Positions 1 through 64,000 of a stretch of DNA of 64,000 bases are shown here, piece by piece. Origin of the DNA: an uncultured Paracoccus sp. GTDB taxonomy: Bacteria > Pseudomonadota > Alphaproteobacteria > Rhodobacterales > Rhodobacteraceae. The stretch is taken from contig NZ_CALMYP010000022.1 of the NCBI RefSeq assembly GCF_937873615.1, positions 1-64,000 of the forward strand, written 5' to 3'. Position 1 is the stretch's first letter, and each line of letters starts with the position of its first letter. Under the pieces are notes generated by a model, which did not search any database, was not told the origin of the DNA, and worked only from the letters and a program-made list of their open reading frames with translations. The translations under genes and the position numbers were made by a program.

Positions 1-119
1 ACTACTACACGCTGACCATCCGCGACCACGGCTTCAACGCCAACCTCGGCAAGGCTGCGAACCAGGACGATCTGTCCCTGCAGGCCGTCATCCCCTGGGG
101 TCCCAAAGACGCCGCTTAA
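1..119 (+). CDS. DUF736 family protein, 3' end only
   Basis: The window opens inside this gene; the first complete codon is at position 3 and the stop is TAA at 117-119. The 38 visible residues match the C-terminus of the complete DUF736 protein at 61205-61543 residue for residue, including the end WGPKDAA. The nucleotide sequences differ at only a few bases, including the stop codon (TAA here, TGA there). DUF736 proteins are small, of unknown function, and typical of alphaproteobacterial plasmids and integrative elements, usually near transfer genes. The 5' part lies outside the window. Confidence 0.9.
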   Translation, partial: YYTLTIRDHGFNANLGKAANQDDLSLQAVIPWGPKDAA

Positions 120-127
120 GCCAACGG

Positions 128-156
128 CCAGACCGCTCCGGCGGTCTGGCTTTTTC
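128..156 (+). terminator. Rho-independent terminator after DUF736 gene
   Basis: A perfect 9-bp stem (CCAGACCGC / GCGGTCTGG) with a 4-base loop is followed directly by C and five T. It begins 9 bases after the stop codon of the DUF736 gene, as expected for its transcript end. Confidence 0.9.
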
Positions 157-754
157 TCGTTCCGGGGAACTAGGCCTCGGCCAGCGAAATACCGGTATCC
201 GAAGGATGCCGCATATTTCGGACGCGCACGCAGAGGCGGATAGTCAGACTGGATAGGTCGCTAACGCGGCTCTAATCGTTCTGTTGAGGGACAGCGCGGA
301 TCGCGCGAACCCTAGTCGGAACAGAATGTCCGCAGGGAGAGCTGGCAGCCCGCCGAGCGAGGCAAGCGCACCCCTTCTCTCATTCGAGCAACCCGCGCCT
401 GGGTCGTGTTGGCGAAGCTGCCGGGGCGCCGAACTCACCTTGTGTCGCGAGGGTGGAAACCGCAGATCAACGTCATGCGTCCGCGGGGCAATGTCTCACG
501 TAAGGGTCACCGCCGCGCGCCTTTCCGTCGACCTGTTGGCCTATCAGATCGCTAGCCCGGGGTCGAGCGGCCGGCAACGCCGGGGGCAGGTTTCTGGACG
601 GCTGGCGCCTTGAGCGCTGCCGAGGCATCGCTCACAACAAACCTGCCCCCGGCGTGCTCCATTTCATTCCGCCCCGTGCCGGGTGCAGCCCGCTCTCATG
701 CCCCCGGTCTTTTCCACGATCCGTCCAACGACGATCAACGGAAAGGATCACACC
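157..754. other. Intergenic region with long inverted repeat
   Basis: About 600 bases without a convincing gene; open frames here are short and have poor codon use. The only strong structure is a 17-bp perfect inverted repeat with arms at 577-593 and 639-655 and a 45-base spacer. It could be a protein-binding or transfer-associated site. Confidence 0.5.
577..655. repeat. 17-bp perfect inverted repeat, 45-base spacer
   Basis: The left arm ACGCCGGGGGCAGGTTT at 577-593 is the exact reverse complement of 639-655. It lies 100 bases upstream of the small gene at 755 and about 0.65 kb from the nick-site candidate at 1293. Too long a spacer for a terminator; no T-tract follows. Confidence 0.85.
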
Positions 755-931
755 ATGACACTCGAACAATCCATCGACCTCGCCGAGCTGCAAGCCGACA
801 TGGCCTTCGAGGCCTACCTCGCCGCCTTCGATGAAGACGCCCATCCCGAGACCCTCGACAGCCTCGAGACCGAGGCGCTGATCGCCCGCAGCCGCTACGA
901 CGATCTGCGCAATCAGGGACTGGGTCACTGA
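755..931 (+). CDS. Small hypothetical protein, 58 aa
   Basis: Start chosen at the ATG at 755 because GGAAAGGA lies 7 bases upstream; the longer reading from 683 has no such site. The product is acidic and helical (begins MTLEQSIDLAELQADMAF), with no signal peptide or membrane segment. I do not recognise a named family. It stands alone, followed by a GC-rich stem-loop (arms 940-948 and 960-968) that may end transcription. It lies upstream of the mobilisation genes and is probably a plasmid accessory gene. Confidence 0.6.
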   Translation: MTLEQSIDLAELQADMAFEAYLAAFDEDAHPETLDSLETEALIARSRYDDLRNQGLGH

Positions 932-933
932 CC

Positions 934-971
934 CAGACACCCCTGCGGGTCTTCGGATCCGCAGGGGTCTG
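934..971 (+). terminator. Stem-loop after small gene, possible terminator
   Basis: A CCCCTGCGG / CCGCAGGGG stem with flanking CAGAC/TCTG pairs (one bulged A) starts 3 bases after the stop at 931. There is no T-run after it, so termination is plausible but not certain. Confidence 0.5.
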
Positions 972-1455
972 ACGTCGACTCTCAGAAGCATCGTGCCGCC
1001 GTCAGAGGGTGTGACCCGCGCTAGCTCGCGGGCCGTTTTCGTGTTCCTGGTGGCCAATCCGTGGTTGGTTCGGGCGCTCGGACTGCTCGTCGTCGCGTGC
1101 TGCTTGAGCGCAAGTTTCGGAAGATTTTTCGACCTGGTTGTCCTGCATCGATGAGGGCGGGACCCTTTCCATGTCGTGCCGCCACGCGGGGTCTTGATGG
1201 CGCCCAATGTCCGCAAAAAAACACAACGGGCAAAACGTATTATTGCACAATGTGACGTATTGAAGTATAAGCGAAGGAGAGAAGGAAGACGTTGGCAGGA
1301 TATGGCCAATGTTTGCACATTTTGTCTGAGGGGTCTGTCATGGGCGTTTACCGCAAAGTTGAATGCTCCGCCGCACGCGAACGCGATTGCGGGCAATCGC
1401 TGCCTCGCGCGCGTCTGCGCATGCATCCTTTTCTGGGGAGCGGGAGAACGTCCTA
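972..1455. promoter_or_regulatory. oriT: Leader of the mobilisation genes, probable oriT region
   Basis: About 480 bases with no gene. The stretch from about 1200 to 1330 is clearly more AT-rich than its surroundings and contains TTGCACA twice (near 1243 and 1313). It also contains TGGCAGGATAT at 1293-1303, which matches the core of Agrobacterium T-DNA borders that VirD2 cleaves. Position directly upstream of the accessory gene and the VirD2-type relaxase is where an origin of transfer is expected. Promoter elements for the downstream operon must also lie here. Confidence 0.5.
1293..1303 (-). other. Candidate VirD2 nick site (T-DNA-border-like)
   Basis: On the minus strand the sequence reads ATATCCTGCCA, matching the conserved TATCCTG-C cleavage core shared by T-DNA borders and IncP-type oriT sites. 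By analogy the cut would fall between positions 1296 and 1295 on the minus strand. An 11-base match alone is weak, but the location beside virD2 raises its value. Confidence 0.5.
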
Positions 1456-2076
1456 GTGCCGAGGCCAGCAAAAAACCTGAAGCTTGAAGAGCGCATCGAA
1501 GTGGCGCGGCGCTTCGCGGCGGGCGAGAGCGCGAAGGAGCTGGCGGCGGTGTTTGGCATCTCTCCGCGCCACGTGAACCGGCTCGCGAAAGAGGAGGCGG
1601 GCGAGGGCATCGCGGTGCGCGATCCGAGCGAGACGGTGGCGTTCCGGGCCAGTCAGACTGAGCTTGCAGCGTTCGATGCGGAGTGGCGTGAGCGGGGCTT
1701 TGCCAACCGATCCCAGGCACTCAACGCGGTGCTCCGCGGGCGGTGCGGATTTCTTGATGTGCCCCGTGACCTGATTGCGGAGTTCTGCGCCGCATGGCGT
1801 CAAGCGAAGGATGTGAGCGACGCTGGACTGGTGCTCGCCAAGGCGGTCCATCGCGGTCGATTGGAGGTCTCGGAGGCGGACCGCGCGGTGTTGATCGAAC
1901 TGCTCGATCTGGCGCAATCGATGAGCCGTGAATTGGGCCGGATGAAGGATGCGGCGCAGGCGCTGCGTCATCAGGAGTGGCCGCAAAAGGAAGAAGGGCA
2001 GGGGGCGGAGAGCGCGGTTCTGGAGGATGGTCCGCGCACGATTGAACGCGGATTGAGGCTGGTGCGCAATGGCTGA
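1456..2076 (+). CDS. Relaxosome accessory DNA-binding protein, candidate
   Basis: Start chosen at GTG 1456 (product begins MPRPAKNLKLEERIEVARRF) because GGGAG lies about 10 bases upstream and the residues before it look non-coding. The 206-residue product has an N-terminal helix-turn-helix of resolvase/Hin type (about residues 10-40, with GESAKELAAVFGISPRHVNR). A central segment resembles ribbon-helix-helix mobilisation proteins (FANRSQALNAVLRGRCGF). It overlaps the relaxase gene by 8 bases, so the two are translated together. Role inferred: oriT recognition or recruitment of VirD2. Family assignment is uncertain. Confidence 0.65.
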   Translation: MPRPAKNLKLEERIEVARRFAAGESAKELAAVFGISPRHVNRLAKEEAGEGIAVRDPSETVAFRASQTELAAFDAEWRERGFANRSQALNAVLRGRCGFLDVPRDLIAEFCAAWRQAKDVSDAGLVLAKAVHRGRLEVSEADRAVLIELLDLAQSMSRELGRMKDAAQALRHQEWPQKEEGQGAESAVLEDGPRTIERGLRLVRNG

Positions 2077-3997
2077 CCCTCTCGCCCTCTATGCCTCGGT
2101 CATGGGCCGGCTCTGGGAGGATGAGCGCATCCGGGGTCAGGCTGCGGCGCGGATCGACGCGCGGCTGGCGGGGCGTCGCCAAGGGCGGAGTTTCGCGCGC
2201 GTCGGATCCTTGTCGGCGCGCAACGCGCTGAAGGCGGCGTCGGGTCAGAGCCGGGCGGCGGTGTTCAAACGGATCCGGGCCGGGGGCTGCAAGACGCGCG
2301 CCTCGCTCGGGGCGCAGATCTCCTACATCAACGACAAAGCCGTCTACTCCTACTCGACGATGACCAACGCCCTGACCGATGCGGCGGTGCTTTCTGAAGA
2401 GCAAAAAGAGGACATCATCGAGGATTGGGCCGGGACCTGGCGCGGCTCGACCAAGCTGGGGTTCACCTCGCACATGCTGCTCTCCTTCCCGATCGACGTA
2501 ACGGTCGACCAGGTGCGCGACATCGCCATGGACTGGACGGAGCATTTCTTCGAGAGCGGCGAATATGGCGATCAGTGGGACTATGTCCTCGCGGTCCATG
2601 ACGACCGGGCGCATAAGCATGCCCACATCATCCTGAACAATCGCGGCGTCGAGAAGGGCACCTGGTTCTCCTGCTGGGCCGAGGGCGTGATGTCGCCGCA
2701 GCTCATGCGCGAGAAGCAGGCTGAGATCGCGGAACGCTACGGCGTGATGCTTGACGCCACCACCCGGCTCGAGCGCGGCATCTTCGAGAAGCCCGCCGGG
2801 ATCGAGGAGATTTACCGTGCCAAGGAAGAGGCCCGCCTGCCGCGCGAGATCGTCATGACGGCCCAGGAATCCGCCATCGCGCAGGCGCAGGTGGTGGGCT
2901 TCGCCAAGGACTACAAGAACCTCGCCGACCTGCTGGACCGGATGGACCAACGCCACATGGCGCGCGCCGTCCGCGGCATGGCGGACGGGCTTGGATCCGG
3001 CACGCCGTGGAACTTCACCGAAGGAGAGATAGACATGAAGGACATCAAGACCGTCGGTGACGCGATCGACTATTCCGAGCGCACGATCGAGGCGCTGCGG
3101 CTCAAGGCCGAGGAACTGGACCCGGCCGACCGGGCCGCCTTCGAGGCCAAGGCCGCGCCGATCATCGCGGACCTCTCGCAGATGGTGCCGGACCCGGAAC
3201 TTCGTGCGCGTTTCGGCAAGCAGCTCGAAGAACCCTATCCGCCGGGGGCGGGCAGTGAGGTTCTGATCGCCGCGCTGCAGTCCGGCAATGACGAAGGGCT
3301 GCGTGACGTGCTCGAGCGGGCCGAGGAGGTCGGGATGGATAGCGAAGAGTTGGTGGCGCGGATCAGTGCCGGCGGCACGAGGAACTACGGCATGGCGCAG
3401 GACTGGGTCGAGCGGGACATGAACGCGGTGCTGGCGAAGGACGGTCTCAGCGTCGAAACCGCGGGCGACGACCAGCTCGATGCCGCGCTGGAAAAGGTCG
3501 ACGGGGTGCTGGACGCGCTGATGGAACGCGCGAAGGAGATGGGGGTCGAGATCGGTCGGACCCTTGCGGAAGAGGAACAGGAAATCCTGCCGCTCATCGA
3601 CGAAGACGACAGGACGCCCAATCCCTACCTGCAGGACCTCGCCGACATGTTGCGGGACGGCAAGCTCACCGAGGAGCAGGAAGAGATTGTCGAGCGGACC
3701 CTGCAATCCGAGCTCTTCAAGGAACTGGGCGAAGAAGGCTTGGCCGAACTTCGCCGCGGCAACTACGAGGTGCTGGATGCGGCCCTGCCGAGCAAGCTCG
3801 ATCAGATCACCGTAACGCAGGAGTTCCTTGAGATGACCTTTGAGGAAACGGGTGACCAGGTCTTCACCGATCGCGCCGCCGGATTGCAGCAGGACAAGGC
3901 GACGGAGGTTGTACGACTGCGCGGCCAGCAAGAGGCGCAGGAGTTGGGGCGCGATCTGGGCCGTGACCGCGGTCTCGATGACGAAATGGAATTCTGA
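2069..3997 (+). CDS. virD2: VirD2-type relaxase
   Basis: A 642-residue relaxase/mobilisation nuclease that would nick oriT and lead the DNA strand into the recipient. The metal-binding histidine motif is clear near residues 177-190 (HDDRAHKHAHIILNNRG, pattern H-x-D-x4-H-x-H-x3-N-N-R). The likely catalytic tyrosine lies in the ISYINDKAVYSYS segment near residue 90. The nuclease domain occupies about residues 70-260. The remaining 380 residues are acidic and helical and probably carry the secretion signal at the C-terminus. The start ATG overlaps the preceding gene by 8 bases. virD4 follows within 15 bases, so the order fits a mobilisation operon. Confidence 0.92.
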   Translation: MADPLALYASVMGRLWEDERIRGQAAARIDARLAGRRQGRSFARVGSLSARNALKAASGQSRAAVFKRIRAGGCKTRASLGAQISYINDKAVYSYSTMTNALTDAAVLSEEQKEDIIEDWAGTWRGSTKLGFTSHMLLSFPIDVTVDQVRDIAMDWTEHFFESGEYGDQWDYVLAVHDDRAHKHAHIILNNRGVEKGTWFSCWAEGVMSPQLMREKQAEIAERYGVMLDATTRLERGIFEKPAGIEEIYRAKEEARLPREIVMTAQESAIAQAQVVGFAKDYKNLADLLDRMDQRHMARAVRGMADGLGSGTPWNFTEGEIDMKDIKTVGDAIDYSERTIEALRLKAEELDPADRAAFEAKAAPIIADLSQMVPDPELRARFGKQLEEPYPPGAGSEVLIAALQSGNDEGLRDVLERAEEVGMDSEELVARISAGGTRNYGMAQDWVERDMNAVLAKDGLSVETAGDDQLDAALEKVDGVLDALMERAKEMGVEIGRTLAEEEQEILPLIDEDDRTPNPYLQDLADMLRDGKLTEEQEEIVERTLQSELFKELGEEGLAELRRGNYEVLDAALPSKLDQITVTQEFLEMTFEETGDQVFTDRAAGLQQDKATEVVRLRGQQEAQELGRDLGRDRGLDDEMEF

Positions 3998-4011
3998 GGG
4001 AGATGACCACC

Positions 4012-5925
4012 ATGACCAAGACACTTCCCCTCTGGGCCGCGCTCCTCTTCGGTGTGACCTGTGGCGCCGTCATCGGCACCATCGTTGCCGCCTTCTACCT
4101 GACCCTTGCCCTGAAAACCGGATTTCAGAGCTTCGACATGCTGGCGCTTTGGAAGGCGAGCGCCGGCACCCGCGCGGCGCATCCCGAGGCCTTTAAAGTC
4201 GGCTTTGGCGCTGTCGGCTTCGGGGCTATCGGGCTCGGCACCCTGGCGCTCGCATGGACCTGGAAGAAGGAGCGGGACGATTATGGCTCGGCGCACTGGC
4301 AGACAAAGGCCGAGCTGAAGAAGAACGACATGCTGCTGGCCCCGGGCAAGGGTTTCGTCTGCGGCAAGCTGGGCGCGCCGACCTCGAAGGCCGAGTTCAT
4401 CTCTTCGACCACGATCCCGCATGTGATGATGGTGGCGCCCACCCGCGCCGGTAAGGGTGTGGGTTTCGTGATCCCAAACCTTCTGAGCTTTGCGGGCTCG
4501 GTCGTGGTGCTCGACGTGAAGGGCGAGAACTTCGAGAAGACCGCGCGGCTTCGGACGCTCAACGGCGACGAGGTCTATCGGTTCAGCCCCTTCGACTGGG
4601 CCAATGCCACGCACCGCTACAATCCGCTCGCGCGGATCGCCAAGGCCCCGACATTTGCGCAGCGCTTCACCGAGGTCTCGATCTTGGCCGACCTCTTCCT
4701 CGACAAGGACAACAAGACGCTCGATACCTTTTCAGAGGCTGGCAAGTCGATCTTCGTCGCTGCCTGCCTGCTGGCGATCCAGCGCGGCGCCCCGAACCTT
4801 GGCGCGGTGAACCAGATCGTCGCCGGGGGTGAATACAAGAACGCCCAGTACAAGACCTATTCCGACGAGGCTGAGGAAGACATTCTGCGCGAACTCTGGA
4901 CCAACGCGGCCTCGGCCTCTTCGCGGCTGCTGACCTCGAACATCCAGGCGCTGATGACCGCCGGCCTCAAGCAATGGGACAACCCGGCGGTGCGCTCGGC
5001 CACGCAAGACAGCGACTTTGATTTCTCGACCTTCCGAAAGACCCCGCAGTCGCTCTACATTGCGGTGTCCGAAGATCACATCTCCACCCTCGCCCCGCTC
5101 CTGCGCCTGATGTTCGCGGATCTCATCGCTTCGATCCGGCTGAACGAGCCGGGTCCGGACGAACCCTGGCCCGTCATGATGATGATCGACGAATTCCAGC
5201 AGATGGGCGCGATGCCCTATCTCGAACGCGCGATCCACTCGCTGGCGAGCTATGGCGGCCGCGTCGCGATGATCGCGCAGTCGCTGGCCTCGCTCGACCG
5301 AATCTACGGGCCGGAGGGCCGCGAGAGCCTCGAGAACGGGGCAGGGCTCAAGCTCTACATCACACCGCGCGACCAGCGCACGGTGAAGGAGGTCTCCGCA
5401 GCCGTCGGCAGCACGACCCGCGAGGCGGTGACCCGCATGTATGGCCGCAACAAGGGTTTCCTTGGTGCGACCTCGACCTCGACGCGCCTGGAAGAGCGGC
5501 CGCTCCTGTCGGAAACTGAAGCACGCCTGATGGACCCCGACGAGGTCATCATCCTCGCCTCGCCGCAGCATCCGATCAAAGCGAGCCGGATCAAGTATTA
5601 TGACGATCCCTTCTTCAAGGCGAAGTTGATCCGCCAGGAGGGCAAGCCGTTCCCCTATCCTCCGAGTGTGCAGGGTGCGGGGCCTTGGGGTTGCGACGGT
5701 GGTGATGAGGCCGGCGGAGACGAGCAGGCGAAACCAGCCGGGCGCGCGCCTGTCCGGGATCGCTCGCAGCGTCGCGAAGCGCGCGCTATGAGCTTGAGGA
5801 CGATGGAGGCCGGGCGCGGGCAGCCCGGGCCCGAGACGCTCGAGCGGGAAGCCGCCGTGCCGAAGGAATGGGAGGCGGCGCTCGACCGGCAGGAGGATTT
5901 CATCGAGGAGTTGTTGGGCGGGTGA
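4012..5925 (+). CDS. virD4: VirD4 type IV coupling protein
   Basis: Hexameric inner-membrane ATPase that brings the relaxase-DNA complex to the type IV channel. Start chosen at ATG 4012 because GGGAG at 3998-4002 sits 9 bases before it; the ATG at 4003 touches that site and is unlikely. Two transmembrane segments lie near residues 5-28 and 60-83. The Walker A motif is APTRAGKGVGF near residue 142 and Walker B is VMMMIDEFQQMG near residue 388. The C-terminal 80 residues are low-complexity and charged, which is variable in this family. It is the last gene of the plus-strand transfer operon; the defence cargo begins just after it. Confidence 0.95.
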   Translation: MTKTLPLWAALLFGVTCGAVIGTIVAAFYLTLALKTGFQSFDMLALWKASAGTRAAHPEAFKVGFGAVGFGAIGLGTLALAWTWKKERDDYGSAHWQTKAELKKNDMLLAPGKGFVCGKLGAPTSKAEFISSTTIPHVMMVAPTRAGKGVGFVIPNLLSFAGSVVVLDVKGENFEKTARLRTLNGDEVYRFSPFDWANATHRYNPLARIAKAPTFAQRFTEVSILADLFLDKDNKTLDTFSEAGKSIFVAACLLAIQRGAPNLGAVNQIVAGGEYKNAQYKTYSDEAEEDILRELWTNAASASSRLLTSNIQALMTAGLKQWDNPAVRSATQDSDFDFSTFRKTPQSLYIAVSEDHISTLAPLLRLMFADLIASIRLNEPGPDEPWPVMMMIDEFQQMGAMPYLERAIHSLASYGGRVAMIAQSLASLDRIYGPEGRESLENGAGLKLYITPRDQRTVKEVSAAVGSTTREAVTRMYGRNKGFLGATSTSTRLEERPLLSETEARLMDPDEVIILASPQHPIKASRIKYYDDPFFKAKLIRQEGKPFPYPPSVQGAGPWGCDGGDEAGGDEQAKPAGRAPVRDRSQRREARAMSLRTMEAGRGQPGPETLEREAAVPKEWEAALDRQEDFIEELLGG

Positions 5926-5942
5926 GCGCCGTCGATTCGTCC

Positions 5943-7364
5943 CTATGCGTCGTAGTAGAATTTCAAGTCGCGTCGCTCTTTCAATTGGGCAGGTCGGTAA
6001 GGCTTGACCTCGCCACACTGGGCGACGGCCTTGGCTCGCATGCGCTCTTCGACTGAAGGATGGAGTGGGAAGTCGTCGCCAACTGCGCGAATTCCCTTCT
6101 TCCAGCGGATGCGGAGGGGTCCAAAGGCTACCATCGCGTCTTCGCGGTGCTGCAAACCCAGAGGGTCAGGGGCGCGGTTCAAGACGTTCTCGTTGATCTG
6201 GATCGACGGAACGCAGTCTTTCAATTCGTCGACCATCCAATCGAGGGCGATGTCGCTCAGGCGGGACTCTGCCTCTGGATAGCTTCCGCCAATGTCGCTA
6301 TGGCAGCCTGGGAACCAGACCTGCTTCAGCCATTTCGGCTTTCGATCTTTGGTCTCAATCGCGGCCGCCTTGGATGCCCATCCGACCCTTGGAAAGTCAG
6401 CACGGTCTTCGTCGATCGCCATGGCGTGACGAGCGTGTTGTACATCGGGATCCAGCCACTTGTCGTAGTTGCGCTTGTTCCAGGCCGCGAAATGACCCGT
6501 CTTGAGGATCTGCGGCCAATCCGTTGGGCGCCAGAGCTTCAGTTTGCGGTCGGGATCGTCCGAGAAATACTTGAAGTTGTCGAGCAACAGGGAACCAAGC
6601 TGCCAAAGAAGCGCAGCTAGTAGTAGGCCGAGTGGAACAACCAAAAGCCAAGGCCACCCGAATGCAACGCCTGCGGCAAAAGCCGCTCCGGCCCCGAACG
6701 TGACGCCCCAGACCAAGGTGCGGACAACTGCCGTTCGCAGTGATGCCACCGTGTCGAAGACCCCGATGAAGGTAGGCTGAACGTTGCCTTGGTTATCGTC
6801 ACCTTCAATGGGAAAGCTCGAATACTTCTTGCGGAATCGTTTGCCGAGCTCTTCGCGGTTTACAAAGTATGGGTTCTGTGTCCGCGGTTTTCCAGCACCG
6901 TGATTATACACGAATTTCACAGCGTCCTTGGCGATCTTGCGCAATCCGGGACCGTGACGCGGGACCGGCGAACCATCCGGCATCTGCGTCGGGACACCGC
7001 AGAGGTTCATAACGTTTGCCAGTGCTCTTACTGTGTAGGCCCCGCGCGAGAACCCGAACAGCAACACACGGTCGCCGGGCTCGTAATGGGCGATGATCTG
7101 CTCGTAGCAATCGATGATGTTGTGGTCGATGCCAGTTCCGACGGCGCTTTCCAGGATCGGCTTGATCCGACCGAAAAACCCACCGCGTTCTCCTGTTCCC
7201 AAGCCCGGGTCGTAAAAAGCCACTTGGTCCTTCGGGCTAATTGGTGAATCTGGGCCGGGACGCATGGCTCGATACATCTTGTAAACATTCGACAGCCGTT
7301 GGTCCGGCCTGGCGCCACCCATCTGGCCGGTTCCGTCCGAGAATATGCAGATGTTCTTTACCAT
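5943..7364 (-). CDS. DUF2235 alpha/beta-hydrolase (Tle1-like)
   Basis: A 473-residue protein beginning MVKNICIFSDGTGQ, the hallmark start of DUF2235. The nucleophile motif is GFSRGAY at residues 104-110 (Ser106 predicted catalytic). One or two transmembrane helices lie near residues 215-255. DUF2235 includes type VI secretion phospholipase effectors (Tle1) and uncharacterised intracellular hydrolases. No VgrG, PAAR or immunity gene is adjacent, so secretion is doubtful. It lies at the edge of a defence-like cargo block, tail-to-tail with virD4, so a membrane-targeting effector role is possible but is inference. Confidence 0.8.
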   Translation of the reverse strand: MVKNICIFSDGTGQMGGARPDQRLSNVYKMYRAMRPGPDSPISPKDQVAFYDPGLGTGERGGFFGRIKPILESAVGTGIDHNIIDCYEQIIAHYEPGDRVLLFGFSRGAYTVRALANVMNLCGVPTQMPDGSPVPRHGPGLRKIAKDAVKFVYNHGAGKPRTQNPYFVNREELGKRFRKKYSSFPIEGDDNQGNVQPTFIGVFDTVASLRTAVVRTLVWGVTFGAGAAFAAGVAFGWPWLLVVPLGLLLAALLWQLGSLLLDNFKYFSDDPDRKLKLWRPTDWPQILKTGHFAAWNKRNYDKWLDPDVQHARHAMAIDEDRADFPRVGWASKAAAIETKDRKPKWLKQVWFPGCHSDIGGSYPEAESRLSDIALDWMVDELKDCVPSIQINENVLNRAPDPLGLQHREDAMVAFGPLRIRWKKGIRAVGDDFPLHPSVEERMRAKAVAQCGEVKPYRPAQLKERRDLKFYYDA

Positions 7365-7538
7365 TTGTCGCCCTATTCAAGAACACGAAGTACAGTCGAA
7401 ATCCTAAACCTGCAGCAGTTCTGCCAAGCTAGGAGAGAGTGCAGCGGAAATGTTTCGCCCGAGTCGGGAAAAATTAGAACATAGTGGAAACACATATGTC
7501 TACCTGATATTGTGACACATGAGAAGGGATTGCCCAAT
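7365..7538. promoter_or_regulatory. Divergent promoter region, DUF2235 gene and WGR gene
   Basis: This 174-base AT-richer gap separates two divergently transcribed genes and must hold both promoters. GAGAAGGGA at 7521-7529 is the ribosome site for the WGR gene. I see no clear operator palindrome. Confidence 0.4.
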
Positions 7539-7814
7539 ATGTTGGATACGATGCAGCAAATGGAAGTGTTCCCGACGACAGTCGATCTCAAGCGGGTCGA
7601 CCTGTCTCTCAACATGCGGCGCTTCTATAGAATGAGTGTTCAACCAGACCTGTTTGGCGGCGCATGCCTCGTGCGGGAATGGGGCCGTATCGGGTTTCGA
7701 GGGCAGATGATGATCGAATTGCATGATGACGAGGGCAAGGCTGTCACGGCGCTCATGAAGCTCCATGCTACCAAAAAGCGGCGAGGGTATAGGGCAGCTG
7801 TGGCGCAGAACTAA
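7539..7814 (+). CDS. Small WGR-domain protein
   Basis: Start chosen at ATG 7539 because GAGAAGGGA ends 9 bases before it. The 91-residue product is essentially one WGR domain, with the signature VREWGRIGFRGQ near residues 45-56 and a basic C-terminus (ATKKRRGYR). WGR domains occur in PARP enzymes and in small bacterial proteins and probably bind nucleic acid. It is a lone gene between the DUF2235 gene and the Hachiman operon. A nucleic-acid-sensing role in the defence block is possible but unproven. Confidence 0.85.
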   Translation: MLDTMQQMEVFPTTVDLKRVDLSLNMRRFYRMSVQPDLFGGACLVREWGRIGFRGQMMIELHDDEGKAVTALMKLHATKKRRGYRAAVAQN

Positions 7815-8045
7815 GATTGAATTTTAGAGAAGAAGATTTCGCATAGCATGTATTTCGCGTTTGTTTTTGGCAACTGGATCCTCCACCTTTCGGCGGTCCA
7901 GAATCCGTAGGCAGCTTAAGACCAACCGGGCACCAGTCATGGCTGGATCAGAGCCCAGTGGCAGGTCTCCGCACACCAGGAAGAGCATAAACTCGAATAC
8001 GAGCCAATTACTGAGCGATAGCCATTGGCAGCTCTGTGTCGATGA

Positions 8046-8333
8046 TCAGTAACACGCCCGAAAGGAGAATTTTTCTGTCGTTCCATCGACGCGGTTGACC
8101 CAGAAGCAGCGCGTTCCGTAATCCGCCGTTCTTACACTGAAGCTTTCAATTCCCGGGCCGATCTTTTCGGCGGCTTCGGGATGCATATGCATGAGATGGG
8201 TGAGTAATTCGGCGTCTTCACTGGTTACCTTGTCACCCAGTTCATATTTGTACAGCATATCCCTAAAAAAGTCGTTTGCGTCTCCTTTCCTCGCGAATGA
8301 GAGCGATCCGATCTCTACTGGCTTTGCGGGCAT
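8046..8333 (-). CDS. DUF3223 domain protein, third gene of Hachiman operon
   Basis: A 95-residue single-domain protein beginning MPAKPVEIGSLSFARKGDAN and containing CFWVNRVDGTTEKFSFRACY. This matches my memory of DUF3223, related to the DeCL domain of plant RNA polymerase IV/V large subunits and chloroplast rRNA-processing proteins. It starts 18 bases after the hamB stop on the same strand, with GAGAGGAAG as ribosome site, so it is very likely co-transcribed with hamA and hamB. DUF3223 is not part of the standard two-gene Hachiman system as I know it. Function unknown; an RNA or nucleic-acid-related role is a guess from the plant homologues. Confidence 0.75.
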   Translation of the reverse strand: MPAKPVEIGSLSFARKGDANDFFRDMLYKYELGDKVTSEDAELLTHLMHMHPEAAEKIGPGIESFSVRTADYGTRCFWVNRVDGTTEKFSFRACY

Positions 8334-8351
8334 AATAGCTTCCTCTCTACT

Positions 8352-10973
8352 CTATTCGCTGATTTCGTGGCCCGCTTCCGAATCATCAAGGCCCGATACC
8401 TGCAGCGTTTCCCTGACGATAAGGTTAGGCAGGTCCATCCCGGCGAAATTCGGGCCATGCTCATTAATCCAGGCCAGGCAACCTTCCTTGTCCAGATCGT
8501 CGCGCGCAATCTTCTCATACAAGGCCACCGCAGACATGCGGGAGAGCCCCAGTTCCATCAATGAGAGAAGCGTGATGCTGGAGACGCCAAACTCAAGCGC
8601 TATCCCGATGTCAAAGTCTTCATCAATCAGGTCCTCGCGCTCGGCTTCAATCAAGAACAGGCGGAGGACATCTATATACGCGGAAATATACTTCGGTGCC
8701 TTGAATCTTGCTGTCTCTTCCACCATGCTCATCGTTTCGCGAATGAGCACTGGAAGCTTGAACGATCTGTTGTTTCGCTGCTGATACTCTATACGCTTCC
8801 TGATAATTGCAGCCAAAGACAATCCTTTCAGCCACTCGACAACCACGAGCGCGTGCAGGGGAATGAGACTGTCTGGCAGGAAGACAGGATACAAATTCGC
8901 GTTAATCCGACGCATGACGGTGACGTACCTGTCGTACGCATCGACGCTTTCCGAAGGCGCGAGCAGCAGATTTTCGATATTGCCTTCGTACTTTCGAAAA
9001 GCTTCCAGCAAACGCTGCAGGCCCACCGCGCTGACGCCTGGATGTCGGACTAGAACATCCTGCGTAATATTGATCAGCGCCGAAATACCTTCGAGGCTTC
9101 TATCGAGTTTCCGGAGCGTATCTGGAGAATGCCGCTTCGCAAATGCGGCATCGGAAAGCGTACCAAGACGAATATATGTATTGAGGAGGTAAGCCCCGAC
9201 CTGTTCGAATTCCTCGCCTTGCGCAAGATTGGCCAAAGAGTCGATGTTTCTGTTCTCAAGATACGCAGCCAGTTCATCTGTGGAAGATATAACGACGTCA
9301 GTTTCCCTCTTGATCGGATAGCGTGAGCGCTTCGGCACGCCGACGGGCCATGCTTTCTCATCCTTTGGATCGATACAGATTATATTGCCTTGGAATTCGT
9401 TTCCCCAGCGACCGGCCCGTCCCGCGAGGTTCCAGAAGTCGTGCGGCTCCATCGGGTTCCCACGGCCCTTCCGGGGACCGCGCACAACGATGGTCCTGCA
9501 AGAGAGATTTACTCCCTCAATCAGCGTCGAGGTGCAGGCAAGAAATCTTATCTTGCCGTCGCGGAACAGCCTCTCAATCTCGGTGCGGATGAGAGAGGGC
9601 ATGTTTCCATAGTGAAAAGCGACACCACGTTCGACCAGCGGCGCGAGCTGATAATTACGGTGGACCCCTTTGCGGGCCAGATCAGCCAGCTCCAGCAATT
9701 CCTGATCATCTGTCTTCTCCGAGCCTTCCAACTGGCTGATAAGGAGCGCGACGTCCTCCGCTTCAGCCGCGCCGTTGCAGTAAACCAGTGTGCCGCCGCG
9801 ACCGCCTGCCGCCGCTGCGATGAACGCCAGTCTTTTTTTCAGGCCCGCAGGCTTGTTTGACAGTTTAAGCGTACCCAGTGGTATGGGTGAATCGCCCCAG
9901 ACAAGGTCCAGCGACCACTCCTTGGGCTTCCGAGGCACTTGCTCGGCTAGGATCACGTTCTGCAGAACGGTTGGCATATCGGTATTGACCGACGTTTTCG
10001 GCATATCGTTCGGCGCATCCTCAAGCAGTTCTCCGGGATTTTGTGTCGAAGGACTTACAAACACGACCTTCATCATCGGGTTCTGCCGAGACACCCGCTC
10101 GATTGCATCCTGCAGTATTACACCGCGCTGATTGTCTCCGATCTTGTGCGCTTCATCAACAATGAGAAGGTCTACACTGAAGTCCTCCCCGAGAAGATTG
10201 ACAAGCAGGTGCAAACGCTCCTGCGTGAATACGAAGACGGCTTTCTTGTCTCCCGTCGTGGATGAGAAATAAACTTCCGTCAGCGGTAGCGACGTGATCT
10301 CGATGCCGGTGTCCGACTGACATAGCTCCTTCAGACTGAGTTCAATCTCACTCACCAAGGCCCGGGTTGGGGCCAGGTAAACGGCGATCTTTGTCTTGCT
10401 CGTGCGAACGTGATCGAGCAGCCACTGCAAAACGAGGTAAGTTTTTCCGGACGCGGTTGGCGCGGACGCTGAAAGCCAGCCCGCGCCGGAAGAGGCGCCC
10501 GCCCATAGTTCTCTCTGAAAATCGTTGACGCCTATCCATTTTCCGCTCGATTCAAGGAGTATCGAGTCCTCGAAACGTCTTCTGTTGGCTTCAAGGCGCA
10601 TCGACACGCCCAGTCTGCCCTCAAGATCGGGAGCGATCCGGTTTCGCCGTATTGCCAGCTCGACGGATCTGCGGTTGGACAGTTTTTCGAGGAGGACAGC
10701 CCCCGCATCCCGCACTTCCGGCGAAGTTTCGAGTGTGACGGCAGCGGTTGCGATCCGCAGCGCCGCCTCCTGATGTGCTCGTTCGATTGATCTGGCCAAA
10801 AGGCTTCCGGCCAAAAGAAGCTGCTGCCAGTCAAAGCTCTTCTTTGGGTCGGCGGATTCATTGATTGCGTCCAAATTTGTTATCTCGGTCGCCACTGTGA
10901 TCTGAGCCAACCTGATGATATCATCACGAAGAGCCTCACCTGTCAGCCAATCAAAGAGTTCGGTATCTTTCAT
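8352..10973 (-). CDS. hamB: HamB-type DEAH-box helicase (Hachiman)
   Basis: An 873-residue superfamily 2 helicase of the Ski2/Hel308 type. Visible motifs are Walker A APTASGKTYL at residues 171-180, DEAH at 273-276, a motif III variant (SPSTQNPGE), and motif VI AGRAGRWGNEF near residue 515. About 150 residues precede the helicase core and a helical region of about 300 follows. Its start overlaps the DUF1837 gene by 4 bases (ATGA), the classic hamA-hamB arrangement. In Hachiman the helicase is thought to sense aberrant DNA and to hold the HamA nuclease in check until infection. Confidence 0.88.
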   Translation of the reverse strand: MKDTELFDWLTGEALRDDIIRLAQITVATEITNLDAINESADPKKSFDWQQLLLAGSLLARSIERAHQEAALRIATAAVTLETSPEVRDAGAVLLEKLSNRRSVELAIRRNRIAPDLEGRLGVSMRLEANRRRFEDSILLESSGKWIGVNDFQRELWAGASSGAGWLSASAPTASGKTYLVLQWLLDHVRTSKTKIAVYLAPTRALVSEIELSLKELCQSDTGIEITSLPLTEVYFSSTTGDKKAVFVFTQERLHLLVNLLGEDFSVDLLIVDEAHKIGDNQRGVILQDAIERVSRQNPMMKVVFVSPSTQNPGELLEDAPNDMPKTSVNTDMPTVLQNVILAEQVPRKPKEWSLDLVWGDSPIPLGTLKLSNKPAGLKKRLAFIAAAAGGRGGTLVYCNGAAEAEDVALLISQLEGSEKTDDQELLELADLARKGVHRNYQLAPLVERGVAFHYGNMPSLIRTEIERLFRDGKIRFLACTSTLIEGVNLSCRTIVVRGPRKGRGNPMEPHDFWNLAGRAGRWGNEFQGNIICIDPKDEKAWPVGVPKRSRYPIKRETDVVISSTDELAAYLENRNIDSLANLAQGEEFEQVGAYLLNTYIRLGTLSDAAFAKRHSPDTLRKLDRSLEGISALINITQDVLVRHPGVSAVGLQRLLEAFRKYEGNIENLLLAPSESVDAYDRYVTVMRRINANLYPVFLPDSLIPLHALVVVEWLKGLSLAAIIRKRIEYQQRNNRSFKLPVLIRETMSMVEETARFKAPKYISAYIDVLRLFLIEAEREDLIDEDFDIGIALEFGVSSITLLSLMELGLSRMSAVALYEKIARDDLDKEGCLAWINEHGPNFAGMDLPNLIVRETLQVSGLDDSEAGHEISE

Positions 10974-11893
10974 TTGTCGATACCCAGCGCCTTAAGGAAC
11001 GATGCGCGAAACCCATCCGCCGAAGGCACTGGCACGCAGAAAAATTGAATGTCGAATTTGTCGAGCTTCTCCACCGATAGTCTCTTCTTTACATTCTTCA
11101 CCCATTTTTCCATTTCGTCATTCGCCGCCTTCAGGAGGTCCTCCCCGATGCCTTTTGCATCATCTTTCGGATAGAAATCCGCATCGAAGGCGATAAGCGC
11201 TATCCCGCAATATTCGACCCTGTTTGATAGCGGCGAAGTCCGGTCGAAATACTTCCGGAATGCAGCCGTAAGTCCCGGATCACTGAGATCGGCTTTGTCG
11301 CTAAGGAGCACGAGGTCCCGCTCGCGATCAGCGCCTTCGTGGTCCGTCTCCACGAGGAAAGGGGCCAGCGACGCAAGGCAATCTCTTATGGCCGCTGTAG
11401 GGTCGCCGTACACCTTTGACTCGCCCCAGAAAAGTTTGAGAAGGCCGTCTTCGTTTACGGAAGCATAGACGCCGTCCGCACCATGATAGTGCATGTGAGA
11501 GTCTGTCTTCAGGTCCATCTTACAGAGCACCTGAGGAACCTTGAGAAAGCGCTCTGCGAGTAGGAAGAGCAGCATCTCACCGCCTTCGCCAGTATTGGCA
11601 AGGTCCGTAAAGGTGCCGATTGCCTCGTGGTGCAGGGCTGCAACCGCGCTTCCGGACTTGAACCTGGCGTCCCGCGCCCGCGCGTCATCCAACCGCGATT
11701 TCGGGACGGCATAATCGATAATTGAGTTGCGCATAAATTCTGCAAGACGCTCTGGCTTGACGCGTCCATTCCCATCCACAGTCAGGCAATGACAGTGAAG
11801 ACGGGCCACGCAGTCTTTCAAGATCACGTCCCGTTGAACAAGCTGGAGATGAACACCCAACTCTTCTGGATCGCCCGAAACTATATTAACCAA
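10970..11893 (-). CDS. hamA: HamA, DUF1837 nuclease effector (Hachiman)
   Basis: DUF1837 protein of 307 residues from the TTG at 11893. A PD-(D/E)xK-type nuclease pattern is visible: GEGGE at 102-106, GADG at 138-141 and GESKVY at 157-162 (the E-x-K signature). HamA is the DNA-degrading effector of the Hachiman antiphage system, paired with helicase HamB, whose gene overlaps by 4 bases. The start is uncertain: the TTG has no good ribosome site, whereas a strong AGGAGG sits 6 bases before an in-frame CTG at 11917 that would add 8 residues. Confidence 0.87.
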   Translation of the reverse strand: MVNIVSGDPEELGVHLQLVQRDVILKDCVARLHCHCLTVDGNGRVKPERLAEFMRNSIIDYAVPKSRLDDARARDARFKSGSAVAALHHEAIGTFTDLANTGEGGEMLLFLLAERFLKVPQVLCKMDLKTDSHMHYHGADGVYASVNEDGLLKLFWGESKVYGDPTAAIRDCLASLAPFLVETDHEGADRERDLVLLSDKADLSDPGLTAAFRKYFDRTSPLSNRVEYCGIALIAFDADFYPKDDAKGIGEDLLKAANDEMEKWVKNVKKRLSVEKLDKFDIQFFCVPVPSADGFRASFLKALGIDK

Positions 11894-11914
11894 ATCTTCT
11901 GGAAGTACTTGAGT

Positions 11915-11929
11915 CAGTGGTCGCCTCCT
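11915..11929 (-). promoter_or_regulatory. Strong ribosome site facing an in-frame CTG
   Basis: On the minus strand AGGAGG (11929-11924) is followed 6 bases later by CTG (11917-11915), in frame with hamA. There is no ATG, GTG or TTG at proper distance. This suggests hamA starts at a rare CTG codon, adding TQVLPEDL-type residues before the annotated start. Confidence 0.5.
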
Positions 11930-12190
11930 TTCGTTTTAGATTGGTTGTGCCAGCCCAGCTGCTGCTCGCATAGAGAGTATCATATGTAATTCCGATAGTT
12001 AGGTTTTTCTTCGCGCTGCGGTCAAAGAGATTGTGCGACATTCCTTCAATGACCCAAGGTCCGGAGTGTCACCGTTGCCCGTAACTAATACGTCAGATAT
12101 CGCCTTATGGCGTGACCGCCACACTTCGCCTTGCGGACGTTCAGGTCAGCGTTGCAAACGGCAGCATTGCGCCGTCTATGCTGGTAGTTT
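11930..12190. other. Intergenic, Hachiman promoter and virB11 3' flank
   Basis: About 260 bases with no gene. The hamA promoter must lie near 11940-12000, which is AT-richer. The rest is the unexplained 3' flank of virB11; no clear terminator hairpin was found. Confidence 0.35.
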
Positions 12191-13174
12191 TCACGACCCC
12201 GGCAGATAGAACTCCGTAATCCCCCGCTTCCCCTCTGCTCGTCCCAGCTGGACGATCACATCGATGGATTTCCGGATGTATTCCCGCACCTCGGCAAAGG
12301 TCAGCGGCGTCCCGGCTTGCAGTACCATGATCGCCAGCCGGTCGATGGCGAGTTCTGCAGTTTCGGCGTGGATGGTCGAAACCGACCCGCCATGGCCGGT
12401 GTTGATCGCCTCAAGATAGGTCAGGGCTTCGGCCCCGCGCAACTCGCCGACGATAATCCGGTCGGGGCGCATGCGGAGGGAGGCCTGCAGAAGGGCGTTG
12501 GCGCTACGTTGTGAACCGGCACCGCGGTCGGCCAGGAGGGCGACGGTGTTGGGCTGGCCGGGGAACAGCTCGAAGGCGTCCTCGATGGTGATCAACCGCT
12601 CGTGCTCGCTCACATGCGTCAGAAGGTGGCGGGCGAAGGTGGTCTTTCCGGTCGAGGTGCCGCCACTGATCAGGACGTTGAGCCGCGCTTCGACAAGGGT
12701 CTGCAGTGCGGCCTCGAGATTTTCCTCGGCAAGACTGGCGATGTTCTTCATCTTCTCGGCGCGGAGCGCATCCAGCGAGACGGCCTTGCCGAAGAGATAG
12801 GCCGGGGCGTAATCTCGGACGCTGCCCGAGGCAAAAAGGCGGATGGTGATCGAAGCGCCGCGATCGATGGCAGGCGGCACGGCGACTTGGACCCGAAGCG
12901 GACGGCCTGCATATTCTACCTTGCCGGAGACGAGGGGGTTCTTTTCAGAGACGCGGGCCTTGGCATCGCCGACGATGGTCTGGGCCATGTTGAGGGCTGT
13001 GGTCCGATCCACGGTCTGACCTTCGTGGCGCATGGTGGCGTCGCCTGCGACCTCAAGCCAGACCTTGCCGTCCGGGTTGATCGCGATCTCGACCACGTCA
13101 TCGCGTCGCAAGAGGTCGCGGAACGGGTCGAGATAGCGCTCGAGATATGAGGCTGGCGATGCCTGATCCATCAA
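12191..13174 (-). CDS. virB11: VirB11 secretion ATPase
   Basis: Cytoplasmic hexameric traffic ATPase of the type IV secretion system, 327 residues. The N-terminal domain (about 1-140) is followed by the RecA-like core with Walker A ISGGTSTGKTTFARHLL near residue 165, and GELRGAEALTYLEAINTGHGG (Walker B/His box region) near residue 240. Its start overlaps the virB10 stop by 4 bases (ATGA). It is the last gene of the virB operon. Confidence 0.95.
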   Translation of the reverse strand: MMDQASPASYLERYLDPFRDLLRRDDVVEIAINPDGKVWLEVAGDATMRHEGQTVDRTTALNMAQTIVGDAKARVSEKNPLVSGKVEYAGRPLRVQVAVPPAIDRGASITIRLFASGSVRDYAPAYLFGKAVSLDALRAEKMKNIASLAEENLEAALQTLVEARLNVLISGGTSTGKTTFARHLLTHVSEHERLITIEDAFELFPGQPNTVALLADRGAGSQRSANALLQASLRMRPDRIIVGELRGAEALTYLEAINTGHGGSVSTIHAETAELAIDRLAIMVLQAGTPLTFAEVREYIRKSIDVIVQLGRAEGKRGITEFYLPGS

Positions 13175-14595
13175 TAAATCACCACATCCCGGTCGACGAG
13201 CACGGTGACCGAGGCTCCCTGATCGACATAGATCGTCGGCGCGATCGACACCTGGTCGGCGATGACCGAGCCGACGGCATCCTGCAGGTCGCTGCCGACA
13301 TCGCCCAGAACGATGCTGGTGGTTTCATTGTTGGCGCTCTCGGCTGCCACGGCCGGTGCCGCCCCGATCACGGAAATCAGCGCCGCACCTCCGAAGCGCT
13401 CGGCGAACTTGGTGTCGACGAGGCCGGTGAGGCCCGACCGGCCAAGCTGGTCCCCGCCAACAGCGGCGATTTCCATTGAGGTTCCGTCCGGTGTCAGGAC
13501 GCGGGTCCAGAGAATGAGGATGCGTTTCTGGTGCATCTCGATGCCAGAGCGGTATTGGCCAAAAAGGCGGGAGCCCCGGGGGATCAGGATCCGGTCCCCG
13601 GAAAACGCCGGGACCGGTTCGGAGACAACCGCCACAACGGAGCCCGGCAGGTCGCTGTTGATGGCGGTCTGGAGCGCGGCCTGGATGACGGACCCTTGGG
13701 TCAACGTGCGTTCGGGGTGGGTGAGGCGGGTGGCCTCCTGCACTTCGAGCGGTCGCGCACTCTGCAGGAACGCCTCATTGCCCGAGAGGACCGGCCCCTC
13801 GGTGCCTGCGGCAGCAGGATCGGCCACCGCCGCGCCACTTTGGCCGCCGCGCGGACCGTCGGCATAGACCACGGCGGGGGATTTGATCTGCGCGGTCAGA
13901 AGCTCCTCGGCGACCCGCTCGGCCTCGCGCTGGCGCTGTTCCTCTTCCTGACGACGGCGTTCTTCGAGTAGGCGCTGATCGGCGATCAGCCCCTCGCGAT
14001 CGAGCTCAGCCTCGAGCCCCTCGCGCTGCGCCCGCTCGGCGTCGAGCATGGCCTGCAGACCTTCGATGCGGGCCTCGGTCTGGCGCTGCAGGTTGGCAAG
14101 CTCTGCCTCCTTCTCCGCTATAAGTGCTTCCAAGGCCGCCTTCTGCTCATCGAAGGCCTCGCGCAGGTCGGCAACGGCGGACTGGATTTCCGAGTTGCGG
14201 GCGGCCTGGCTGGCGGCAAGGGCCTCGCGGAGCTTGGCGATCTCGGCCAGCACCTCGGCGCTCGGTTCGGGGGCAGGGGCGGCGGGCACATCAAGCGCTT
14301 CTTCGACGGCGATCAGCGCGTCATTGACCCGTTGTTCGGTCTCATCGGGTGGAAACTCCAGCCGCCCACCGGTGCCGGGGCGGCGGTCCTGGAAGGTTTC
14401 AACATCGGAGGTCTCGAGTGCGCTGTCGCCCTCCTGCAGGCCGGTGGCCAGGAAATACGCGACCCCGGCCCCGCCAAGGGCGAGGGCAGCGGCGAGCGCG
14501 CCGACCCCGAGGCTGTTGCCCCGGCGTTTGGATTTGCCGCGCTGGTTGAACTGGTCGAGGCGGTCCTGCAGATCGGGAGGGTTTTGATCGGCCAT
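13171..14595 (-). CDS. virB10: VirB10 / TrbI channel scaffold protein
   Basis: Inner-to-outer-membrane spanning scaffold of the secretion channel, 474 residues. A cytoplasmic N-terminus precedes one transmembrane helix (about residues 28-50). A long charged coiled coil of E/A/R-rich repeats follows at about residues 105-235. The C-terminal beta-barrel TrbI domain covers about 275-474, with PRGSRLFGQYRSGI. The long coiled coil replaces the usual proline-rich spacer. It overlaps virB11 by 4 bases and starts 2 bases after the virB9 stop. Confidence 0.94.
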   Translation of the reverse strand: MADQNPPDLQDRLDQFNQRGKSKRRGNSLGVGALAAALALGGAGVAYFLATGLQEGDSALETSDVETFQDRRPGTGGRLEFPPDETEQRVNDALIAVEEALDVPAAPAPEPSAEVLAEIAKLREALAASQAARNSEIQSAVADLREAFDEQKAALEALIAEKEAELANLQRQTEARIEGLQAMLDAERAQREGLEAELDREGLIADQRLLEERRRQEEEQRQREAERVAEELLTAQIKSPAVVYADGPRGGQSGAAVADPAAAGTEGPVLSGNEAFLQSARPLEVQEATRLTHPERTLTQGSVIQAALQTAINSDLPGSVVAVVSEPVPAFSGDRILIPRGSRLFGQYRSGIEMHQKRILILWTRVLTPDGTSMEIAAVGGDQLGRSGLTGLVDTKFAERFGGAALISVIGAAPAVAAESANNETTSIVLGDVGSDLQDAVGSVIADQVSIAPTIYVDQGASVTVLVDRDVVIY

Positions 14596-14597
14596 GG

Positions 14598-15332
14598 TCA
14601 GTTGCTCACGTAGATCGCGCTCTCGTCGCGCCAGGCGCAGATCGCCTCGTCGCCGATGCGCAATGTCCAGTAGGTGTTCACCCCGAGCACGCGAACGGTA
14701 TTGCCTTGTTGGGTCCAGTTGACCGTGCGCTCGCGGCCCTGGTCGTCAGCCTTGAAGAGGGCGGGCTGGCGGCCGTTCTCCGGGAAGACGAAGTAGGTAT
14801 AGCGCCCGTCGTCATAGATATGGCTGGGGCGGAAATCCCCCTCGCCCGAAACGCGGTAGTTGTAGTTGCGCGGCGCCTCGAACCCTTTCGGCTGGGAAGA
14901 TGCCGATGGGCGGCGTTCCTCGTCGGGGTAGCGAAAACGGACCTCGAAGAACATGCCGGTGCGGTTCGGGATCGAGCCTTCGCGCAGGTGGAAGGAATAG
15001 GTGCGGCGGTTGGTGATCACCGTCATGTTGGTCGAGGCATTGGCCACATGCGGTTTGATGGTCAGCACGTTGCCAAGCTCGGGGATCGGGTCGACCTGGA
15101 AGCTTTCGGTGTCGCCGACAATCACCGCCTCGAAGCGCTCCCCCGCCCCAAAATGGATCGTCGTTGAATGCCGAAGATCGGTTTCGATCCTGTAGACCTG
15201 GTTCTCATTGTAGACGGCGGTGCGAATGCGGATGTCGAGCGGGCCGCCTTGCGGCGTGGCCTCGGCGAGTGCGGCAACAGGAAGGGCAAGCGCTAGGAGA
15301 AACGTGGTAAGGAGCGCGGGCAGGGGTTTCAT
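14598..15332 (-). CDS. virB9: VirB9 / TrbG outer-membrane channel protein
   Basis: Start chosen at 15332, giving 244 residues beginning with a signal peptide (MKPLPALLTTFLLALALPVAALA). A longer open reading to 15626 runs into virB8 and lacks a signal peptide. VirB9 forms the periplasmic/outer-membrane ring with VirB7 and VirB10. Two beta-rich domains are expected, and the C-terminal segment FRPSHIYDDGRYTYFVFPEN is characteristic of CagX/VirB9. The gene lies 5 bases after virB8 and directly before virB10. Confidence 0.93.
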   Translation of the reverse strand: MKPLPALLTTFLLALALPVAALAEATPQGGPLDIRIRTAVYNENQVYRIETDLRHSTTIHFGAGERFEAVIVGDTESFQVDPIPELGNVLTIKPHVANASTNMTVITNRRTYSFHLREGSIPNRTGMFFEVRFRYPDEERRPSASSQPKGFEAPRNYNYRVSGEGDFRPSHIYDDGRYTYFVFPENGRQPALFKADDQGRERTVNWTQQGNTVRVLGVNTYWTLRIGDEAICAWRDESAIYVSN

Positions 15333-15337
15333 TTGGG

Positions 15338-16018
15338 TCAGTTCTCCAGGGTCTCGGCGTCGACGCGGTAGGAGGTCACCACGAAGCCCAAGGGGTTGGC
15401 CCAGACGTCCTGAAGGCGCTGGCGGGTTTCGGGTTGGAAGTCGTAGCCGACGGTGGCCACGTAAGACCGTGTGACGGTGCGGGTGTCTCGGGGACGACGC
15501 AGCGTGCGGGTGAAGCGGACCTGCGCCACGCCGCGCTCGATCTGGTTCACGGACTTGATGACCACCTCGATCTTGGCGTCGCGTCCGTAAACGGTAATCG
15601 GATAATCCTCGTTGGTGGAGGACCAAAGATCGCGCAATGTGCGAGCGGCGTCGCCATCCGAGCGGTCGAGGACCGAGTTGATACGCTGCTCGCCATCGGT
15701 CAGGTCATAGGTCTCTCGATCGTCGACATAGGCTACGAGATTGGCCTGGATGATGGCGTCACTTTCCGAGAGCGTCAGCGCCTGCACGGCGGCGACCCGG
15801 TCCATCTCGCCGGTCTCCTTGTCGACCACGACCACAAAAGTCTTGGTCGTCTTGAGCGGAAAGAGGCTCGCGCCAGCGACCATACCGGCGACGCCGACAA
15901 GCACGCCTGCGGCCGCGACGAACCAGGCGAAGCGCTCGCGCCGCCTTGGCCCGTAGATGAAATCCGCTTCAAAGGCATCGCGGTCAGGCGCGGAGGAACT
16001 GGTCACAAACTTCTTCAA
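15338..16018 (-). CDS. virB8: VirB8 inner-membrane assembly protein
   Basis: Bitopic inner-membrane protein of 226 residues that nucleates channel assembly. A short cytoplasmic N-terminus is followed by one transmembrane helix near residues 30-55 (FVAAAGVLVGVAGMVAGASL). A periplasmic NTF2-like domain then runs to the end, with the family-typical tail VRFTRTLRRPRDTRTVTRSY. It sits between virB6 (17-base gap) and virB9 (5-base gap). Confidence 0.93.
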   Translation of the reverse strand: MKKFVTSSSAPDRDAFEADFIYGPRRRERFAWFVAAAGVLVGVAGMVAGASLFPLKTTKTFVVVVDKETGEMDRVAAVQALTLSESDAIIQANLVAYVDDRETYDLTDGEQRINSVLDRSDGDAARTLRDLWSSTNEDYPITVYGRDAKIEVVIKSVNQIERGVAQVRFTRTLRRPRDTRTVTRSYVATVGYDFQPETRQRLQDVWANPLGFVVTSYRVDAETLEN

Positions 16019-16035
16019 TTCAGTCGTCTTTCAAA

Positions 16036-17049
16036 TCAGGGTTTGCGGAAGGCCTTGGCGGCGGAGAGAAGCGCGCCGGGGCTTTGCCGGATCAATTCGC
16101 CGGTTTTCACCACGCCCGCATTGGCCATCTGGTTCAGCTCCTGCGGGGACTTGCCGGTAACGAGACGCGAGGCGGCACCCGTGCCATATTGGCGCGTGTT
16201 CACGAAACCCTGGCGTGCAAGGCCCGTTAGACCCACGGCATTCGAGGCAATGCCGACAACGCCGGTGAGGTTTGAAGCGATGTAGGGCACGGAGGCCATG
16301 ATCCCGGCGCTGAGGATCAGGATGACGAGGAAGGGCAGGATCAGGCTGACGGTCTCGACATCGCCCGGATCGGCGGAAGCATCCCCAATGGCCTCGGCGA
16401 TGGCCACGATGATGCCCGCAGCCCCGGCAGCGGCGACGGGCATGAGCGCATAGCCGATGGTGGCGCGGGTCCAGGCCTCGAAGAGGGACTGGGTCGGTTT
16501 GAAGAGCGAGGTCACGATCATGAAGGGAGCGATCACGATCATCAGCGCGAAGACAATGCGGGCGAAGGCGATGATCCCTGCGGTGACGGCCGCGAAAACG
16601 GCGGAAAGGACGAAGAAGATGGCACCCAGAACCGCGCCGAAGACCCAGCCCGCGCGATCCCCGATCGTGTCGCCATAGGCGGTGATGCGGGCGACCATGT
16701 TGTCGAGGCTTTCATAGACGCCAGCTTCGTCGCCCGAACCGGTGAGGGCAAGGATCGAGGCGCCGACAGAGTCCGGCACCCGTGTAACGATGTCATAGAT
16801 GACGCTGAAATTATCCCAGCTCTGCGCGAATATCCCCACCAGGGCCACCTTCATCCCGAAGGCAAAGCCGGTACCGAAGGGCAGGGGGCGGAGTTGCATC
16901 ACGGCGTTGATGCCGAGGAGGACGACAAGGAGCGTCGCGCCCGCCGAGATGACATTACCGACCGAGGCCGCCGAGGAGACAAAGCCGTCCTGCGCTACGG
17001 TGTTCACCGCGGCGTCGACTTGGCCAAGGATGTCGCGAATAACGCCCAT
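16036..17049 (-). CDS. virB6: VirB6 / TrbL polytopic membrane protein
   Basis: Polytopic inner-membrane channel component of 337 residues with at least five or six hydrophobic segments (for example near residues 33-48, 60-78, 140-180, 195-215 and 235-260). The start ATG follows the stop codon of the upstream gene with no gap, with GAGGAG as ribosome site overlapping that gene's end. Position between virB5 and virB8 and the hydrophobic pattern support the assignment. Confidence 0.9.
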   Translation of the reverse strand: MGVIRDILGQVDAAVNTVAQDGFVSSAASVGNVISAGATLLVVLLGINAVMQLRPLPFGTGFAFGMKVALVGIFAQSWDNFSVIYDIVTRVPDSVGASILALTGSGDEAGVYESLDNMVARITAYGDTIGDRAGWVFGAVLGAIFFVLSAVFAAVTAGIIAFARIVFALMIVIAPFMIVTSLFKPTQSLFEAWTRATIGYALMPVAAAGAAGIIVAIAEAIGDASADPGDVETVSLILPFLVILILSAGIMASVPYIASNLTGVVGIASNAVGLTGLARQGFVNTRQYGTGAASRLVTGKSPQELNQMANAGVVKTGELIRQSPGALLSAAKAFRKP

Positions 17050-17487
17050 CTACTCCTCACATGCCTCCGCGATTTGCGCCTCGAGCGCGTCGGCTTGCGC
17101 GTAGAGATCGAGCACCTTGAACGGCAGGCGCGGGTTGTCCGAGGTCTGGAACCGGGGCAGGGCGGTGAGCGCCTGTTCCCAAGTGAACTGATCCAGCAGG
17201 CAAGTGCAGGTTTCCGAGGCGAGCGCTTCCTCGGCGATCAGGATACGCAGGATTGCGCGGTAGCCATTGCGCAGATAGGCGGTCTCGGCCAGATCGGCGG
17301 ACGGCTTCGGGACACGGCAGGCGTCGGCCTCGTCCCGCGCGATCGCCATCGAGTTGAAGGGCGTGTCGGTGGAAGGGCTCATGCTCGGGGTTTGGGCCAA
17401 CGCAACACTGGGCAGGGCGGCCACGACAAGTGCTGCGAGACCAAGAGACCGGATTGGCGCCAAGCTACGGGTCATGGATTGCCTCAT
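17050..17487 (-). CDS. Small exported protein of the virB operon
   Basis: A 145-residue protein with an N-terminal signal peptide (hydrophobic stretch GLAALVVAALPSVALAQ). The mature part is helical with cysteines at CRVPKP, CTCLLDQ and near the end, so disulfides in the periplasm are likely. Its start overlaps the virB5 stop by 4 bases (ATGA) and its stop abuts the virB6 start, so it is translationally embedded in the operon. I do not recognise a named family; a periplasmic accessory or entry-exclusion role is possible but unproven. Confidence 0.75.
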   Translation of the reverse strand: MRQSMTRSLAPIRSLGLAALVVAALPSVALAQTPSMSPSTDTPFNSMAIARDEADACRVPKPSADLAETAYLRNGYRAILRILIAEEALASETCTCLLDQFTWEQALTALPRFQTSDNPRLPFKVLDLYAQADALEAQIAEACEE

Positions 17488-18251
17488 GGATCCACCGCCA
17501 TCGACCGGAACTTGCGCTCATCCGCGAGCGTTGCGGCATCGACGACGCCAAGCTGGCCGGCGCTGACGCCTTGCGCCGCTTCCAGCCGCCAGATCTGGGT
17601 CAGGATGATGCCAAGCTCGGCGGTGACGCGGGTGTTGAGATCGACCGCGGCCTTCAGCCCGTCCTGATCGTCGATCAGCCCGACCATGGTCTCGAGCCGC
17701 TCAAGGCTTTGCCCTGCCTCTTCATGGCTTTCTTGCGCCGCGACGGAGAGCATGGCACTGGCCCCGGCCGAGGTCGCGATGCGGTTGTCGGCGGACTGAT
17801 CCGATCCCGAGAGCGTGCTCAGGCGCTCCGAGGTGAAACCACTGCCAGACAGCACCCGTTCGACCGAGGCCGAAAGCTCGGCGCCGGGGTTGAAGCCGCT
17901 CAGGAAATCGCCGCTGGCCAGCGATTGCGCGGTGTTGAGAGGAGCCACCAGCTTGCCGCGCAGCGCGCGGAACTCTTCGACGGTGGCAAAGAGTTCGCCG
18001 AGCCCGCTGCTCTCGATGAGCGAGGTCAATTGCGCCTCGAGGTTCGTCAACTGCGACAATTGGGTCTCAAGCTCCAGCCGCATGGTGGCGAGCTGCTGCA
18101 TCTGGACGTTCAGGTCCTCGGCCATGTGCTCGAGCTGGGCCACGAGTTGACCAAGCTGCGATCCGTCAAAGGTCGGCACACCTTGGGACGCTGCGGGCGA
18201 GGCGAGCCCGAGTGTGGTGATCGCGGCCACGGTCAGGAGAAGATGTCTCAT
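17484..18251 (-). CDS. virB5: VirB5-type minor pilus protein
   Basis: A 255-residue secreted protein with a signal peptide (MRHLLLTVAAITTLGLASPAASQ). Long amphipathic helices follow, including a coiled-coil stretch at about residues 35-85. VirB5 sits at the pilus tip and aids recipient contact. Its beginning (QGVPTFDGSQLGQLV) and end are similar to the two ends of the neighbouring upstream protein at 18248-19360, which carries an inserted lysozyme-like domain. It overlaps both neighbours by 4 bases. Confidence 0.82.
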   Translation of the reverse strand: MRHLLLTVAAITTLGLASPAASQGVPTFDGSQLGQLVAQLEHMAEDLNVQMQQLATMRLELETQLSQLTNLEAQLTSLIESSGLGELFATVEEFRALRGKLVAPLNTAQSLASGDFLSGFNPGAELSASVERVLSGSGFTSERLSTLSGSDQSADNRIATSAGASAMLSVAAQESHEEAGQSLERLETMVGLIDDQDGLKAAVDLNTRVTAELGIILTQIWRLEAAQGVSAGQLGVVDAATLADERKFRSMAVDP

Positions 18252-19360
18252 TCGGGAACTCCCATCTGCATGAAATCGCGCTCGGCCAGCCGGTCGGCGA
18301 CGAGGTGCTGCGCATAGGCCGCCTCGCGTTGCTGGTTCGCGGCCATCAGCCGGACACGAAGATTGAGGATGCGGCCGATCTCGGCCTTGGCGTAGGTGTT
18401 GAGTTCCCAGGCCGCCTTGGCATTGGGCTGCGCATCGATCTGCAGGATGATCGCGCGCAGGCGGTTGATCACTTGCTCGGTCGTTGCCGAACTGTCGGCG
18501 GCGTAATAGACGCCGGCGTCAGAGATGCTGGCATATTCGGCGAGGGCGAAATCCGAGGGCGAGAGTGTGCCGAGCGCATCGGCGCCGCCCACGACGGCGA
18601 GATATTCGTTGTAGAATTTCGAGATGTTGCGGACGTAGCCTTGGGTCTCGGCAAAGGGCGGCACGCCGCCATACTCGATGACCCGACCCGGCCCCGCGTT
18701 ATAGGCAGCCAGCGCATGGGGGACGTTGCCGAAGCGATTGAGCTGGGTGGTGATGTAACGCGCGCCGCCGCGCAGGTTGTCTTTCACGTCATAGCGGTCG
18801 ACGCCGAGATCGGAGGCGGTGCCGGGCATGAGCTGGGTCAGGCCATAGGCCCCCACAGGGCTTTCGGCAGCGACGTTGAAGCGGCTCTCCTGCTTGATCA
18901 GGGCCTGGAAGAGGCAGCGCCACTGGGTGGCGGAGAGGCCGGCGCGGGCCACACCCGGCGCGCCTGCGAATTCGCCCGCGACCTCGACAATCATCATCTC
19001 GACGGTCTCACGGCCTTCGCCGAAGAGACGGCTGTTCATCGGGCTTGGATCGGTGTTCGGGTAGACCGCCGCGACCCCGAAATCCGCATTGCCCTCGAGC
19101 GCGCGGATATCGAAGCCGGGCCCGGTGATGGCGGCGGTCATCTCCTCGAGGACGCGGAGCTGATCGGCCTGGACATCGGCCAGCGTGGACTCGGTCCGAT
19201 CCTTGTCCTGCTGGACGCCCAGATCCTCGGCAAGCGCCGTTACCCGCGCTATGGCGCGGCCGATCGCGGTATTGTCCTGCGTCGGCACCCCTTGGGCATG
19301 GGCGGGCAGGACGCTGAGGCCGAGGCAGAGCCCGGCGGATATGATCGCGGCACGGCTCAT
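18248..19360 (-). CDS. VirB5-like protein with embedded lytic transglycosylase domain
   Basis: A 370-residue exported protein. Residues 1-22 are a signal peptide. Residues 23-80 (AQGVPTQDNTAIGRAIARV) resemble the VirB5 N-terminus next door. Residues 143-255 form a soluble lytic transglycosylase domain with catalytic Glu158 in KQESRFN, then GAYGLTQLMPGTA and ALAAYNAGPGRVIEYGG. Residues about 290-370 (AAWELNTYAKAEIGRILNLR) again resemble the VirB5 C-terminus. The gene therefore looks like a peptidoglycan hydrolase inserted into a VirB5 scaffold. It overlaps the lipoprotein and virB5 genes by 4 bases each. A separate VirB1 is encoded at 22523-23221. Confidence 0.85.
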   Translation of the reverse strand: MSRAAIISAGLCLGLSVLPAHAQGVPTQDNTAIGRAIARVTALAEDLGVQQDKDRTESTLADVQADQLRVLEEMTAAITGPGFDIRALEGNADFGVAAVYPNTDPSPMNSRLFGEGRETVEMMIVEVAGEFAGAPGVARAGLSATQWRCLFQALIKQESRFNVAAESPVGAYGLTQLMPGTASDLGVDRYDVKDNLRGGARYITTQLNRFGNVPHALAAYNAGPGRVIEYGGVPPFAETQGYVRNISKFYNEYLAVVGGADALGTLSPSDFALAEYASISDAGVYYAADSSATTEQVINRLRAIILQIDAQPNAKAAWELNTYAKAEIGRILNLRVRLMAANQQREAAYAQHLVADRLAERDFMQMGVPE

Positions 19361-19566
19361 TCCGGGCGGGGCAGGGGCTCGAAGCTGCAGTCAGACTTTG
19401 CAGCTTGTTGGACCGGAGCGCCCATGGTCGAGAAGGAGAGGGCGGCGCGCGTGACTTGCGGCGCGCCATTGCGTCCGAAGCAGGGCGAGGTTTTCTCGGT
19501 GTATTTCTCGCAAGCGGCGAGCAGGCTCGCGGCTGCGCAAAGCGCCAGGAGGGGTTTTGAACTCAT
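19357..19566 (-). CDS. virB7: VirB7-like lipoprotein
   Basis: Start chosen at ATG 19566, which overlaps the virB4 stop (ATGA), giving 69 residues. The N-terminus is a lipoprotein signal peptide with lipobox LAAC (MSSKPLLALCAAASLLAAC). The mature protein contains the segment SPCFGRNGAPQV. Small size, lipidation and position in the virB cluster fit VirB7, which anchors VirB9 to the outer membrane. VirB7 proteins are too divergent to prove by sequence alone. Confidence 0.72.
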   Translation of the reverse strand: MSSKPLLALCAAASLLAACEKYTEKTSPCFGRNGAPQVTRAALSFSTMGAPVQQAAKSDCSFEPLPRPE

Positions 19567-21956
19567 ATCACATGTCTCCAGAAATCGGGATTGGCGCGCC
19601 AATCGGCGGGTACGCGGGCCTCGCCGGTGGCACCGCCGCCAAGGATGGGAAGGAAGGTGCCCAAGGCGGAGAGGTCGGCGTCGACGAAGACGCTGTCACC
19701 CGCCGAGCGAACGAGCGCGATGCGCTGGCCGATTGTGGGCTGGACGAGAAGGGCGGCCTCCTTGGCGTTCACGCGCAGGAAGTCGTAATCCGAGACGGTG
19801 GCGCGGTCGTTTGGGAAGAGGATCTGGGTCGGCACCGTCTCGACGATGGTTTTGCCGACGCGGGACTCTCGCAGCTGGCTCGGATATTGCGTCATCATGA
19901 TCACGACGCAGTTCATCTTCCTGAGCGTCACCAGCCAGTTTTCCAGCCGTGCACCAAAATATGGATCGTCCAAGAGCTTCCAGGCCTCGTCGAGAACGAT
20001 GATCGTGGGGCGTCGATCCTCGACCACGCGTTCGATCTGGCGGAAGATATAGGAGAGTACGGCCATGCGCTCGGTGGTCATGTCGAGGATCTCGGTCATG
20101 TCGAAGCCGATGATGTCGGAGGCCAGTTCAAGCCCGGCGCCATATTCCGGCTCGTCGAAGACCCAGCCATAGCGCCCACCCGGGGCCCATTCGGCAACGC
20201 GGGACTGTAGCTCGCCATCGTCATCGAGCGACTGAAACAGGGTCTCGAAACTCGCGAAGCGTCTGAGCGAGCCTTCTGCATGGGCATTTTGCGCGACCGC
20301 GCTCTGGATGTGGCGGGATTGTTCGCCCGTGAGGGTTCCGCCCCGGGAAAGAAGGGTCGCAAGCCAATCCGAGAGCCAGGCGCGCCCACGCTCATCGATC
20401 TCGGTATCAAGAGGATTCAAGCCCGAAGGCACCCCGGCGCGGATTTCGTTGTAGCGGCCACCAAGGGCGCGGACGGCCATCTCGAGGCCGCGATCTTTAT
20501 CGAAGAAGAAGAGCCGGGCCCCGACCCGCTGCGCTTGGGCCGCGAGGAAGGCGGTGGTCAGCGTCTTGCCAGTCCCGGTGCGCCCCAGCACGAGCGTATG
20601 GCCGACGGTCGGTTCCTTGCCCGGGTTGCCCGCCTCGTGAAAATTGAACCGATAGCTCGAGGTGCCGACGGTTGGCAGGACCGAGATGGTCTGACCCCAG
20701 GGCGACTGATCTGGTCCGCGTCCCTCGACGCTGCCATGAAGTGCTGCGAAATCGGCAAAGTTGATCGAGGAGATCGGGGTTCTGCGCGCCCGGTAGCCGA
20801 AGTTGCCGGGCGACTGCGCGAAATACGTGGCTTTCAGCGCCATGTTTTCGCGCACGATCACCGACATGATCTCCTGTCCGACGCGTTTGATCTGGGCAGT
20901 AGCGCGCTCGAGCGTGTCGCGGTCGGGCGCATAGACCGCGATGGAAAGGTGATGATCGCCAAAGGCGATGCGTCCTGCTTCCTGGTCATCGGCGGCCTGG
21001 CCCAGTTGTTCGCGCAGGGAGACGGCGGCATCGTCGGAGGCATGCATCTGGCGGATAATCCGCTGGATGCGTTCGGCCATGATGTTGTTCGGGATCGGGC
21101 TGAAGGAGTTCGTCAGCACGATGTCGAGCGGCAGGTCGAGCGCGTCGAGAAGCGTGACATCCGTGAGTGCGGGATAGGTCTTCATCGAAAAGAGCGCGCC
21201 GTATTTGACCTGTCCGGTCGCGGCGTCGGTCAGAGTGACGACATCGCCATCAAAGGTGGCGCGGCAATTGCTCAGGGTGTGCGAGAGGGGCAGGGCGCTC
21301 TGCCCGAAGGCGATGGGGGAGAAGCTGCCGGCGTTCAGCGTATTGAGGTAGCCCAGCCATTCGCCGCCCGCGCGGGTCAGCCGGACCGGATTGGCCGAAG
21401 ACAGAGCCACCTCGAAAAAGCCCATGACCTCGTTCAGCTCTTGCAGGCGCGTCGCGCGGTCCTTGACCCAGGCCTTTCGGGCCAGCGCGCGCAGGAGCGG
21501 AATGCGGGCGGAGATATCGGGGCGCCGGATGACGCTGAGATAGAGTTGGCGCTTGGCTGGGCGCAGGTCTTTGACATGGGTCTGCCAGCGCGCGTCGATC
21601 GCGGCGGCGAAGCTGTCTTCCTCGATGGGGCGCATTCCGAGATCCTGCGGCACGGAGATCCGGTGGATGTAGAAACCGAAGGCGTTTCCGGTCTGGGCGA
21701 CGATGGCCGCGACCGCGCGTTTGAGCGCGTCGAGCCGGGCGTCCTCAGTGGTCATCGGGTTCAGACCATCAAGGCGCAGGGTCGCCAAGAGGTCGCCCTC
21801 GCGCAGCACCATGACATCATCATCCGCGAGCGCGAAATACGGCAGATGCTCGGCGAGATAGCTCTCCCGCGCGAATTCCCCGCCGCCCGCTTGATGCAAG
21901 GCTGCTCCGTGAGTGAAAAGCGTGCCTGCATCAAGCGCCAAAGCTGTCGCCTCCAT
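19563..21956 (-). CDS. virB4: VirB4 secretion ATPase
   Basis: Largest ATPase of the type IV system, 797 residues, energising pilus assembly and transfer. Walker A is LGRTGTGKTLTTAFLA near residue 455 and Walker B is TIIVLDEAWKLLDDPYFG near residue 650; the C-terminal RecA domain is complete. The assumed start overlaps the 3' end of virB3 by 26 bases, so translation is probably coupled. Length and motif spacing are normal for the family. Confidence 0.95.
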   Translation of the reverse strand: MEATALALDAGTLFTHGAALHQAGGGEFARESYLAEHLPYFALADDDVMVLREGDLLATLRLDGLNPMTTEDARLDALKRAVAAIVAQTGNAFGFYIHRISVPQDLGMRPIEEDSFAAAIDARWQTHVKDLRPAKRQLYLSVIRRPDISARIPLLRALARKAWVKDRATRLQELNEVMGFFEVALSSANPVRLTRAGGEWLGYLNTLNAGSFSPIAFGQSALPLSHTLSNCRATFDGDVVTLTDAATGQVKYGALFSMKTYPALTDVTLLDALDLPLDIVLTNSFSPIPNNIMAERIQRIIRQMHASDDAAVSLREQLGQAADDQEAGRIAFGDHHLSIAVYAPDRDTLERATAQIKRVGQEIMSVIVRENMALKATYFAQSPGNFGYRARRTPISSINFADFAALHGSVEGRGPDQSPWGQTISVLPTVGTSSYRFNFHEAGNPGKEPTVGHTLVLGRTGTGKTLTTAFLAAQAQRVGARLFFFDKDRGLEMAVRALGGRYNEIRAGVPSGLNPLDTEIDERGRAWLSDWLATLLSRGGTLTGEQSRHIQSAVAQNAHAEGSLRRFASFETLFQSLDDDGELQSRVAEWAPGGRYGWVFDEPEYGAGLELASDIIGFDMTEILDMTTERMAVLSYIFRQIERVVEDRRPTIIVLDEAWKLLDDPYFGARLENWLVTLRKMNCVVIMMTQYPSQLRESRVGKTIVETVPTQILFPNDRATVSDYDFLRVNAKEAALLVQPTIGQRIALVRSAGDSVFVDADLSALGTFLPILGGGATGEARVPADWRANPDFWRHVI

Positions 21957-22209
21957 GAAGGCTGCGGTTCTTCGTCAGGCGCACCGATCCATAGGAGACG
22001 CGCAGGACCTCGAAGAAATGCGGCTCTCGGTCGGCGACAAACCAGAGGATCGGATAGGCGACGAGACCAATCAGGAAGAAGACCATCGACTTCGTCCAGA
22101 TGAACGGCAGAACGACCCCTGTCGCCAGCACCACGAGGTATCCTACGGGCAAGCCCAGATACTTGGGCGGACGGGCGAGGCCCAGAAAGAGGGGGGATCG
22201 TTCTGCCAC
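21931..22209 (-). CDS. virB3: VirB3 inner-membrane protein
   Basis: A 92-residue protein beginning MAERSPLFLGLARPPKYLGL, typical of VirB3. Two adjacent hydrophobic helices lie near residues 20-60. VirB3 associates with VirB4 in pilus assembly. It sits between virB2 (15-base gap) and virB4 (26-base overlap). Confidence 0.92.
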   Translation of the reverse strand: MAERSPLFLGLARPPKYLGLPVGYLVVLATGVVLPFIWTKSMVFFLIGLVAYPILWFVADREPHFFEVLRVSYGSVRLTKNRSLHGGDSFGA

Positions 22210-22224
22210 TGATCTGCTCGGTTC

Positions 22225-22506
22225 TCAGGAGAAGCCGTCAACGATGGTGCCGGCCGAGAAGATCAGCACGATCCCGATGATGACCGAGGCGAACCAGCCC
22301 CAGTTGAGCCGTCCCATCATGCACATGAAACCGGTGCCGATGACCGCGAGCGTGGCGACCGCGATCCCGATCGGACCGGTCAGCGCGGCCTCGACGGTTT
22401 CCAGCATGGTCTGGATGGGTGACAAGTCTTGCGCGAGAGCAGGCGTAGCGAAAGCCGCCAGGGTTGTGGCGGCGGGCAAGAGGCGGCTGAGGCGATGTCG
22501 AAGCAT
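22225..22506 (-). CDS. virB2: VirB2 / TrbC pilin
   Basis: Start chosen at ATG 22506, giving a 93-residue prepilin that begins MLRHRLSRLLPAATTLAAF; the longer reading to 22704 lies inside virB1. A long signal sequence ends near AQ (residues 25-26). Two hydrophobic helices follow (GPIGIAVATLAVIGTGFMC and FASVIIGIVLIFSAG), as in pilin subunits. It lies between virB1 and virB3. Confidence 0.92.
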   Translation of the reverse strand: MLRHRLSRLLPAATTLAAFATPALAQDLSPIQTMLETVEAALTGPIGIAVATLAVIGTGFMCMMGRLNWGWFASVIIGIVLIFSAGTIVDGFS

Positions 22507-22522
22507 GCGAAGTTCCCTTGTT

Positions 22523-23221
22523 TTACTGAAGATCGATGAGGACCGGCGCGCGGGCGGGCACCTGGTCTGCGATCCGGGTGTCCGGCTCGGCGACGGGTGC
22601 GCCCGCAAGCCGGGACCGGATCCGGTGGATGCGCGCAATGTAGTCACGGGTCTCGGCGAAAGGCGGGATGCCGGAATACTTGAGCACCCGGTGCGGCCCG
22701 GCATTGTAGGCTGCGAGCGCCAGGTCGATGTCCTTGAACGTGGCGAGCTGCGCGAGCAGGTAGCGCGCCGCGCCGTCTAGGTTCTGGGACGGGTCGCGCG
22801 GATCGACGCCGAGGGCACGGGCCGTGTCCGGCATCAGCTGGCCCAGGCCATAGGCGCCCTTGGGGCTAACGGCAGTCGGATTGTAGCTGCTTTCGGCCTC
22901 GACCAGGGCGCGGAAGAGGATCTGCCAGTCCTGCGCGTCGAGACCGACGCGACCCAAGGCATGATTGCCCGCATGGCGCTCGGCGGTGGTGCGGATCAGC
23001 GCGAGAATGTCGTCGCGACCGGAAGGCAGCGAGGCACCCAACGAGGCCAGAACGACCTCGGCCTCAGCGCTATCATCAAGACCAGCCCATGCAGGCCGCT
23101 CGCCATGAAAGGTCCAGCCGGAGGTCCGGGCGGTGCCGTTGCGGCCGAAGGCGATGACGTCAGCCGCGCTCCTCGAGGGTGATGCTGTAGTCAGGACCAA
23201 AGCGCAGATCGCGCCCGTCAC
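22523..23221 (-). CDS. virB1: VirB1 lytic transglycosylase
   Basis: Start chosen at GTG 23221, because the resulting N-terminus (MTGAICALVLTTASPSRSAA) is a good signal peptide. The longer reading to 23389 overlaps another gene without one. The 232-residue product carries a soluble lytic transglycosylase domain: catalytic Glu in ALVEAESSYN, then GAYGLGQLMPDTA and ALAAYNAGPHRVLKYSG. VirB1 opens the peptidoglycan for the channel. The chosen start overlaps the upstream gene (stop at 23160) by about 60 bases, which is unusual. A second transglycosylase domain in this operon is at 18248-19360. Confidence 0.88.
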   Translation of the reverse strand: MTGAICALVLTTASPSRSAADVIAFGRNGTARTSGWTFHGERPAWAGLDDSAEAEVVLASLGASLPSGRDDILALIRTTAERHAGNHALGRVGLDAQDWQILFRALVEAESSYNPTAVSPKGAYGLGQLMPDTARALGVDPRDPSQNLDGAARYLLAQLATFKDIDLALAAYNAGPHRVLKYSGIPPFAETRDYIARIHRIRSRLAGAPVAEPDTRIADQVPARAPVLIDLQ

Positions 23222-23474
23222 CGAACTCGAGATGATGTTTGAAGAGCCCCGGCCATATGTTGAAATACCGCGGCTCAGGTCCGTGTGGGGTGATCCGGGT
23301 CGAGACCAGAATGGCTTCCGGCACGCCCGCGCGCAGGTAAATGCACTGGTAGCGCGGCTTGCCATCGTCCGTGAACCCCACGAGTTCATACCGGCAGCGG
23401 AACGCGATGCCTTCTTCTTGAAGGTCTTTCACACCATCGATGGTGATCAGGATTTGGTTGCGCGCTATCGGCAT
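23160..23474 (-). CDS. Hypothetical protein, first gene of virB operon
   Basis: A 104-residue soluble protein starting MPIARNQILITIDGVKDLQE, with GGGAGAG 8 bases before the ATG. No signal peptide, membrane segment or known motif is seen. It is rich in aromatic and beta-forming residues (RYFNIWPGLFKHHLEF). As promoter-proximal gene of the virB operon it might be regulatory, but I do not recognise the family. Its 3' end overlaps the signal-peptide region of virB1. Confidence 0.65.
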   Translation of the reverse strand: MPIARNQILITIDGVKDLQEEGIAFRCRYELVGFTDDGKPRYQCIYLRAGVPEAILVSTRITPHGPEPRYFNIWPGLFKHHLEFGDGRDLRFGPDYSITLEERG

Positions 23475-23606
23475 GTTCGGACTCTCCCGTTGAGAGCCCT
23501 TCTACTTCACGACACTAAGGCCATAAAGTCATATAGAGTCAATACGACATATTGCAGAATAATACAAATTGCACGATAGTTGCCGCAACTTTTGCGGGAG
23601 AGTGAC
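23475..23606. promoter_or_regulatory. Divergent promoter region of virB operon and exported-protein gene
   Basis: An AT-rich 132-base gap between divergent genes. It contains the near-palindrome AGTTGC-C-GCAACT at 23578-23590 and several CATAT/ATATTG stretches at 23529-23553. It probably holds both promoters and an operator. The XRE regulator at 24445 is a candidate binder; this is inference. Confidence 0.45.
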
Positions 23607-24185
23607 ATGAGACGACAGGCGATGGCGGCAGCTTTGGGGGTGATGGCGGTATTCGGAGCGCCGGAGAAGGCGCGGGCCTATGATATCGACTGCGCCATCA
23701 TGCTCTGCATGGCAGGTGGTTTCCCCCCGAGCGCGGTTTGCGCGCGGGCCTATCGCACGATGATTCGTCGGATTACCCCCTGGCCGAGCCTGCCGCCCTT
23801 CGGGGTTTGCACATTTGCCCATGTGCCGGTCGAACTGGGCGGGCCCGGCGGGGAAGGCGAACTCGACACCAACCTGCCGGAATACGAATGGCTGAATCGC
23901 ACGCATGTCATCTGGTTCTCTGGAAGATCCTACCAATCTCGTGACGAGCCGCGGCAATGGGACTGGTCGATCCGCTCCTGTGATCGCGAGAACCGGACCT
24001 GCCGCTACATCCAGCGGGTCTACGGATCCTACGCGCCCTGGCCCGCGACATTCATCTCGGAAAGCGGTCAGGAGATCGCCTATCCGACGGGTGGGGGCCT
24101 ATGGCACTTCTATTCTCGCAGCATCATGGTCGAGTACGGCGACTACGAGGGCAACATGGGCCACTCGGAGTGGTTTTCCTACTGA
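23607..24185 (+). CDS. Exported cysteine-rich protein, transfer-associated
   Basis: Start chosen at ATG 23607, preceded by GCGGGAG. The 192-residue product has a signal peptide (MRRQAMAAALGVMAVFGAPEKARA). The mature start YDIDCAIMLCMAGGFPPSAV is cysteine-rich, with further cysteines at VCARAY, GVCTF, SCDRENRTC. I recall similar exported proteins beside alphaproteobacterial virB clusters but cannot name a family. Divergent placement from the virB operon suggests a role in the transfer apparatus, such as surface exclusion or mating-pair stability. Confidence 0.6.
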   Translation: MRRQAMAAALGVMAVFGAPEKARAYDIDCAIMLCMAGGFPPSAVCARAYRTMIRRITPWPSLPPFGVCTFAHVPVELGGPGGEGELDTNLPEYEWLNRTHVIWFSGRSYQSRDEPRQWDWSIRSCDRENRTCRYIQRVYGSYAPWPATFISESGQEIAYPTGGGLWHFYSRSIMVEYGDYEGNMGHSEWFSY

Positions 24186-24379
24186 TCTGAGCTGTCACTG
24201 GGCGTCAGGGAAAACGGGCGCACGATGGCAAGACTGGCATCAAAGCGTTCCGGATCGACATGCCAACGACGGCTCACCGAGCCATCATTCCAACGGTAAT
24301 CGGTGAACAGGTGAATCTTCTGCGTCCCGTCGTTCAGAAACCCTTCCTGGAAAGGCCAGCCTGTCTTTCTCTTCGCCAT
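24179..24379 (-). CDS. Small hypothetical protein, 66 aa
   Basis: A 66-residue protein beginning MAKRKTGWPFQEGFLNDGTQ, with WHVDPERFDASLAIV in the second half. It is soluble with no recognised motif. The stop overlaps the 3' end of the exported-protein gene by 7 bases, convergent. It lies 65 bases downstream of the XRE regulator gene on the same strand and may be co-transcribed with it. Codon use is consistent with a real gene, but support is modest. Confidence 0.5.
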   Translation of the reverse strand: MAKRKTGWPFQEGFLNDGTQKIHLFTDYRWNDGSVSRRWHVDPERFDASLAIVRPFSLTPSDSSDQ

Positions 24380-24444
24380 GTATCCGCGCCACTCGTACTG
24401 TTCTTGCCGTTCTGTCTTTCGTGTTGGGTGGCGGGATCAAAGCC

Positions 24445-24666
24445 TCAGGAAACGGACTTGCGCTTCGCGAAGAGTTCTTCGGGGTCGACATTGAGCGCCT
24501 TGGCGATGCGTTCGAGAAGGTCGAGGGAAGCCGCGAACTTGGCGTTCTCGACCTTGCCCATATGGCCGCGGCTCACATCGGCCCGATGAGCAAGCTCCTC
24601 CTGGCTGAGGCCGCGGGCGCGTCTCAAGTCTTGGATGTTCAGTGCTACACGGTCCCGCAAGTTCAT
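24445..24666 (-). CDS. XRE-family transcriptional regulator, 73 aa
   Basis: A compact Cro/CI-type helix-turn-helix protein covering residues 8-62 (DLRRARGLSQEELAHRADVS, then RGHMGKVENAKF). Small solo regulators of this kind usually repress their own promoter and nearby plasmid genes. A 7-bp-arm inverted repeat lies 28 bases upstream of its start (24694-24710) and is a likely operator. Possible targets are its own operon and the virB promoter 1 kb away. Confidence 0.88.
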   Translation of the reverse strand: MNLRDRVALNIQDLRRARGLSQEELAHRADVSRGHMGKVENAKFAASLDLLERIAKALNVDPEELFAKRKSVS

Positions 24667-24693
24667 GCCCGTGAAACGGACACGGTGCGCGAA

Positions 24694-24710
24694 ATATCGC
24701 CACGCGATAT
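24694..24710. promoter_or_regulatory. Putative operator of the XRE regulator
   Basis: Perfect inverted repeat ATATCGC-CAC-GCGATAT, 28 bases upstream of the regulator's ATG, where a repressor would block its own promoter. Confidence 0.5.
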
Positions 24711-24996
24711 ATGTTACATTCGGAGGCGCAGAGAATAATTCTTGGGACGGCGCGAGATCGCCGGAATGGGATTCCTGCCGATACGCAGGTCACGGGATGA
24801 TCCGTCTCGCAAACATTATTTGCCGCTCAGTTGCTCTTTCGGAAAAGGGCGGCACCGGCAATACCGGTGCCGCCAGTCGGTCGTCCACTGGGAGGTTGTA
24901 GAAGACGAATTCTACTCGGGATTCGGAAACACTTCGGGTCAGGGGGCGCAACATGAAGGCCCATCGCCGGCCTGAGACGGGGTATGTGAACCGCTG
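24711..24996. other. Gap between XRE gene and orotate operon
   Basis: Contains the upstream region of the XRE gene and, at 24841-24874, a strong terminator for the minus-strand orotate operon. No gene was seen. Confidence 0.5.
24841..24874 (-). terminator. Rho-independent terminator of the orotate operon
   Basis: On the minus strand an 11-bp perfect stem (GGCGGCACCGG / CCGGTGCCGCC, 5-base loop) is followed by C and TTTTCC. It lies about 120 bases after the malic enzyme stop codon, the last gene of the operon. Confidence 0.85.
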
Positions 24997-26322
24997 TCAC
25001 GCTATTGCGAATTCTTCTACGATAGGACGCTCAATCATGCAGGGTTCATGAACGTACCGGTCGAGATATTGCCGATATGCTTCCAGATCTGGGATTGGGC
25101 GGGTAGCGACCCCACTTGTCATCGCAGCCTTGGCGACAGCTGGCGCAATTTCGAAGATCAGACGTGGATCGAAGGGCTTGGGAATAAGATAATCGGGACC
25201 AAAAGAAAAGCTGTCAACCCCATAGGCTTTGAGCACCAAGTCCGAAACGCCCTGCCTTGCCAAAGCAGCGATCTCGCGCGCGCAGGCCATTTTCATGTCT
25301 TCGTTAATCTCTGTCGCGCCAACGTCCAGCGCACCGCGAAAGATAAACGGGAAGCAGAGCAAGTTATTGACCTGATTGGGGTAATCGGAGCGTCCCGTAG
25401 CGATTAGCACGTCGCTCCTTGCAGCCTTCGCGACTTCCGGCCTGATTTCAGGTTCCGGATTAGCCATGGCAAGAACTACGGGATCGGGCGCCATCGAACG
25501 GACCATGTCCTCGCTCAAAGCACCCGCGACCGACAGGCCCAGGAAAAGGTCCGCACCCTTAACCGCATCGGCCAGAGTCCGCGCCTTCGTATCACCGGCG
25601 AAGCGCAGCTTTGTCTTGTCCATAAGGGGGCCGGGCCGACCTTCATAGATAACGCCGCTTCTGTCGCATACGGTGATGTTGCTGCGCTGCGCACCGAATG
25701 AGATCAGCAATTCCAGGCAGGCGATCGAGGCCGCGCCGGCCCCGTTAGCGGCAATCCTGATTTCCGAGAGGTCCTTGCCGACGATCTCCATTGCGTTGAG
25801 GACGGCAGCAGCAGCGACTATGGCGGTGCCGTGCTGATCGTCGTGGAACACCGGAATGTTCATGCGCGCGCGCAGGTTGCGCTCGATCTCGAAGCATTCC
25901 GGTGCTTTGAGGTCTTCGAGGTTGATGCCGCCGAAAGTCGGCTCAAGCGGGGCAACCGCGTTGCAGAACGTGTCGACATCGCACGCATCGAGTTCGAGGT
26001 CGAAGGCGTCAATCCCCGCAAATTGCTTGAAGAGCGCCGCCTTGCCTTCCATCACCGGTTTGGAGGCAAGGGGACCGATGTTTCCAAGCCCAAGTACTGC
26101 AGTGCCATTGGTGACAACCGCAACGAGGTTGCCGCGCATGGTGTAGTCGAACACCTTTCCAGGGTTACTCGCTATCTCGTTGCAGGGCACCGCTACGCCG
26201 GGGCTGTAGGCGAGAGAAAGCTCTTTCTGGGTCATCATGGGCTTGGTCGGAATGACCGCAAGTTTTCCCCGCGGCTCGACAGCATGATATTGGCGGGCTT
26301 CTTCTTCAAAAAGGCTTTTCAT
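24997..26322 (-). CDS. NAD(P)-dependent malic enzyme, short form
   Basis: Oxidative decarboxylation of malate to pyruvate, 441 residues. The N-terminal catalytic domain includes [13 protein letters not shown] and [34 protein letters not shown] follows, then the nucleotide-binding domain with [17 protein letters not shown] near residue 180. Most proteobacterial MaeB proteins are about 750 residues with a C-terminal phosphotransacetylase-like domain. That domain is absent here. It is the final gene of the operon, 22 bases after aspA, and would carry orotate-derived C4 acids to pyruvate while regenerating reduced cofactor. Cofactor preference cannot be read from sequence. Confidence 0.92.
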
Positions 26323-26344
26323 TTGGCTTGTTCCGTTGGGCGTA

Positions 26345-27730
26345 TCAAAGATGTGCCAGGCTTCGCGATATAGTTTCCCGGAAATCGTTGCGGGTCATCA
26401 GCCCCCTTTCGACGACAATGTCTTCGACAGTGCGACCGTTCTTTTGAGCGTCTTTGGCTACCGTGGCGCTGGTCTCATAGCCCAATGTGGGCACTAAAGC
26501 CGTCACAAGGACCAGACTACCGGCCAGAAGCGCGGCGCACCGATCGCGATCGACAGTGATCCCGTCCACGCAACGCACCCTAAGCGTTCGCAGGGCGTTC
26601 TCGAGAATTCGGATGGATTCAAGAAGGTTGTAGGCGATCACGGGTTCCATGGCGTTGAGCTGAAGCTGGCCGGCCTCCGCCGCCATAGTGATTGTCAGAT
26701 CGTTGCCGACGACTTGGTAGGCCACCTGAGACACTACTTCGGGGATTACAGGATTGACCTTGCCCGGCATGATCGAAGAGCCTGCCTGAACTGCGGGCAG
26801 GACGATCTCGCCGAGCCCGGCCCTTGGCCCGGAACTGAGAAGTCGCAGGTCGTTGCAGATTTTCGAGACCTTGATCGCGACGCGACGCAGCAGTCCCGAA
26901 TAGGATACCAGCGCACCCATGTCCGACGAGGCGTCGATCAGGTCGCTGGCGCTGCGCAAATCGTGACCGGAAATCTCGCTCAAATATTTGACCGAAAGCT
27001 CGGCATAGCCATCGGGGGCGTTGATGCTGGTGCCGATGGCCGTGCCGCCGAGATTGACGACACGCAAGATCTTGGACAGGTCCTCGAGTCGCGAAATTTC
27101 TTCGGTCAACGCCGCCGCATAGGAGGCGAATTCGCGGCCGACCGTCATTGGTACTGCGTCCTGCAACTGAGTTCGTCCGACCTTGTGAATATCCGCGAAT
27201 GCTCTGGCCTTGGCAGCGAAGGAGCCCAGAAGTGCGCGCTGTTCGCGGATCAGACCCTCCGCCTTGGCAAGAACGGCAAGACGAATGGCGGTAGGATAGA
27301 CGTCGTTCGTCGACTGCGAGCAGTTCACGTGGTCATTGGGATGGATGAAGTCGTAGACACCCTTATCGCGACCGGCGAGCTCAGCGGCTAGGTTGGCGAT
27401 GACTTCGTTGGCGTTCATGTTCGTCGAGGTGCCCGCGCCGCCCTGAATCATGTCCACCACGAAGGAGTCATGATGCGCGCCTGTGATGATAACGCGGCAC
27501 GCCTGTTCAATGAACTCGGCCCGCTCGGATTCCAATGCGCCCAATTCGCGGTTGGCCCGACACGCCGCCAATTTCACCTGGCACAGGGCCGCGATGAATT
27601 CCGGGAAGTGGCTCAGGGTGACGCCAGTGATTGGGAAGTTCTCTATGGCGCGGGCCGTGTGGACCCCGAAATAGGCGCCGGATGGCACAGATAGAGTGCC
27701 GATTGAATCGCGTTCTGTTCGTTTGGTCAT
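26345..27730 (-). CDS. aspA: Aspartate ammonia-lyase
   Basis: Converts L-aspartate to fumarate and ammonia, 461 residues. Fumarase/aspartase superfamily signatures are clear: [17 protein letters not shown] near residue 100, [17 protein letters not shown] near 135, and the flexible loop [15 protein letters not shown] near 315 with the catalytic serine. Aspartase is favoured over class II fumarase by overall resemblance and by context: the operon makes aspartate. It follows the 106-residue unknown gene and precedes malic enzyme. Confidence 0.88.
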
Positions 27731-27761
27731 GACGGGCGTTCTTTCTGTACGGGCCGAGATG

Positions 27762-28082
27762 TCAGGCTTCCTGATCTACGAGTGTCTTGGCCGTTTGGTT
27801 GATTGCGTTCAGCCGCTCCGCAGGGTCGCTCTTGGCGAATGCCGCATCCAGTCGATCAGTCTCGGCCCTGATCAAGTCGAACCACCGGACACATTCAGCC
27901 GTCGGGAGTGCCTGGCGCTCGTACCTTTCGACGAACAGTTCGGCAATGCTGGCCAGCAGGCTCCAGGCTGCGACCGATTCAGGGTTGTTTGCAGCCCGCG
28001 TCCGCGCGACATCGGCGGCTATGCTGAAAGCGTGGGTGCTCTTGCCGTAGTTTTCCAGGGTCGCAATGAGTTCGCTGAACAT
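27762..28082 (-). CDS. Unknown 106-aa protein in orotate operon
   Basis: A soluble helical protein beginning MFSELIATLENYGKSTHAF, with helix-forming heptads and no recognisable motif. It starts 2 bases after the pyrE stop and ends 31 bases before aspA, so it is an integral operon member. Possibilities are a small enzyme subunit, a chaperone or an effector-binding protein. I do not recognise the family and assign no function. Confidence 0.7.
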   Translation of the reverse strand: MFSELIATLENYGKSTHAFSIAADVARTRAANNPESVAAWSLLASIAELFVERYERQALPTAECVRWFDLIRAETDRLDAAFAKSDPAERLNAINQTAKTLVDQEA

Positions 28083-28084
28083 GC

Positions 28085-28789
28085 TTATCTCGTTTGTTCC
28101 AGAATGGAGGTGGCGCCGCCATGGTCGGCGGACCAGGCCAGTGGTTCGGTCAAAAAGGATTCTATCTCTGCAAGGGTCGCAGCGTCGAAAACACTGGTCT
28201 CCTTGGCGACGATCAGCACGTCCTGCCAGGTGGCAAGACTGTGCAGCGTGAGCCCGTGCTCGGTGAGATTTCGGCGTGTTGCGGGAAAGATATCGTAGAA
28301 AAACAGCATGATCGTATGGTCCACGACCGCCCCAGCCCTACGAAGGGCGTTGCAGAAGTTGATCTTGCTGCCCCCGTCAGTGGTCAGATCTTCAACCAAG
28401 AGAACCCGTTGTCCGTCAATGAGATTGCCTTCGATCTGCGCGTTGCGTGCGAATCCTTTCGGCTTCTTGCGGACGTAGTGCATGGGCAACCCTAGGTCTG
28501 CCGCCAGCCAGGCCGCGAAGGGAATGCCCGCGGTCTCTCCGCCGGCGACGCAGTCGATCGTTTCGAATCCGACCTCGCTCATCAGAACCGACCCCATAAA
28601 ACTCAACAGGGTTTCCCGTATGCGGGGGAACGCGATGACCTTTCGGCAATCGATATAGACCGGGCTTGCGATGCCCGAAGTGAAATGAAACGGCGTGGTC
28701 TTGGAATAGTGGATCGCGCCTATTTCGAGCAGCATTTTAGCGGTGTCGCGGGCGATCCGATCCCGGTCGGGAAAGCCGTAGGATTTCAT
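28085..28789 (-). CDS. pyrE: Orotate phosphoribosyltransferase
   Basis: Transfers orotate to PRPP, giving orotidine 5'-phosphate. Start chosen at ATG 28789, overlapping the pyrC stop (ATGA), for 234 residues; the reading to 28831 intrudes into pyrC. The PRPP-binding motif [14 protein letters not shown] is near residue 130, and [17 protein letters not shown] is the flexible loop. In this operon it would divert imported orotate to UMP through PyrF (40925). Confidence 0.93.
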
Positions 28790-29856
28790 TGCTTGTCCCC
28801 TTGTACCTGTGATCGCGGATCGACCTGCCAATACAGCGGGAAGCCGGGGTCGAACACGGTGACATAGTCCTCACCGACACCTATGTCGGTCTCGAATTCA
28901 ATCGGAGTATCGCGCTTGATCAGACGAATTTTTTCCGCATTCGGAGTAAGGCCGTAGAACCGCGCGCCATATTGCGATGTGAAACCTTCCAGCAGGTCCA
29001 GTTTGCCGTCTGTTTCGAAGACACTGGCAAGCACCGGCATCGCGTTGATCGCCGTAAACATCCCGGCACAGCCGCAGGCGCATTCCTTGGACGACCGAGA
29101 GTGCGGCGCGGAATCCGTGCCGAGAAAGAACCTCGGGTCGCCCGAGGTTGCTGCAGCGCGAAGGGCAAGGCGATGCGTTTCGCGCTTGAGAACCGGGAGG
29201 CAGTAATAATGCGGGCGGATGCCGCCCGCCAGGAGGGCATTTCGGTTCAAGACGAGGTGATGAACGGTCAAGGTGGCCGCAAGGTTGCGTTCGCCGGCGA
29301 TGACGAAATCCACGCCGTCCTTGGTGGTGACGTGCTCCATCACGATACGAAGGCCGGGCAGCAGTTCGCGCAGAGGCGCAAGAACCCGGTCAATAAAAAC
29401 CGTTTCGCGGTCGAAAATGTCGACTTCGCGGTTCGTCACTTCACCGTGCACCAAAAGGGGCGCGCCGATTTCGGCCATCTTCTCTAGGACGGGCATGACC
29501 TTTGTGATATCGCTAACGCCCTTGTCGGAATTGGTCGTGGCACCGGCGGGGTAGAGTTTCACCGCCTTGATCACCCCGGCCTTGAAACCACGGGCGACCT
29601 CGTCGGGCTGCGTCATATCCGTGAGATAGAGTGTCATAAGCGGTTCGAAACGGTCTTGGGTCGGAATGGCAGCAAGGATCCGGTCGCGATAGGCAAGCGC
29701 GGCATCGACGGTGGTCACCGGCGGCACAAGGTTCGGCATGATGATGGCGCGACCGAAATCGCGGGTCGAATGTGGCAGCACCGTTTGCATCATCGCGCCG
29801 TCGCGCAGATGCAGATGCATGTCGTCGGGGCGCGTCAGTGTCAGTTCATCCGTCAT
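28786..29856 (-). CDS. pyrC: Dihydroorotase, class II
   Basis: Interconverts dihydroorotate and N-carbamoyl-L-aspartate, 356 residues. Metal ligands are visible in order: DMHLHLRDG near residue 12, the carbamylated lysine in [11 protein letters not shown] near 100, LVHGEV near 137, MEHVTT near 177, and the catalytic aspartate in [14 protein letters not shown] near 250. It overlaps the upstream amidohydrolase gene by 11 bases and pyrE by 4. In a catabolic setting it would open the dihydroorotate ring. Confidence 0.95.
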
Positions 29857-31135
29857 GGATCGGTCCTTTCATGAGATATGAATAGATGATCGACGTGCCC
29901 GCGAGGAAATCGTCGATTTCCATGGCCTCGTCTGGGTTGTGTGACCCATTACGGTTGCGGACAAAGACCATGGCAGTGGGCACGCCCGCATTGGCAAAAA
30001 CCGCCGCATCGTGCCCCCCGCCCGAGGCCATGACCATGGGTGCCTGCCCGTTTCGCGCCATCGCCTTCTTCAACCCGGCGACGACACTATCGTTCATCAG
30101 GGCTGGGGCCGTGGTGTTGACCTCGTCCAGCACGAAGCGCACGCCCCGTCGATTCTCTGTCTCGGCGACTTCGCGCAACAGCATCGCGTGCATGCCGTCC
30201 AGCGTTTCCTGGCTTTGACTGCGGATATCGAGCGAGAAATCCACTTGATCGGGAATGCGCGACATGGCGTTCTTGTCGGGATCGGTATGCACGACGCCGG
30301 TCGTCAGGACGAGGTCGCCGCCTTTCTGGACGATTGACAGCCAGGCTTCGTCCAGCCGCGACAGAAGATCGGCCATGGCCAGCACCGGATCGCGCCGGAA
30401 GGCGCGCGGCACGGCGCCGGAATGACCGGGTTCACCGATGCAGCGGATTATTTTGTATCGGAAATTGCCGCGAATGCTCGACACCACGGCTGCCGGGACA
30501 TCCTTGCCGATCAGCAAGGGACCCTGTTCGATGTGCAACTCGATGTATTCGAGGATGCGATCAGCTTCCATCAGCGGCGTTCCGGAGCGCACCGGGGCCA
30601 TGTTAATGCCGACACTCTCCATGTGTTCGTAGAGCTTGCGCAGATCCCCCTTGTGGGTGGCGGCAAGCTCGGTGCCCTTGAGCGCGCCCATCAGTGCTTT
30701 CGAGCCGATATAGCACGGCCCAAACCAGGCGCTCTCCTCTGCGCGCATGGCAATCACCTTGACAGGGCGGGCAAAGCGCGTGCCGCTGCCCTGCGCGCGA
30801 AGAAGGCACATGAGGCCCGCGATCACACCGGCCAGGCCGTCAAAGTTGCCACCCATGGGCACGCTGTCGACATGGCTTCCGATCAGCACGTACTCTTGGG
30901 CCGTTGCATCCTCGGGTAGGCTCATCAAGAGGTTCTGGCCGGCGTCGAAATCCGCGACCAGCCCATGCGCCTCGCAGACGGATTTGAGGTAGTTCAGCGT
31001 CGCTGTTTCGACCTCGGAAAAGGCAGGGCGGCTGACCCCGGCCTTGTCCGGGCTGATCGCGGCGATATCGTCAAAGAGCCGTGCGGCAAACGCCAGCTCA
31101 TTGGCGACCATCGGTAGGTCCGCGACGTCGTTCAT
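29846..31135 (-). CDS. M20-family N-carbamoyl amino acid amidohydrolase (ureidosuccinase candidate)
   Basis: A 429-residue zinc amidohydrolase of the hydantoinase/carbamoylase type (related to N-carbamoyl-L-amino-acid hydrolase and allantoate amidohydrolase). Metal-site motifs are [21 protein letters not shown] near residue 85, RAEESAWFG near 130, and [10 protein letters not shown] near 195. The dimerisation segment GHSGAVPR is near 235. Placed between pyrD and pyrC with overlaps of 4 and 11 bases, the expected substrate is N-carbamoyl-L-aspartate, yielding aspartate, ammonia and CO2. Substrate is inferred from context; close relatives act on other ureido compounds. Confidence 0.85.
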
Positions 31136-32076
31136 GGCGCCGTTTCCATGAAGACGACGGCGTCGGCGGCATCGTCATCGCGGACCGATCCGATCAGTTC
31201 AGACAGATCGGCGATACCGTGCTTGGTCATGTAGGCTTCCAGCCCGCTGATAATGTTCGGCATTGCCGTCGGGTTGATGAAGGTCGCCGTTCCGACCTGC
31301 ACCGCCGATGCCCCGGCGATCAGGTATTCGACCACGTCCTCGACGGTGGAAATGCCGCCGCAGCCGATCACCGGAATGTCCACGACCTTGGCACATTGAT
31401 ACGCCATGCGCAGCGAGATGGGCTTGAGCGACGGGCCCGACAGTCCGCCCATCAGGTTGCCCAGCTTGGGTTTGCGCGACTGGATGTCGATGGCCATCGA
31501 CAGAAGCGTATTGGACACGACAAGGGCATCTGCCCCGGCCTCCTGCGCGGCCAGGGCAACCTCGACCGTCTCGCCGGTGTTTGGCGAGAGCTTGGCCCAG
31601 AGCGGCAGGTCTGATGCCCCGCGCAGCTTGGTCATCACCTGCTGCGTGGATGAAGGGCGCATGGCAAAGGCCTTGCCGTTATCCTCGATGTTGGGGCACG
31701 AGATATTGATCTCGATCGCATCCACACCGGGTACTGTGATTGCCTCGCAAATGCGGGCGAAATCGTCCGCGTTGTGGGCGGAGATGCTGACCACAAGAGG
31801 CACATCGTAGTCTCGGTAATAGGGAACGACATTCTGGATGAAATGGTTGATCCCCTTGGATGGAATGCCAATCGAATTCAGCATCGATCCGCGCACCTCG
31901 CAGACGCGGGGCGTCGGATTGCCGCCGCGCTTCTCGTAGGTGATCGTTTTGGTCACATGCGCGCCGAGCGCGTTCATGTCGATCACACCGGCCAGATCCT
32001 CGGAAAAAGTGCCAGAGGCCGGCATGATTGGGTTCTTGAGCGTGATCGTGCCCAGTTTTGTCGTCAGGTCTACCAT
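31132..32076 (-). CDS. pyrD: Dihydroorotate dehydrogenase, class 1B catalytic subunit
   Basis: FMN enzyme of 314 residues interconverting orotate and dihydroorotate. Characteristic segments are KNPIMPASGTF near residue 14, the catalytic cysteine in INISCPNIEDNG near 130, and GGLSGPSLKPISL with VIGCGGISTVEDV in the C-terminal FMN-binding part. Co-occurrence with PyrK marks it as class 1B, the NAD-linked form that can run as an orotate reductase. Alphaproteobacteria normally use the membrane class 2 enzyme, so this plasmid form is additional. It overlaps pyrK by 7 bases. Confidence 0.93.
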   Translation of the reverse strand: MVDLTTKLGTITLKNPIMPASGTFSEDLAGVIDMNALGAHVTKTITYEKRGGNPTPRVCEVRGSMLNSIGIPSKGINHFIQNVVPYYRDYDVPLVVSISAHNADDFARICEAITVPGVDAIEINISCPNIEDNGKAFAMRPSSTQQVMTKLRGASDLPLWAKLSPNTGETVEVALAAQEAGADALVVSNTLLSMAIDIQSRKPKLGNLMGGLSGPSLKPISLRMAYQCAKVVDIPVIGCGGISTVEDVVEYLIAGASAVQVGTATFINPTAMPNIISGLEAYMTKHGIADLSELIGSVRDDDAADAVVFMETAP

Positions 32077-32912
32077 CCCATTGCCTCCTGCATGTCGAAG
32101 ACCGGGCCTTCGCGGCAGACCCGTTCGTGGACGATCTGGTTGTTACGGCGGAACGAGCGAACGCAGCACTGGCACATGCCCAGCCCGCAGGCCATCTGCT
32201 GCTCCAGTGCAATCTCGCCTGGGATCCCGTGTTCTGCGCCGATCTCCTGCAGCAGAGTGAGCATCCTGTTGGACCCGCAGGTATAAAGAGCGTCGACCTC
32301 TCCGGCGCCGATCTTATCTTGGATGATGGCCTTGATGTTCTCCATCCCCGAAGAACCTTCGGCATCCGTCACGGTGATCACTTCGGCCCCCATCTCGCGA
32401 AACAGTTCCACCGACATCAGCACCTCGGGCGAGCGTGCTGAACAGATTGCCGTCAGCTTCCGGCCGCGCCGCTGCGCTTCCTGCGCAAGCGGGGCGAGGG
32501 TGGCCAGGCCGACCCCACGGGCGACCAGCAACAGCTGCTGCCAGTCGTCGCGGATCGAGTAGCCTTTGCCCAACGGTCCGAGAACGTTGAACGTATCACC
32601 GGGCAGCAGTTCCGCCAGCGCGCGGGTGCCTTCGCCCGTGACCTTGTAGAGAAAGTGCAACTCGCTCTTTTCGGGGTAGAAGCCGTAGATGCTCATCGGG
32701 CGGCGAAGGTAGGGCGCGTTCTGCGATGTCACGGGGCAGAGAAGATGAAAGAACTGGCCGGGCTGGCAATCCAGCACCTTCTGCGGCGCATCCAGGATCA
32801 GCAGGCGGTACTCTCCGTTCACCTCGTCGTTGCTCTTGACCCGGGTTTCGACTTCGAAGGCTTCCCCGTTCGCCGAGGAGGATACCCCGACGCTCTTGTC
32901 GAATTGTTTCAT
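32070..32912 (-). CDS. pyrK: Dihydroorotate dehydrogenase electron-transfer subunit
   Basis: Iron-sulfur flavoprotein of 280 residues linking PyrD to NAD(H). The FAD-binding motif LRRPMSIYGF is near residue 72 and the NAD domain begins around QLLLVARGVGLATLAPL near 125. The [2Fe-2S] ligands are in CGLGMCQCC near 241 with a fourth cysteine at ERVCREGPVF. The first 20 residues are a non-conserved extension. It precedes pyrD with a 7-base overlap and follows the TRAP permease by 14 bases. Confidence 0.93.
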   Translation of the reverse strand: MKQFDKSVGVSSSANGEAFEVETRVKSNDEVNGEYRLLILDAPQKVLDCQPGQFFHLLCPVTSQNAPYLRRPMSIYGFYPEKSELHFLYKVTGEGTRALAELLPGDTFNVLGPLGKGYSIRDDWQQLLLVARGVGLATLAPLAQEAQRRGRKLTAICSARSPEVLMSVELFREMGAEVITVTDAEGSSGMENIKAIIQDKIGAGEVDALYTCGSNRMLTLLQEIGAEHGIPGEIALEQQMACGLGMCQCCVRSFRRNNQIVHERVCREGPVFDMQEAMGW

Positions 32913-32926
32913 GGTATCTTTCCTTG

Positions 32927-34213
32927 TTAGCCGAAGATCAGCTTCGGAATGAAGAGTGAGATGTCGGGTACGTAGGTCACTATCAGCAGCACGATCAGGT
33001 TGACCGCCACGAACGGCCAGACGCCTTTGATAATCTCTACCACCGGTTTGCTCAGCGTCGAGGAGGCGACGAAGATGTCCAACCCGAATGGGGGGGTGAT
33101 CATTCCGAGCGAGATGTTAAGCGTGACGATCATCCCGAAGTGGACCGGGTCGATGCCAAGCGAGTTGGCAACCGGGTAGAGAGGCGGCACCAGGATTAGC
33201 AGGGCCGAATTCGGGTCGATAAACATGCCCGCAATCAGGAAGCACACGTTTACCACCAGCAGGAAGGTCAGCGGTCCGGCCTCGATCATTGTCAGGAAGT
33301 CGGTGATCTGGTTCGGCACCTGCGCCAGCGTCACAAAGAACGAGATCAACCCGCCCATGGCCAGCAGTACGAAGATCACCGAGGTCGATATCGCGCTTTG
33401 CTCGGTGATGCGGACGAGGTCGCCGAATTTAAAGTTCCGGTAGACGACCATCTCGACGAAAATAGCGTAGATGACGCTGACTGCGGCGGCCTCGGTCGGG
33501 GTGATGGTGCCTGAGTAGATGCCACCCAGGATGATTGTCGGCATACCGAGCGCCCAGCCAGCGGTCTTCACAGCTTTCGCGCGTTCCGCCCAAGTAGTCT
33601 TGGTATCACCAGTGATGCCTGCGCGGCGCGCTTCGATCATGACGTAGATTGCAAAGGCCAGGCCCAGGAACAGTCCAACCGCCAGACCGCCGGCAAAGAG
33701 TCGTGCGATTGAGGTCCCGGTCATCCAGCCGTAGATGATGAAGGTGATCGACGGAGGGATCAAAAGCGCGGTTTCCGCGCTGGACACCAAAAGACCAAGG
33801 CTGAATTTTTCGCTGAAACCCGACTTGCGCATTTCAGGGTAGACCATCTTGCCCATAGCGGCAACGGTGGCCGGCGCAGAACCCGAGACGGAGCCGAAAG
33901 CCATCGAACCGCCGATCACGGTATGGCCCATACCGCCGCAGGTATGGCCGATAAGAGACCGGACAAGCTCGGTCAGGTTGCGGGCGATCTGGCCGGACCC
34001 CATCAGATGCGCGGCAAAGATGAAGAATGGAATGGCAAGCAGTGTAGTATGGTCGATCCCGCCAAAAATCTTTTGGACCACCGCAGGGTCGGGCAGTTTG
34101 CCGAAATACGCTTCCTTGATGGCCAGGGCCGGAAGGCCGAGGACAAAGAACATTTCGAAGCCTAGGACCAGAAGGACCAATGCGAGGACGGCGATAAGAG
34201 CGATCACGATCAA
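32927..34213 (-). CDS. dctM: TRAP transporter large permease (DctM)
   Basis: A 428-residue integral membrane protein of about 12 helices, the main translocation subunit of a TRAP uptake system. DctM-type segments include PFFIFAAHLMGSGQIARNL near residue 58, SGSAPATVAAMGKM near 110, and GMITPPFGLDIFVASS near the C-terminus. Its start overlaps dctQ by 4 bases. Context suggests orotate or a related ring carboxylate as cargo. Confidence 0.94.
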   Translation of the reverse strand: MIVIALIAVLALVLLVLGFEMFFVLGLPALAIKEAYFGKLPDPAVVQKIFGGIDHTTLLAIPFFIFAAHLMGSGQIARNLTELVRSLIGHTCGGMGHTVIGGSMAFGSVSGSAPATVAAMGKMVYPEMRKSGFSEKFSLGLLVSSAETALLIPPSITFIIYGWMTGTSIARLFAGGLAVGLFLGLAFAIYVMIEARRAGITGDTKTTWAERAKAVKTAGWALGMPTIILGGIYSGTITPTEAAAVSVIYAIFVEMVVYRNFKFGDLVRITEQSAISTSVIFVLLAMGGLISFFVTLAQVPNQITDFLTMIEAGPLTFLLVVNVCFLIAGMFIDPNSALLILVPPLYPVANSLGIDPVHFGMIVTLNISLGMITPPFGLDIFVASSTLSKPVVEIIKGVWPFVAVNLIVLLIVTYVPDISLFIPKLIFG

Positions 34214-34710
34214 TGGTCCACTTCGGGCTGGTCGGGTGTCGAGAAGCGGTCGATCACGCCGAGGAAACTCAGGGCGTAGCGCAGGGCGAGAAGGGCAAAC
34301 CCGATAACCGGCGCGAGATAGATGTACCCGGTTTGAAGGCCCAGCGTTGGGCTGGTTTGGCCGGTGCCCAGGACGAAGGTGACAAGCCCGTATCCCAGCC
34401 AGACCATGTAGACCGAGAACAGGAAGCCGCTGGCGTCTATAACCTTGAGCAGGACCTTGCGCGGCGCATCGGGCAGTCGGTCGCGCAGTGTGTCGATGCC
34501 CATATGTTTACCGCGCTCCAAGGCGAGTCCGAGGCCGAGAAATACCAGAAAGATGTTCATGAACCGGACGGCCTCTTCAATCCAGGCGAACTTGCTGGCG
34601 AAGGTTCCACCGATTTCACGGGTCACGACACTCAGAAAGAAGATACCTGACATCGTCAGAAACAGGGCGACCAGGGCCGTGCGCTCGGCCATTCGCAAAT
34701 AGGTCAACAT
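34210..34710 (-). CDS. dctQ: TRAP transporter small permease (DctQ)
   Basis: A 166-residue protein with four hydrophobic helices (about residues 10-30, 45-62, 88-106 and 130-148), typical of DctQ. The motif FMNIFLVFLGLGLALERGKHMGIDTL is the family core (written here in part: LERGKHMGIDTL). It overlaps dctM by 4 bases and lies 114 bases after dctP. Confidence 0.92.
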   Translation of the reverse strand: MLTYLRMAERTALVALFLTMSGIFFLSVVTREIGGTFASKFAWIEEAVRFMNIFLVFLGLGLALERGKHMGIDTLRDRLPDAPRKVLLKVIDASGFLFSVYMVWLGYGLVTFVLGTGQTSPTLGLQTGYIYLAPVIGFALLALRYALSFLGVIDRFSTPDQPEVDH

Positions 34711-34824
34711 TGTGAGAACCCTTTCAACGTGAGGGGAAGGACGGCACGGTCCGCAACTATCCAGCCCGTGCGGTGCCCCGAACGCGTCGGCCGGAATTGC
34801 CGGGCGTCCGGGGTGCGTGCAGAC

Positions 34825-35847
34825 TCAGTTAGCGACCTGCTTTTCGTAGATAGAGATCAAGGCCGCGCCTTCATCACCGGCCTGTGCGACATAGGCGGCT
34901 TTCGCAGGCTCAAACATCTTGTCACGCAAGGCGGCCCGCTCCTCCGGCCCAGCCACTCGAACGTTGATGTTACCGCTGGCTTCGATTTGTGCCAACGCAT
35001 CCGCGACAGCCGCCGCCTTGTGCGCGGTCAGCTCCGGCACCACTTCGTTAAATGCGACGGTGATGATAGAGCGGTACTCGTCAGGCAGACTCTCCCACCA
35101 GAGCGGATTGAACAAGACGACGTCTTCCATTGCGCCATGCTCCGACACGACGAGATATTTCTGTACCTCGTGGAACTTCATGCGAAGAATTGTATCGAGC
35201 GGGTTTTCCTCACCGTCGACGACACCTGTCTGGAGCGACGTGTAGAGTTCGCCGAAGGGCAGCGCAATCGCGGAAGCGCCGAGGGCGTTGAACTGCTCGA
35301 TCAGGATACGGCTGTCCATGACACGGAACTTCTGGTCGGCGAACGTTGCCACGTCATCAAGCGGTCTGTTCGAGGTGAAATTCTTCTTGCCGTTGGGCCA
35401 GAGTGCGACCCCAACGAGCCCACGCCGGTTGAACGACTCCAGCAGAGCCTGTCCGAAGGGCCCTTCGCGCAGGGCTTGAGCTGCCTCGGGATCTTCCGGT
35501 ATCAGGTACGGGATGTCGAGCACGGACACGACGGGATTGAAGCCGCCGAGGAAGGCTGCCGGCGAAACAGTTGCCTCGAGCGTGCCTAGCTGCACGCCTT
35601 CCGTCATCTGGCGCTGATTGCCTAGCTGGCTGGACGGAAAGATCTGAAACTCTACGTTTCCGTCGGTTCGCTCGGACACGAGCGCTGCGACCTTCTCCAA
35701 AAAAATGTGGCGCGATTGCGCTTCCGACTCAAGGTGTCCGATCCGGGCAACGAAGTCCTGCGCAAACGCCGGGATGGACGCCAGCGATACCGCGGCGAAG
35801 AGCGCTCCGCCTAGGATTGTACGGGTGAGTTTTGTTGATTCGATCAT
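34825..35847 (-). CDS. dctP: TRAP substrate-binding protein (DctP family)
   Basis: Start chosen at ATG 35847, which has AGGAGG 7 bases upstream and begins a signal peptide (MIESTKLTRTILGGALFAAV, cleavage after AFA). The mature protein of about 313 residues is a periplasmic DctP receptor. The conserved arginine segment KKNFTSNRPLDDV and FRVMDSRILIEQF hold the carboxylate-binding residues. It is promoter-proximal in the orotate operon. Ligand inferred as orotate from the downstream enzymes; this is not visible in the sequence itself. Confidence 0.92.
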   Translation of the reverse strand: MIESTKLTRTILGGALFAAVSLASIPAFAQDFVARIGHLESEAQSRHIFLEKVAALVSERTDGNVEFQIFPSSQLGNQRQMTEGVQLGTLEATVSPAAFLGGFNPVVSVLDIPYLIPEDPEAAQALREGPFGQALLESFNRRGLVGVALWPNGKKNFTSNRPLDDVATFADQKFRVMDSRILIEQFNALGASAIALPFGELYTSLQTGVVDGEENPLDTILRMKFHEVQKYLVVSEHGAMEDVVLFNPLWWESLPDEYRSIITVAFNEVVPELTAHKAAAVADALAQIEASGNINVRVAGPEERAALRDKMFEPAKAAYVAQAGDEGAALISIYEKQVAN

Positions 35848-36000
35848 GGAAACCTCCTGTTGGTAGTGCGCATGAAAACAACCGACCGTATCATTGTCAA
35901 TAAAAATCTCAATATTGCGACATACAAAGAGAGGGTCTCGGCATTGAGAAGCGCGCCCTAATACGCTAAGTGATTGGGTGTCAAAGAGGTCATTACGATA
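35848..36000. promoter_or_regulatory. Divergent control region of the orotate operon and its regulator
   Basis: A 153-base AT-rich gap. It includes the perfect palindrome CAATATTG at 35910-35917 and a half-site CAATA at about 35898, which may be an operator for the XRE regulator. The ribosome site AGGAGG for dctP is at its left end. Confidence 0.5.
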
Positions 36001-36915
36001 ATGCACAGCCAGTTCGACTCAATTCTCCAGGTAGGGGAACGCCTTAGGTCTTATCGCCTGGGTCGTGGGCTGACGCCGGACGACGTAGCGAAGCATACCG
36101 GGGTGTCGCGCGCAGCTATCTATCGCTACGAGTCCGGGCAACCCATCAGGGTGGACGTACTCGGCAAGATTGCCGACTTTTTGGATGTTTCGCTGTCGAC
36201 GCTTCTTGGCGTGGGGTCTGAATACACGGCATCCGCGCTCACTTTCTTTGAACGGATGCGGCAGATCGAAGCCACAGCGGACCACATTTCAGTGCTCTTC
36301 GGGCCGGTATCCTATCTTTTGACAACCGACGCGTTCGACGATGCACTGCGGGATATATTGCAGGAGAGCGCGCCGAAAGAGGTAGTCGATTGCGAGCACT
36401 TTCGCGAGGAACTGGATCAGATCCTGGAAGTCCTGCGCGCGCGAAAAAGAGCATATCGTGCGCGTCGACCAGGCATACTGAGCTTGGTGTCGAGCGCCGA
36501 ACTGGAGCAATTCGCCACGTTGGGTTTTGTCGGTACACATGACGTGCGCGAACCTGAACGTTGCCGTCGTCGCGAGATTGCGCGCGCCGAGATCAGAAAC
36601 ATTATGACGCTTATCACTGAACAGCCGATCGGCGTTCAAATTGGCATTGTGGAGGATTCGATGCCCGGAACGAGCTTTCAGCTTTTTCGCCAAGGAAAGC
36701 ATGCACAAGTTGCTGTCAGTCCTTTTCGTCTTGGATTGTACGCTAACGTGAGAATCGGTGTTGCATCAATCTCCAGTGACCAAGAGTCTCTCGCACTTCA
36801 CCAGCGCGCAACGGAAGGCTTGTGGAAGAGAAGTCTAAAAGGCGTAGAAGCGTTTAAACGGTTGGAACGCATACTCGTGGAGTGCCCCCCTGAGGTGGTC
36901 CATCAACTGGGATAG
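36001..36915 (+). CDS. XRE-type regulator divergent from the orotate operon
   Basis: Start chosen at ATG 36001 (MHSQFDSILQVGERLRSYRL), 304 residues. A helix-turn-helix of Cro/CI type occupies about residues 15-65 (LTPDDVAKHTGVSRAAIYRYESG). The C-terminal 230 residues are unlike cupin or sugar-binding sensor domains and probably sense the substrate. I recall similar regulators beside Rhodobacteraceae TRAP operons. Placement 153 bases from dctP, divergent, strongly suggests it controls that operon. Confidence 0.85.
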   Translation: MHSQFDSILQVGERLRSYRLGRGLTPDDVAKHTGVSRAAIYRYESGQPIRVDVLGKIADFLDVSLSTLLGVGSEYTASALTFFERMRQIEATADHISVLFGPVSYLLTTDAFDDALRDILQESAPKEVVDCEHFREELDQILEVLRARKRAYRARRPGILSLVSSAELEQFATLGFVGTHDVREPERCRRREIARAEIRNIMTLITEQPIGVQIGIVEDSMPGTSFQLFRQGKHAQVAVSPFRLGLYANVRIGVASISSDQESLALHQRATEGLWKRSLKGVEAFKRLERILVECPPEVVHQLG

Positions 36916-36973
36916 ATTGGTCTCGTTTGGAGCGCTCCCGCGTACACCCAATGTCGCCGCCGGCAAGAGTAAA

Positions 36974-37207
36974 AGAAAGGGAAGCCCGGTTGCCGGGCTT
37001 GAAAGGATAGAGAGAGTCTCTTCCGGGTCCGGCGTGACAAGGACACTGACCATGGCCAAGACCGCGACTCGCCCGAAACCCGCCACCACGAAGAAGACCG
37101 AAACCGCCGGATCGGCCGCGCCTGACGGCGCAGGCGACATCCGGATGATCCCGCTCGACCAGCTGGAGCCGAGCCCGCTCAACGTCCGCAAAGTCGCCGC
37201 CAGCGCC
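36974..37207 (+). repeat. Duplicated 234-base parB leader and 5' segment, left copy
   Basis: This segment aligns without gaps to 44063-44296, with roughly one substitution in eight to ten bases. It contains a conserved hairpin (AAGCCCGG / CCGGGCTT near 36981-37000), the ribosome site and the first 52 codons of the parB-like gene. It ends exactly where an IS66-type end (GTAAGC) begins at 37208. Confidence 0.85.
37052..37207 (+). pseudogene. parB-like gene, 5' fragment cut by IS66
   Basis: Codes for 52 residues beginning MAKTATRPKPATTKKTETAG and ending at RKVAASA. This matches the first 52 residues of the 723-residue ParB-like protein at 44141 with few changes. The reading is cut at 37207 by an IS66 end, so the gene is broken. 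The remainder of this copy is not present in the window. Confidence 0.85.
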
Positions 37208-37456
37208 GTAAGCATTCGGCGTAGGCCGCGGTCATGCGGCGAGTTGGCGCTCCGATGGCTGCCAGTTCCATGGCAACAGACCCGGCACGCGGGATGGCGT
37301 TGCGCTGGGGAGCTTGGCGAGGACGTCAGCAAGCCAGGCCTGGGGAACGGCGTCATTCACTTTGGCCGTGGCGATCAGGGAATACATGAAGGCAGCGCGG
37401 TCGCCGCCACGTTCCGACCCCGCGAAGAGCCATGATTTCCGGCCGAGCGCCATCAC
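37208..37456 (-). mobile_element. IS66-type fragment 1 (transposase C-terminus)
   Basis: The terminal GTAAGC at 37208 marks an IS66 end. Minus-strand frame 37232-37456 encodes the transposase C-terminus: ALGRKSWLFAGSERGGDRAA, MYSLIATAKVNDAVPQAWLADVL and the family-typical LLPWNWQP. The remaining transposase, helper genes and other end are missing, so this is a remnant. Confidence 0.85.
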
Positions 37457-37916
37457 CCGTTCATTCTGCCCATGTCGGGGAAGAGCGGGAAGTTCATTAT
37501 CGTTGGCATCCTTATTTCGGCCTGAAAGTCAGCGTGCGGCGGGTGGAGCAGCGCGTAGCGGGGCAGTTTCTCAAGGTGGAAGGCCCGTCTGGCGTTGTCG
37601 TCTCGATCGCTGACTGGATGTTGGATCCCGTCGTCTGCGCCGAAATGAGCATTGGCAGTCCACAGGTTGATCTCGCGGCGTTGGCGGAACTCAGGAGGCT
37701 GATGACGCCGGCCACTGTTTTTGGACACTCCCGAAGCGAATGTGGAATCGCAAGGGAGGACGTTGATGAAACAGCACGACATGTCGGTGCCGAGCTCGGG
37801 CAGGCAGCTGAGCCTGGTGTTCGAGCCTCGCAAGGTGGACGGGATGAACGACATGGAGCGGGCGGAGGCGACAATTACACATGCCCAGCTTCTGATGCAG
37901 GCCGCGGGCCTGATCG
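37457..37916 (+). pseudogene. DUF5372-like protein and partner ORF, truncated by IS66
   Basis: A frame without its own start reads VHYRWHPYFGLKVSVRRVEQ and GVVVSIADWMLDPVVCAEMS, which I recall as a DUF5372-type protein found with recombinase-type mobile elements. An overlapping frame from ATG 37766 begins MKQHDMSVPSSGRQLSLVFE, another element-associated small protein. It is interrupted at 37916 by an IS66 end. Both look like relics; the left junction is near 37457. Confidence 0.6.
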
Positions 37917-39444
37917 GTAAGCGGGCAACCGAGGCCGTTCAGGGTTGGTAGTTCCAGGGCATGAGTTGGTCGATCTTGGCGCGCGGCCATTGGTTGGCGA
38001 TGCGCTGGAGGGTCTGAGTCAGCCATGCGACAAGATCGACGGCGTTCATTTTGCAGGTCTGCAGAAGCGTGGCGATGGTGGCCCATGTTCGGCCCCCGCC
38101 GTCGGACCCGGCGAAGAGACTGTTCTTTCTTGTTATTGTCTGGGGCCTGATGGCGCGCTCGACGATATTGGAGTCGAGTTCGACGAGACCGTCGGTGAGG
38201 AAGCGCTCGAAGATTTCGCGCCGGGTGATTGCATAGCGCAGGGCCTCGGCCAGCTTTGATTTCCCCGATATTCGTGGCAGGGTCGCCTGCCACAGCGCGA
38301 ACAGCTCCGCGACGATCGGCGCCGAGACGGCCTGACGGGCGGCGATGCGCGCCTCCGGGCTCTGGCCGCGAACCTCTGCCTCGAGCTTCCAGAGATCGGC
38401 CATCCGCAGGGTCGTGTCGGTGGCCACCTGCGAGGCACCGGCTTTGTGCAGTTCATAGAACCGACGCCGGCTATGGGCCCAGCACCCGGCCAGGCGCGGG
38501 CCGTCATTGCCGCCATCCTTGCGCACGAGCTTGTTGTAGGCGGCATAGCCGTCGACCTAGCAAATGCCGCGATAGCCGGTGAGATGGCGCTGTACGCAGT
38601 CGCCGGACCGGCTGTCCTCGAAGCGGTAGGCCACCATGGGCGGCCCGCTGCCGCCGAAGGTGCTGTCGTCGCGGGCATAGGCCCAGAGCCAGGCCGTCTT
38701 CGTGGCGCCGGTGCCGGGAGCGAGGGTTGGCAGGCTGGTCTCGTCGGCGAAGATGCGCGCGCCCTTTCGGACCTCGCCCAGGACATGATCGGCAAGAATG
38801 TCGAGCTCGAAGCCGACGCGGCCCATCCATTGCGCCATCAGCCGCCGGTCGATCTCCACCCCGTCGCGGGCATAGATCCCCTCCTGGCGGTAGAGCGGCA
38901 GGCCATCGGCATATTTCGAGACGGCGACCTGCGCCAGGAGCGCCTCGGTCGGAATGCCGCCCTCGATGATGTGCGCCGGGGCCGGAGCCTGAATGACCCT
39001 GTCGGCATTCTTGAAGGCATATTTGGGCCGACGCGTGACGATCACCCGGAACTTCGCCGGGATGACATCGAGGCGCTCCGAGACATCTTCGCCGATCAGC
39101 ACCTTCTGTTTGCCGGCGTGTTCCGGCAGGTCCTCGGGCTCGATCACCACCTCAATCCGTTCCAGATGCGGCGGAACGCCCTTGCGCGGGCGCGGCGAAC
39201 GCTTCTCGGCAGCGGTGCTACCCTTGCCGACCTGAGCCCTGAGAGCGGCGATGCCGGTCAGGGTCTCCTCGAAGACGAAGGCCCGCTGTGCGTCCGCGTC
39301 ACCGGAGAACGCGCCGGCACCAAGCTTCTCCGAGCGCCGCCCGAACCGTGCGCGATCGTAGGCCTTCAGGGCAAAGGCGCGGCGGTGCGGGAACTGGTCG
39401 GCTTCATGTGGGCCATTGCCCGGACGGAACCGATGGAAGTCTGA
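37917..39444 (-). mobile_element. IS66-type element 2, inactive
   Basis: GTAAGCGGGCAACC at 37917 is the IS66 end next to the transposase 3' terminus. The element reads on the minus strand through tnpC. No intact tnpA or tnpB was found; the left part fades into unrecognisable sequence near 39440. It interrupts the small gene at 37766. Confidence 0.8.
37939..39420 (-). pseudogene. tnpC: IS66 transposase tnpC with internal stop
   Basis: The frame is continuous from about 39420 (FGRRSEKLGAGAF) to the stop at 37939, ending LMPWNYQP, except for one TAG at 38557-38559. It interrupts the conserved GYRGI..VDGYAAYNKL motif. IS66 hallmarks such as PTEALLAQVAVSKYADGLPL, CWAHSRRRFYEL and NSLFAGSDGGGRTWA are present. 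The N-terminus is incomplete. A functional transposase is unlikely. Confidence 0.85.
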
Positions 39445-39763
39445 TCCGAAGAAAGCCAGACCGTATTACCGCGCATGGCGGCGGGGGCGCGGCAACGACA
39501 GGGGAATTGCCGTTAGCGCTTTGTGGCCGGCAACGCCGACGCCCGTTGTAAGAGAGGACCAGCCCCGGAAGAATATATGGACATGCGGTTCCGACCCGCG
39601 CATCAGAGCTTGTTCACCAACGTCCCGAGCCGCGTCCCCACCCCCATGCGCACTATCACTTCGAGAATGGCGCTCTCCACCGCCAGACGCCTTCGCTCGC
39701 CTCGGCACTTGACGAAGGACATAAGAGCGCTGGGTGTGACCGCTCTGCCGGAGAACCTACCGC
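39445..39763. other. Scrambled insertion-sequence debris
   Basis: About 320 bases between two IS66 pieces. No coherent gene reading or repeat was found. Confidence 0.4.
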
Positions 39764-39915
39764 GTCGGTCGCCTATACCCTGATCGAGACCGCAAAGCTC
39801 AACGGCGGCGATCTCCAGATCTGGTTTGCCGACACCATCGCGGGCATCCCAGTCTACAAGACTACCCGCGCGTACGACATGCTGCCTTGGAACCAGTGGT
39901 CACACCGCTTACATA
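39764..39915 (+). mobile_element. IS66-type fragment 3 (transposase C-terminus)
   Basis: Plus-strand reading SVAYTLIETAKLNGGDLQIW followed by RAYDMLPWNQ is the C-terminal end of another IS66 transposase. It is followed by CACCGCTTAC at 39906-39915, the inverted form of the GTAAGCGG end. Orientation is opposite to the other two fragments. Confidence 0.75.
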
Positions 39916-40823
39916 GACTCTATCAAAGCGACCGGCGGAGGGTCAGTTCGCCGGCCTTCCCGTAACAGCCAACTTGCCACCCGCACCGCACCGGGATGTC
40001 CTGCTCGAGACGGGCGCAAAAAGTTGAACCGCGCCGGAAGTTGGCGGAAACCCCATGGGGCCACAAGGCGGCCCGCATCGATGTCAGCCTGCGCGAAGGC
40101 CCAGGCAGTCACCGCGATGCCGAGCCCTCCGGCGACCGCCTCCAGCAGGTAGGTGTTGTGTTCGAAGCTACGCGTCTGCGACGGCTCCGACAGGGTCACA
40201 CCGGTCTCCGCCGCCCATTGATCCCATCCGTGCGGAAAGGTCTCGCTGCTCAAGCGCGCCCTGCGCAGCATCCGTTCCGGGGTGCGACCGTCAGCCTCGA
40301 ACAACGCGGGCGCGATCACCGGGCCATAGGCGTGATCGAGGAACGCTGTCGCGGTGACTCCGGCGGGCGGTGGGCCCTCGCAGAGGCGGATCGCGGCTAG
40401 GGCGCCATCCTCGCCCCCAAAAAGGCTGTCTGACGAGCTGGTTTCAGCAATATGGACCCGGATATCTGGGTGCTGCTCCGTGAACCCGGCGAGACGCGGA
40501 ATGAGCCACTTCATCGCAAATGTCGCCGGCACGGAAATGACAAGCTCCTCGTCTTCGTCCGACCTGGGCAGACCCGCCGCAATCCGGTCGAACCCGTCCC
40601 GAAGCGCATCGGCGAGGTTCCGCCCGGCCTTCGTCAGCCGCAATGCGTGACGCGGCCCGGTCAGAAGCTCCGTTCCCAGAGCGCATTCCAGCGCCTTGAT
40701 CTGACGGCTGATCGCACCGTGGGTGACGCAGAGTTCCTCGGAAGCCAGCACCATTGAGCCGGACCGGGCGTAGGCCTCGAACGCCCGTAGTGCGTTCAGG
40801 GAAGGAAGTTGGCGTCTCTTCAT
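39909..40823 (-). CDS. LysR-family regulator (GcvA-like), 3' end modified by IS66
   Basis: A 304-residue LysR regulator with the N-terminal winged helix at residues 5-65 (LRAFEAYARSGSMVLASEEL, then HGAISRQIKALE) and a C-terminal effector domain. The stop codon TAA lies within the IS66 terminal sequence, so the original C-terminus was cut and a few residues replaced; length remains normal. It is divergent from pyrF with a 101-base gap and probably regulates pyrF and the phosphoesterase gene. Confidence 0.88.
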   Translation of the reverse strand: MKRRQLPSLNALRAFEAYARSGSMVLASEELCVTHGAISRQIKALECALGTELLTGPRHALRLTKAGRNLADALRDGFDRIAAGLPRSDEDEELVISVPATFAMKWLIPRLAGFTEQHPDIRVHIAETSSSDSLFGGEDGALAAIRLCEGPPPAGVTATAFLDHAYGPVIAPALFEADGRTPERMLRRARLSSETFPHGWDQWAAETGVTLSEPSQTRSFEHNTYLLEAVAGGLGIAVTAWAFAQADIDAGRLVAPWGFRQLPARFNFLRPSRAGHPGAVRVASWLLREGRRTDPPPVALIESM

Positions 40824-40924
40824 GTGACCTCAGCTCACAGCTTGCGCCTGTTTAGTCGATTGCCGGATATGGCGCAACGCGGCTAGCTCACCGGGACGGC
40901 AACCCCAAATCCGAAGGACGCACC
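40824..40924. promoter_or_regulatory. Divergent region between LysR gene and pyrF
   Basis: A 101-base gap typical of LysR-controlled promoters. CGGAT and similar short repeats are seen but no clear T-N11-A box was established. Confidence 0.35.
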
Positions 40925-41788
40925 ATGATCCCTTTCGCCCACCGCTTCATCGCTCTTGCGCGCGAGCGCTCCCCGCTCTGCCTCGGTATCGACCCTTCTG
41001 CTGAACTGCTCGATCATTGGGGCCTGTCTGATGACGCAGAGGGCGTGCGGAGGTTCTGCGGGATCGTCTTGGACGCCGCCGTCGAACTCGTTCCGATGAT
41101 GAAGCCTCAGATGGCCTTCTTCGAACGCCATGGCTCGGCTGGATACGCCGAAGCCGCGGCGGCGGTGGCGCAAATTCGTGCCCAGGGGGCGCTCTGCCTC
41201 GTCGACGCCAAGCGCGGCGACATCGCAAGCACGATGGAGGGCTACGCAGCCGCGATCTTCGAAAGCACCGACGGGTTGGGTGCGGATGCCGTGACTCTCA
41301 ACCCCTATCTGGGCTTCGAGACGCTGGAACCCGTGATCAGCCGCGCGCAGGTGACTGGCGGCGGCGTCTTCGTGGTGGTCCGCTCGACCAATCCGGGCGC
41401 GCGGCTTCTCCAGACCGCGCGGCTGTCGGACGGACGCTCCGTTGCCGAAGCGTTGGCCGACGAGATTACTGCGCACAACGCCTCAATCGGCGGTGACATT
41501 GGTCCTGTCGGTTCAGTTATCGGGTCGACCCTTACGGAAGAGGACACCACCATCGTGAAACGGCTGCCACGGTCCCTGATCCTGGCACCCGGCCTGGGAG
41601 CGCAAGGCGCGGAGATGTCGGACGTTGTGCGGAAATTCGGTGCAGTGCGCGGCCGCATCGTCCCGACGATATCCCGAGGCATCCTGCGCCATGGCCCCGA
41701 CCGCACCCACTTGCGTGACGCGATCAAACGCTATCGGGACGCCGCCTGGTCGATCTGGGACACTGCTCAGGCGGGAGCGTCGGCCTGA
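40925..41788 (+). CDS. pyrF: Orotidine 5'-phosphate decarboxylase, type 2
   Basis: Converts OMP to UMP, 287 residues. The catalytic Asp-Lys-x-Asp array is present in LCLVDAKRGDIASTMEGYA near residue 98, and SPLCLGIDPSAELL at the N-terminus is the substrate-binding strand. Length and motif identify the longer type 2 form (as in mycobacteria), whereas many proteobacteria use the 230-residue type 1. With pyrE at 28085 it completes orotate salvage on the same replicon. The phosphoesterase gene starts one base after its stop. Confidence 0.92.
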   Translation: MIPFAHRFIALARERSPLCLGIDPSAELLDHWGLSDDAEGVRRFCGIVLDAAVELVPMMKPQMAFFERHGSAGYAEAAAAVAQIRAQGALCLVDAKRGDIASTMEGYAAAIFESTDGLGADAVTLNPYLGFETLEPVISRAQVTGGGVFVVVRSTNPGARLLQTARLSDGRSVAEALADEITAHNASIGGDIGPVGSVIGSTLTEEDTTIVKRLPRSLILAPGLGAQGAEMSDVVRKFGAVRGRIVPTISRGILRHGPDRTHLRDAIKRYRDAAWSIWDTAQAGASA

Positions 41789-41789
41789 C

Positions 41790-43115
41790 ATGACGAACCG
41801 AATACCCGCCCTTATTCCAAGTGGTCCGGGCCATCAGTTCGTGTTCTACGGCGACAGTTGTTCCGGCGTGCCCGGTGCGCCACACGAACGCAGCCACCGG
41901 GCGGTCAACGAGGTGGTCAAGCGGTTGTCGCCCGCACCCGAGTTCATCGTCTTTCCGGGCGATGAGGTGATTGGCCTGACAAACGATATGGCCGCGCTGC
42001 GCGCGCAGTGGCGGTATTGGCTGAACGAGGAAATGGCCTGGCTCGACCGGACCAGGATCCCGTTGTTCAACGCAACCGGCAATCACACGACCTACAGTGC
42101 CGAGAGCGAGGCGGTTTTCGCGGAAATGCTCCCGCACTTGCCCGCGAATGGGCCGGACGGACAGAAGCGCCTGTCCTATTTCGTCCGCCGGGATGACCTG
42201 CTTCTGGTTTTCGTTCATACAGCCTGGTCGCGACTGGGCGGCGAAGGCCATGTCGAGACCGAATGGCTCGACGAAACCCTGAAGGCAAATGCCCATGCAA
42301 GGTGGAAATTCGTCGTCGGTCATCACCCCGCCTTTCCCGTCAATGGCTATGCTGGCCCCTACGCACGCACAATCGGTGACGAACACGTCGGGCCGTTCTG
42401 GGGCATCCTGCGCGACAATGGGGTCCTGGTTTACCTTTGCAGCCACATCCTCGCCTTCGATGCCCAGGTGCATGACGGGGTTCTTCAGATCACTTCCGCG
42501 GGGGCGGGTACCGCGCACCGGATGCCGGAAGAGATCGAATATCTTCATGCCGTGCAAATGGCCATCGATGGCGGCGGTCTCCGCTATCAGGTGCTGGGTA
42601 CTGCCGGGGAAGCGCGGGAACAGCTTGTCTGGCCAATGCGACTGCCGGATTGGCGGACGCCCCTTCCGCATGGTCGAGCGTCCGCCCGAATTCGCGGCGA
42701 AAACCAAGTCCTTCATCTGCACATCAACGGAACGATGGAAGACCAGGTTGACGGCCGAAGGCAGACCTTTCTAGCTGCACAGTCCAAGGGGGGCGATCAC
42801 GATTCGCTTTGGATCGGCCTATCCGGAGAAAAACGCCGCCTGACCGTCACCCTGCAACCTCTGTCCGGTCGCAGCCCGCATTACTGGTTCGGTCCTGAAA
42901 TCGGTGCCGCCTTCGACCTGCACCTTGCGTTGCACTCAGGAATGGGCCCTGGAGGGATCATGCTTCGCGGGCATGGCGGCACCTGGACTTCACTGAAGAC
43001 ATCGTCGGCATGGGGCCTGGAACGCCTTGGCTGGCCAGACGAATGGTCTGTTGCCCAGGACACCGTGGGCCAATGTCGATTCACAGGAACCAGTCTTGAA
43101 GTTGCAAAGGGATGA
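41790..43115 (+). CDS. Calcineurin-like metallophosphoesterase
   Basis: Start at ATG 41790, one base after the pyrF stop, giving 441 residues. Metallophosphoesterase motifs appear in order: FYGDSCSG near 18, VFPGDEV near 51, NATGNHTTY near 90, VVGHHPAF near 172 and LCSHILAFD near 214. The first motif lacks the usual D-x-H pattern. A C-terminal beta-rich region of about 180 residues follows. Coupling to pyrF suggests a nucleotide substrate such as UMP, but that is inference. No signal peptide. Confidence 0.8.
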   Translation: MTNRIPALIPSGPGHQFVFYGDSCSGVPGAPHERSHRAVNEVVKRLSPAPEFIVFPGDEVIGLTNDMAALRAQWRYWLNEEMAWLDRTRIPLFNATGNHTTYSAESEAVFAEMLPHLPANGPDGQKRLSYFVRRDDLLLVFVHTAWSRLGGEGHVETEWLDETLKANAHARWKFVVGHHPAFPVNGYAGPYARTIGDEHVGPFWGILRDNGVLVYLCSHILAFDAQVHDGVLQITSAGAGTAHRMPEEIEYLHAVQMAIDGGGLRYQVLGTAGEAREQLVWPMRLPDWRTPLPHGRASARIRGENQVLHLHINGTMEDQVDGRRQTFLAAQSKGGDHDSLWIGLSGEKRRLTVTLQPLSGRSPHYWFGPEIGAAFDLHLALHSGMGPGGIMLRGHGGTWTSLKTSSAWGLERLGWPDEWSVAQDTVGQCRFTGTSLEVAKG

Positions 43116-43206
43116 TACGCAATAGCCGCCGAGCGCCATGTGGAGCTTCCCTGTCGGGCAGCCAATCCAATGAAGGATCGTCCGGCCTTGTGTTCAGGAG
43201 TGCCAT

Positions 43207-43899
43207 ATGAGCAGACCAGAAGTGCCGTCGTCCAAGCTGTTCAACCGCGATGCCGAGGGTTACGATGATCTGCGCAGGCGACTGATCCCCTGTTTCGATG
43301 ACTTCTATGGCACGGCATTGAAGCTCATCGAGGAATGGCAGGCTGTCGAAGAAATCGAAGTGCTCGACTTGGGTGCGGGAACGGGCTTGTTCTCGGCGAT
43401 GGTGTCGGCACGGTGCTCGGTCGGACGGTTATGCTTGCTCGATGGGGCTGCGGACATGCTCGAGCGGGCGCGCAGTCGCTTTCCTACGGGCGATCGGATT
43501 GAATATCGTGTAGACGATATGGCCGAAGCCGACCTCGGCGACGAAAAATGGAATCTCGTGATTTCGGCGCTGGCTATTCACCATTTGCCCGACGAGAAGA
43601 AGCGCGATCTGTTTCGCCGCATTCGCCGAGCCTTAAAACCTGGAGGGTTATTCGTAAACGCCGAGCAGGTGGCCGGTCCGAACCCGACGGCGGACGACCG
43701 CTACTCGCGCGTCTGGCTTGAGCAGATTCGTGAACTCGGCGTCACAGAGCAGGAAATTGAAAAGGCCCGGGAGCGCATGTCCTACGACAAGTGTGCTCCA
43801 GTTGGCAGTCAGTTGAAATGGCTTAGTGATGCCGGATTTTCCGACGTGGATTGCAGCTTCAAGGCATGGCGGTTTGGTGTTCTCAGCGGCCGCAACTGA
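43207..43899 (+). CDS. Class I SAM-dependent methyltransferase
   Basis: A 230-residue soluble methyltransferase with motif I VLDLGAGTGLFSA near residue 56, an acidic post-I loop, and LVISALAIHHLPDEKK (motif IV region) near 118. Substrate unknown. It follows the phosphoesterase gene by 91 bases on the same strand with a ribosome site AGGAG and may be a separate cargo gene. Confidence 0.88.
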   Translation: MSRPEVPSSKLFNRDAEGYDDLRRRLIPCFDDFYGTALKLIEEWQAVEEIEVLDLGAGTGLFSAMVSARCSVGRLCLLDGAADMLERARSRFPTGDRIEYRVDDMAEADLGDEKWNLVISALAIHHLPDEKKRDLFRRIRRALKPGGLFVNAEQVAGPNPTADDRYSRVWLEQIRELGVTEQEIEKARERMSYDKCAPVGSQLKWLSDAGFSDVDCSFKAWRFGVLSGRN

Positions 43900-44062
43900 T
43901 CTTGCCGCCGAGTGCTTTTCGCCGCTCCACTACTCTGAAAGATATCCTTGAAGTTGAATATTCGGACCTCCCCGTAAGTTCATCTCATTGCGAATGCGAT
44001 CGGTGACTTGGAGTTCTTAGCCACTCTTTCCAAGGATGAGGGACTAGCTTTGTTAGTGCCAG
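43900..44062. other. Short gap before duplicated parB leader
   Basis: About 160 AT-richer bases with no gene. It marks the right junction of the inserted pyrF/methyltransferase segment with the plasmid backbone. Confidence 0.35.
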
Positions 44063-44296
44063 AGAAAGGGAAGCCCGGGTGCCGGGCTTGAAAGGATAGA
44101 GAGAGGCTCATCCGGGTCCGGCGCGACAAGGAAGCCGACCATGGCCAAGACTACGACCCGACCGAAACCCTCCACCGAAAAGAAGACCGAAGCCGCCGGA
44201 TCGGCCACGCCTGACGGCGCCGCCGACATCCGGATGATTCCGCTCAATCAACTGGAACCGAGCGCGCTCAACGTGCGCAAGGTTGCGGCAAGCGCC
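44063..44296 (+). repeat. Duplicated 234-base parB leader and 5' segment, right copy
   Basis: The intact counterpart of 36974-37207, aligned without gaps. It includes the conserved hairpin (AAGCCCGG / CCGGGCTT) in the leader about 60 bases before the ATG. Confidence 0.85.
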
Positions 44297-46312
44297 TCCG
44301 ATGACGCCGAGCTTCTCGCCAGCATTCGCGAGACGGGTATCAAGCAGAACCTCGTGGTGCACGCGCTATCAGAGACGCGGTTTGCCGTCGATGCCGGCGG
44401 GCGTCGTCTTAGGGCGCTGAAGCAGCTGGCCGAAGACGGCGTGATTCCTGCGGACCACCCGGTGCCTTGCCTCGTCGAGGACGAGCGCAATGCCATCCTC
44501 ACCTCCGCGACAGAAAACCTCCAGCGCGCGGCAATGCACCCCGCTGACCAGTTCGAGGCCTTTGAGAAGATGATCGCCGAGGGTCGCAGTGAAGACGAGA
44601 TCGCGCTGAAGTTTGGCGTCTCGGTCGACTTGGTGCGCCGTCGGCTCAAACTCGCCCGTGTCGCGCCCGAGATCATCGAGCAGTTCCGTGCCGGCGACCT
44701 GACCCTCGAATGCGTGATGGCGTTCACCCTGACCGACGATCATGATCGCCAGTTGGCGGTCTGGAACGCAGTGAAGGGCGGCTATCACATCCATCCGCAA
44801 AGCATCAAACGCCAATTGACCGAGACAGCGTATTCAGCGAACTCGGCCTTGGGGCGTTTTGTCGGCATCGAGGCCTATGAGGCTGCGGGCGGGGTTCTGC
44901 TGCGTGATCTCTTCGACGACCGCGCCAGCGCCCATATGGAAAACCCTGACCTTCTGGAACGCCTCGCCATCGAGAAGCTGCAGGCCGCGGCCAAACCCTT
45001 CGAAGGGACGTGGAAATGGGTCGAGGTGCACCTCTCGGTGGATTACGGTGCGTTTCGCAGTTTCGGACGGGTCTATCCGCAGGATGTCGAACCCGATGCG
45101 GACCTTCTTGCTGAGGAGGAGCGTCTCATCGCGCGCGAAGAAGACCTGGCGGCGCAGAATGACGGTGAGGACTGGACGGACGCCGAGACCGAAGAATATT
45201 ACGCCATCAAGCCGCGCCTGCGCGAGATCGAAGCCTTGCAGCGCGACCGGCAGCCCTACGCGGAAGAAGACCGGGCAATCGCCGGTGTCGTTCTGACCAT
45301 CGGCCATGACGGAGCGTTGCGCGTCGAGAAAGGCTTGGTGCGACCCGAGGATATTCCCGCCGCGCCCGAGCCCGACGAGCCCACCGCAGACTCAGGTGGG
45401 GCCTCCTCCCCTGCCCGGCCATATGTGACGCCGCCGACCTCCTCAACGCCGGTGCCGGCCTCCGACCCTGCCGCGACCTTGCGCAAGGCGGATGGGATTT
45501 CGGCGAGCCTGGCCGACGATCTGCGTGCCACGCGCCAGCACATCTTGCGGGCGCATCTGGCGGCGGATTTCGACGTGGCGTTTGACGCGATGCTCTATGC
45601 GCTCTGCGAGCAGGCTCTGGGGCGGTCCTACAACAACGAGGCGCTCGACATCTCGATCCGTCCCTTCCAGGCGCAAAATCGCGAGGTGCTGCATGCCGAT
45701 ACCGTCGCCCAGAAGATGCTCGAGGCGCTGGAACAGGACCTTGCCACGGACTGGATGAAGCTCGAGAAACCTGAAGACTTCCGGGCGATGTCGGCACTGC
45801 CAATTGCGGACAAGCAAGCGCTCTTTGCCTGGGCGACGGGTCTCGCGGTCAAACCCCAGCTTTCCTCCGACAATCGTCCTTCCCCGATCATCGAGGAGAT
45901 CGGCGCGCGGCTTGATGTCGATGTGGCGGCCTGCTGGCGTCCGACTGCCCAGAACTACTGGGGCTGGGTCAACAAAGGGCATGCGGTGGCTACGGCGCGC
46001 AAGCTCATCGGCGACGACTACGCCGAGGATCGCAATCGCGAGCGCAAAGGTGATCTCGCCGCCGCGATGGAGCGGGCTTTCACGGAAACCGCAGGTGAGA
46101 CGGAAGGCTTCGACGCCGCAACGGTTGCCAGGACGACGCGCTGGCTGCCTGACGGGATGGTGTTTGTCCGTGGGACGGAGGCCGGTACCGACTTGGGCAA
46201 CGATGCGCCCGGGGCCGAGGACGGGGATGTCTCCGCCGAAGATACTCTGACCGATGCCGAGAGCGAAGAGCCGTCGTCCTTGCCCGCCTTCCTCAGCGGC
46301 GATGCAGCCTGA
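44141..46312 (+). CDS. Large ParB/RepB-like nuclease/partition-family protein
   Basis: A 723-residue protein. The N-terminal ParB domain covers about residues 30-130 (IRMIPLNQLEPSALNVRKV, then GGRRLRALKQLAEDG and NAILTSATENLQRAAMHPAD). A KorB/ParB helix-turn-helix lies at about 150-185 (RSEDEIALKFGVSVDLVRRR). The C-terminal 500 residues are acidic and plasmid-specific. Such large ParB homologues occur in the accessory block of alphaproteobacterial plasmids and are distinct from the true partition ParB at 63105. Role unknown; regulation or DNA processing during transfer is possible. A 5' duplicate lies at 36974. Confidence 0.88.
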   Translation: MAKTTTRPKPSTEKKTEAAGSATPDGAADIRMIPLNQLEPSALNVRKVAASASDDAELLASIRETGIKQNLVVHALSETRFAVDAGGRRLRALKQLAEDGVIPADHPVPCLVEDERNAILTSATENLQRAAMHPADQFEAFEKMIAEGRSEDEIALKFGVSVDLVRRRLKLARVAPEIIEQFRAGDLTLECVMAFTLTDDHDRQLAVWNAVKGGYHIHPQSIKRQLTETAYSANSALGRFVGIEAYEAAGGVLLRDLFDDRASAHMENPDLLERLAIEKLQAAAKPFEGTWKWVEVHLSVDYGAFRSFGRVYPQDVEPDADLLAEEERLIAREEDLAAQNDGEDWTDAETEEYYAIKPRLREIEALQRDRQPYAEEDRAIAGVVLTIGHDGALRVEKGLVRPEDIPAAPEPDEPTADSGGASSPARPYVTPPTSSTPVPASDPAATLRKADGISASLADDLRATRQHILRAHLAADFDVAFDAMLYALCEQALGRSYNNEALDISIRPFQAQNREVLHADTVAQKMLEALEQDLATDWMKLEKPEDFRAMSALPIADKQALFAWATGLAVKPQLSSDNRPSPIIEEIGARLDVDVAACWRPTAQNYWGWVNKGHAVATARKLIGDDYAEDRNRERKGDLAAAMERAFTETAGETEGFDAATVARTTRWLPDGMVFVRGTEAGTDLGNDAPGAEDGDVSAEDTLTDAESEEPSSLPAFLSGDAA

Positions 46313-46348
46313 CGATGCGAATACCAGTCTGATCACGACATGTGCCTT

Positions 46349-46378
46349 GGGCCGTCCTCACATCGAGGGCGGCCCTTT
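46349..46378 (+). terminator. Hairpin between parB-like gene and DUF3768 gene
   Basis: Nine-pair stem GGGCCGTCC / GGGCGGCCC (one G-T pair) with TTT after it. The same architecture recurs after the next two genes. Confidence 0.6.
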
Positions 46379-46438
46379 CCGGCTGACGGGTTGCCTACAG
46401 TCGATAGCGGATCGGCTGGCCCGTCCCGGAGACATCCC

Positions 46439-46819
46439 ATGACCACCACACTCGACCTTGACCCTGTGCGGGAAGCCGCATTGATCGCCGTGCAGAACGA
46501 CGCGTTCCGCCGCTCCATCCTCGGAAATACGCCCCTCGATGATGCACCGAAGGGCCAGTTTGTGATGACACACGCCGTCGCGGGGCTTGGGCCTGACGCC
46601 CAACTGGAGCTATCGCGCCGCGTTGCCGCGTTTGACGCGTTCAACGCCGGCAGCGACCCCCATGGCTGGCACGAGATGGGGGTCATCGACCTCGATGGGA
46701 CCACGGTCTGGTTCAAGATCGATTTGTACGACGTCGACTACCAATATGGCTCGCCTGAACCTTCGGACCCCGAACAGACGCGCCGGGTTCTGACCCTGCT
46801 TCTGCCGTCGGAATACTGA
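46439..46819 (+). CDS. DUF3768 family protein
   Basis: Start chosen at ATG 46439 (MTTTLDLDPVREAALIAV), 126 residues. Core motifs are NDAFRRSI, GWHEMGVIDLDGTTVWFKID and the end SPEPSDPEQTRRVLTLLLPS, matching DUF3768. Soluble, of unknown function, common in alphaproteobacterial plasmids next to large ParB-like and strawberry-notch genes. Separated from its neighbours by hairpins. Confidence 0.85.
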   Translation: MTTTLDLDPVREAALIAVQNDAFRRSILGNTPLDDAPKGQFVMTHAVAGLGPDAQLELSRRVAAFDAFNAGSDPHGWHEMGVIDLDGTTVWFKIDLYDVDYQYGSPEPSDPEQTRRVLTLLLPSEY

Positions 46820-46845
46820 CGGCTCCAATCCCCACTCACCACCCC

Positions 46846-46875
46846 GGATCGCCCTTGCACAAAGGGCGGTCCTTT
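46846..46875 (+). terminator. Hairpin after DUF3768 gene
   Basis: Eleven-pair stem with one G-T pair (GGATCGCCCTT / AAGGGCGGTCC) ending in CCTTT, 27 bases after the stop codon. Confidence 0.6.
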
Positions 46876-46935
46876 CGCGCTGGCGGGTTCCAAGGGTTGC
46901 GATGGTCGCGCCCCGCCTGCCGCAGGAGACCAGAA

Positions 46936-47232
46936 ATGGCCAAGACGCTCGACTACCAGATCACCCTCTACCCTGCGCATCGCGATGGCGCGTTTGTTGT
47001 AACCCAGTTTCAGATGATGGCGAACTACCCCGAAAAGCGCATCCAGGCCGCGGGCATGGATGACCTGATCGACAAGGTGACGCAGTTCGCGATGGAGCAT
47101 GGGATCGGCTGCAGCGCCTCGGTGCGCTGCCTCGCACCGCGCAAACCGCCGGGGTTCAAGCGCGCGACCGAGAACCTCTATTTCAACCTCGTTGACCGGA
47201 CGGCTGAGCAGCGCGGCGACGCTGCGGCCTGA
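46936..47232 (+). CDS. Small plasmid protein, 98 aa
   Basis: Start at ATG 46936 (MAKTLDYQITLYPAHRDGAF), preceded by AGGAG 11 bases upstream. No recognised motif; the sequence is mixed alpha/beta with one or two cysteines (GIGCSASVRCLAP). Neighbours on both sides are conserved plasmid proteins, so it is probably conserved in the same block. Confidence 0.6.
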   Translation: MAKTLDYQITLYPAHRDGAFVVTQFQMMANYPEKRIQAAGMDDLIDKVTQFAMEHGIGCSASVRCLAPRKPPGFKRATENLYFNLVDRTAEQRGDAAA

Positions 47233-47252
47233 AGCCCCGCAGGAAACTTCCT

Positions 47253-47287
47253 GGGCGACCCCGCGTAAAGGTCGCCCTCCCCTTTCC
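47253..47287 (+). terminator. Hairpin after 98-aa gene
   Basis: Perfect 8-bp stem GGGCGACC / GGTCGCCC with a 9-base loop, followed by TCCCCTTTCC. Confidence 0.65.
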
Positions 47288-47309
47288 TCAATTTCAAAGG
47301 ATCAAAGAC

Positions 47310-47693
47310 ATGACACAAGAGACTGATTTCTACGCGCAGATGCTCGAATCTCAGAGACGTGCGGCCGAACAGCGGGTTGTAACCCGCGCTGCCCTTCTCT
47401 CCGAGTTGCGCGCCCTCGGCGTGACCGGCATCGAAGTGCAATACGAAGGCTATGGCGATTCCGGCAATGTCGAGGAGGTCGTCGTGACGCCTGACACGAT
47501 TACCCTGACAGAAGACCTGCGGCGCCGGGTTGAAGATTTCGGTTGGGACTTTGCCTATGCGCTGAGCCCCGGCTTCGAGAACAACGAAGGCGGCTATGGC
47601 GAACTGACCTGGTCACTTGAGACGGACAAGATCGATGTCAGTCATTCGAACCGTTATATCGAGACCGACACCACCGAACATGAGGGGCTCTGA
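47310..47693 (+). CDS. DUF6878-like plasmid protein
   Basis: A 127-residue protein. The segment IEVQYEGYGDSGNVEEVVV near residue 40 and the end FENNEGGYGELTWSLETDKI are strongly reminiscent of DUF6878. Acidic, soluble, function unknown. The following gene starts one base after its stop, so the two are co-transcribed. Confidence 0.7.
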   Translation: MTQETDFYAQMLESQRRAAEQRVVTRAALLSELRALGVTGIEVQYEGYGDSGNVEEVVVTPDTITLTEDLRRRVEDFGWDFAYALSPGFENNEGGYGELTWSLETDKIDVSHSNRYIETDTTEHEGL

Positions 47694-47694
47694 C

Positions 47695-48171
47695 ATGGCA
47701 CATCCTCTCCACCACGCCGAAAGCTCGGCCCGAAAATTCGGTGGTGTTCCAGATGATTATCAGTTCGTGCATGACTGGTTTGACTCATCCAAAGAGCATC
47801 TTGGCCTCTTCGTACACAGAGCCCAAAAACACCATACGGTCGGGATCTTCGAGGCCGAGCGTCAGTTCGGTCGCAGCTTAACCAACAGCGCGGGGCGTGT
47901 CGTCCCGATCCGTTGGATCGGCGAGCAGCATGTGCGCGAGGACTGCCAGGGGCGCATTCCGTCGCTGGCGGACTGGCTCGGGCGGATTCAGCCGGAACCT
48001 TGGATGGCCAATGGCCGGATCGACAACGATCCGACGCAGATCGGCAGCGATCCTCGCGCCGTCTGGGTCGAGGCGGTTGCCAATCACCAAACCATTCTTG
48101 GCTTCGAAGATTGGCATCTCATGGTCTCGGTCGAGCACGTCCAGCATCGCCAGAACCGCGCCGCCGCCTGA
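47695..48171 (+). CDS. DUF6915-like plasmid protein
   Basis: Start at ATG 47695, one base after the previous stop; 158 residues. MAHPLHHAESSARKFGG, HDWFDSSKEHLGLFVHRAQK and VVPIRWIGEQHVREDC are typical of DUF6915. Histidine-rich patterns suggest metal binding or a phosphohydrolase-like fold, but that is speculative. Confidence 0.75.
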   Translation: MAHPLHHAESSARKFGGVPDDYQFVHDWFDSSKEHLGLFVHRAQKHHTVGIFEAERQFGRSLTNSAGRVVPIRWIGEQHVREDCQGRIPSLADWLGRIQPEPWMANGRIDNDPTQIGSDPRAVWVEAVANHQTILGFEDWHLMVSVEHVQHRQNRAAA

Positions 48172-48276
48172 TCCGCCGGGCGGCAAACTCGCCAACCACA
48201 TGACCACGCCCAGATCGACCCGCATGTGCCTTAACCGGCCTGGCGGGTCGATTTCGTTTCAAGAAAGGACATCGAC

Positions 48277-48921
48277 ATGCACCACCCTGTCTTTGAGGAG
48301 GCCTACCAAGGCCATACCATCAAAATCTTCCACGACCCCGACGCAGAAAGCCCACGGGAGTGGCCCAACCTCGGCACGCTGATCTGCTGGCATCGACGCT
48401 ATCGGCTGGGCAACAGCCACCGGTTCGACAGCCCCGAAGCGTTCCTGCGCGATCTCGCCGATGTCTCGGATCAGAGCGATCTCTCGATGGCGCAGTTGCG
48501 CGAGCTCGCCGAGCGCAAGGCAATCATCTTGCCCGTGTTTCTCTATGACCATTCCGGTCTCACGATGAACACCATCGGGTTCCACTGCCCGTGGGATTCC
48601 GGCCAGGTCGGTTTTGTCTACGTGACGCTCGAGGCAATCCGAAAAGAGTTCGGCGTGAAACGAGTCACCAAAGCGCTGCGCGACAAGGTGGCAGACGTCC
48701 TGCGCGACGAAATCGTCAGCTATGATGCCTATCTTGCCGGGCGGGTCTATGGCTATGTCATCGAACGTGATGGCGAGGAGCTCGACGCCTGCTGGGGCTT
48801 CTTCGGGCGCTATGAGCTGGACTGCCTGTCCGAGGCGCGGGCGTTTGTGGACCAGCTGATCTTGCGAGACGTACACAGACCCATCGCCGCCGAACAGGGC
48901 GCAAGCCCGCCCCCGAGTTGA
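48277..48921 (+). CDS. Hypothetical plasmid protein, 214 aa
   Basis: Starts MHHPVFEEAYQGHTIKIFHD, preceded by AAGAAAGGA. A soluble protein with NLGTLICWHRRYRLGNSH and GRVYGYVIERDGEELDACWG. I recall similar proteins in phage and plasmid accessory regions but cannot name the family. Function unknown. Confidence 0.7.
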   Translation: MHHPVFEEAYQGHTIKIFHDPDAESPREWPNLGTLICWHRRYRLGNSHRFDSPEAFLRDLADVSDQSDLSMAQLRELAERKAIILPVFLYDHSGLTMNTIGFHCPWDSGQVGFVYVTLEAIRKEFGVKRVTKALRDKVADVLRDEIVSYDAYLAGRVYGYVIERDGEELDACWGFFGRYELDCLSEARAFVDQLILRDVHRPIAAEQGASPPPS

Positions 48922-48971
48922 AACGCGCGTGATACTCATATATCTTATTCATGCGTATTTCGGAGATGAGC

Positions 48972-49223
48972 ATGGCGAGCACAAGCGTCACACTTGGCCC
49001 CCATTGGGACGAATTCATCGCCCTGATGCTGAAGGAGGGGCGCTACGGGTCAACCAGCGAGTTGATCCGCGCCTCTTTGCGCCTGATGGAAGAGCAGGAA
49101 GGCCAGCGGGCGCGGCTTCGCGTTGCGTTGATGGAGGGCAAGCAATCCGGTGATGCTGGCCCGCTCGACATGGACGCAATCAAGCGCGAAGCGCGGAGCC
49201 GCTCCGGCGCTTCTGATGCGTGA
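48972..49223 (+). CDS. parD: ParD-type antitoxin
   Basis: Start chosen at ATG 48972 (MASTSVTLGPHWDEFIALML), because GGAG at 48962 is correctly spaced for it and not for the ATGs at 48951 or 48966. The 83-residue product has a ribbon-helix-helix N-terminus and GRYGSTSELIRASLRLMEEQ, the ParD hallmark. The C-terminus should wrap the toxin. It overlaps parE by 8 bases. Confidence 0.9.
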   Translation: MASTSVTLGPHWDEFIALMLKEGRYGSTSELIRASLRLMEEQEGQRARLRVALMEGKQSGDAGPLDMDAIKREARSRSGASDA

Positions 49224-49515
49224 AATCCATTACTCCCAGGCGGCAAAATCCGATCTAGTCGACATCTGGGTCGAGACAGACCGACAGTGGGGCGGGGTGC
49301 AAGCGGACCGCTATCTCGACGACATCGAGCGTGCTCTGAAGGGGCTCATCGCCAACCCGCAAATGGGATCGGACTGCTCCGACCTCCTGCAGGGTGCGCG
49401 CAAACTGATCACGGGTCGGCACCTCGTGTTCTACGAGGTGGACCCAGACAAGATCTTCGTGATCCGGGTCCTTCATCAATCCATGGACGTGCCGCGCCAT
49501 CTGCGGACGGCCTGA
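49216..49515 (+). CDS. parE: ParE-type toxin
   Basis: Start at ATG 49216 (MREIHYSQAAKSDLVDIWVE), 99 residues, overlapping parD by 8 bases. RelE/ParE-fold features include YLDDIERALKGLIANPQMG, HLVFYEVDPDKIFVIRVLHQ and the end DVPRHL. ParE toxins poison DNA gyrase; the pair would stabilise the plasmid by killing cured cells. Confidence 0.9.
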   Translation: MREIHYSQAAKSDLVDIWVETDRQWGGVQADRYLDDIERALKGLIANPQMGSDCSDLLQGARKLITGRHLVFYEVDPDKIFVIRVLHQSMDVPRHLRTA

Positions 49516-49641
49516 CACCGGCCAAAGACGCGCCGGGGCTTTGCCATGAAAGAGCAAGAGGCAGGGCGGGAGTGGTGACCCCTCCCGGGTGAGAGAGTGC
49601 GCGCGGGGCTCGGGGCCAACCCTCAACCCCGGAGATTGCCG

Positions 49642-52600
49642 ATGAACGCTCACCCCCATTCCGTCCAGCTTGCCGCCGAGCCCGAAGCCCCTGCCTTGCG
49701 AGAGGCCTCGGGCTTCGCCCAACACCTAATGCAGGCTGCTTCTTCCCTTGTCCCTTTGTTCGAGGCGGGCCGCCCCATCGACGCCGCTGCCCTGCGCGCC
49801 GCGATGGAGGAGGCTTTCGGCGCAAGTGACACCAGCGGTGCCTGGGTCTGGAAGGACGCCTATGAGGCCGCAGAGGTCGCCCAGATCCTGATGCTTACGC
49901 GCTACGGTGCGCTGATGCAGCGGCAGGCGGCCACGCCGCAAGCCTTCCTCACCATGATCGAACGTCTCGCCACCTTGGCCCCCTCCCACACACGACGCTC
50001 TGAGGACAGTGTGCGCTTGCAACAGTTCTCAACCCCTTTGCCCCTTGCGGCCATTATCGCGCAAGCGGCGGGGTTTCGCGGGGGCGACCTGGTGCTGGAA
50101 CCCTCGGCGGGCACCGGCATGTTGGCGATCTTTGCCCGAATTGCGGGTGCGCAGTTGGCGCTGAATGAACTTGCAGAAACTCGCCGCGCCTTGCTGGGAC
50201 AGTTGTTTCCGGACGCGGTGGTCTCGGATCACGATGCTGCCTCGATCGACGACCGTCTCGATCGGTCGCTCACCCCTTCGGTCATCGTGATGAACCCGCC
50301 GTTTTCGGCTGCGAACCATGTCGAGGGTCAGTTCCGGCAGGCCACCAGCAAGCATGTTCTGTCTGCCCTTGCTCGCCTCGTGCCCGGTGGGCGTCTCGTT
50401 GTCATCACCGGCGAGAGTTTTCGCCCTTCCACCAAGAGTTTTCAGTCGACGTTTCAGCGCATCGCCTCGTGTGCAGACATGGTGTTTTCCGCAGCGATCG
50501 ACGGCAAAGTCTTTTCGCGGCATGGGACCACGATCGACACGCGGCTGACGGTAATCGACAAGCGTGCCTCTGGCGCTGAAGAGACCTCACCGGTCGACAT
50601 CGCGGCCGCCTATCATCCAATCTGCGTGACCACGGCCGATCTTCTCACCGCAGTGCTCACCCATTGCCCCGAGCGCCAGAGTCCCCGGCCCTGCCCGACG
50701 AGTTCGGCCCTGTCGGTTCCGTCTCGCCCGCCCCGCACCAACTTGAACGCCCTGCGCAACGCCGCGCGCCGCGAAACCCGCGCCCTTGCCGAGGAACGCG
50801 CCAAACATCCGTTCGACAGTATCGAGCCCGCGCCCCTCGACTACCTTCCGAAAGCCTGGAGCGAACCCGAGGGCGCGTTGCAGGATACGGTCTACGAGGC
50901 CTATGACTTGCAGGCGATCCGGATCGACGGTGTGGCGGCGCATCCCACCGCGTTGGTGCAATCCGCCGCCATGGCCTCGGTCCAGCCGCCTGTGCCGACT
51001 TACCGTCCGCTCCTGCCGAAGTCCCTTGTCGCCGACGGCCTCCTTTCCGCGCCGCAGCTGGAAAGCGTCATCTATGCGGGCAATGCCCACGAGACGCACC
51101 TGAAGGGCTGGTTCAAGCGCGGCGAGATCGAAGGTCGGCTGATGGCAGCGTCTGAAGGCGACGAGGGCGCTTTCCGTCTGCGCAAGGGCTGGTTCCTAGG
51201 CGATGGCACGGGCTGCGGCAAGGGACGGCAGGTCGCAGGTATCATCCTCGACAGTTGGTTGCAGGGGCGCCGTCGGGCCGTTTGGGTCTCGAAGAGCGAC
51301 AAGCTCATCGAAGATGCGCGGCGCGACTGGATGGCCCTCGGGGGGCGTGAAAGCGATATCGTGCCGCTGTCGAAATTCCGCCAGGGGAGCGACATCCGCT
51401 TGCCCGAAGGCATCCTCTTCGTCACCTATGCCACGCTGCGCTCGGCAGAACGTGAGGGGAAGGCTTCGCGCCTCGACCAGGTGACATCCTGGCTTGGCGA
51501 AGCATTCGACGGGGTCATCGCCTTCGACGAAAGTCACGCCATGGCCAACGCCGCCGGAGAAAAGTCCGACCGCGGCGACAAGAAGGCGTCCCAGCAAGGT
51601 CTCGCCGGCCTCACGCTGCAGAATGCCGTGCCAGATGCCCGCGTCCTCTATGTCTCGGCCACCGGCGCCACTGTGGTCGGCAATCTCGCCTATGCCTCCC
51701 GCCTCGGCCTCTGGGGCACCGGAGATTTCCCTTTCGTGACGCGGGCAGAGTTTGTCGCCGCGATGGAGGCCGGGGGCATTGCCGCAATGGAGATGATCTC
51801 GCGCGACCTGAAGGCGCTCGGGCTCTATCTCGCACGTTCGCTTTCCTATGCCGGGGTCGAATATGAGATGCTGGTGCACGACCTGACGCCCGCACAGGTC
51901 GCGATCTATGACAGCTATGCCGATGCCTACCAGATCATTCACACCCATCTCGAGGCGGCATTGCAGGCTGCTGGTATCACCTCCGAGACCGGTACGCTGA
52001 ACCCTCAGGCAAAATCTGCCGCACGCTCGGCCTTCGAGAGCAACAAGCAGCGCTTCTTCAACCATCTCATCACCGCCATGAAATGCCCCTCGCTGATCCG
52101 CGCCATCGAAGCGGACCTCGCGGCGGGCCATTCGGCGGTGATCCAGGTGGTTTCGACCAGCGAGGCAGTGATGGAGCGCCGGCTCGAAGAGATCCCACCC
52201 TCGGAGTGGAACGATCTGCAGGTCGATTTTACGCCGCGCGAGAACATCATGGACTACCTGATGCATAGCTTCCCGACGCAGCTCTTCGAGCCTTACACCG
52301 ACGAGAGCGGGGATCTGCGCTCGCGCCCGGCCGTCGATGGCGATGGCAATCACATCATTTGCCGCGAGGCGGAGCGGCGGCGGGACGAGCTTGTCGAGCA
52401 TCTCGGTGCTCTCGCCCCAGTACAGGGTGCCCTCGACCAGATCCTTTGGCATTTCGGGGGCGATGCGGTCGCCGAGGTCACCGGACGCAAGAGGCGCATC
52501 GTGAAAACGCAGCAAGGGCGGCTCAAGGTCGAGAACCGCCCTGCCTCTTCTAACCTCGGCGAAACTCAAGCCTTCATGGATGACGCCAAGCGCATCCTGA

Positions 52601-54039
52601 TCTTCTCCGATGCCGGTGGCACCGGGCGCAGCTACCATGCTGATCTCGGAGCCAAGAACCAGCGCCTCAGGGTGCACTACCTTCTTGAGCCCGGCTGGAA
52701 GGCCGACAACGCCATCCAGGGACTGGGGCGCACCAATCGCACCAATCAGGCGCAGCCGCCGCTGTTTCGACCCGTCGCCACCAATGTGAAGGGCGAGAAG
52801 CGGTTTCTCTCCACCATCGCCCGCCGCCTCGACACGCTCGGGGCGATCACCAAGGGGCAGCGCGAGACCGGCGGTCAGAACATGTTCCGTGCCGAGGACA
52901 ACCTCGAGAGCCCTTACGCACGCGCGGCGCTGCGCCAGTTCTTCTACAAGCTGCGCGCGGGCAAGATCGAGGCCTGTTCTTATGCGAGGTTCCAGGAGAT
53001 GACCGGGCTGACGCTCGATGAGGCGGATGGCACCATGAAAGAAAACCTGCCGCCGATCCAGCAGTTCCTGAACCGCTGTCTCGCGCTCCGCATCGACATG
53101 CAGGACGCAATTTTTGATGCCTTCGGCCGGTTTCTCTCGGCCATCATCGAGGACGCGCGCCAGGCTGGCACGCTGGACGTCGGCCTTGAGACCCTGCGCG
53201 CGGAGAAATTCGAGATCACCGATCGTAAGGTCATCTTCGAACATGAGGCGACGGGGGCGACGGCCACCGCCCTGACCGTTGAGCGCACCGATCGCAACGA
53301 TCCGCTCACCCTGCCCCGGGTCAAATCCATCTGCGCAGATACGAAGGGCGCGACGCTGTGCTGGAACTCCTCCTCCAAACGCGCGGCGCTGATGGTGAAG
53401 GCACCGGCCTTCATGGATGAGGACGGCGTGCCGATGCTTCGGGTGAAGCTCCTGCGGCCCATGGCGACTGAGATTCTCGCCCTCACCGAGTTCTCGAAAT
53501 CACACTGGGAAGAGATCGATGATGCGATGTTCGAGCAGCTCTGGCAGATTGAGGTCGAGGCGGTGCCGGAGTTCACGACGTCAAAAATCACGCTGATCTG
53601 CGGGTTGCTCCTGCCGATCTGGGACCGGCTGCCCGCCGACAACATGCGCATCTATCGCCTGCAGACCGAGGATGGGGAACGCGCCATCGGCCGTCTGGTC
53701 AGCCAGGAGCAGCTTCTCAATGTCTATGCGCGGCTCGGGCTTGATTGTCAGATCACGATGACGCCGCAAGAGGTCATCGCCGCAGTGATGGAGGCGCGAA
53801 CGACCCTGAGCCTCCTTGGGGCCTACCAGCTGCGCCGGTCGCTGGTCATGGGGCAGCCGAGACTTGAGCTGGTCGGCGCGTCGGGCGCGGCCCTGCCCCG
53901 TCTGAAAGCGATGGGTTGTTTCACCGAGGTGATCCAGTGGAAGACGCGGGTGTTTATCCCGGTGGATGCCACCGAGGTCCTGGCTCGACTGCTCACCGAA
54001 CATCCGGTTGGCGCCAACGCCGCGGATGCCGCCGTATGA
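49642..54039 (+). CDS. Strawberry-notch-type methylase-helicase
   Basis: Start chosen at ATG 49642 with GGAG 9 bases upstream; 1465 residues. The N-terminal DNA adenine methylase-like domain has motif I LEPSAGTGMLAIF near 151 and catalytic motif IV NPPF at about 216. The helicase part has Walker A GDGTGCGKGRQVAG near 520 and a DESH box (IAFDESHAMANAAG) near 628. The strawberry-notch C-terminal helicase domain follows (FSDAGGTGRSYHADLGAKNQ, GLGRTNRTNQ near 1029). Large methylase-helicases of this type recur on alphaproteobacterial plasmids; protection of incoming DNA from restriction is a reasonable guess. It overlaps the toprim gene by 4 bases. Confidence 0.9.
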   Translation: MNAHPHSVQLAAEPEAPALREASGFAQHLMQAASSLVPLFEAGRPIDAAALRAAMEEAFGASDTSGAWVWKDAYEAAEVAQILMLTRYGALMQRQAATPQAFLTMIERLATLAPSHTRRSEDSVRLQQFSTPLPLAAIIAQAAGFRGGDLVLEPSAGTGMLAIFARIAGAQLALNELAETRRALLGQLFPDAVVSDHDAASIDDRLDRSLTPSVIVMNPPFSAANHVEGQFRQATSKHVLSALARLVPGGRLVVITGESFRPSTKSFQSTFQRIASCADMVFSAAIDGKVFSRHGTTIDTRLTVIDKRASGAEETSPVDIAAAYHPICVTTADLLTAVLTHCPERQSPRPCPTSSALSVPSRPPRTNLNALRNAARRETRALAEERAKHPFDSIEPAPLDYLPKAWSEPEGALQDTVYEAYDLQAIRIDGVAAHPTALVQSAAMASVQPPVPTYRPLLPKSLVADGLLSAPQLESVIYAGNAHETHLKGWFKRGEIEGRLMAASEGDEGAFRLRKGWFLGDGTGCGKGRQVAGIILDSWLQGRRRAVWVSKSDKLIEDARRDWMALGGRESDIVPLSKFRQGSDIRLPEGILFVTYATLRSAEREGKASRLDQVTSWLGEAFDGVIAFDESHAMANAAGEKSDRGDKKASQQGLAGLTLQNAVPDARVLYVSATGATVVGNLAYASRLGLWGTGDFPFVTRAEFVAAMEAGGIAAMEMISRDLKALGLYLARSLSYAGVEYEMLVHDLTPAQVAIYDSYADAYQIIHTHLEAALQAAGITSETGTLNPQAKSAARSAFESNKQRFFNHLITAMKCPSLIRAIEADLAAGHSAVIQVVSTSEAVMERRLEEIPPSEWNDLQVDFTPRENIMDYLMHSFPTQLFEPYTDESGDLRSRPAVDGDGNHIICREAERRRDELVEHLGALAPVQGALDQILWHFGGDAVAEVTGRKRRIVKTQQGRLKVENRPASSNLGETQAFMDDAKRILIFSDAGGTGRSYHADLGAKNQRLRVHYLLEPGWKADNAIQGLGRTNRTNQAQPPLFRPVATNVKGEKRFLSTIARRLDTLGAITKGQRETGGQNMFRAEDNLESPYARAALRQFFYKLRAGKIEACSYARFQEMTGLTLDEADGTMKENLPPIQQFLNRCLALRIDMQDAIFDAFGRFLSAIIEDARQAGTLDVGLETLRAEKFEITDRKVIFEHEATGATATALTVERTDRNDPLTLPRVKSICADTKGATLCWNSSSKRAALMVKAPAFMDEDGVPMLRVKLLRPMATEILALTEFSKSHWEEIDDAMFEQLWQIEVEAVPEFTTSKITLICGLLLPIWDRLPADNMRIYRLQTEDGERAIGRLVSQEQLLNVYARLGLDCQITMTPQEVIAAVMEARTTLSLLGAYQLRRSLVMGQPRLELVGASGAALPRLKAMGCFTEVIQWKTRVFIPVDATEVLARLLTEHPVGANAADAAV

Positions 54040-55082
54040 GCGCGCGGCGCAGCATCGCAGACCTCTCGGCCGATCTGGCAGACCGAGCCGAGAGTTTCTG
54101 CCGCCAGTATTTCCCCGAGGGACGCAAGCAGGGCAATTATTGGCAGGTCGGGGATACCTCAGGCGCGAAGGGCAAGAGCCTCGCCATCCGACTTCAGGCG
54201 CAGGGTGGGCGCAAGGCTGGGTCCTGGACCGACTATGCGACGGGTGAATATGGCGACCTGATCGACCTGCTGCAGGAACGGCTTGGGTCCGTGACGCTCA
54301 AGGAGACGCTGAGGGAGGCCCGGTCCTTTCTCGGCGAGGCCCCCTGCCCTTCCTTACCTCGTGAAACCCAGAGGGCTGAGCGCCCCGATGCTGCCTCCAG
54401 CAAACGCATTGCGCGGGCGCGCAAGCTCTTTGCCGCTGGCAAGCCGGTTCTTGGCACCTTGGCCGCCACCTATCTGCAAGGGCGCAGCATCACACGGCTT
54501 GGTCCGGCCCTCCGCTATCACCCGCGGGTCTTCCTGCGGCAAAGCGAGGACGATATTGATCCACCGCAAAGGGTCCCTGCCCTGCTCGCAAAGATCACCA
54601 ACAATCGGGGTCAGATCACCGGCTGCGCACGCTCCTATCTCGACCCGTCTACCGGCGGGTTGGCCACGATCGAGAGCCCGAAGCGGATCCTCGGACAGCT
54701 GCAAGGCGATGCAATCCGCTTTTGGTCCGGCACTTCTCGCACCGACCTCATCGTCGGCGAAGGTCTCGAGAATACCCTCTCGGTCGGCACGGCGCTGCTG
54801 GAGTTTGACCTCGCCTCCTGTCTCACTGCCACCCACCTCGGCCTCTTCATCCCGCCGCCGGGCGTCAAGCGTATTTGGATCGCACGGGACAATGACGAAG
54901 CTGGTCACAATGCATCCATGAGATTGCGTAACCAACTGGCATCACTTGGAATTGTCTATGGTGATCTCGTGCCAAACATGGGCGATTTCAACGACGATCT
55001 GCGGGCATTTGGCAGAGAGGCGTTACGCCGGTCCCTGCTCAATTCCATGAAAGCGCAAGGTCTGGAGATCGAGGACGGATGA
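54036..55082 (+). CDS. Toprim-domain protein (primase-like)
   Basis: Start at ATG 54036 overlapping the previous stop (ATGA), 348 residues. The N-terminal half (GNYWQVGDTSGAKGKSLAIR, TDYATGEYGDLIDLL) resembles plasmid and phage primase-like proteins. The C-terminal toprim domain has the catalytic glutamate in LIVGEGLENTLSVG near 240 and the D-x-D motif in IWIARDNDEAGHN near 285. The pair with the methylase-helicase suggests a shared role in DNA establishment or priming after transfer. Confidence 0.88.
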   Translation: MSARRSIADLSADLADRAESFCRQYFPEGRKQGNYWQVGDTSGAKGKSLAIRLQAQGGRKAGSWTDYATGEYGDLIDLLQERLGSVTLKETLREARSFLGEAPCPSLPRETQRAERPDAASSKRIARARKLFAAGKPVLGTLAATYLQGRSITRLGPALRYHPRVFLRQSEDDIDPPQRVPALLAKITNNRGQITGCARSYLDPSTGGLATIESPKRILGQLQGDAIRFWSGTSRTDLIVGEGLENTLSVGTALLEFDLASCLTATHLGLFIPPPGVKRIWIARDNDEAGHNASMRLRNQLASLGIVYGDLVPNMGDFNDDLRAFGREALRRSLLNSMKAQGLEIEDG

Positions 55083-55381
55083 GCGCCAGGCTCCTCTCGT
55101 GATGCCTGAGGGGGCAAAGGTTCCGCGGGCTCGATCTGATCCCGTTTGGATAAGGGGAGCGATGGACCGGCGGGTCGGGGCTGAGTGCCCCTCGCCCGGG
55201 CAGCAATGCGCCCCGCTCCAGAAAATTCCCCTGCCCCTTCGGGTCATTCCTCGCGGGAGCAATTTTCCGGCCCGGGTCACATTCTCCGCTGCGCTCCGAT
55301 CCTGACGGATGCGGCCCGGTCGCCGCCGGTCCTGTTATCGCCCCATCCAAATCGGGTCAGATCAAAAAGAGGAACCAGAAA
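55083..55381. other. Intergenic region before DUF2493 gene
   Basis: About 300 GC-rich bases with no convincing gene. It contains CCCTGCCCCTTCGGG and other short inverted segments. It probably carries the promoter of the DUF2493 gene. Confidence 0.4.
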
Positions 55382-56293
55382 ATGCCCCATCAGACAGACA
55401 TCCAAGAGGAGACCGGCGTAACCTCCGCCATCCTCGACCACCTCGCACTTCACGGCGCAACGCCCGGGCCCGGCGAGACCGATCATCGCCCCCTGCCCCA
55501 GCCCGACGAGGTCGAACTCGCCATGGCGACACTGTTCGAGACCACCATCGGCCTCCTCACCGGCAGCCAGTTGGAAGAAAATATCGAGGAGATGCTCTGG
55601 TCCCTCACCTCGATCTTCCATCGCCGGCTCTCCCATATCCAGAAGCTCCTCGACGACAATGAATTCGAGGTCCGGGAAAGTCTCGGCATCCAAGACGGCT
55701 CCGAGGTTGCCTCGGTTGAGCTCGAGCGCCTCCAGATGATCGGGCTGAAGCTCTGGGACCACCGCGACGCTTTCGAGCAGATGCGCGATCTGGCCGTGGA
55801 CCACTTCTCGGCCGCCACCGGTTCGCCCTGGCTGCCCCGCACCGGATCACGCGTCTCGCATCGCGGTCTCACCTCCGCCGTGGTGGACAGCCGGGCCTAT
55901 CTCTCGGCTAAGCGCCGCAAGGAAACCGAGGTGCACTGCCCCGAAGGCACGCGGATCGCCTTCTCGGGCGGGGACTATCAGGCCTACGATCTGATCTGGT
56001 CTGTCCTCGATGCCACCCATGCCAAGTACCCTGACATGGTGCTGGTGCACGGTGGCACGCCCAAAGGCGCCGAAATGATCGCGGCCCGCTGGGCAGATAC
56101 GCGCGGCGTCACCCAGGTGGTCTTCAAGCCCGACTGGAAGAGCCACGGCAAGGCCGCCCCCTTCAAGCGCAACGACAAGATGCTCGAAACCATGCCGCAG
56201 GGTCTGATCGCAACGCCGGGCTCCGGGATCACCGAGAACATCGTCGACAAGGCTCGCAAGCTTGGCATTCGTATCAAGAGGATCGGGGCCTGA
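55382..56293 (+). CDS. DUF2493 (SLOG-like) protein
   Basis: A 303-residue protein starting MPHQTDIQEETGVTSAILDH. A helical N-terminal half precedes a Rossmann-like DUF2493 domain at about 185-303 (RIAFSGGDYQAYDLIWSVLD, VLVHGGTPKGAEMIAARWAD, GLIATPGSGITENIVDKARK). DUF2493 belongs to the SLOG superfamily, which binds nucleotide-derived ligands. It is widespread in plasmid accessory regions of this order. Function unknown. Confidence 0.85.
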   Translation: MPHQTDIQEETGVTSAILDHLALHGATPGPGETDHRPLPQPDEVELAMATLFETTIGLLTGSQLEENIEEMLWSLTSIFHRRLSHIQKLLDDNEFEVRESLGIQDGSEVASVELERLQMIGLKLWDHRDAFEQMRDLAVDHFSAATGSPWLPRTGSRVSHRGLTSAVVDSRAYLSAKRRKETEVHCPEGTRIAFSGGDYQAYDLIWSVLDATHAKYPDMVLVHGGTPKGAEMIAARWADTRGVTQVVFKPDWKSHGKAAPFKRNDKMLETMPQGLIATPGSGITENIVDKARKLGIRIKRIGA

Positions 56294-56392
56294 GGCCCCG
56301 GTTCATTCCGGCAAAGCGGTTTGAATGCGGACGATGGGTCTGAGTCGTGACAATGACCGGACTGCGGACCAAGCTGTCGTTTCCAATGAGCG

Positions 56393-57298
56393 TCATGCTT
56401 GCGAGCCGAGCTCGCGCTGCGCTACTGTGAGAATTGATCGGGAGAGTTCGTGAAGCTGGTCGGCGGCCAGCCGATTGATCTGCCAGAACAGGTGCCGCTC
56501 CAGCATCTGACCGGGGGCCAGCTCGACCAGATCTCCGCGCTCGAGATGGCGTCTGGCGAGCTGCACCGGATTGAGAGCCCACCCCATGCCGGCGAGGCTG
56601 CCTTCGAGGAAGCTCTGGGTGGAGGGGAGCCAGTGCGTGGGGAATGACATGTCTTGCCCGAAAACCTCGCGCGCCCAGACGTTCTGGAGCCGGTCCTTCT
56701 GGTCGAAGGTGAGAGCGGGCGCGCAGTGGAACGCCTCCTTCGTGAGGCCGTCAGGGAAGTATCGGGCAACGAAGTCGGGGCTCGCCGTCGCCTGATAGCG
56801 GAGCGCACCGAGCGGCGTGACACGACACCCCTGCACAGGGCGTTCCAGCGAGGTAACGGCGGCAAGCACCCGGCCACGCCGCAGCCAGTCGGCCGTATGG
56901 TCCTCGTCGTCGATGGCGACGTTCACGAGATAGTCGGTGGTCCTGGTGAAGGAGGCGATGGCTTCAAGAAACCAGGTTCCGAGGCTGTCGGCGTTTGTCG
57001 CCACGTTGAGGGTTACCTGTCCGGCACCTTCAGCTCCGGAAAGTTCGGGCAGTTGCGCCATGAGATCCTTCTCGAGCATCCCCACGCGGTCCATGTGTCG
57101 GCAGAGCGCAAGGCCTTTGTCCGTGGCGGTGCACGGCGTTCCCCGCTCGATAAGCACCGCGCCGAGGCGTTCCTCGAGATGCTTGATGCGCTGCGAGACA
57201 GCCGACGGGGTCACGTTCAGAGAAGCGGCGGCTCTTTCGAAGCTGCCGGTCCTGACGACCGCGGCGACGGCGCGGAGAGCTGCGTAGTCCACAACCAT
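56393..57298 (-). CDS. argP: LysR-family regulator, ArgP/LysG type
   Basis: A 301-residue LysR regulator. The winged helix covers residues 3-60 (YAALRAVAAVVRTGSFERAA, SAVSQRIKHLEERLG), typical of ArgP (IciA/LysG), which senses lysine and arginine and activates LysE/ArgO exporters. It is divergent from a LysE-type exporter with a 93-base gap, the standard arrangement. Confidence 0.9.
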   Translation of the reverse strand: MVVDYAALRAVAAVVRTGSFERAAASLNVTPSAVSQRIKHLEERLGAVLIERGTPCTATDKGLALCRHMDRVGMLEKDLMAQLPELSGAEGAGQVTLNVATNADSLGTWFLEAIASFTRTTDYLVNVAIDDEDHTADWLRRGRVLAAVTSLERPVQGCRVTPLGALRYQATASPDFVARYFPDGLTKEAFHCAPALTFDQKDRLQNVWAREVFGQDMSFPTHWLPSTQSFLEGSLAGMGWALNPVQLARRHLERGDLVELAPGQMLERHLFWQINRLAADQLHELSRSILTVAQRELGSQA

Positions 57299-57391
57299 TT
57301 AGTTTTCCTTTATTGGCATCATCGTCTTTAATTTGTCTAATCAACTGCGACCGAATAGTCCAAGGGCAGTTTTTTGGATCAGAGGCCCCAT
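57299..57391. promoter_or_regulatory. Divergent argP / lysE control region
   Basis: An AT-rich 93-base gap between the regulator and its probable target exporter. The ribosome site GAGG for lysE lies at its right end. Confidence 0.4.
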
Positions 57392-58003
57392 ATGGATATC
57401 GCAGTCTTCTTCACCGGCATGATGATGAGCCTCAGCCTCATCGTGGCCATCGGCGCGCAGAACGCCTTCGTGCTGCGGCAGGGGTTGCGGGGCGAGCACA
57501 TCCTGGCGGTCTGCCTCGCATGTGCGGTCTCGGACGCGATCCTGATCACCATCGGCGTGACCAGCTTCCACACCGTCTCGGAGTGGTTGCCCTGGCTCGA
57601 GCCGGTGATGCGCTACGGCGGCGCGGCCTTTCTGATCTGGTATGGCGTGAAGAGTCTTCTGTCCGCGTTGCGCTCGAACGAGGCGCTGGCCGCGGATTCC
57701 TCGCTGCCGATGACCGATCTCTTCCGCACGCTGGTGGCCTGTCTCGCGATCACCTGGCTGAACCCCCATGTGTATCTCGACACGGTCGTTCTTCTGGGGA
57801 CCATCTCAACGCAGTTCACCGGCAGCCAAGGGTCTTTCGCGATCGGCGCGATCCTCGGGTCGTTCGTGTTCTTCTTCGCTCTCGGCTATGGTGCCACCAA
57901 GCTGCGACCGGTGTTCGAGCGGCCAGCGGCCTGGCGCGTCCTGGAAACACTCATCGCGTTGGTGATGTGGCTCATCGCCTTCAAGCTGCTGGCCGGAACC
58001 TGA
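57392..58003 (+). CDS. lysE: LysE/ArgO-type amino acid exporter
   Basis: Start chosen at ATG 57392 (MDIAVFFTGMMMSLSLIVAI), GAGG 6 bases before it; 203 residues. Six hydrophobic helices; the family signature IGAQNAFVLRQGLRGEHIL is near residue 21 and LNPHVYLDTVVLLG near 130. Exports lysine or arginine. Divergent from argP, and next to a second LysE-superfamily gene. Confidence 0.93.
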   Translation: MDIAVFFTGMMMSLSLIVAIGAQNAFVLRQGLRGEHILAVCLACAVSDAILITIGVTSFHTVSEWLPWLEPVMRYGGAAFLIWYGVKSLLSALRSNEALAADSSLPMTDLFRTLVACLAITWLNPHVYLDTVVLLGTISTQFTGSQGSFAIGAILGSFVFFFALGYGATKLRPVFERPAAWRVLETLIALVMWLIAFKLLAGT

Positions 58004-58014
58004 GGGGACACACG

Positions 58015-58650
58015 ATGGAGAACATCAACCACCTGACCATCGTCTTCACCGCCTACGTGATCGCGGCCGGAAGCCCCGGTCCGAGCACCCTTCGGATCAT
58101 GGGCGTGGCGATGAACCACGGTCGCCGGGCCGGTCTGGCGCTGGCGGCGGGCGTCATCACCGGATCGCTGTTCTGGGGGCTGTCCGCGGCCACTGGTGTT
58201 TCCGCGTTGCTCGCGCGCTATGCCGAGGCCCTGATCGTCCTGAAGATCTTCGGCGGCATATACCTGCTCTACCTCGCGGTGCGGGCGGCCCGAAGCGCGC
58301 TGACCTCCAACCCGGCGACCTCAAGCGGACCGGCGCGAGAAGAGACTCCTCCGTCTTCGGCCGCGCTCTACCGCCATGGATTGATCATGCATCTGGCGAA
58401 CCCGAAGGCCGTGTTGGCCTGGATCGCCCTGGTCACGCTTGGCCTCGGCGCTGAGCCATCTTGGCATGACGTTGCCACCATTCTGGCAGGTTGCGCGGTC
58501 CTGAGCGTGATGATCTTCGCCGGCTACGCGCTCGTGTTTTCCACGGCACCGATGATCCGCCTCTACCGGCGCGCCCGGCGCGGAATCGAGGGCGTTCTGG
58601 CCGCCTTCTTCGGGTTCGCCGGCCTGCGCCTGCTCATGTCACGCTTTTGA
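58015..58650 (+). CDS. LysE/RhtB-family exporter
   Basis: A 211-residue membrane protein. AAGSPGPSTLRIMGVAMNHG near residue 17 is the RhtB-type motif, and HLANPKAVLAWIALV near 125 the second conserved loop. It follows lysE by 11 bases and precedes the dapA-like gene by 13, so all three are one operon. Substrate probably an amino acid or a related metabolite. Confidence 0.9.
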   Translation: MENINHLTIVFTAYVIAAGSPGPSTLRIMGVAMNHGRRAGLALAAGVITGSLFWGLSAATGVSALLARYAEALIVLKIFGGIYLLYLAVRAARSALTSNPATSSGPAREETPPSSAALYRHGLIMHLANPKAVLAWIALVTLGLGAEPSWHDVATILAGCAVLSVMIFAGYALVFSTAPMIRLYRRARRGIEGVLAAFFGFAGLRLLMSRF

Positions 58651-58663
58651 AGGAGATATTCAC

Positions 58664-59563
58664 ATGACCTTGTTCACCGGCCTCTCAGCCTTTCCGCTCA
58701 CTCCCATCGACGACGAGGGGCAGCTGAAACCCGAGCTTCTGCAACGGTTCCTCGAGCGGATCGTGGCTGCGGGAGCGAATTCCATCGGACTGCTCGGCAG
58801 CACCGGCGGATACGCCTACCTGACACCGGAAGAGCGCAAGCGGACGCTGCGGGCCGCCGTAGATTGCGTGGCGGGACGGACGCCGCTCATCGTCGGTGTT
58901 GGTGCTCTCACGACCGAAGTCGCCGAGAGCCTTGCGCGAGATGCCCGACAGGCGGGCGCAGACGGCCTGCTTCTCGCGCCCATGTCATACCAGCCGTTGA
59001 CCGATGAAGAGGTCTTTCGCCATTTCGAGGCTGTCGCCGCGGCCGGCGAGCTGCCCCTGTGCATCTACAACAACCCGGGCACCACGAAATTCACCTTCAG
59101 CCCGGACCTGATCGCGCGTCTGGCCGAAATATCGAACGTGGCCGCGGTCAAGATGCCTTTGCCGGCGGACAGCGATTACGCGGGCGAGATGCGGCGCCTG
59201 CGGGCCGTGACACCGGAGGGCTTCGCCGTGGGCTATAGCGGCGATTGGGGGGCGAAGGACGCGCTGCTCGCCGGCGGTGCTTGCTGGTATAGCGTCGTGG
59301 CCGGCCTCTTGCCGGAACCCGCTCTCGCGCTCACCCGCGCGGCTCAGGCCGGGAACGCGGCCGAGGTCGAGCGCATCGATCACGCTTTCGCTCCCCTTTG
59401 GGAGCTGTTCCGCGAGTTCGGCAGCTTCCGCGTGATGTTTACCATCGCCGAGTTCCTCGGTCTCGGGCGCATCACTCCGCCGCGTCCGATCCTGCCGCTC
59501 GAGCCTGCCTCCCTCGAAAGGGTCAAGGTGGCGCTGCGTCCGCTGCTCCAGGACGCCGTCTGA
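58664..59563 (+). CDS. Dihydrodipicolinate synthase family protein
   Basis: A 299-residue TIM-barrel lyase/aldolase of the DapA family. GLLGSTGGYAYLTPEERKR near residue 43, the tyrosine in CIYNNPGTT near 136 and the Schiff-base lysine in VAAVKMPLP near 162 are present. The usual IKE context of the lysine is changed to VKM, so it may not be a true dihydrodipicolinate synthase. Its place behind two LysE-type exporters suggests lysine-related metabolism. Confidence 0.88.
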   Translation: MTLFTGLSAFPLTPIDDEGQLKPELLQRFLERIVAAGANSIGLLGSTGGYAYLTPEERKRTLRAAVDCVAGRTPLIVGVGALTTEVAESLARDARQAGADGLLLAPMSYQPLTDEEVFRHFEAVAAAGELPLCIYNNPGTTKFTFSPDLIARLAEISNVAAVKMPLPADSDYAGEMRRLRAVTPEGFAVGYSGDWGAKDALLAGGACWYSVVAGLLPEPALALTRAAQAGNAAEVERIDHAFAPLWELFREFGSFRVMFTIAEFLGLGRITPPRPILPLEPASLERVKVALRPLLQDAV

Positions 59564-59919
59564 TCAGGGGACTGTGCTTACGCCGGGAATGTCTTGAAAG
59601 GGCTCTCCAGTTGCATTCGCCGCACAAACCACGAAAGGCCGGTTCTAGTAACGGCGCCGTCCGCTGCGCAGCACACGAACTGGTAAGATGCGGGACTTTG
59701 CCGCTATTCAACAACACGTATCGAAGGTCTGCTTGCTTGGATCATGCGCGTGATGTATCCGCAAAGTACGCTCGGCATTCAAGCAGGGCGATGGAGATTT
59801 TATGTCTACGATTGCGGCCCGCCGCTAAGGTCCACACGCTTGGACCGAATCAAACCAAGAGACTTCCGTGCACGCTGCCGGAAGCCTTTTCGGCTGACAT
59901 AAACTCAAGAGACAATCCG
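59564..59919. other. Intergenic region before yjhX-like gene
   Basis: About 355 bases without a supported gene; the long frame running through from dapA is out-of-phase reading. It should contain the promoter of the toxin-antitoxin pair. Confidence 0.4.
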
Positions 59920-60177
59920 TTGAATATCTCAAAACACGAACAGCGTGTTTTGCACGTTCTGGCGCAAGGTGGAGCAATCCATTTCGAGCGTCTTTCGAAC
60001 GGCAAGATACGCGATGTCCGCTGCTTTACGCGCGACGGCCATGTTCTGGCCGATTGCGATTTGCGGCTTTTCGACCGCCTTAAAAGGAGGCGGTTCATCA
60101 AATCAGTAAACGGACATCCCTACCGTGCAACACGGCTTGGGGTCGGTTCCGTCAACGCTCAACACAATAATAGATAA
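59920..60177 (+). CDS. yjhX: YjhX-family toxin
   Basis: Start at TTG 59920 with AAGAGA upstream; 85 residues beginning MNISKHEQRVLHVLAQGGAI. The pattern HVLAQGG..CFTRDGHVLADC.LRLFDRLKRRRFIKSVNG.PYR matches the YjhX (UPF0386) family, described as a toxin (topoisomerase-inhibiting) in E. coli. It is followed 11 bases later by a GNAT gene, the YjhX-YjhQ arrangement. Confidence 0.87.
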   Translation: MNISKHEQRVLHVLAQGGAIHFERLSNGKIRDVRCFTRDGHVLADCDLRLFDRLKRRRFIKSVNGHPYRATRLGVGSVNAQHNNR

Positions 60178-60188
60178 GGACAAGATCA

Positions 60189-60653
60189 ATGACAAAACCA
60201 TCAATCACACCAACGACCAACGATGATGTACCGGCTCTGCAAGGTGTACTGGATCAGACGGAATTGTTTCCGAGTGAAATGCTGCCTGACATGCTTGCGC
60301 CTGCACTCGCCGGAGAAACAGAGGCCTTCTGGCTAACCTGCCATCTCGACGGTGCAGCCGTGGGTCTGTGCTACACGGTGCCCGAGGAGCTGGCGGACGG
60401 GACATGGAACATGCTCGCGCTCGCTATCCGTCCTGATCTTCAGGGTAAGCGCCTCGGAACCGAGTTGGTGGCAACCGCTGAGCAGCACCTTCGAAGCAAG
60501 GGCCAGCGGATTCTCATCGTTGATACATCGGGAACGGATGACTTTGCTCTGACGCGCAAGTTTTACGCCCAAAACGGCTACGATGAAGAAGCTCGTATCC
60601 GCGATTTCTGGGCTGTGGGCGATGACAAGGTGATCTTCCGCAAGGCTCTCTGA
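60189..60653 (+). CDS. yjhQ: GNAT acetyltransferase, YjhQ-like antitoxin
   Basis: A 154-residue GNAT-fold protein. The acetyl-CoA-binding segment is RPDLQGKRLGTELVATAEQH near residue 80, with FYAQNGYDEEARI near 127. Directly downstream of the YjhX homologue, it corresponds to YjhQ, reported as the antitoxin. A plain acetyltransferase role remains possible. Confidence 0.8.
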   Translation: MTKPSITPTTNDDVPALQGVLDQTELFPSEMLPDMLAPALAGETEAFWLTCHLDGAAVGLCYTVPEELADGTWNMLALAIRPDLQGKRLGTELVATAEQHLRSKGQRILIVDTSGTDDFALTRKFYAQNGYDEEARIRDFWAVGDDKVIFRKAL

Positions 60654-61204
60654 CAAACCAACGCCCTTCGCCATTTCAACGGCGGGGGGCTCCTTGCAGT
60701 CATTCGCCGCGCAAATTCTCAATGTCTGCATCAGCGTCGATGGCCGCTCCCGATCTGGGCGCGTTTGTCTAATCACTTACCTGACGGCGTCGGCCGCAGC
60801 CCGCCAACAATAGCTTCTTGATTCGTTTGGTCTTGGGGGATGCGTCGAATCTGGGTCCTAGTTCAGAGTGTGCAACTAGTCGGTTACACTCCGGCAAGAA
60901 TTTGGGTACAGCATTGACCGCCGCCCCCGGCATCTCCCTCGGCTGTTCACTCATTTTCCTACGAGGCCAGCGCACTTCTCCCTTTGTCTGAGTTGCAAGA
61001 CATGCTGGTCGCAGCTGTCGTCCCGTCCACAAAGGTTGTCGCCGATCTTTTTCCCCTGACCCACCAAAGAACAGGGGTGGGCCATTTCTCGCGAATCAAA
61101 AAGACCGGCGCCTGCCCCTCTCCGCTGCGCTCCGCCTTCGGTGTGGCCGGGCCTTGGCCAGCTGCAAGGTGACCATCATTGCAACGCAAACAAGGAGAAG
61201 AGCA
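60654..61204. other. Intergenic region before second DUF736 gene
   Basis: About 550 bases with no supported gene. The last 120 bases carry AAGGAGAAG, the ribosome site for DUF736, and must include its promoter. The rest shows no repeat or structure I can name. Confidence 0.4.
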
Positions 61205-61543
61205 ATGACCACGAACTGCATCAAATTCACCAGCGCCGACATCGAAACCGCCAAGGGCACCGGTTCCATCTCGACCCTGACCTTCGACCTCGACATCACG
61301 GTCGAACCCGTCGCGAGCACGAACCCGATGGCCCCCACGCACCGCGTCCTCGGCCGCTCCCCGCGCGGCAAGCTGGTCGAGTGCGGCGGCATCTGGAAGA
61401 AGCAGAACAAGGAGACCGGCGCTGACTACTACACGCTGACCATCCGCGACCACGGCTTCAACGCCAACCTCGGCAAGGCCGCGAACCAGGACGATCTGTC
61501 CCTGCAGGCAGTCATCCCCTGGGGTCCCAAAGACGCCGCGTGA
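61205..61543 (+). CDS. DUF736 family protein
   Basis: Start at ATG 61205 with AGGAGAAG upstream, 112 residues beginning MTTNCIKFTSADIETAKGTG and ending WGPKDAA. DUF736 proteins are small and plasmid-associated, of unknown function. The last 38 residues are identical to the truncated copy at 1-119, so the plasmid carries two paralogues about 61 kb apart. Confidence 0.92.
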   Translation: MTTNCIKFTSADIETAKGTGSISTLTFDLDITVEPVASTNPMAPTHRVLGRSPRGKLVECGGIWKKQNKETGADYYTLTIRDHGFNANLGKAANQDDLSLQAVIPWGPKDAA

Positions 61544-61550
61544 CGGCTAA

Positions 61551-61577
61551 GGCCGGTCGGTTCTCCACCGACCGGCC
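61551..61577. repeat. 10-bp perfect hairpin after DUF736
   Basis: Perfect stem GGCCGGTCGG / CCGACCGGCC with a 7-base loop, 7 bases after the DUF736 stop. No T-tract follows, so it may be a weak terminator or a structural element next to the palindrome. Confidence 0.7.
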
Positions 61578-61581
61578 CATC

Positions 61582-61619
61582 AAATCTCCAATCTTGAACG
61601 CGTTCAAGATTGGAGATTT
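61582..61619. repeat. parS: 38-bp perfect palindrome, candidate centromere (parS)
   Basis: The 38 bases read identically on both strands, centred on ACGCGT. The core TCTTGAACGCGTTCAAGA (61592-61609) is found again at 63871-63888 inside parB. It lies 133 bases upstream of parA. This suits a ParB-binding centromere; it could also be an operator that autoregulates the par operon. Confidence 0.8.
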
Positions 61620-61752
61620 ATGGGTCGTGGAGCTTCTAAATAAGCGCCTGAAACTCATAGGCGCGTGGTATCTTTATCTTTCATCCAAAACCGTGCTACC
61701 ATAGAGGCAGAATCGAGTCGAACTCGGACCCAACCGAAGTCAGGGCTTAGGA

Positions 61753-63108
61753 ATGAGCGGTAGTCTAGAACAGTTTTTGACGGACCTGTCACGTGGGCTT
61801 GAGCGCACGATGGTGGCAGTGAACAAGGAACTCACCTTGCGTCAGCGCATTAAGCGCACGTGGTCAATGCGCCAGTGCGCAAGGTTTCTGAACGTGAGTA
61901 TTCAGTATCTAACTAAGTTCGCCAATTCGAGCGACGACTTTCCCGCGGGCGAGTATATTGGAAGAGAGCGCGTTTTCACGCTTTCCGAATTGATTCACAT
62001 GCGGGCCCTTCTGGCGGCCTCGGCAAAGCGGCCCTACGACTACTTGGCCTGGCGCAAACCCGACGCCCCCTTGCCCGTCATTTCGTTTGCCAGTCAGAAA
62101 GGCGGCACGGCTAAGAGCCTGAGCGCCGCGCATTTTGCGCAGTATCTCAGTTTGCATTTCGGCATGCGCGTTGGTGTCATGGATGCAGACCCGCAAAGCA
62201 CGATAACGCTCTACTTTGTCGGGGGTGAAGGTCTTCCCCAGATGCCCGACGAAAACACCGCATCCATGGTGGACTTTGCCGGCCTCTTCCAGTCGGAAGA
62301 AGCGCCATACACCGATCACGATGCGCAGACGCTCGACAGTTTCTTCCTAAAGACCTCCTGGCCGGGGCTGCGTCTGCTGCCGGCACATGGCGAAACGTCT
62401 GAGGGAGAGATCCAGATTGCGCGCCTTGTGCGAGAGGCCCCCGCCGGAAAAAGCTTCTATCGCTACCTGCGCGATGCCCTTGATCGCTGGAAAGCGGGCC
62501 ACCCGCCCAAAACGCTGCCCAACGAATTGGTGGTCGAGGGCAAGGTCGATCAGCTGCGGCTGGACGCTGCGCTGACCGAGACCCTCGATGTCATCATCAT
62601 CGACTATCAACCCGCGTTGACACTTTTCCAGCTGAATAACGTGATTGCGTCGACTTCGCTGGTCATCCCGCAAACCATGAAGGGGTTTGACATCGCAACG
62701 CTGTCGACCTTTGTGACCGGTCTGCTGGGGATGCTTCAGCATATTCTGGCCCATGAACGGATCGAAATAGGAACCGGTGCCAACATGCTGTTGCCGACGA
62801 TCGTCCAACGATCCAATGCGCAGGATCTGAACCACATCGGAAACCTGCTGGAACACTGCCCCACGGAAATTCTGCCGGTGTTTTATCTGCGTTCCGACGC
62901 GATCTCGAATGCGTCGGACGTCTATCAATCCGTATACGAATATGAACCGGACACGCCGGGAAAGCGCAAGGGGATCAACCGGTTCATCACGAATGCCGAT
63001 GCCGTGAACGACGCCATAGTATCGCGACTCTGGCCGGGCCTCGAACGCGGCTACGCCAATACTTGGATGGACGAGTTCTATGAAGATGACGGCGAGGGTG
63101 AAGCATGA
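61753..63108 (+). CDS. parA: ParA/RepA-type partition ATPase
   Basis: A 451-residue ATPase with an N-terminal DNA-binding extension of about 105 residues (SMRQCARFLNVSIQYLTKFA), a feature of large plasmid ParA proteins. The deviant Walker A ASQKGGTAKSLSA is near residue 112, VGVMDADPQS near 140, and VIIIDYQPALTL near 280. Drives plasmid segregation with ParB. It overlaps parB by 4 bases (ATGA) and the 38-bp palindrome lies upstream. Confidence 0.93.
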   Translation: MSGSLEQFLTDLSRGLERTMVAVNKELTLRQRIKRTWSMRQCARFLNVSIQYLTKFANSSDDFPAGEYIGRERVFTLSELIHMRALLAASAKRPYDYLAWRKPDAPLPVISFASQKGGTAKSLSAAHFAQYLSLHFGMRVGVMDADPQSTITLYFVGGEGLPQMPDENTASMVDFAGLFQSEEAPYTDHDAQTLDSFFLKTSWPGLRLLPAHGETSEGEIQIARLVREAPAGKSFYRYLRDALDRWKAGHPPKTLPNELVVEGKVDQLRLDAALTETLDVIIIDYQPALTLFQLNNVIASTSLVIPQTMKGFDIATLSTFVTGLLGMLQHILAHERIEIGTGANMLLPTIVQRSNAQDLNHIGNLLEHCPTEILPVFYLRSDAISNASDVYQSVYEYEPDTPGKRKGINRFITNADAVNDAIVSRLWPGLERGYANTWMDEFYEDDGEGEA

Positions 63109-64000
63109 AACGCAGTATTCCAAGGTCGCTGATCAGCAAGACTACTAATCCCGACACATCCAAGGAGCACACGCCTAATCCCGACACATCCAAGGAGCAC
63201 ACGCCCGTTCCCGAAGGCCGGGCAGAAACGGGCGATGCTGTTTCTACTCCTTTCAAGGGGGCCGGCAGTGCTTGGAAATCAGGGGCGCTTGCACAATCGC
63301 AAGCCGCCGTGGAGCGAAGCAGAGCCGAGCTTTGCTCGGATATCTTAAACGGCCGCCACGAAATAAGCCTGTCGCCAGACCAGATATCAGATCCGATGGG
63401 GACAGACCGCCGTCAAGACTGGATGTCCCAGGAAGCATTCAGGTCTTTGGTAAACAGCATTGCCTCGAACGGGCAGGACACACCCATTCTTGTGTGGCCC
63501 GAGGATCCGGATTGGCAGCCGGATCCGTTGGAGCCGTCGAACGTCACTGGTGTCCCTTTTGTCATGCTTACAGGACGCCGCCGACTGGCGGCCGCGTCGG
63601 AGTTGGGTTTACCTCTTCGTGCAATCCTCGCTTCGCCGGACGCGCGAAACGCCGAGAACAGCAAGTTTGAGATGTTGTTTCTGCGGTTCCGCGAGAATGA
63701 GGAGCGCGAGAATCTTAGCCCATTTGAGCGTTTGGTTTCGATTGGTGAAATGTATGAAACGTTGGCTTCTGGGGCAGACAAGCTGACAGCTGTGGCCTTC
63801 GCAAAGAAAATTGGCGTGCATGAGAGCCTAGTCTCACGAGCGAGGTCTGTTTTCGCTGCGCAGGATCAAATCTTGAACGCGTTCAAGAATGTCTACGACA
63901 TGAGCTTTCGTGATTTGCAAGGAGCCTTGGCGAGCTTGGAGAGGGTAAACACACCCAAGCACAAACCGAAGGCAAAGCCCAAAAAACTCACGGTCAAACG
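63105..64000 (+). CDS. parB: ParB/RepB-type partition protein, 3' end missing
   Basis: Starts at ATG 63105, overlapping the parA stop; 298 codons are visible and the gene runs off the window. The N-terminus carries two exact copies of a 10-residue unit (NPDTSKEHTP). The ParB domain includes TPILVWPEDPDWQPD, MLTGRRRLAAASELGLPLRA and FRENEERENLSPFERLVSIG. The helix-turn-helix KLTAVAFAKKIGVHESLVSR follows near residue 230. A copy of the palindromic core lies within codons about 256-261. Confidence 0.93.
   Translation, partial: MKRSIPRSLISKTTNPDTSKEHTPNPDTSKEHTPVPEGRAETGDAVSTPFKGAGSAWKSGALAQSQAAVERSRAELCSDILNGRHEISLSPDQISDPMGTDRRQDWMSQEAFRSLVNSIASNGQDTPILVWPEDPDWQPDPLEPSNVTGVPFVMLTGRRRLAAASELGLPLRAILASPDARNAENSKFEMLFLRFRENEERENLSPFERLVSIGEMYETLASGADKLTAVAFAKKIGVHESLVSRARSVFAAQDQILNAFKNVYDMSFRDLQGALASLERVNTPKHKPKAKPKKLTVK
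63145..63204 (+). repeat. Two-copy 30-base tandem repeat in parB
   Basis: Two identical adjacent 30-base units (63145-63174 and 63175-63204) encode a duplicated 10-residue segment in the ParB N-terminus. The in-frame length keeps the gene open. Confidence 0.95.
63871..63888. promoter_or_regulatory. Second copy of the palindromic core inside parB
   Basis: TCTTGAACGCGTTCAAGA, identical to the centre of the 38-bp palindrome; the shared stretch is 20 bases (63869-63888). Here it is part of coding sequence (residues QILNAFKN). Confidence 0.85.

What the first reader, a model, noticed from the sequence alone, without database searches (positions are those of the whole stretch)
24841..36915. Plasmid-borne operon for uptake and breakdown of orotate
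Ten-plus overlapping minus-strand genes encode, in order, DctP, DctQ, DctM, PyrK, PyrD (class 1B), an M20 carbamoylase-type amidohydrolase, PyrC, PyrE, an unknown protein, aspartate ammonia-lyase and malic enzyme, with one terminator and a divergent regulator. carAB and pyrB are absent, so this is not a de novo pyrimidine operon. Adding a transporter, aspartase and malic enzyme gives a full path: orotate, dihydroorotate, carbamoyl-aspartate, aspartate, fumarate, malate, pyruvate. The chemistry follows the classical orotate fermentation of Clostridium oroticum (established knowledge). I know of no described TRAP-linked proteobacterial operon of this kind; that novelty claim is untested.
Basis: partly seen in the sequence, partly recalled or inferred. 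Interest (0 to 1): 0.92.

Follow-up and report, generated by a model that had tools for sequence, protein, structure and literature searches.

The report
Mobile gene set for eating orotate
A stretch of bacterial DNA that looks like a plasmid carries a set of genes, with its own regulator, predicted to import orotate (a building block of DNA and RNA) and break it down to pyruvate and ammonia, and related gene sets occur on plasmids and chromosomes of other Proteobacteria.

Summary
In detail: eleven minus-strand genes (24997-35847) encode DctP-Q-M, PyrK, PyrD(1B), an M20 carbamoylase, PyrC, PyrE, a 106-residue unknown, an aspartase-like lyase and a short malic enzyme, with a divergent XRE-type regulator. 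Orotate breakdown is well supported but unassayed. DctP's closest solved relative by far is 4NN3, a TRAP binding protein crystallised with orotic acid. The host has a separate pyrC, pyrE, quinone-type pyrD and pyrB elsewhere. Of 88 loci with a related DctP, 69 carry PyrK+PyrD+M20 beside it. The same three genes sit with MFS transporters on plasmids of Klebsiella, Pseudomonas, Variovorax, Roseomonas and Cupriavidus; the Cupriavidus copy also has PyrC, aspartase and malic enzyme. New here: (i) pyr-linked M20 enzymes form one clade, candidates for N-carbamoyl-aspartate hydrolase ('ureidosuccinase'); (ii) the 106-residue protein is near-constant (66 of 69) and is fused to M20 in Agrobacterium and Neorhizobium; (iii) a palindrome TCTCA-N4-TGAGA lies just upstream of a -35-like element in nearly every TRAP-type core operon examined. 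The chemistry is that recalled for Clostridium oroticum, and an orotate-binding TRAP protein was known. I found no description of the operon in the open-licence papers searched.

The parts
24997..26322 (-). short MaeB-type malic enzyme (441 aa)
   Evidence: Pfam malic and Malic_M; PRK12861 (764 positions) matched over positions 8-436 only, below its cut-off; three relatives in frames of 763-769 aa elsewhere in the genome
26345..27730 (-). aspartate ammonia-lyase-like enzyme
   Evidence: PRK12273 above cut-off (691.9 against 510), TIGR00839 aspA below cut-off (607.9 against 681.2)
27762..28082 (-). 106-residue protein, predicted all-helical, near-constant in these operons, fused to M20 in Agrobacterium and Neorhizobium
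28085..28789 (-). PyrE, orotate phosphoribosyltransferase
   Evidence: NF001729 362.9 bits against cut-off 245; second copy at C65
28786..29856 (-). PyrC, dihydroorotase (dimer class)
   Evidence: TIGR00856 439.2 bits against cut-off 292.95; second copy at C65
29846..31135 (-). M20 carbamoylase, predicted N-carbamoyl-L-aspartate hydrolase
   Evidence: TIGR01879 270.2 bits against cut-off 204; clade of pyr-linked M20 enzymes
31132..32076 (-). PyrD class 1B catalytic subunit
   Evidence: NF005574 and TIGR01037 above cut-off; NISCPN motif
32070..32912 (-). PyrK electron-transfer subunit
   Evidence: Pfam DHODB_Fe-S_bind above cut-off; PyrK models of NCBIfam all below cut-off; cysteine motifs present
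32927..34213 (-). DctM, TRAP large permease
   Evidence: Pfam DctM; TIGR00786 above cut-off
34210..34710 (-). DctQ, TRAP small permease
   Evidence: Pfam DctQ
34825..35847 (-). DctP, TRAP binding protein, predicted orotate-specific
   Evidence: closest solved structure 4NN3, E 7.2e-129, next 1.5e-49
35895..35900 (-). -35-like TTGACA, 6 bases downstream of the proximal operator-like palindrome
   Evidence: sequence
35907..35920 (.). operator-like palindrome, proximal to DctP
   Evidence: one mismatch to TCTCANNNNTGAGA; same place in relatives
35936..35949 (.). second operator-like palindrome
   Evidence: one mismatch
36001..36915 (+). divergent XRE/HTH_3 regulator with an unassigned C-terminal domain
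   Evidence: related protein in 68 of 69 core loci
24843..24873 (-). terminator-like stem and T run after the malic enzyme gene
   Evidence: read by eye; not listed

Best explanation
This is an inducible operon for use of external orotate. DctPQM imports orotate. PyrDK (class 1B dihydroorotate dehydrogenase) runs in reverse and reduces orotate to dihydroorotate with NADH. PyrC opens the ring to N-carbamoyl-L-aspartate. The M20 enzyme, probably with the 106-residue protein as partner, hydrolyses it irreversibly to aspartate, ammonia and CO2, which pulls the route. In this copy aspartase gives fumarate plus ammonia, host fumarase gives malate, and the short malic enzyme gives pyruvate and returns reducing power. 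PyrE lets some of the orotate go to UMP. The sum is orotate + 3 H2O = pyruvate + 2 CO2 + 2 NH3 with no net redox change (my arithmetic), provided that malic enzyme and PyrK share a nucleotide pool. The divergent XRE regulator binds TCTCA-N4-TGAGA just upstream of the -35-like element, a position that suits an activator. Shown: gene identities, order, recurrence, host duplicates, fusion, palindrome. Inferred: transport specificity, direction of PyrDK, M20 substrate, partner role of the small protein, regulation.
For: DctP: 4NN3 is the best solved match at 433 bits against 172.4 for the next, and a paper states that 4NN3 was bound to orotic acid (passages). Host duplicates: pyrE 53% and pyrC 66% side by side on C65, quinone-type pyrD on C17, pyrB above cut-off on C15. 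Recurrence: 69 of 88 DctP loci have PyrK+PyrD+M20; of these 60 have PyrE, 27 PyrC, 66 the 106-residue protein, 68 the regulator. Transporter swap: MFS proteins, best model aromatic acid/H+ symporter TIGR00895 (all five below its cut-off), beside the same core on Cupriavidus, Klebsiella, Roseomonas, Pseudomonas and Variovorax plasmids. Non-orthologous dihydroorotase in P. putida. Aspartase plus malic enzyme in Cupriavidus, malic enzyme in P. putida. Fusion of the 106-residue protein to M20 in three plasmid records. Pyr-linked M20 enzymes form one group, support 88/94. Palindrome with at most two mismatches in 68 of 69 core upstream regions (window and 68 loci) against 335 of 1360 random stretches.
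Against: No activity, binding or growth result. The aspartase falls below the aspA equivalog cut-off and PyrK below the PyrK cut-offs of NCBIfam. Aspartase and malic enzyme are rare in the TRAP loci (3 and 0 of 69), so the end of the route is accessory. In 9 of 69 loci no PyrE hit passed my threshold. Relatives of the 106-residue protein occur on 12 Acinetobacter records; in the two looked at no pyr gene was found nearby. The Roseomonas module has no 106-residue relative in the stretch fetched. MaeB enzymes are typically NADP-linked (recalled) and PyrK uses NAD, so the redox balance is not proven.
Confidence: 0.85

Rival explanations
1. Pyrimidine salvage: the operon imports orotate mainly to feed PyrE and UMP synthesis, and the other genes only manage excess.
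For: PyrE in 60 of 69 core loci; orotate used as a pyrimidine source through DctA in enteric bacteria (table entry and reference title seen).
Against: The host has its own pyrE, pyrC, pyrD and pyrB; M20, aspartase and malic enzyme destroy the precursor; 9 of 69 loci have no PyrE hit while PyrK, PyrD and M20 stay.
Confidence: 0.08
2. The imported compound is dihydroorotate or N-carbamoyl-aspartate, and PyrDK works in the oxidative direction.
For: Class 1B enzymes are reversible (recalled); the DctP ligand was not measured here.
Against: 4NN3 was bound to orotic acid. PyrDK would not be needed to break down either compound, yet all 69 core loci have it.
Confidence: 0.05
3. The M20 enzyme acts on another ureido compound, such as ureidopropionate or N-carbamoyl-glutamate, and the operon serves another heterocycle.
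For: The family has many substrates, and none of the 25 models listed for it names carbamoyl-aspartate (28 matched).
Against: The host has a separate ErtE equivalog and another M20 enzyme beside a PyrD/PreA-like fragment; the operon M20 falls below the ErtE and AllC cut-offs; pyr-linked M20 enzymes group together.
Confidence: 0.05

Closest known systems
Orotate fermentation of Clostridium (Zymobacterium) oroticum (recalled; no text seen)
   Same: Same chemical route: orotate, dihydroorotate, carbamoyl-aspartate, aspartate.
   Different: Here in Proteobacteria, with a dedicated transporter, a regulator, aspartase and malic enzyme, on what looks like mobile DNA. The ureidosuccinase step has a concrete gene candidate.
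TRAP binding protein of Maridesulfovibrio salexigens, PDB 4NN3 (orotic acid bound)
   Same: Closest solved relative of DctP by far.
   Different: Orotic acid is listed as a TRAP ligand from a binding-protein survey (review passage; the survey itself was not held). I saw no operon function reported for it.
Reductive pyrimidine breakdown (PreAT or PydA, dihydropyrimidinase, M20 beta-ureidopropionase; recalled)
   Same: Parallel logic: reduce, open the ring, remove the carbamoyl group.
   Different: Here the substrate is the 6-carboxylated base and the product aspartate; enzymes are of pyr families. The host has a separate M20 enzyme beside a PyrD/PreA-like fragment.
ErtE, N-carbamyl-L-glutamate amidohydrolase
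   Same: Same M20 family; its substrate is one carbon longer than carbamoyl-aspartate.
   Different: The operon enzyme scores 270.3 against a cut-off of 520; an ErtE equivalog (547.1) is elsewhere in the genome.
OroP, plasmid-borne orotate transporter of Lactococcus (recalled; only listings seen)
   Same: Orotate uptake as a plasmid trait.
   Different: A transporter used for salvage; no breakdown genes (recalled).

Membership tests
Orotate-binding TRAP protein (4NN3 type) | Much closer to 4NN3 than to any other solved TRAP protein | tested here: met
   433 bits against 172.4; profile 534.8 against 209.2
Orotate-binding TRAP protein (4NN3 type) | Lysine where other TRAP proteins have arginine (4NN3 position 152, as stated in PMC11668362) | tested here: inconclusive
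   A lysine stands at the place aligned by eye; numbering not checked on the structure
Orotate-binding TRAP protein (4NN3 type) | Binds orotate | not testable with these tools
   needs a purified protein
Class 1B dihydroorotate dehydrogenase | PyrD of the 1B type next to PyrK with an iron-sulphur motif | tested here: met
   NF005574 352.6 against 269; DHODB_Fe-S_bind 44.2 against 23.9; motifs
Class 1B dihydroorotate dehydrogenase | PyrK equivalog score | tested here: not met
   best 141.1; the four PRK00054 models have cut-offs of 219 to 314; so PyrK-like by neighbour and motif only
Hydantoinase/carbamoylase family (TIGR01879) | Score above cut-off | tested here: met
   270.2 against 204
N-carbamoyl-L-aspartate hydrolase (ureidosuccinase) | Hydrolyses N-carbamoyl-L-aspartate | not testable with these tools
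   inferred from the pathway and gene context
ErtE or AllC | Equivalog cut-off | tested here: not met
   ErtE 270.3 against 520; AllC 195 against 597.75
Aspartate ammonia-lyase | Subfamily PRK12273 | tested here: met
   691.9 against 510
Aspartate ammonia-lyase | aspA equivalog TIGR00839 | tested here: not met
   607.9 against 681.2; the Cupriavidus counterpart passes, 694
De novo pyrimidine operon | carAB or pyrB in the operon; no second set in the host | tested here: not met
   none among the operon proteins; separate pyrB, pyrC, pyrE and pyrD in the host
Plasmid | Closed replicon with a replication initiator | tested here: inconclusive
   relaxase, secretion and ParA/ParB-type genes found; contig of 77,886 bases not shown to be closed

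The most novel reading that the evidence does not exclude
A mobile orotate-catabolic module shared by alpha-, beta- and gammaproteobacteria, not described in the papers searched, in which the M20 enzyme and the 106-residue protein together form the missing N-carbamoyl-aspartate hydrolase: the small protein is a new subunit or chaperone of the enzyme (fused to it in two genera), and an XRE regulator with a new sensor domain switches the module on through TCTCA-N4-TGAGA when orotate is present. In its longest form, found in this genome and in a betaproteobacterium, the operon turns orotate to pyruvate with balanced redox.
Probability: 0.5. Interest if true: 0.75.

Novelty: new variant of a known kind. 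Interest (0 to 1): 0.64.

Why it matters
Orotate is known mainly as an intermediate of pyrimidine synthesis. A dedicated uptake and breakdown operon, found in many Rhodobacterales and Rhizobiales and, with another transporter, on plasmids of several other groups, would make orotate a nutrient of carbon and nitrogen in its own right. It gives a testable gene for the ureidosuccinase reaction, a likely role for a so far nameless protein family, a candidate regulon motif, and a rule for annotation: pyrK-pyrD beside an M20 hydrolase and a transporter points to breakdown, not synthesis.

Tried and rejected
Alternative pathways in loci that carry the TRAP genes only: 19 of 88 loci lack PyrD and M20; in the four looked at by Pfam (L042, L045, L060, L070; 10 proteins) the neighbours look unrelated (phosphoglycerate mutase and an S41 peptidase, alpha-amylase-type proteins, a flavoprotein and LodA, an enolase-superfamily protein), so no second orotate route was seen there. 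Three of the 19 (L040, L049, L075) are short contigs that end too soon to tell.

The fusions counted are the annotated 552-aa proteins of two Agrobacterium plasmids and a 555-aa frame of Neorhizobium, a record without annotation (frame; domain).

First gene calls by longest ORF were poor in high-GC DNA and were replaced by a hexamer-scored caller; the counts use tblastn hits plus a profile. The 106-residue profile was built from 48 sequences, 47 of them from the loci counted, so 66 of 69 is partly circular; the 8 further plasmid loci (7 with the domain, none in Roseomonas L122) were not in it. A count by called ORFs alone gave 63 of 88 with the 106-residue gene.

Structure: the regulator model (pLDDT 87.4) has only weak matches for its C-terminal part (PLD/FAM83-like, best E 1e-4, TM-score to query 0.34); not used as evidence. 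The 106-residue model (pLDDT 96.3, five helices) has no PDB match with E under 1, and its sequence profile has none better than E 0.071.

Operator: in the TRAP-only group (20 rows) 5 have at most two mismatches, four of them loci that keep the regulator (L024, L049, L051, L061), and 3 have TTGAC behind it. In the seven upstream stretches of beta/gamma and Roseomonas modules examined the best matches have 1 to 4 mismatches, not clearly above chance; the three Agrobacterium and Neorhizobium loci have perfect copies followed by TTGAC. In one search the 'core' set is the window plus 68 loci; L029, a core locus, fell in the TRAP-only group there because its genes were miscalled. For the window that script scored the distal palindrome and so reported no TTGAC; the proximal one is followed by TTGACA. 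Window-wide, the palindrome with up to 3 mismatches is no more common than chance (185 against 192 expected), but only three sites have one mismatch and none has zero, two of the three in this intergenic region.

E. coli: the Klebsiella module has no near match (megablast) in the 5,426 E. coli genomes. Rfam: nothing at gathering score in 24500-37500. Two extra M20 rows (L065, L083) had stops because of wrong frame coordinates and were dropped from the tree, and the fused rows were cut to their M20 part. That tree warns of long branches at the outgroup rows, so only the grouping of pyr-linked rows is used; its root is a midpoint.

Prevalence searches score only a few candidates per genome, so their counts are lower bounds, and each includes the genome it started from: 13 of 295 genomes of the family, 2 of 385 of the class, 1 of 395 in the phylum of the Desulfobulbaceae locus L040, that one being the centre itself, 8 of 398 of the phylum for M20.

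Papers: searches gave no description of such an operon in their listings; only open-licence PMC papers are held, and the 2015 binding-protein survey was not. Passages were seen of PMC10041152, PMC7419537, PMC5812351, PMC11668362 and PMC4016543; a word search of PMC10130141 found no orotate, pyrimidine or uracil. No paper was read whole.


Full report
Observation. The window holds eleven minus-strand genes in the order reported: dctP (34825-35847), dctQ, dctM, pyrK, pyrD, M20, pyrC, pyrE, a 106-residue gene, an aspartase-like gene and a malic enzyme gene ending at 24997, with a divergent XRE-type regulator (36001-36915). Five of ten junctions overlap. A terminator-like stem follows the malic enzyme gene (by eye; not in the scan). 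The window is bases 1-64000 of a 77,886-base contig in a 74-contig, 3.86-Mb draft genome with conjugation and partition genes. ARAGORN finds no tRNA in the window, and no Rfam family matches in 24500-37500.

Not a biosynthetic operon. The same genome has another pyrE (53%) and pyrC (66%) side by side on contig C65 (both above equivalog cut-offs), a quinone-type pyrD on C17, and a pyrB on C15 above cut-off. It also has three malic enzyme relatives in frames of 763-769 aa and a lyase 39% identical to the operon's aspartase-like protein. So the PyrD, PyrC and PyrE steps are all encoded a second time.

Transport. The profile of DctP and eight plasmid relatives finds PDB 4NN3 at E 6.7e-160, the next at 7e-61; the single window sequence gives 7.2e-129 against 1.5e-49. 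A 2024 paper states that 4NN3, from Maridesulfovibrio salexigens, was bound to orotic acid (PMC11668362, passages), and a 2018 review lists orotic acid among TRAP ligands found by a binding-protein survey (PMC5812351, passage). So a TRAP protein that binds orotate was known; an operon around it I did not find in print.

Recurrence. DctP relatives were collected from plasmids (8 regions) and from genomes (80 loci: 157 confirmed, best 80 kept). Of these 88 loci, 69 carry PyrK, PyrD and M20 beside the TRAP genes; 68 of the 69 have the regulator, 66 the 106-residue protein, 60 PyrE, 27 PyrC, 3 the aspartase (L014, L015, and L027 in part) and none the malic enzyme in the stretch fetched. Of the three without the 106-residue gene (L037, L081, L084), L084 ends 136 bases after M20. 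None of the 19 loci without PyrD/M20 has a 106-residue gene. By their record titles carriers are mostly Rhodobacterales and Rhizobiales, plus Thalassospira. Two of the core copies are titled as chromosomal (L021, L080); six lie on plasmid records (L005-L009, L012).

Transporter and enzyme swaps. A search of plasmid records with M20 gave 89 records at E up to 1e-60, 53 of them Klebsiella; PyrD gave 86 at E up to 1e-50, again 53 Klebsiella. I looked at eight of these regions. Klebsiella grimontii: divergent MFS, PyrK, PyrD, M20, PyrC, regulator, 106-residue relative. Variovorax: MFS, PyrK, PyrD, M20, PyrC, regulator, PyrE relative, 106-residue relative. Pseudomonas putida: divergent regulator, a hypothetical protein, MFS, PyrK, PyrD, M20, a dihydroorotase of another type (PRK09236 above cut-off), 106-residue relative, malic enzyme of 422 aa. 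Cupriavidus campinensis: divergent regulator, MFS, PyrK 45%, PyrD 54%, M20 45%, PyrC 52%, aspartase 54%, malic enzyme 59% (430 aa), 106-residue relative beyond the regulator. Roseomonas: LysR-type regulator, MFS, PyrK, PyrD, M20, PyrE, no 106-residue relative. Agrobacterium (two) and Neorhizobium: PyrK, PyrD and an M20 protein fused to a 106-residue domain, with no TRAP hit in the 19 kb fetched. The five MFS proteins match best an aromatic acid/H+ symporter model, all below its cut-off. Aspartase plus malic enzyme is thus seen with this core in two genomes of different classes, and malic enzyme in a third; all three malic enzymes are short (441, 430 and 422 aa), against frames of 763-769 aa for the host's other copies (that these carry a PTA half is recalled, not tested).

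The M20 enzyme. It belongs to the hydantoinase/carbamoylase family (270.2 bits against 204) but misses the ErtE and AllC cut-offs. In a tree of 27 rows the 18 module enzymes and three neighbours of PyrE form one group (support 88/94), apart from four M20 relatives without this context and from the host's two other M20 enzymes. One of those is an ErtE equivalog (547.1 against 520); the other lies beside a PyrD/PreA-like fragment at a contig end. The substrate is inferred from the pathway gap.

The 106-residue protein. No Pfam or NCBIfam match. It is predicted with high confidence as a five-helix protein (pLDDT 96.3) with no PDB relative found. It is present in seven of the nine core loci without a PyrE hit (L044, L068, L073, L076, L082, L088, L089). 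It is fused to the C-terminus of M20 in Agrobacterium and Neorhizobium (profile E about 1e-21 to 1e-23, database size set to 10,000) and stands alone in Klebsiella, Variovorax, Cupriavidus and P. putida (1e-10 to 1e-12). The simplest reading is a partner of the M20 enzyme. Against exclusivity: relatives occur on 12 Acinetobacter records (33-37% in the four rows listed); in the two examined no pyr gene is near.

Regulation. The regulator has an XRE domain and a C-terminal part without Pfam or sequence match in the PDB. Upstream of dctP, a palindrome TCTCA-N4-TGAGA with at most two mismatches occurs in 68 of 69 core regions (65 with at most one) against 335 of 1360 random stretches of the same loci (59 with at most one); with TTGAC downstream within 18 bases it is 65 of 69 against 18 of 1360. 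The random stretches may include true sites. The window has two copies at 35907-35920 and 35936-35949, the first 6 bases before a TTGACA. Agrobacterium and Neorhizobium have perfect copies before TTGAC; the beta/gamma modules do not clearly have it. A site just upstream of the -35 element suits an activator; that is inference.

Mechanism and balance. Orotate + NADH to dihydroorotate (PyrDK); + H2O to carbamoyl-aspartate (PyrC); + H2O to aspartate, CO2 and NH3 (M20); to fumarate and NH3 (aspartase); + H2O to malate (host fumarase, not searched for by name); to pyruvate, CO2 and NAD(P)H (malic enzyme). The sum is orotate + 3 H2O = pyruvate + 2 CO2 + 2 NH3 without net redox change. This would explain why a malic enzyme rides with the module. 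The host's quinone-type PyrD could re-oxidise dihydroorotate, so a strong pull by M20 would matter. From established knowledge (recalled), class 1B dehydrogenases are reversible and Clostridium oroticum uses this route.

Novelty. The chemistry and an orotate-binding TRAP protein are known; the gene module, its spread, the M20 clade as candidate ureidosuccinase, the fused small protein and the operator were not found described in ten searches of open-licence papers. Subscription literature was not searched. A 2013 study of reaction modules places an uncharacterised M20 gene beside an unknown PyrD relative called X1 in the context of purine and pyrimidine breakdown (PMC4016543, passages); that is a different association.

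Noticed in passing
window 8352-11893 (-): HamA and HamB (Hachiman-type defence genes) side by side, strong PADLOC matches (HamB 1365 bits, HamA 481 bits).
   Followed up: partly
window 5943-7364 (-): Protein with a Tle1-like phospholipase catalytic domain (Pfam PF09994) between the coupling-protein gene and the HamAB genes.
   Followed up: no
window 2069-5925 (+) and 12191-19360 (-): Relaxase, coupling protein and type IV secretion genes (CagX, TrbI, TrbL/VirB6, T2SSE ATPase, SLT): a conjugation set.
   Followed up: partly
window 49597-54039 (+): 1480-residue protein with Strawberry-notch-type helicase domains (PF13872, PF13871).
   Followed up: no
window 59398-60177 (+): ORF whose C-terminal 85 residues match the YjhX toxin family (PF09857); the reading frame may be longer than the gene.
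   Followed up: no
L124 5179-10795, near 12044: 53 of the 89 plasmid records with an M20 match are Klebsiella; in the one region read the MFS-type orotate module lies close to arsenic resistance genes.
   Followed up: partly
L145 8001-8333; L146 7001-7333: Relatives of the 106-residue protein on Acinetobacter records without pyr genes nearby; function unclear.
   Followed up: partly
   Followed up: partly
L006, L007, L012 about 19264-22571: Nitratireductor plasmids have a second TRAP transporter directly downstream of the orotate module.
   Followed up: no
L052 7886-8791; L075 79-984; L084 7941-8852: Three loci have a second, oppositely oriented relative of the regulator gene next to the first.
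   Followed up: no
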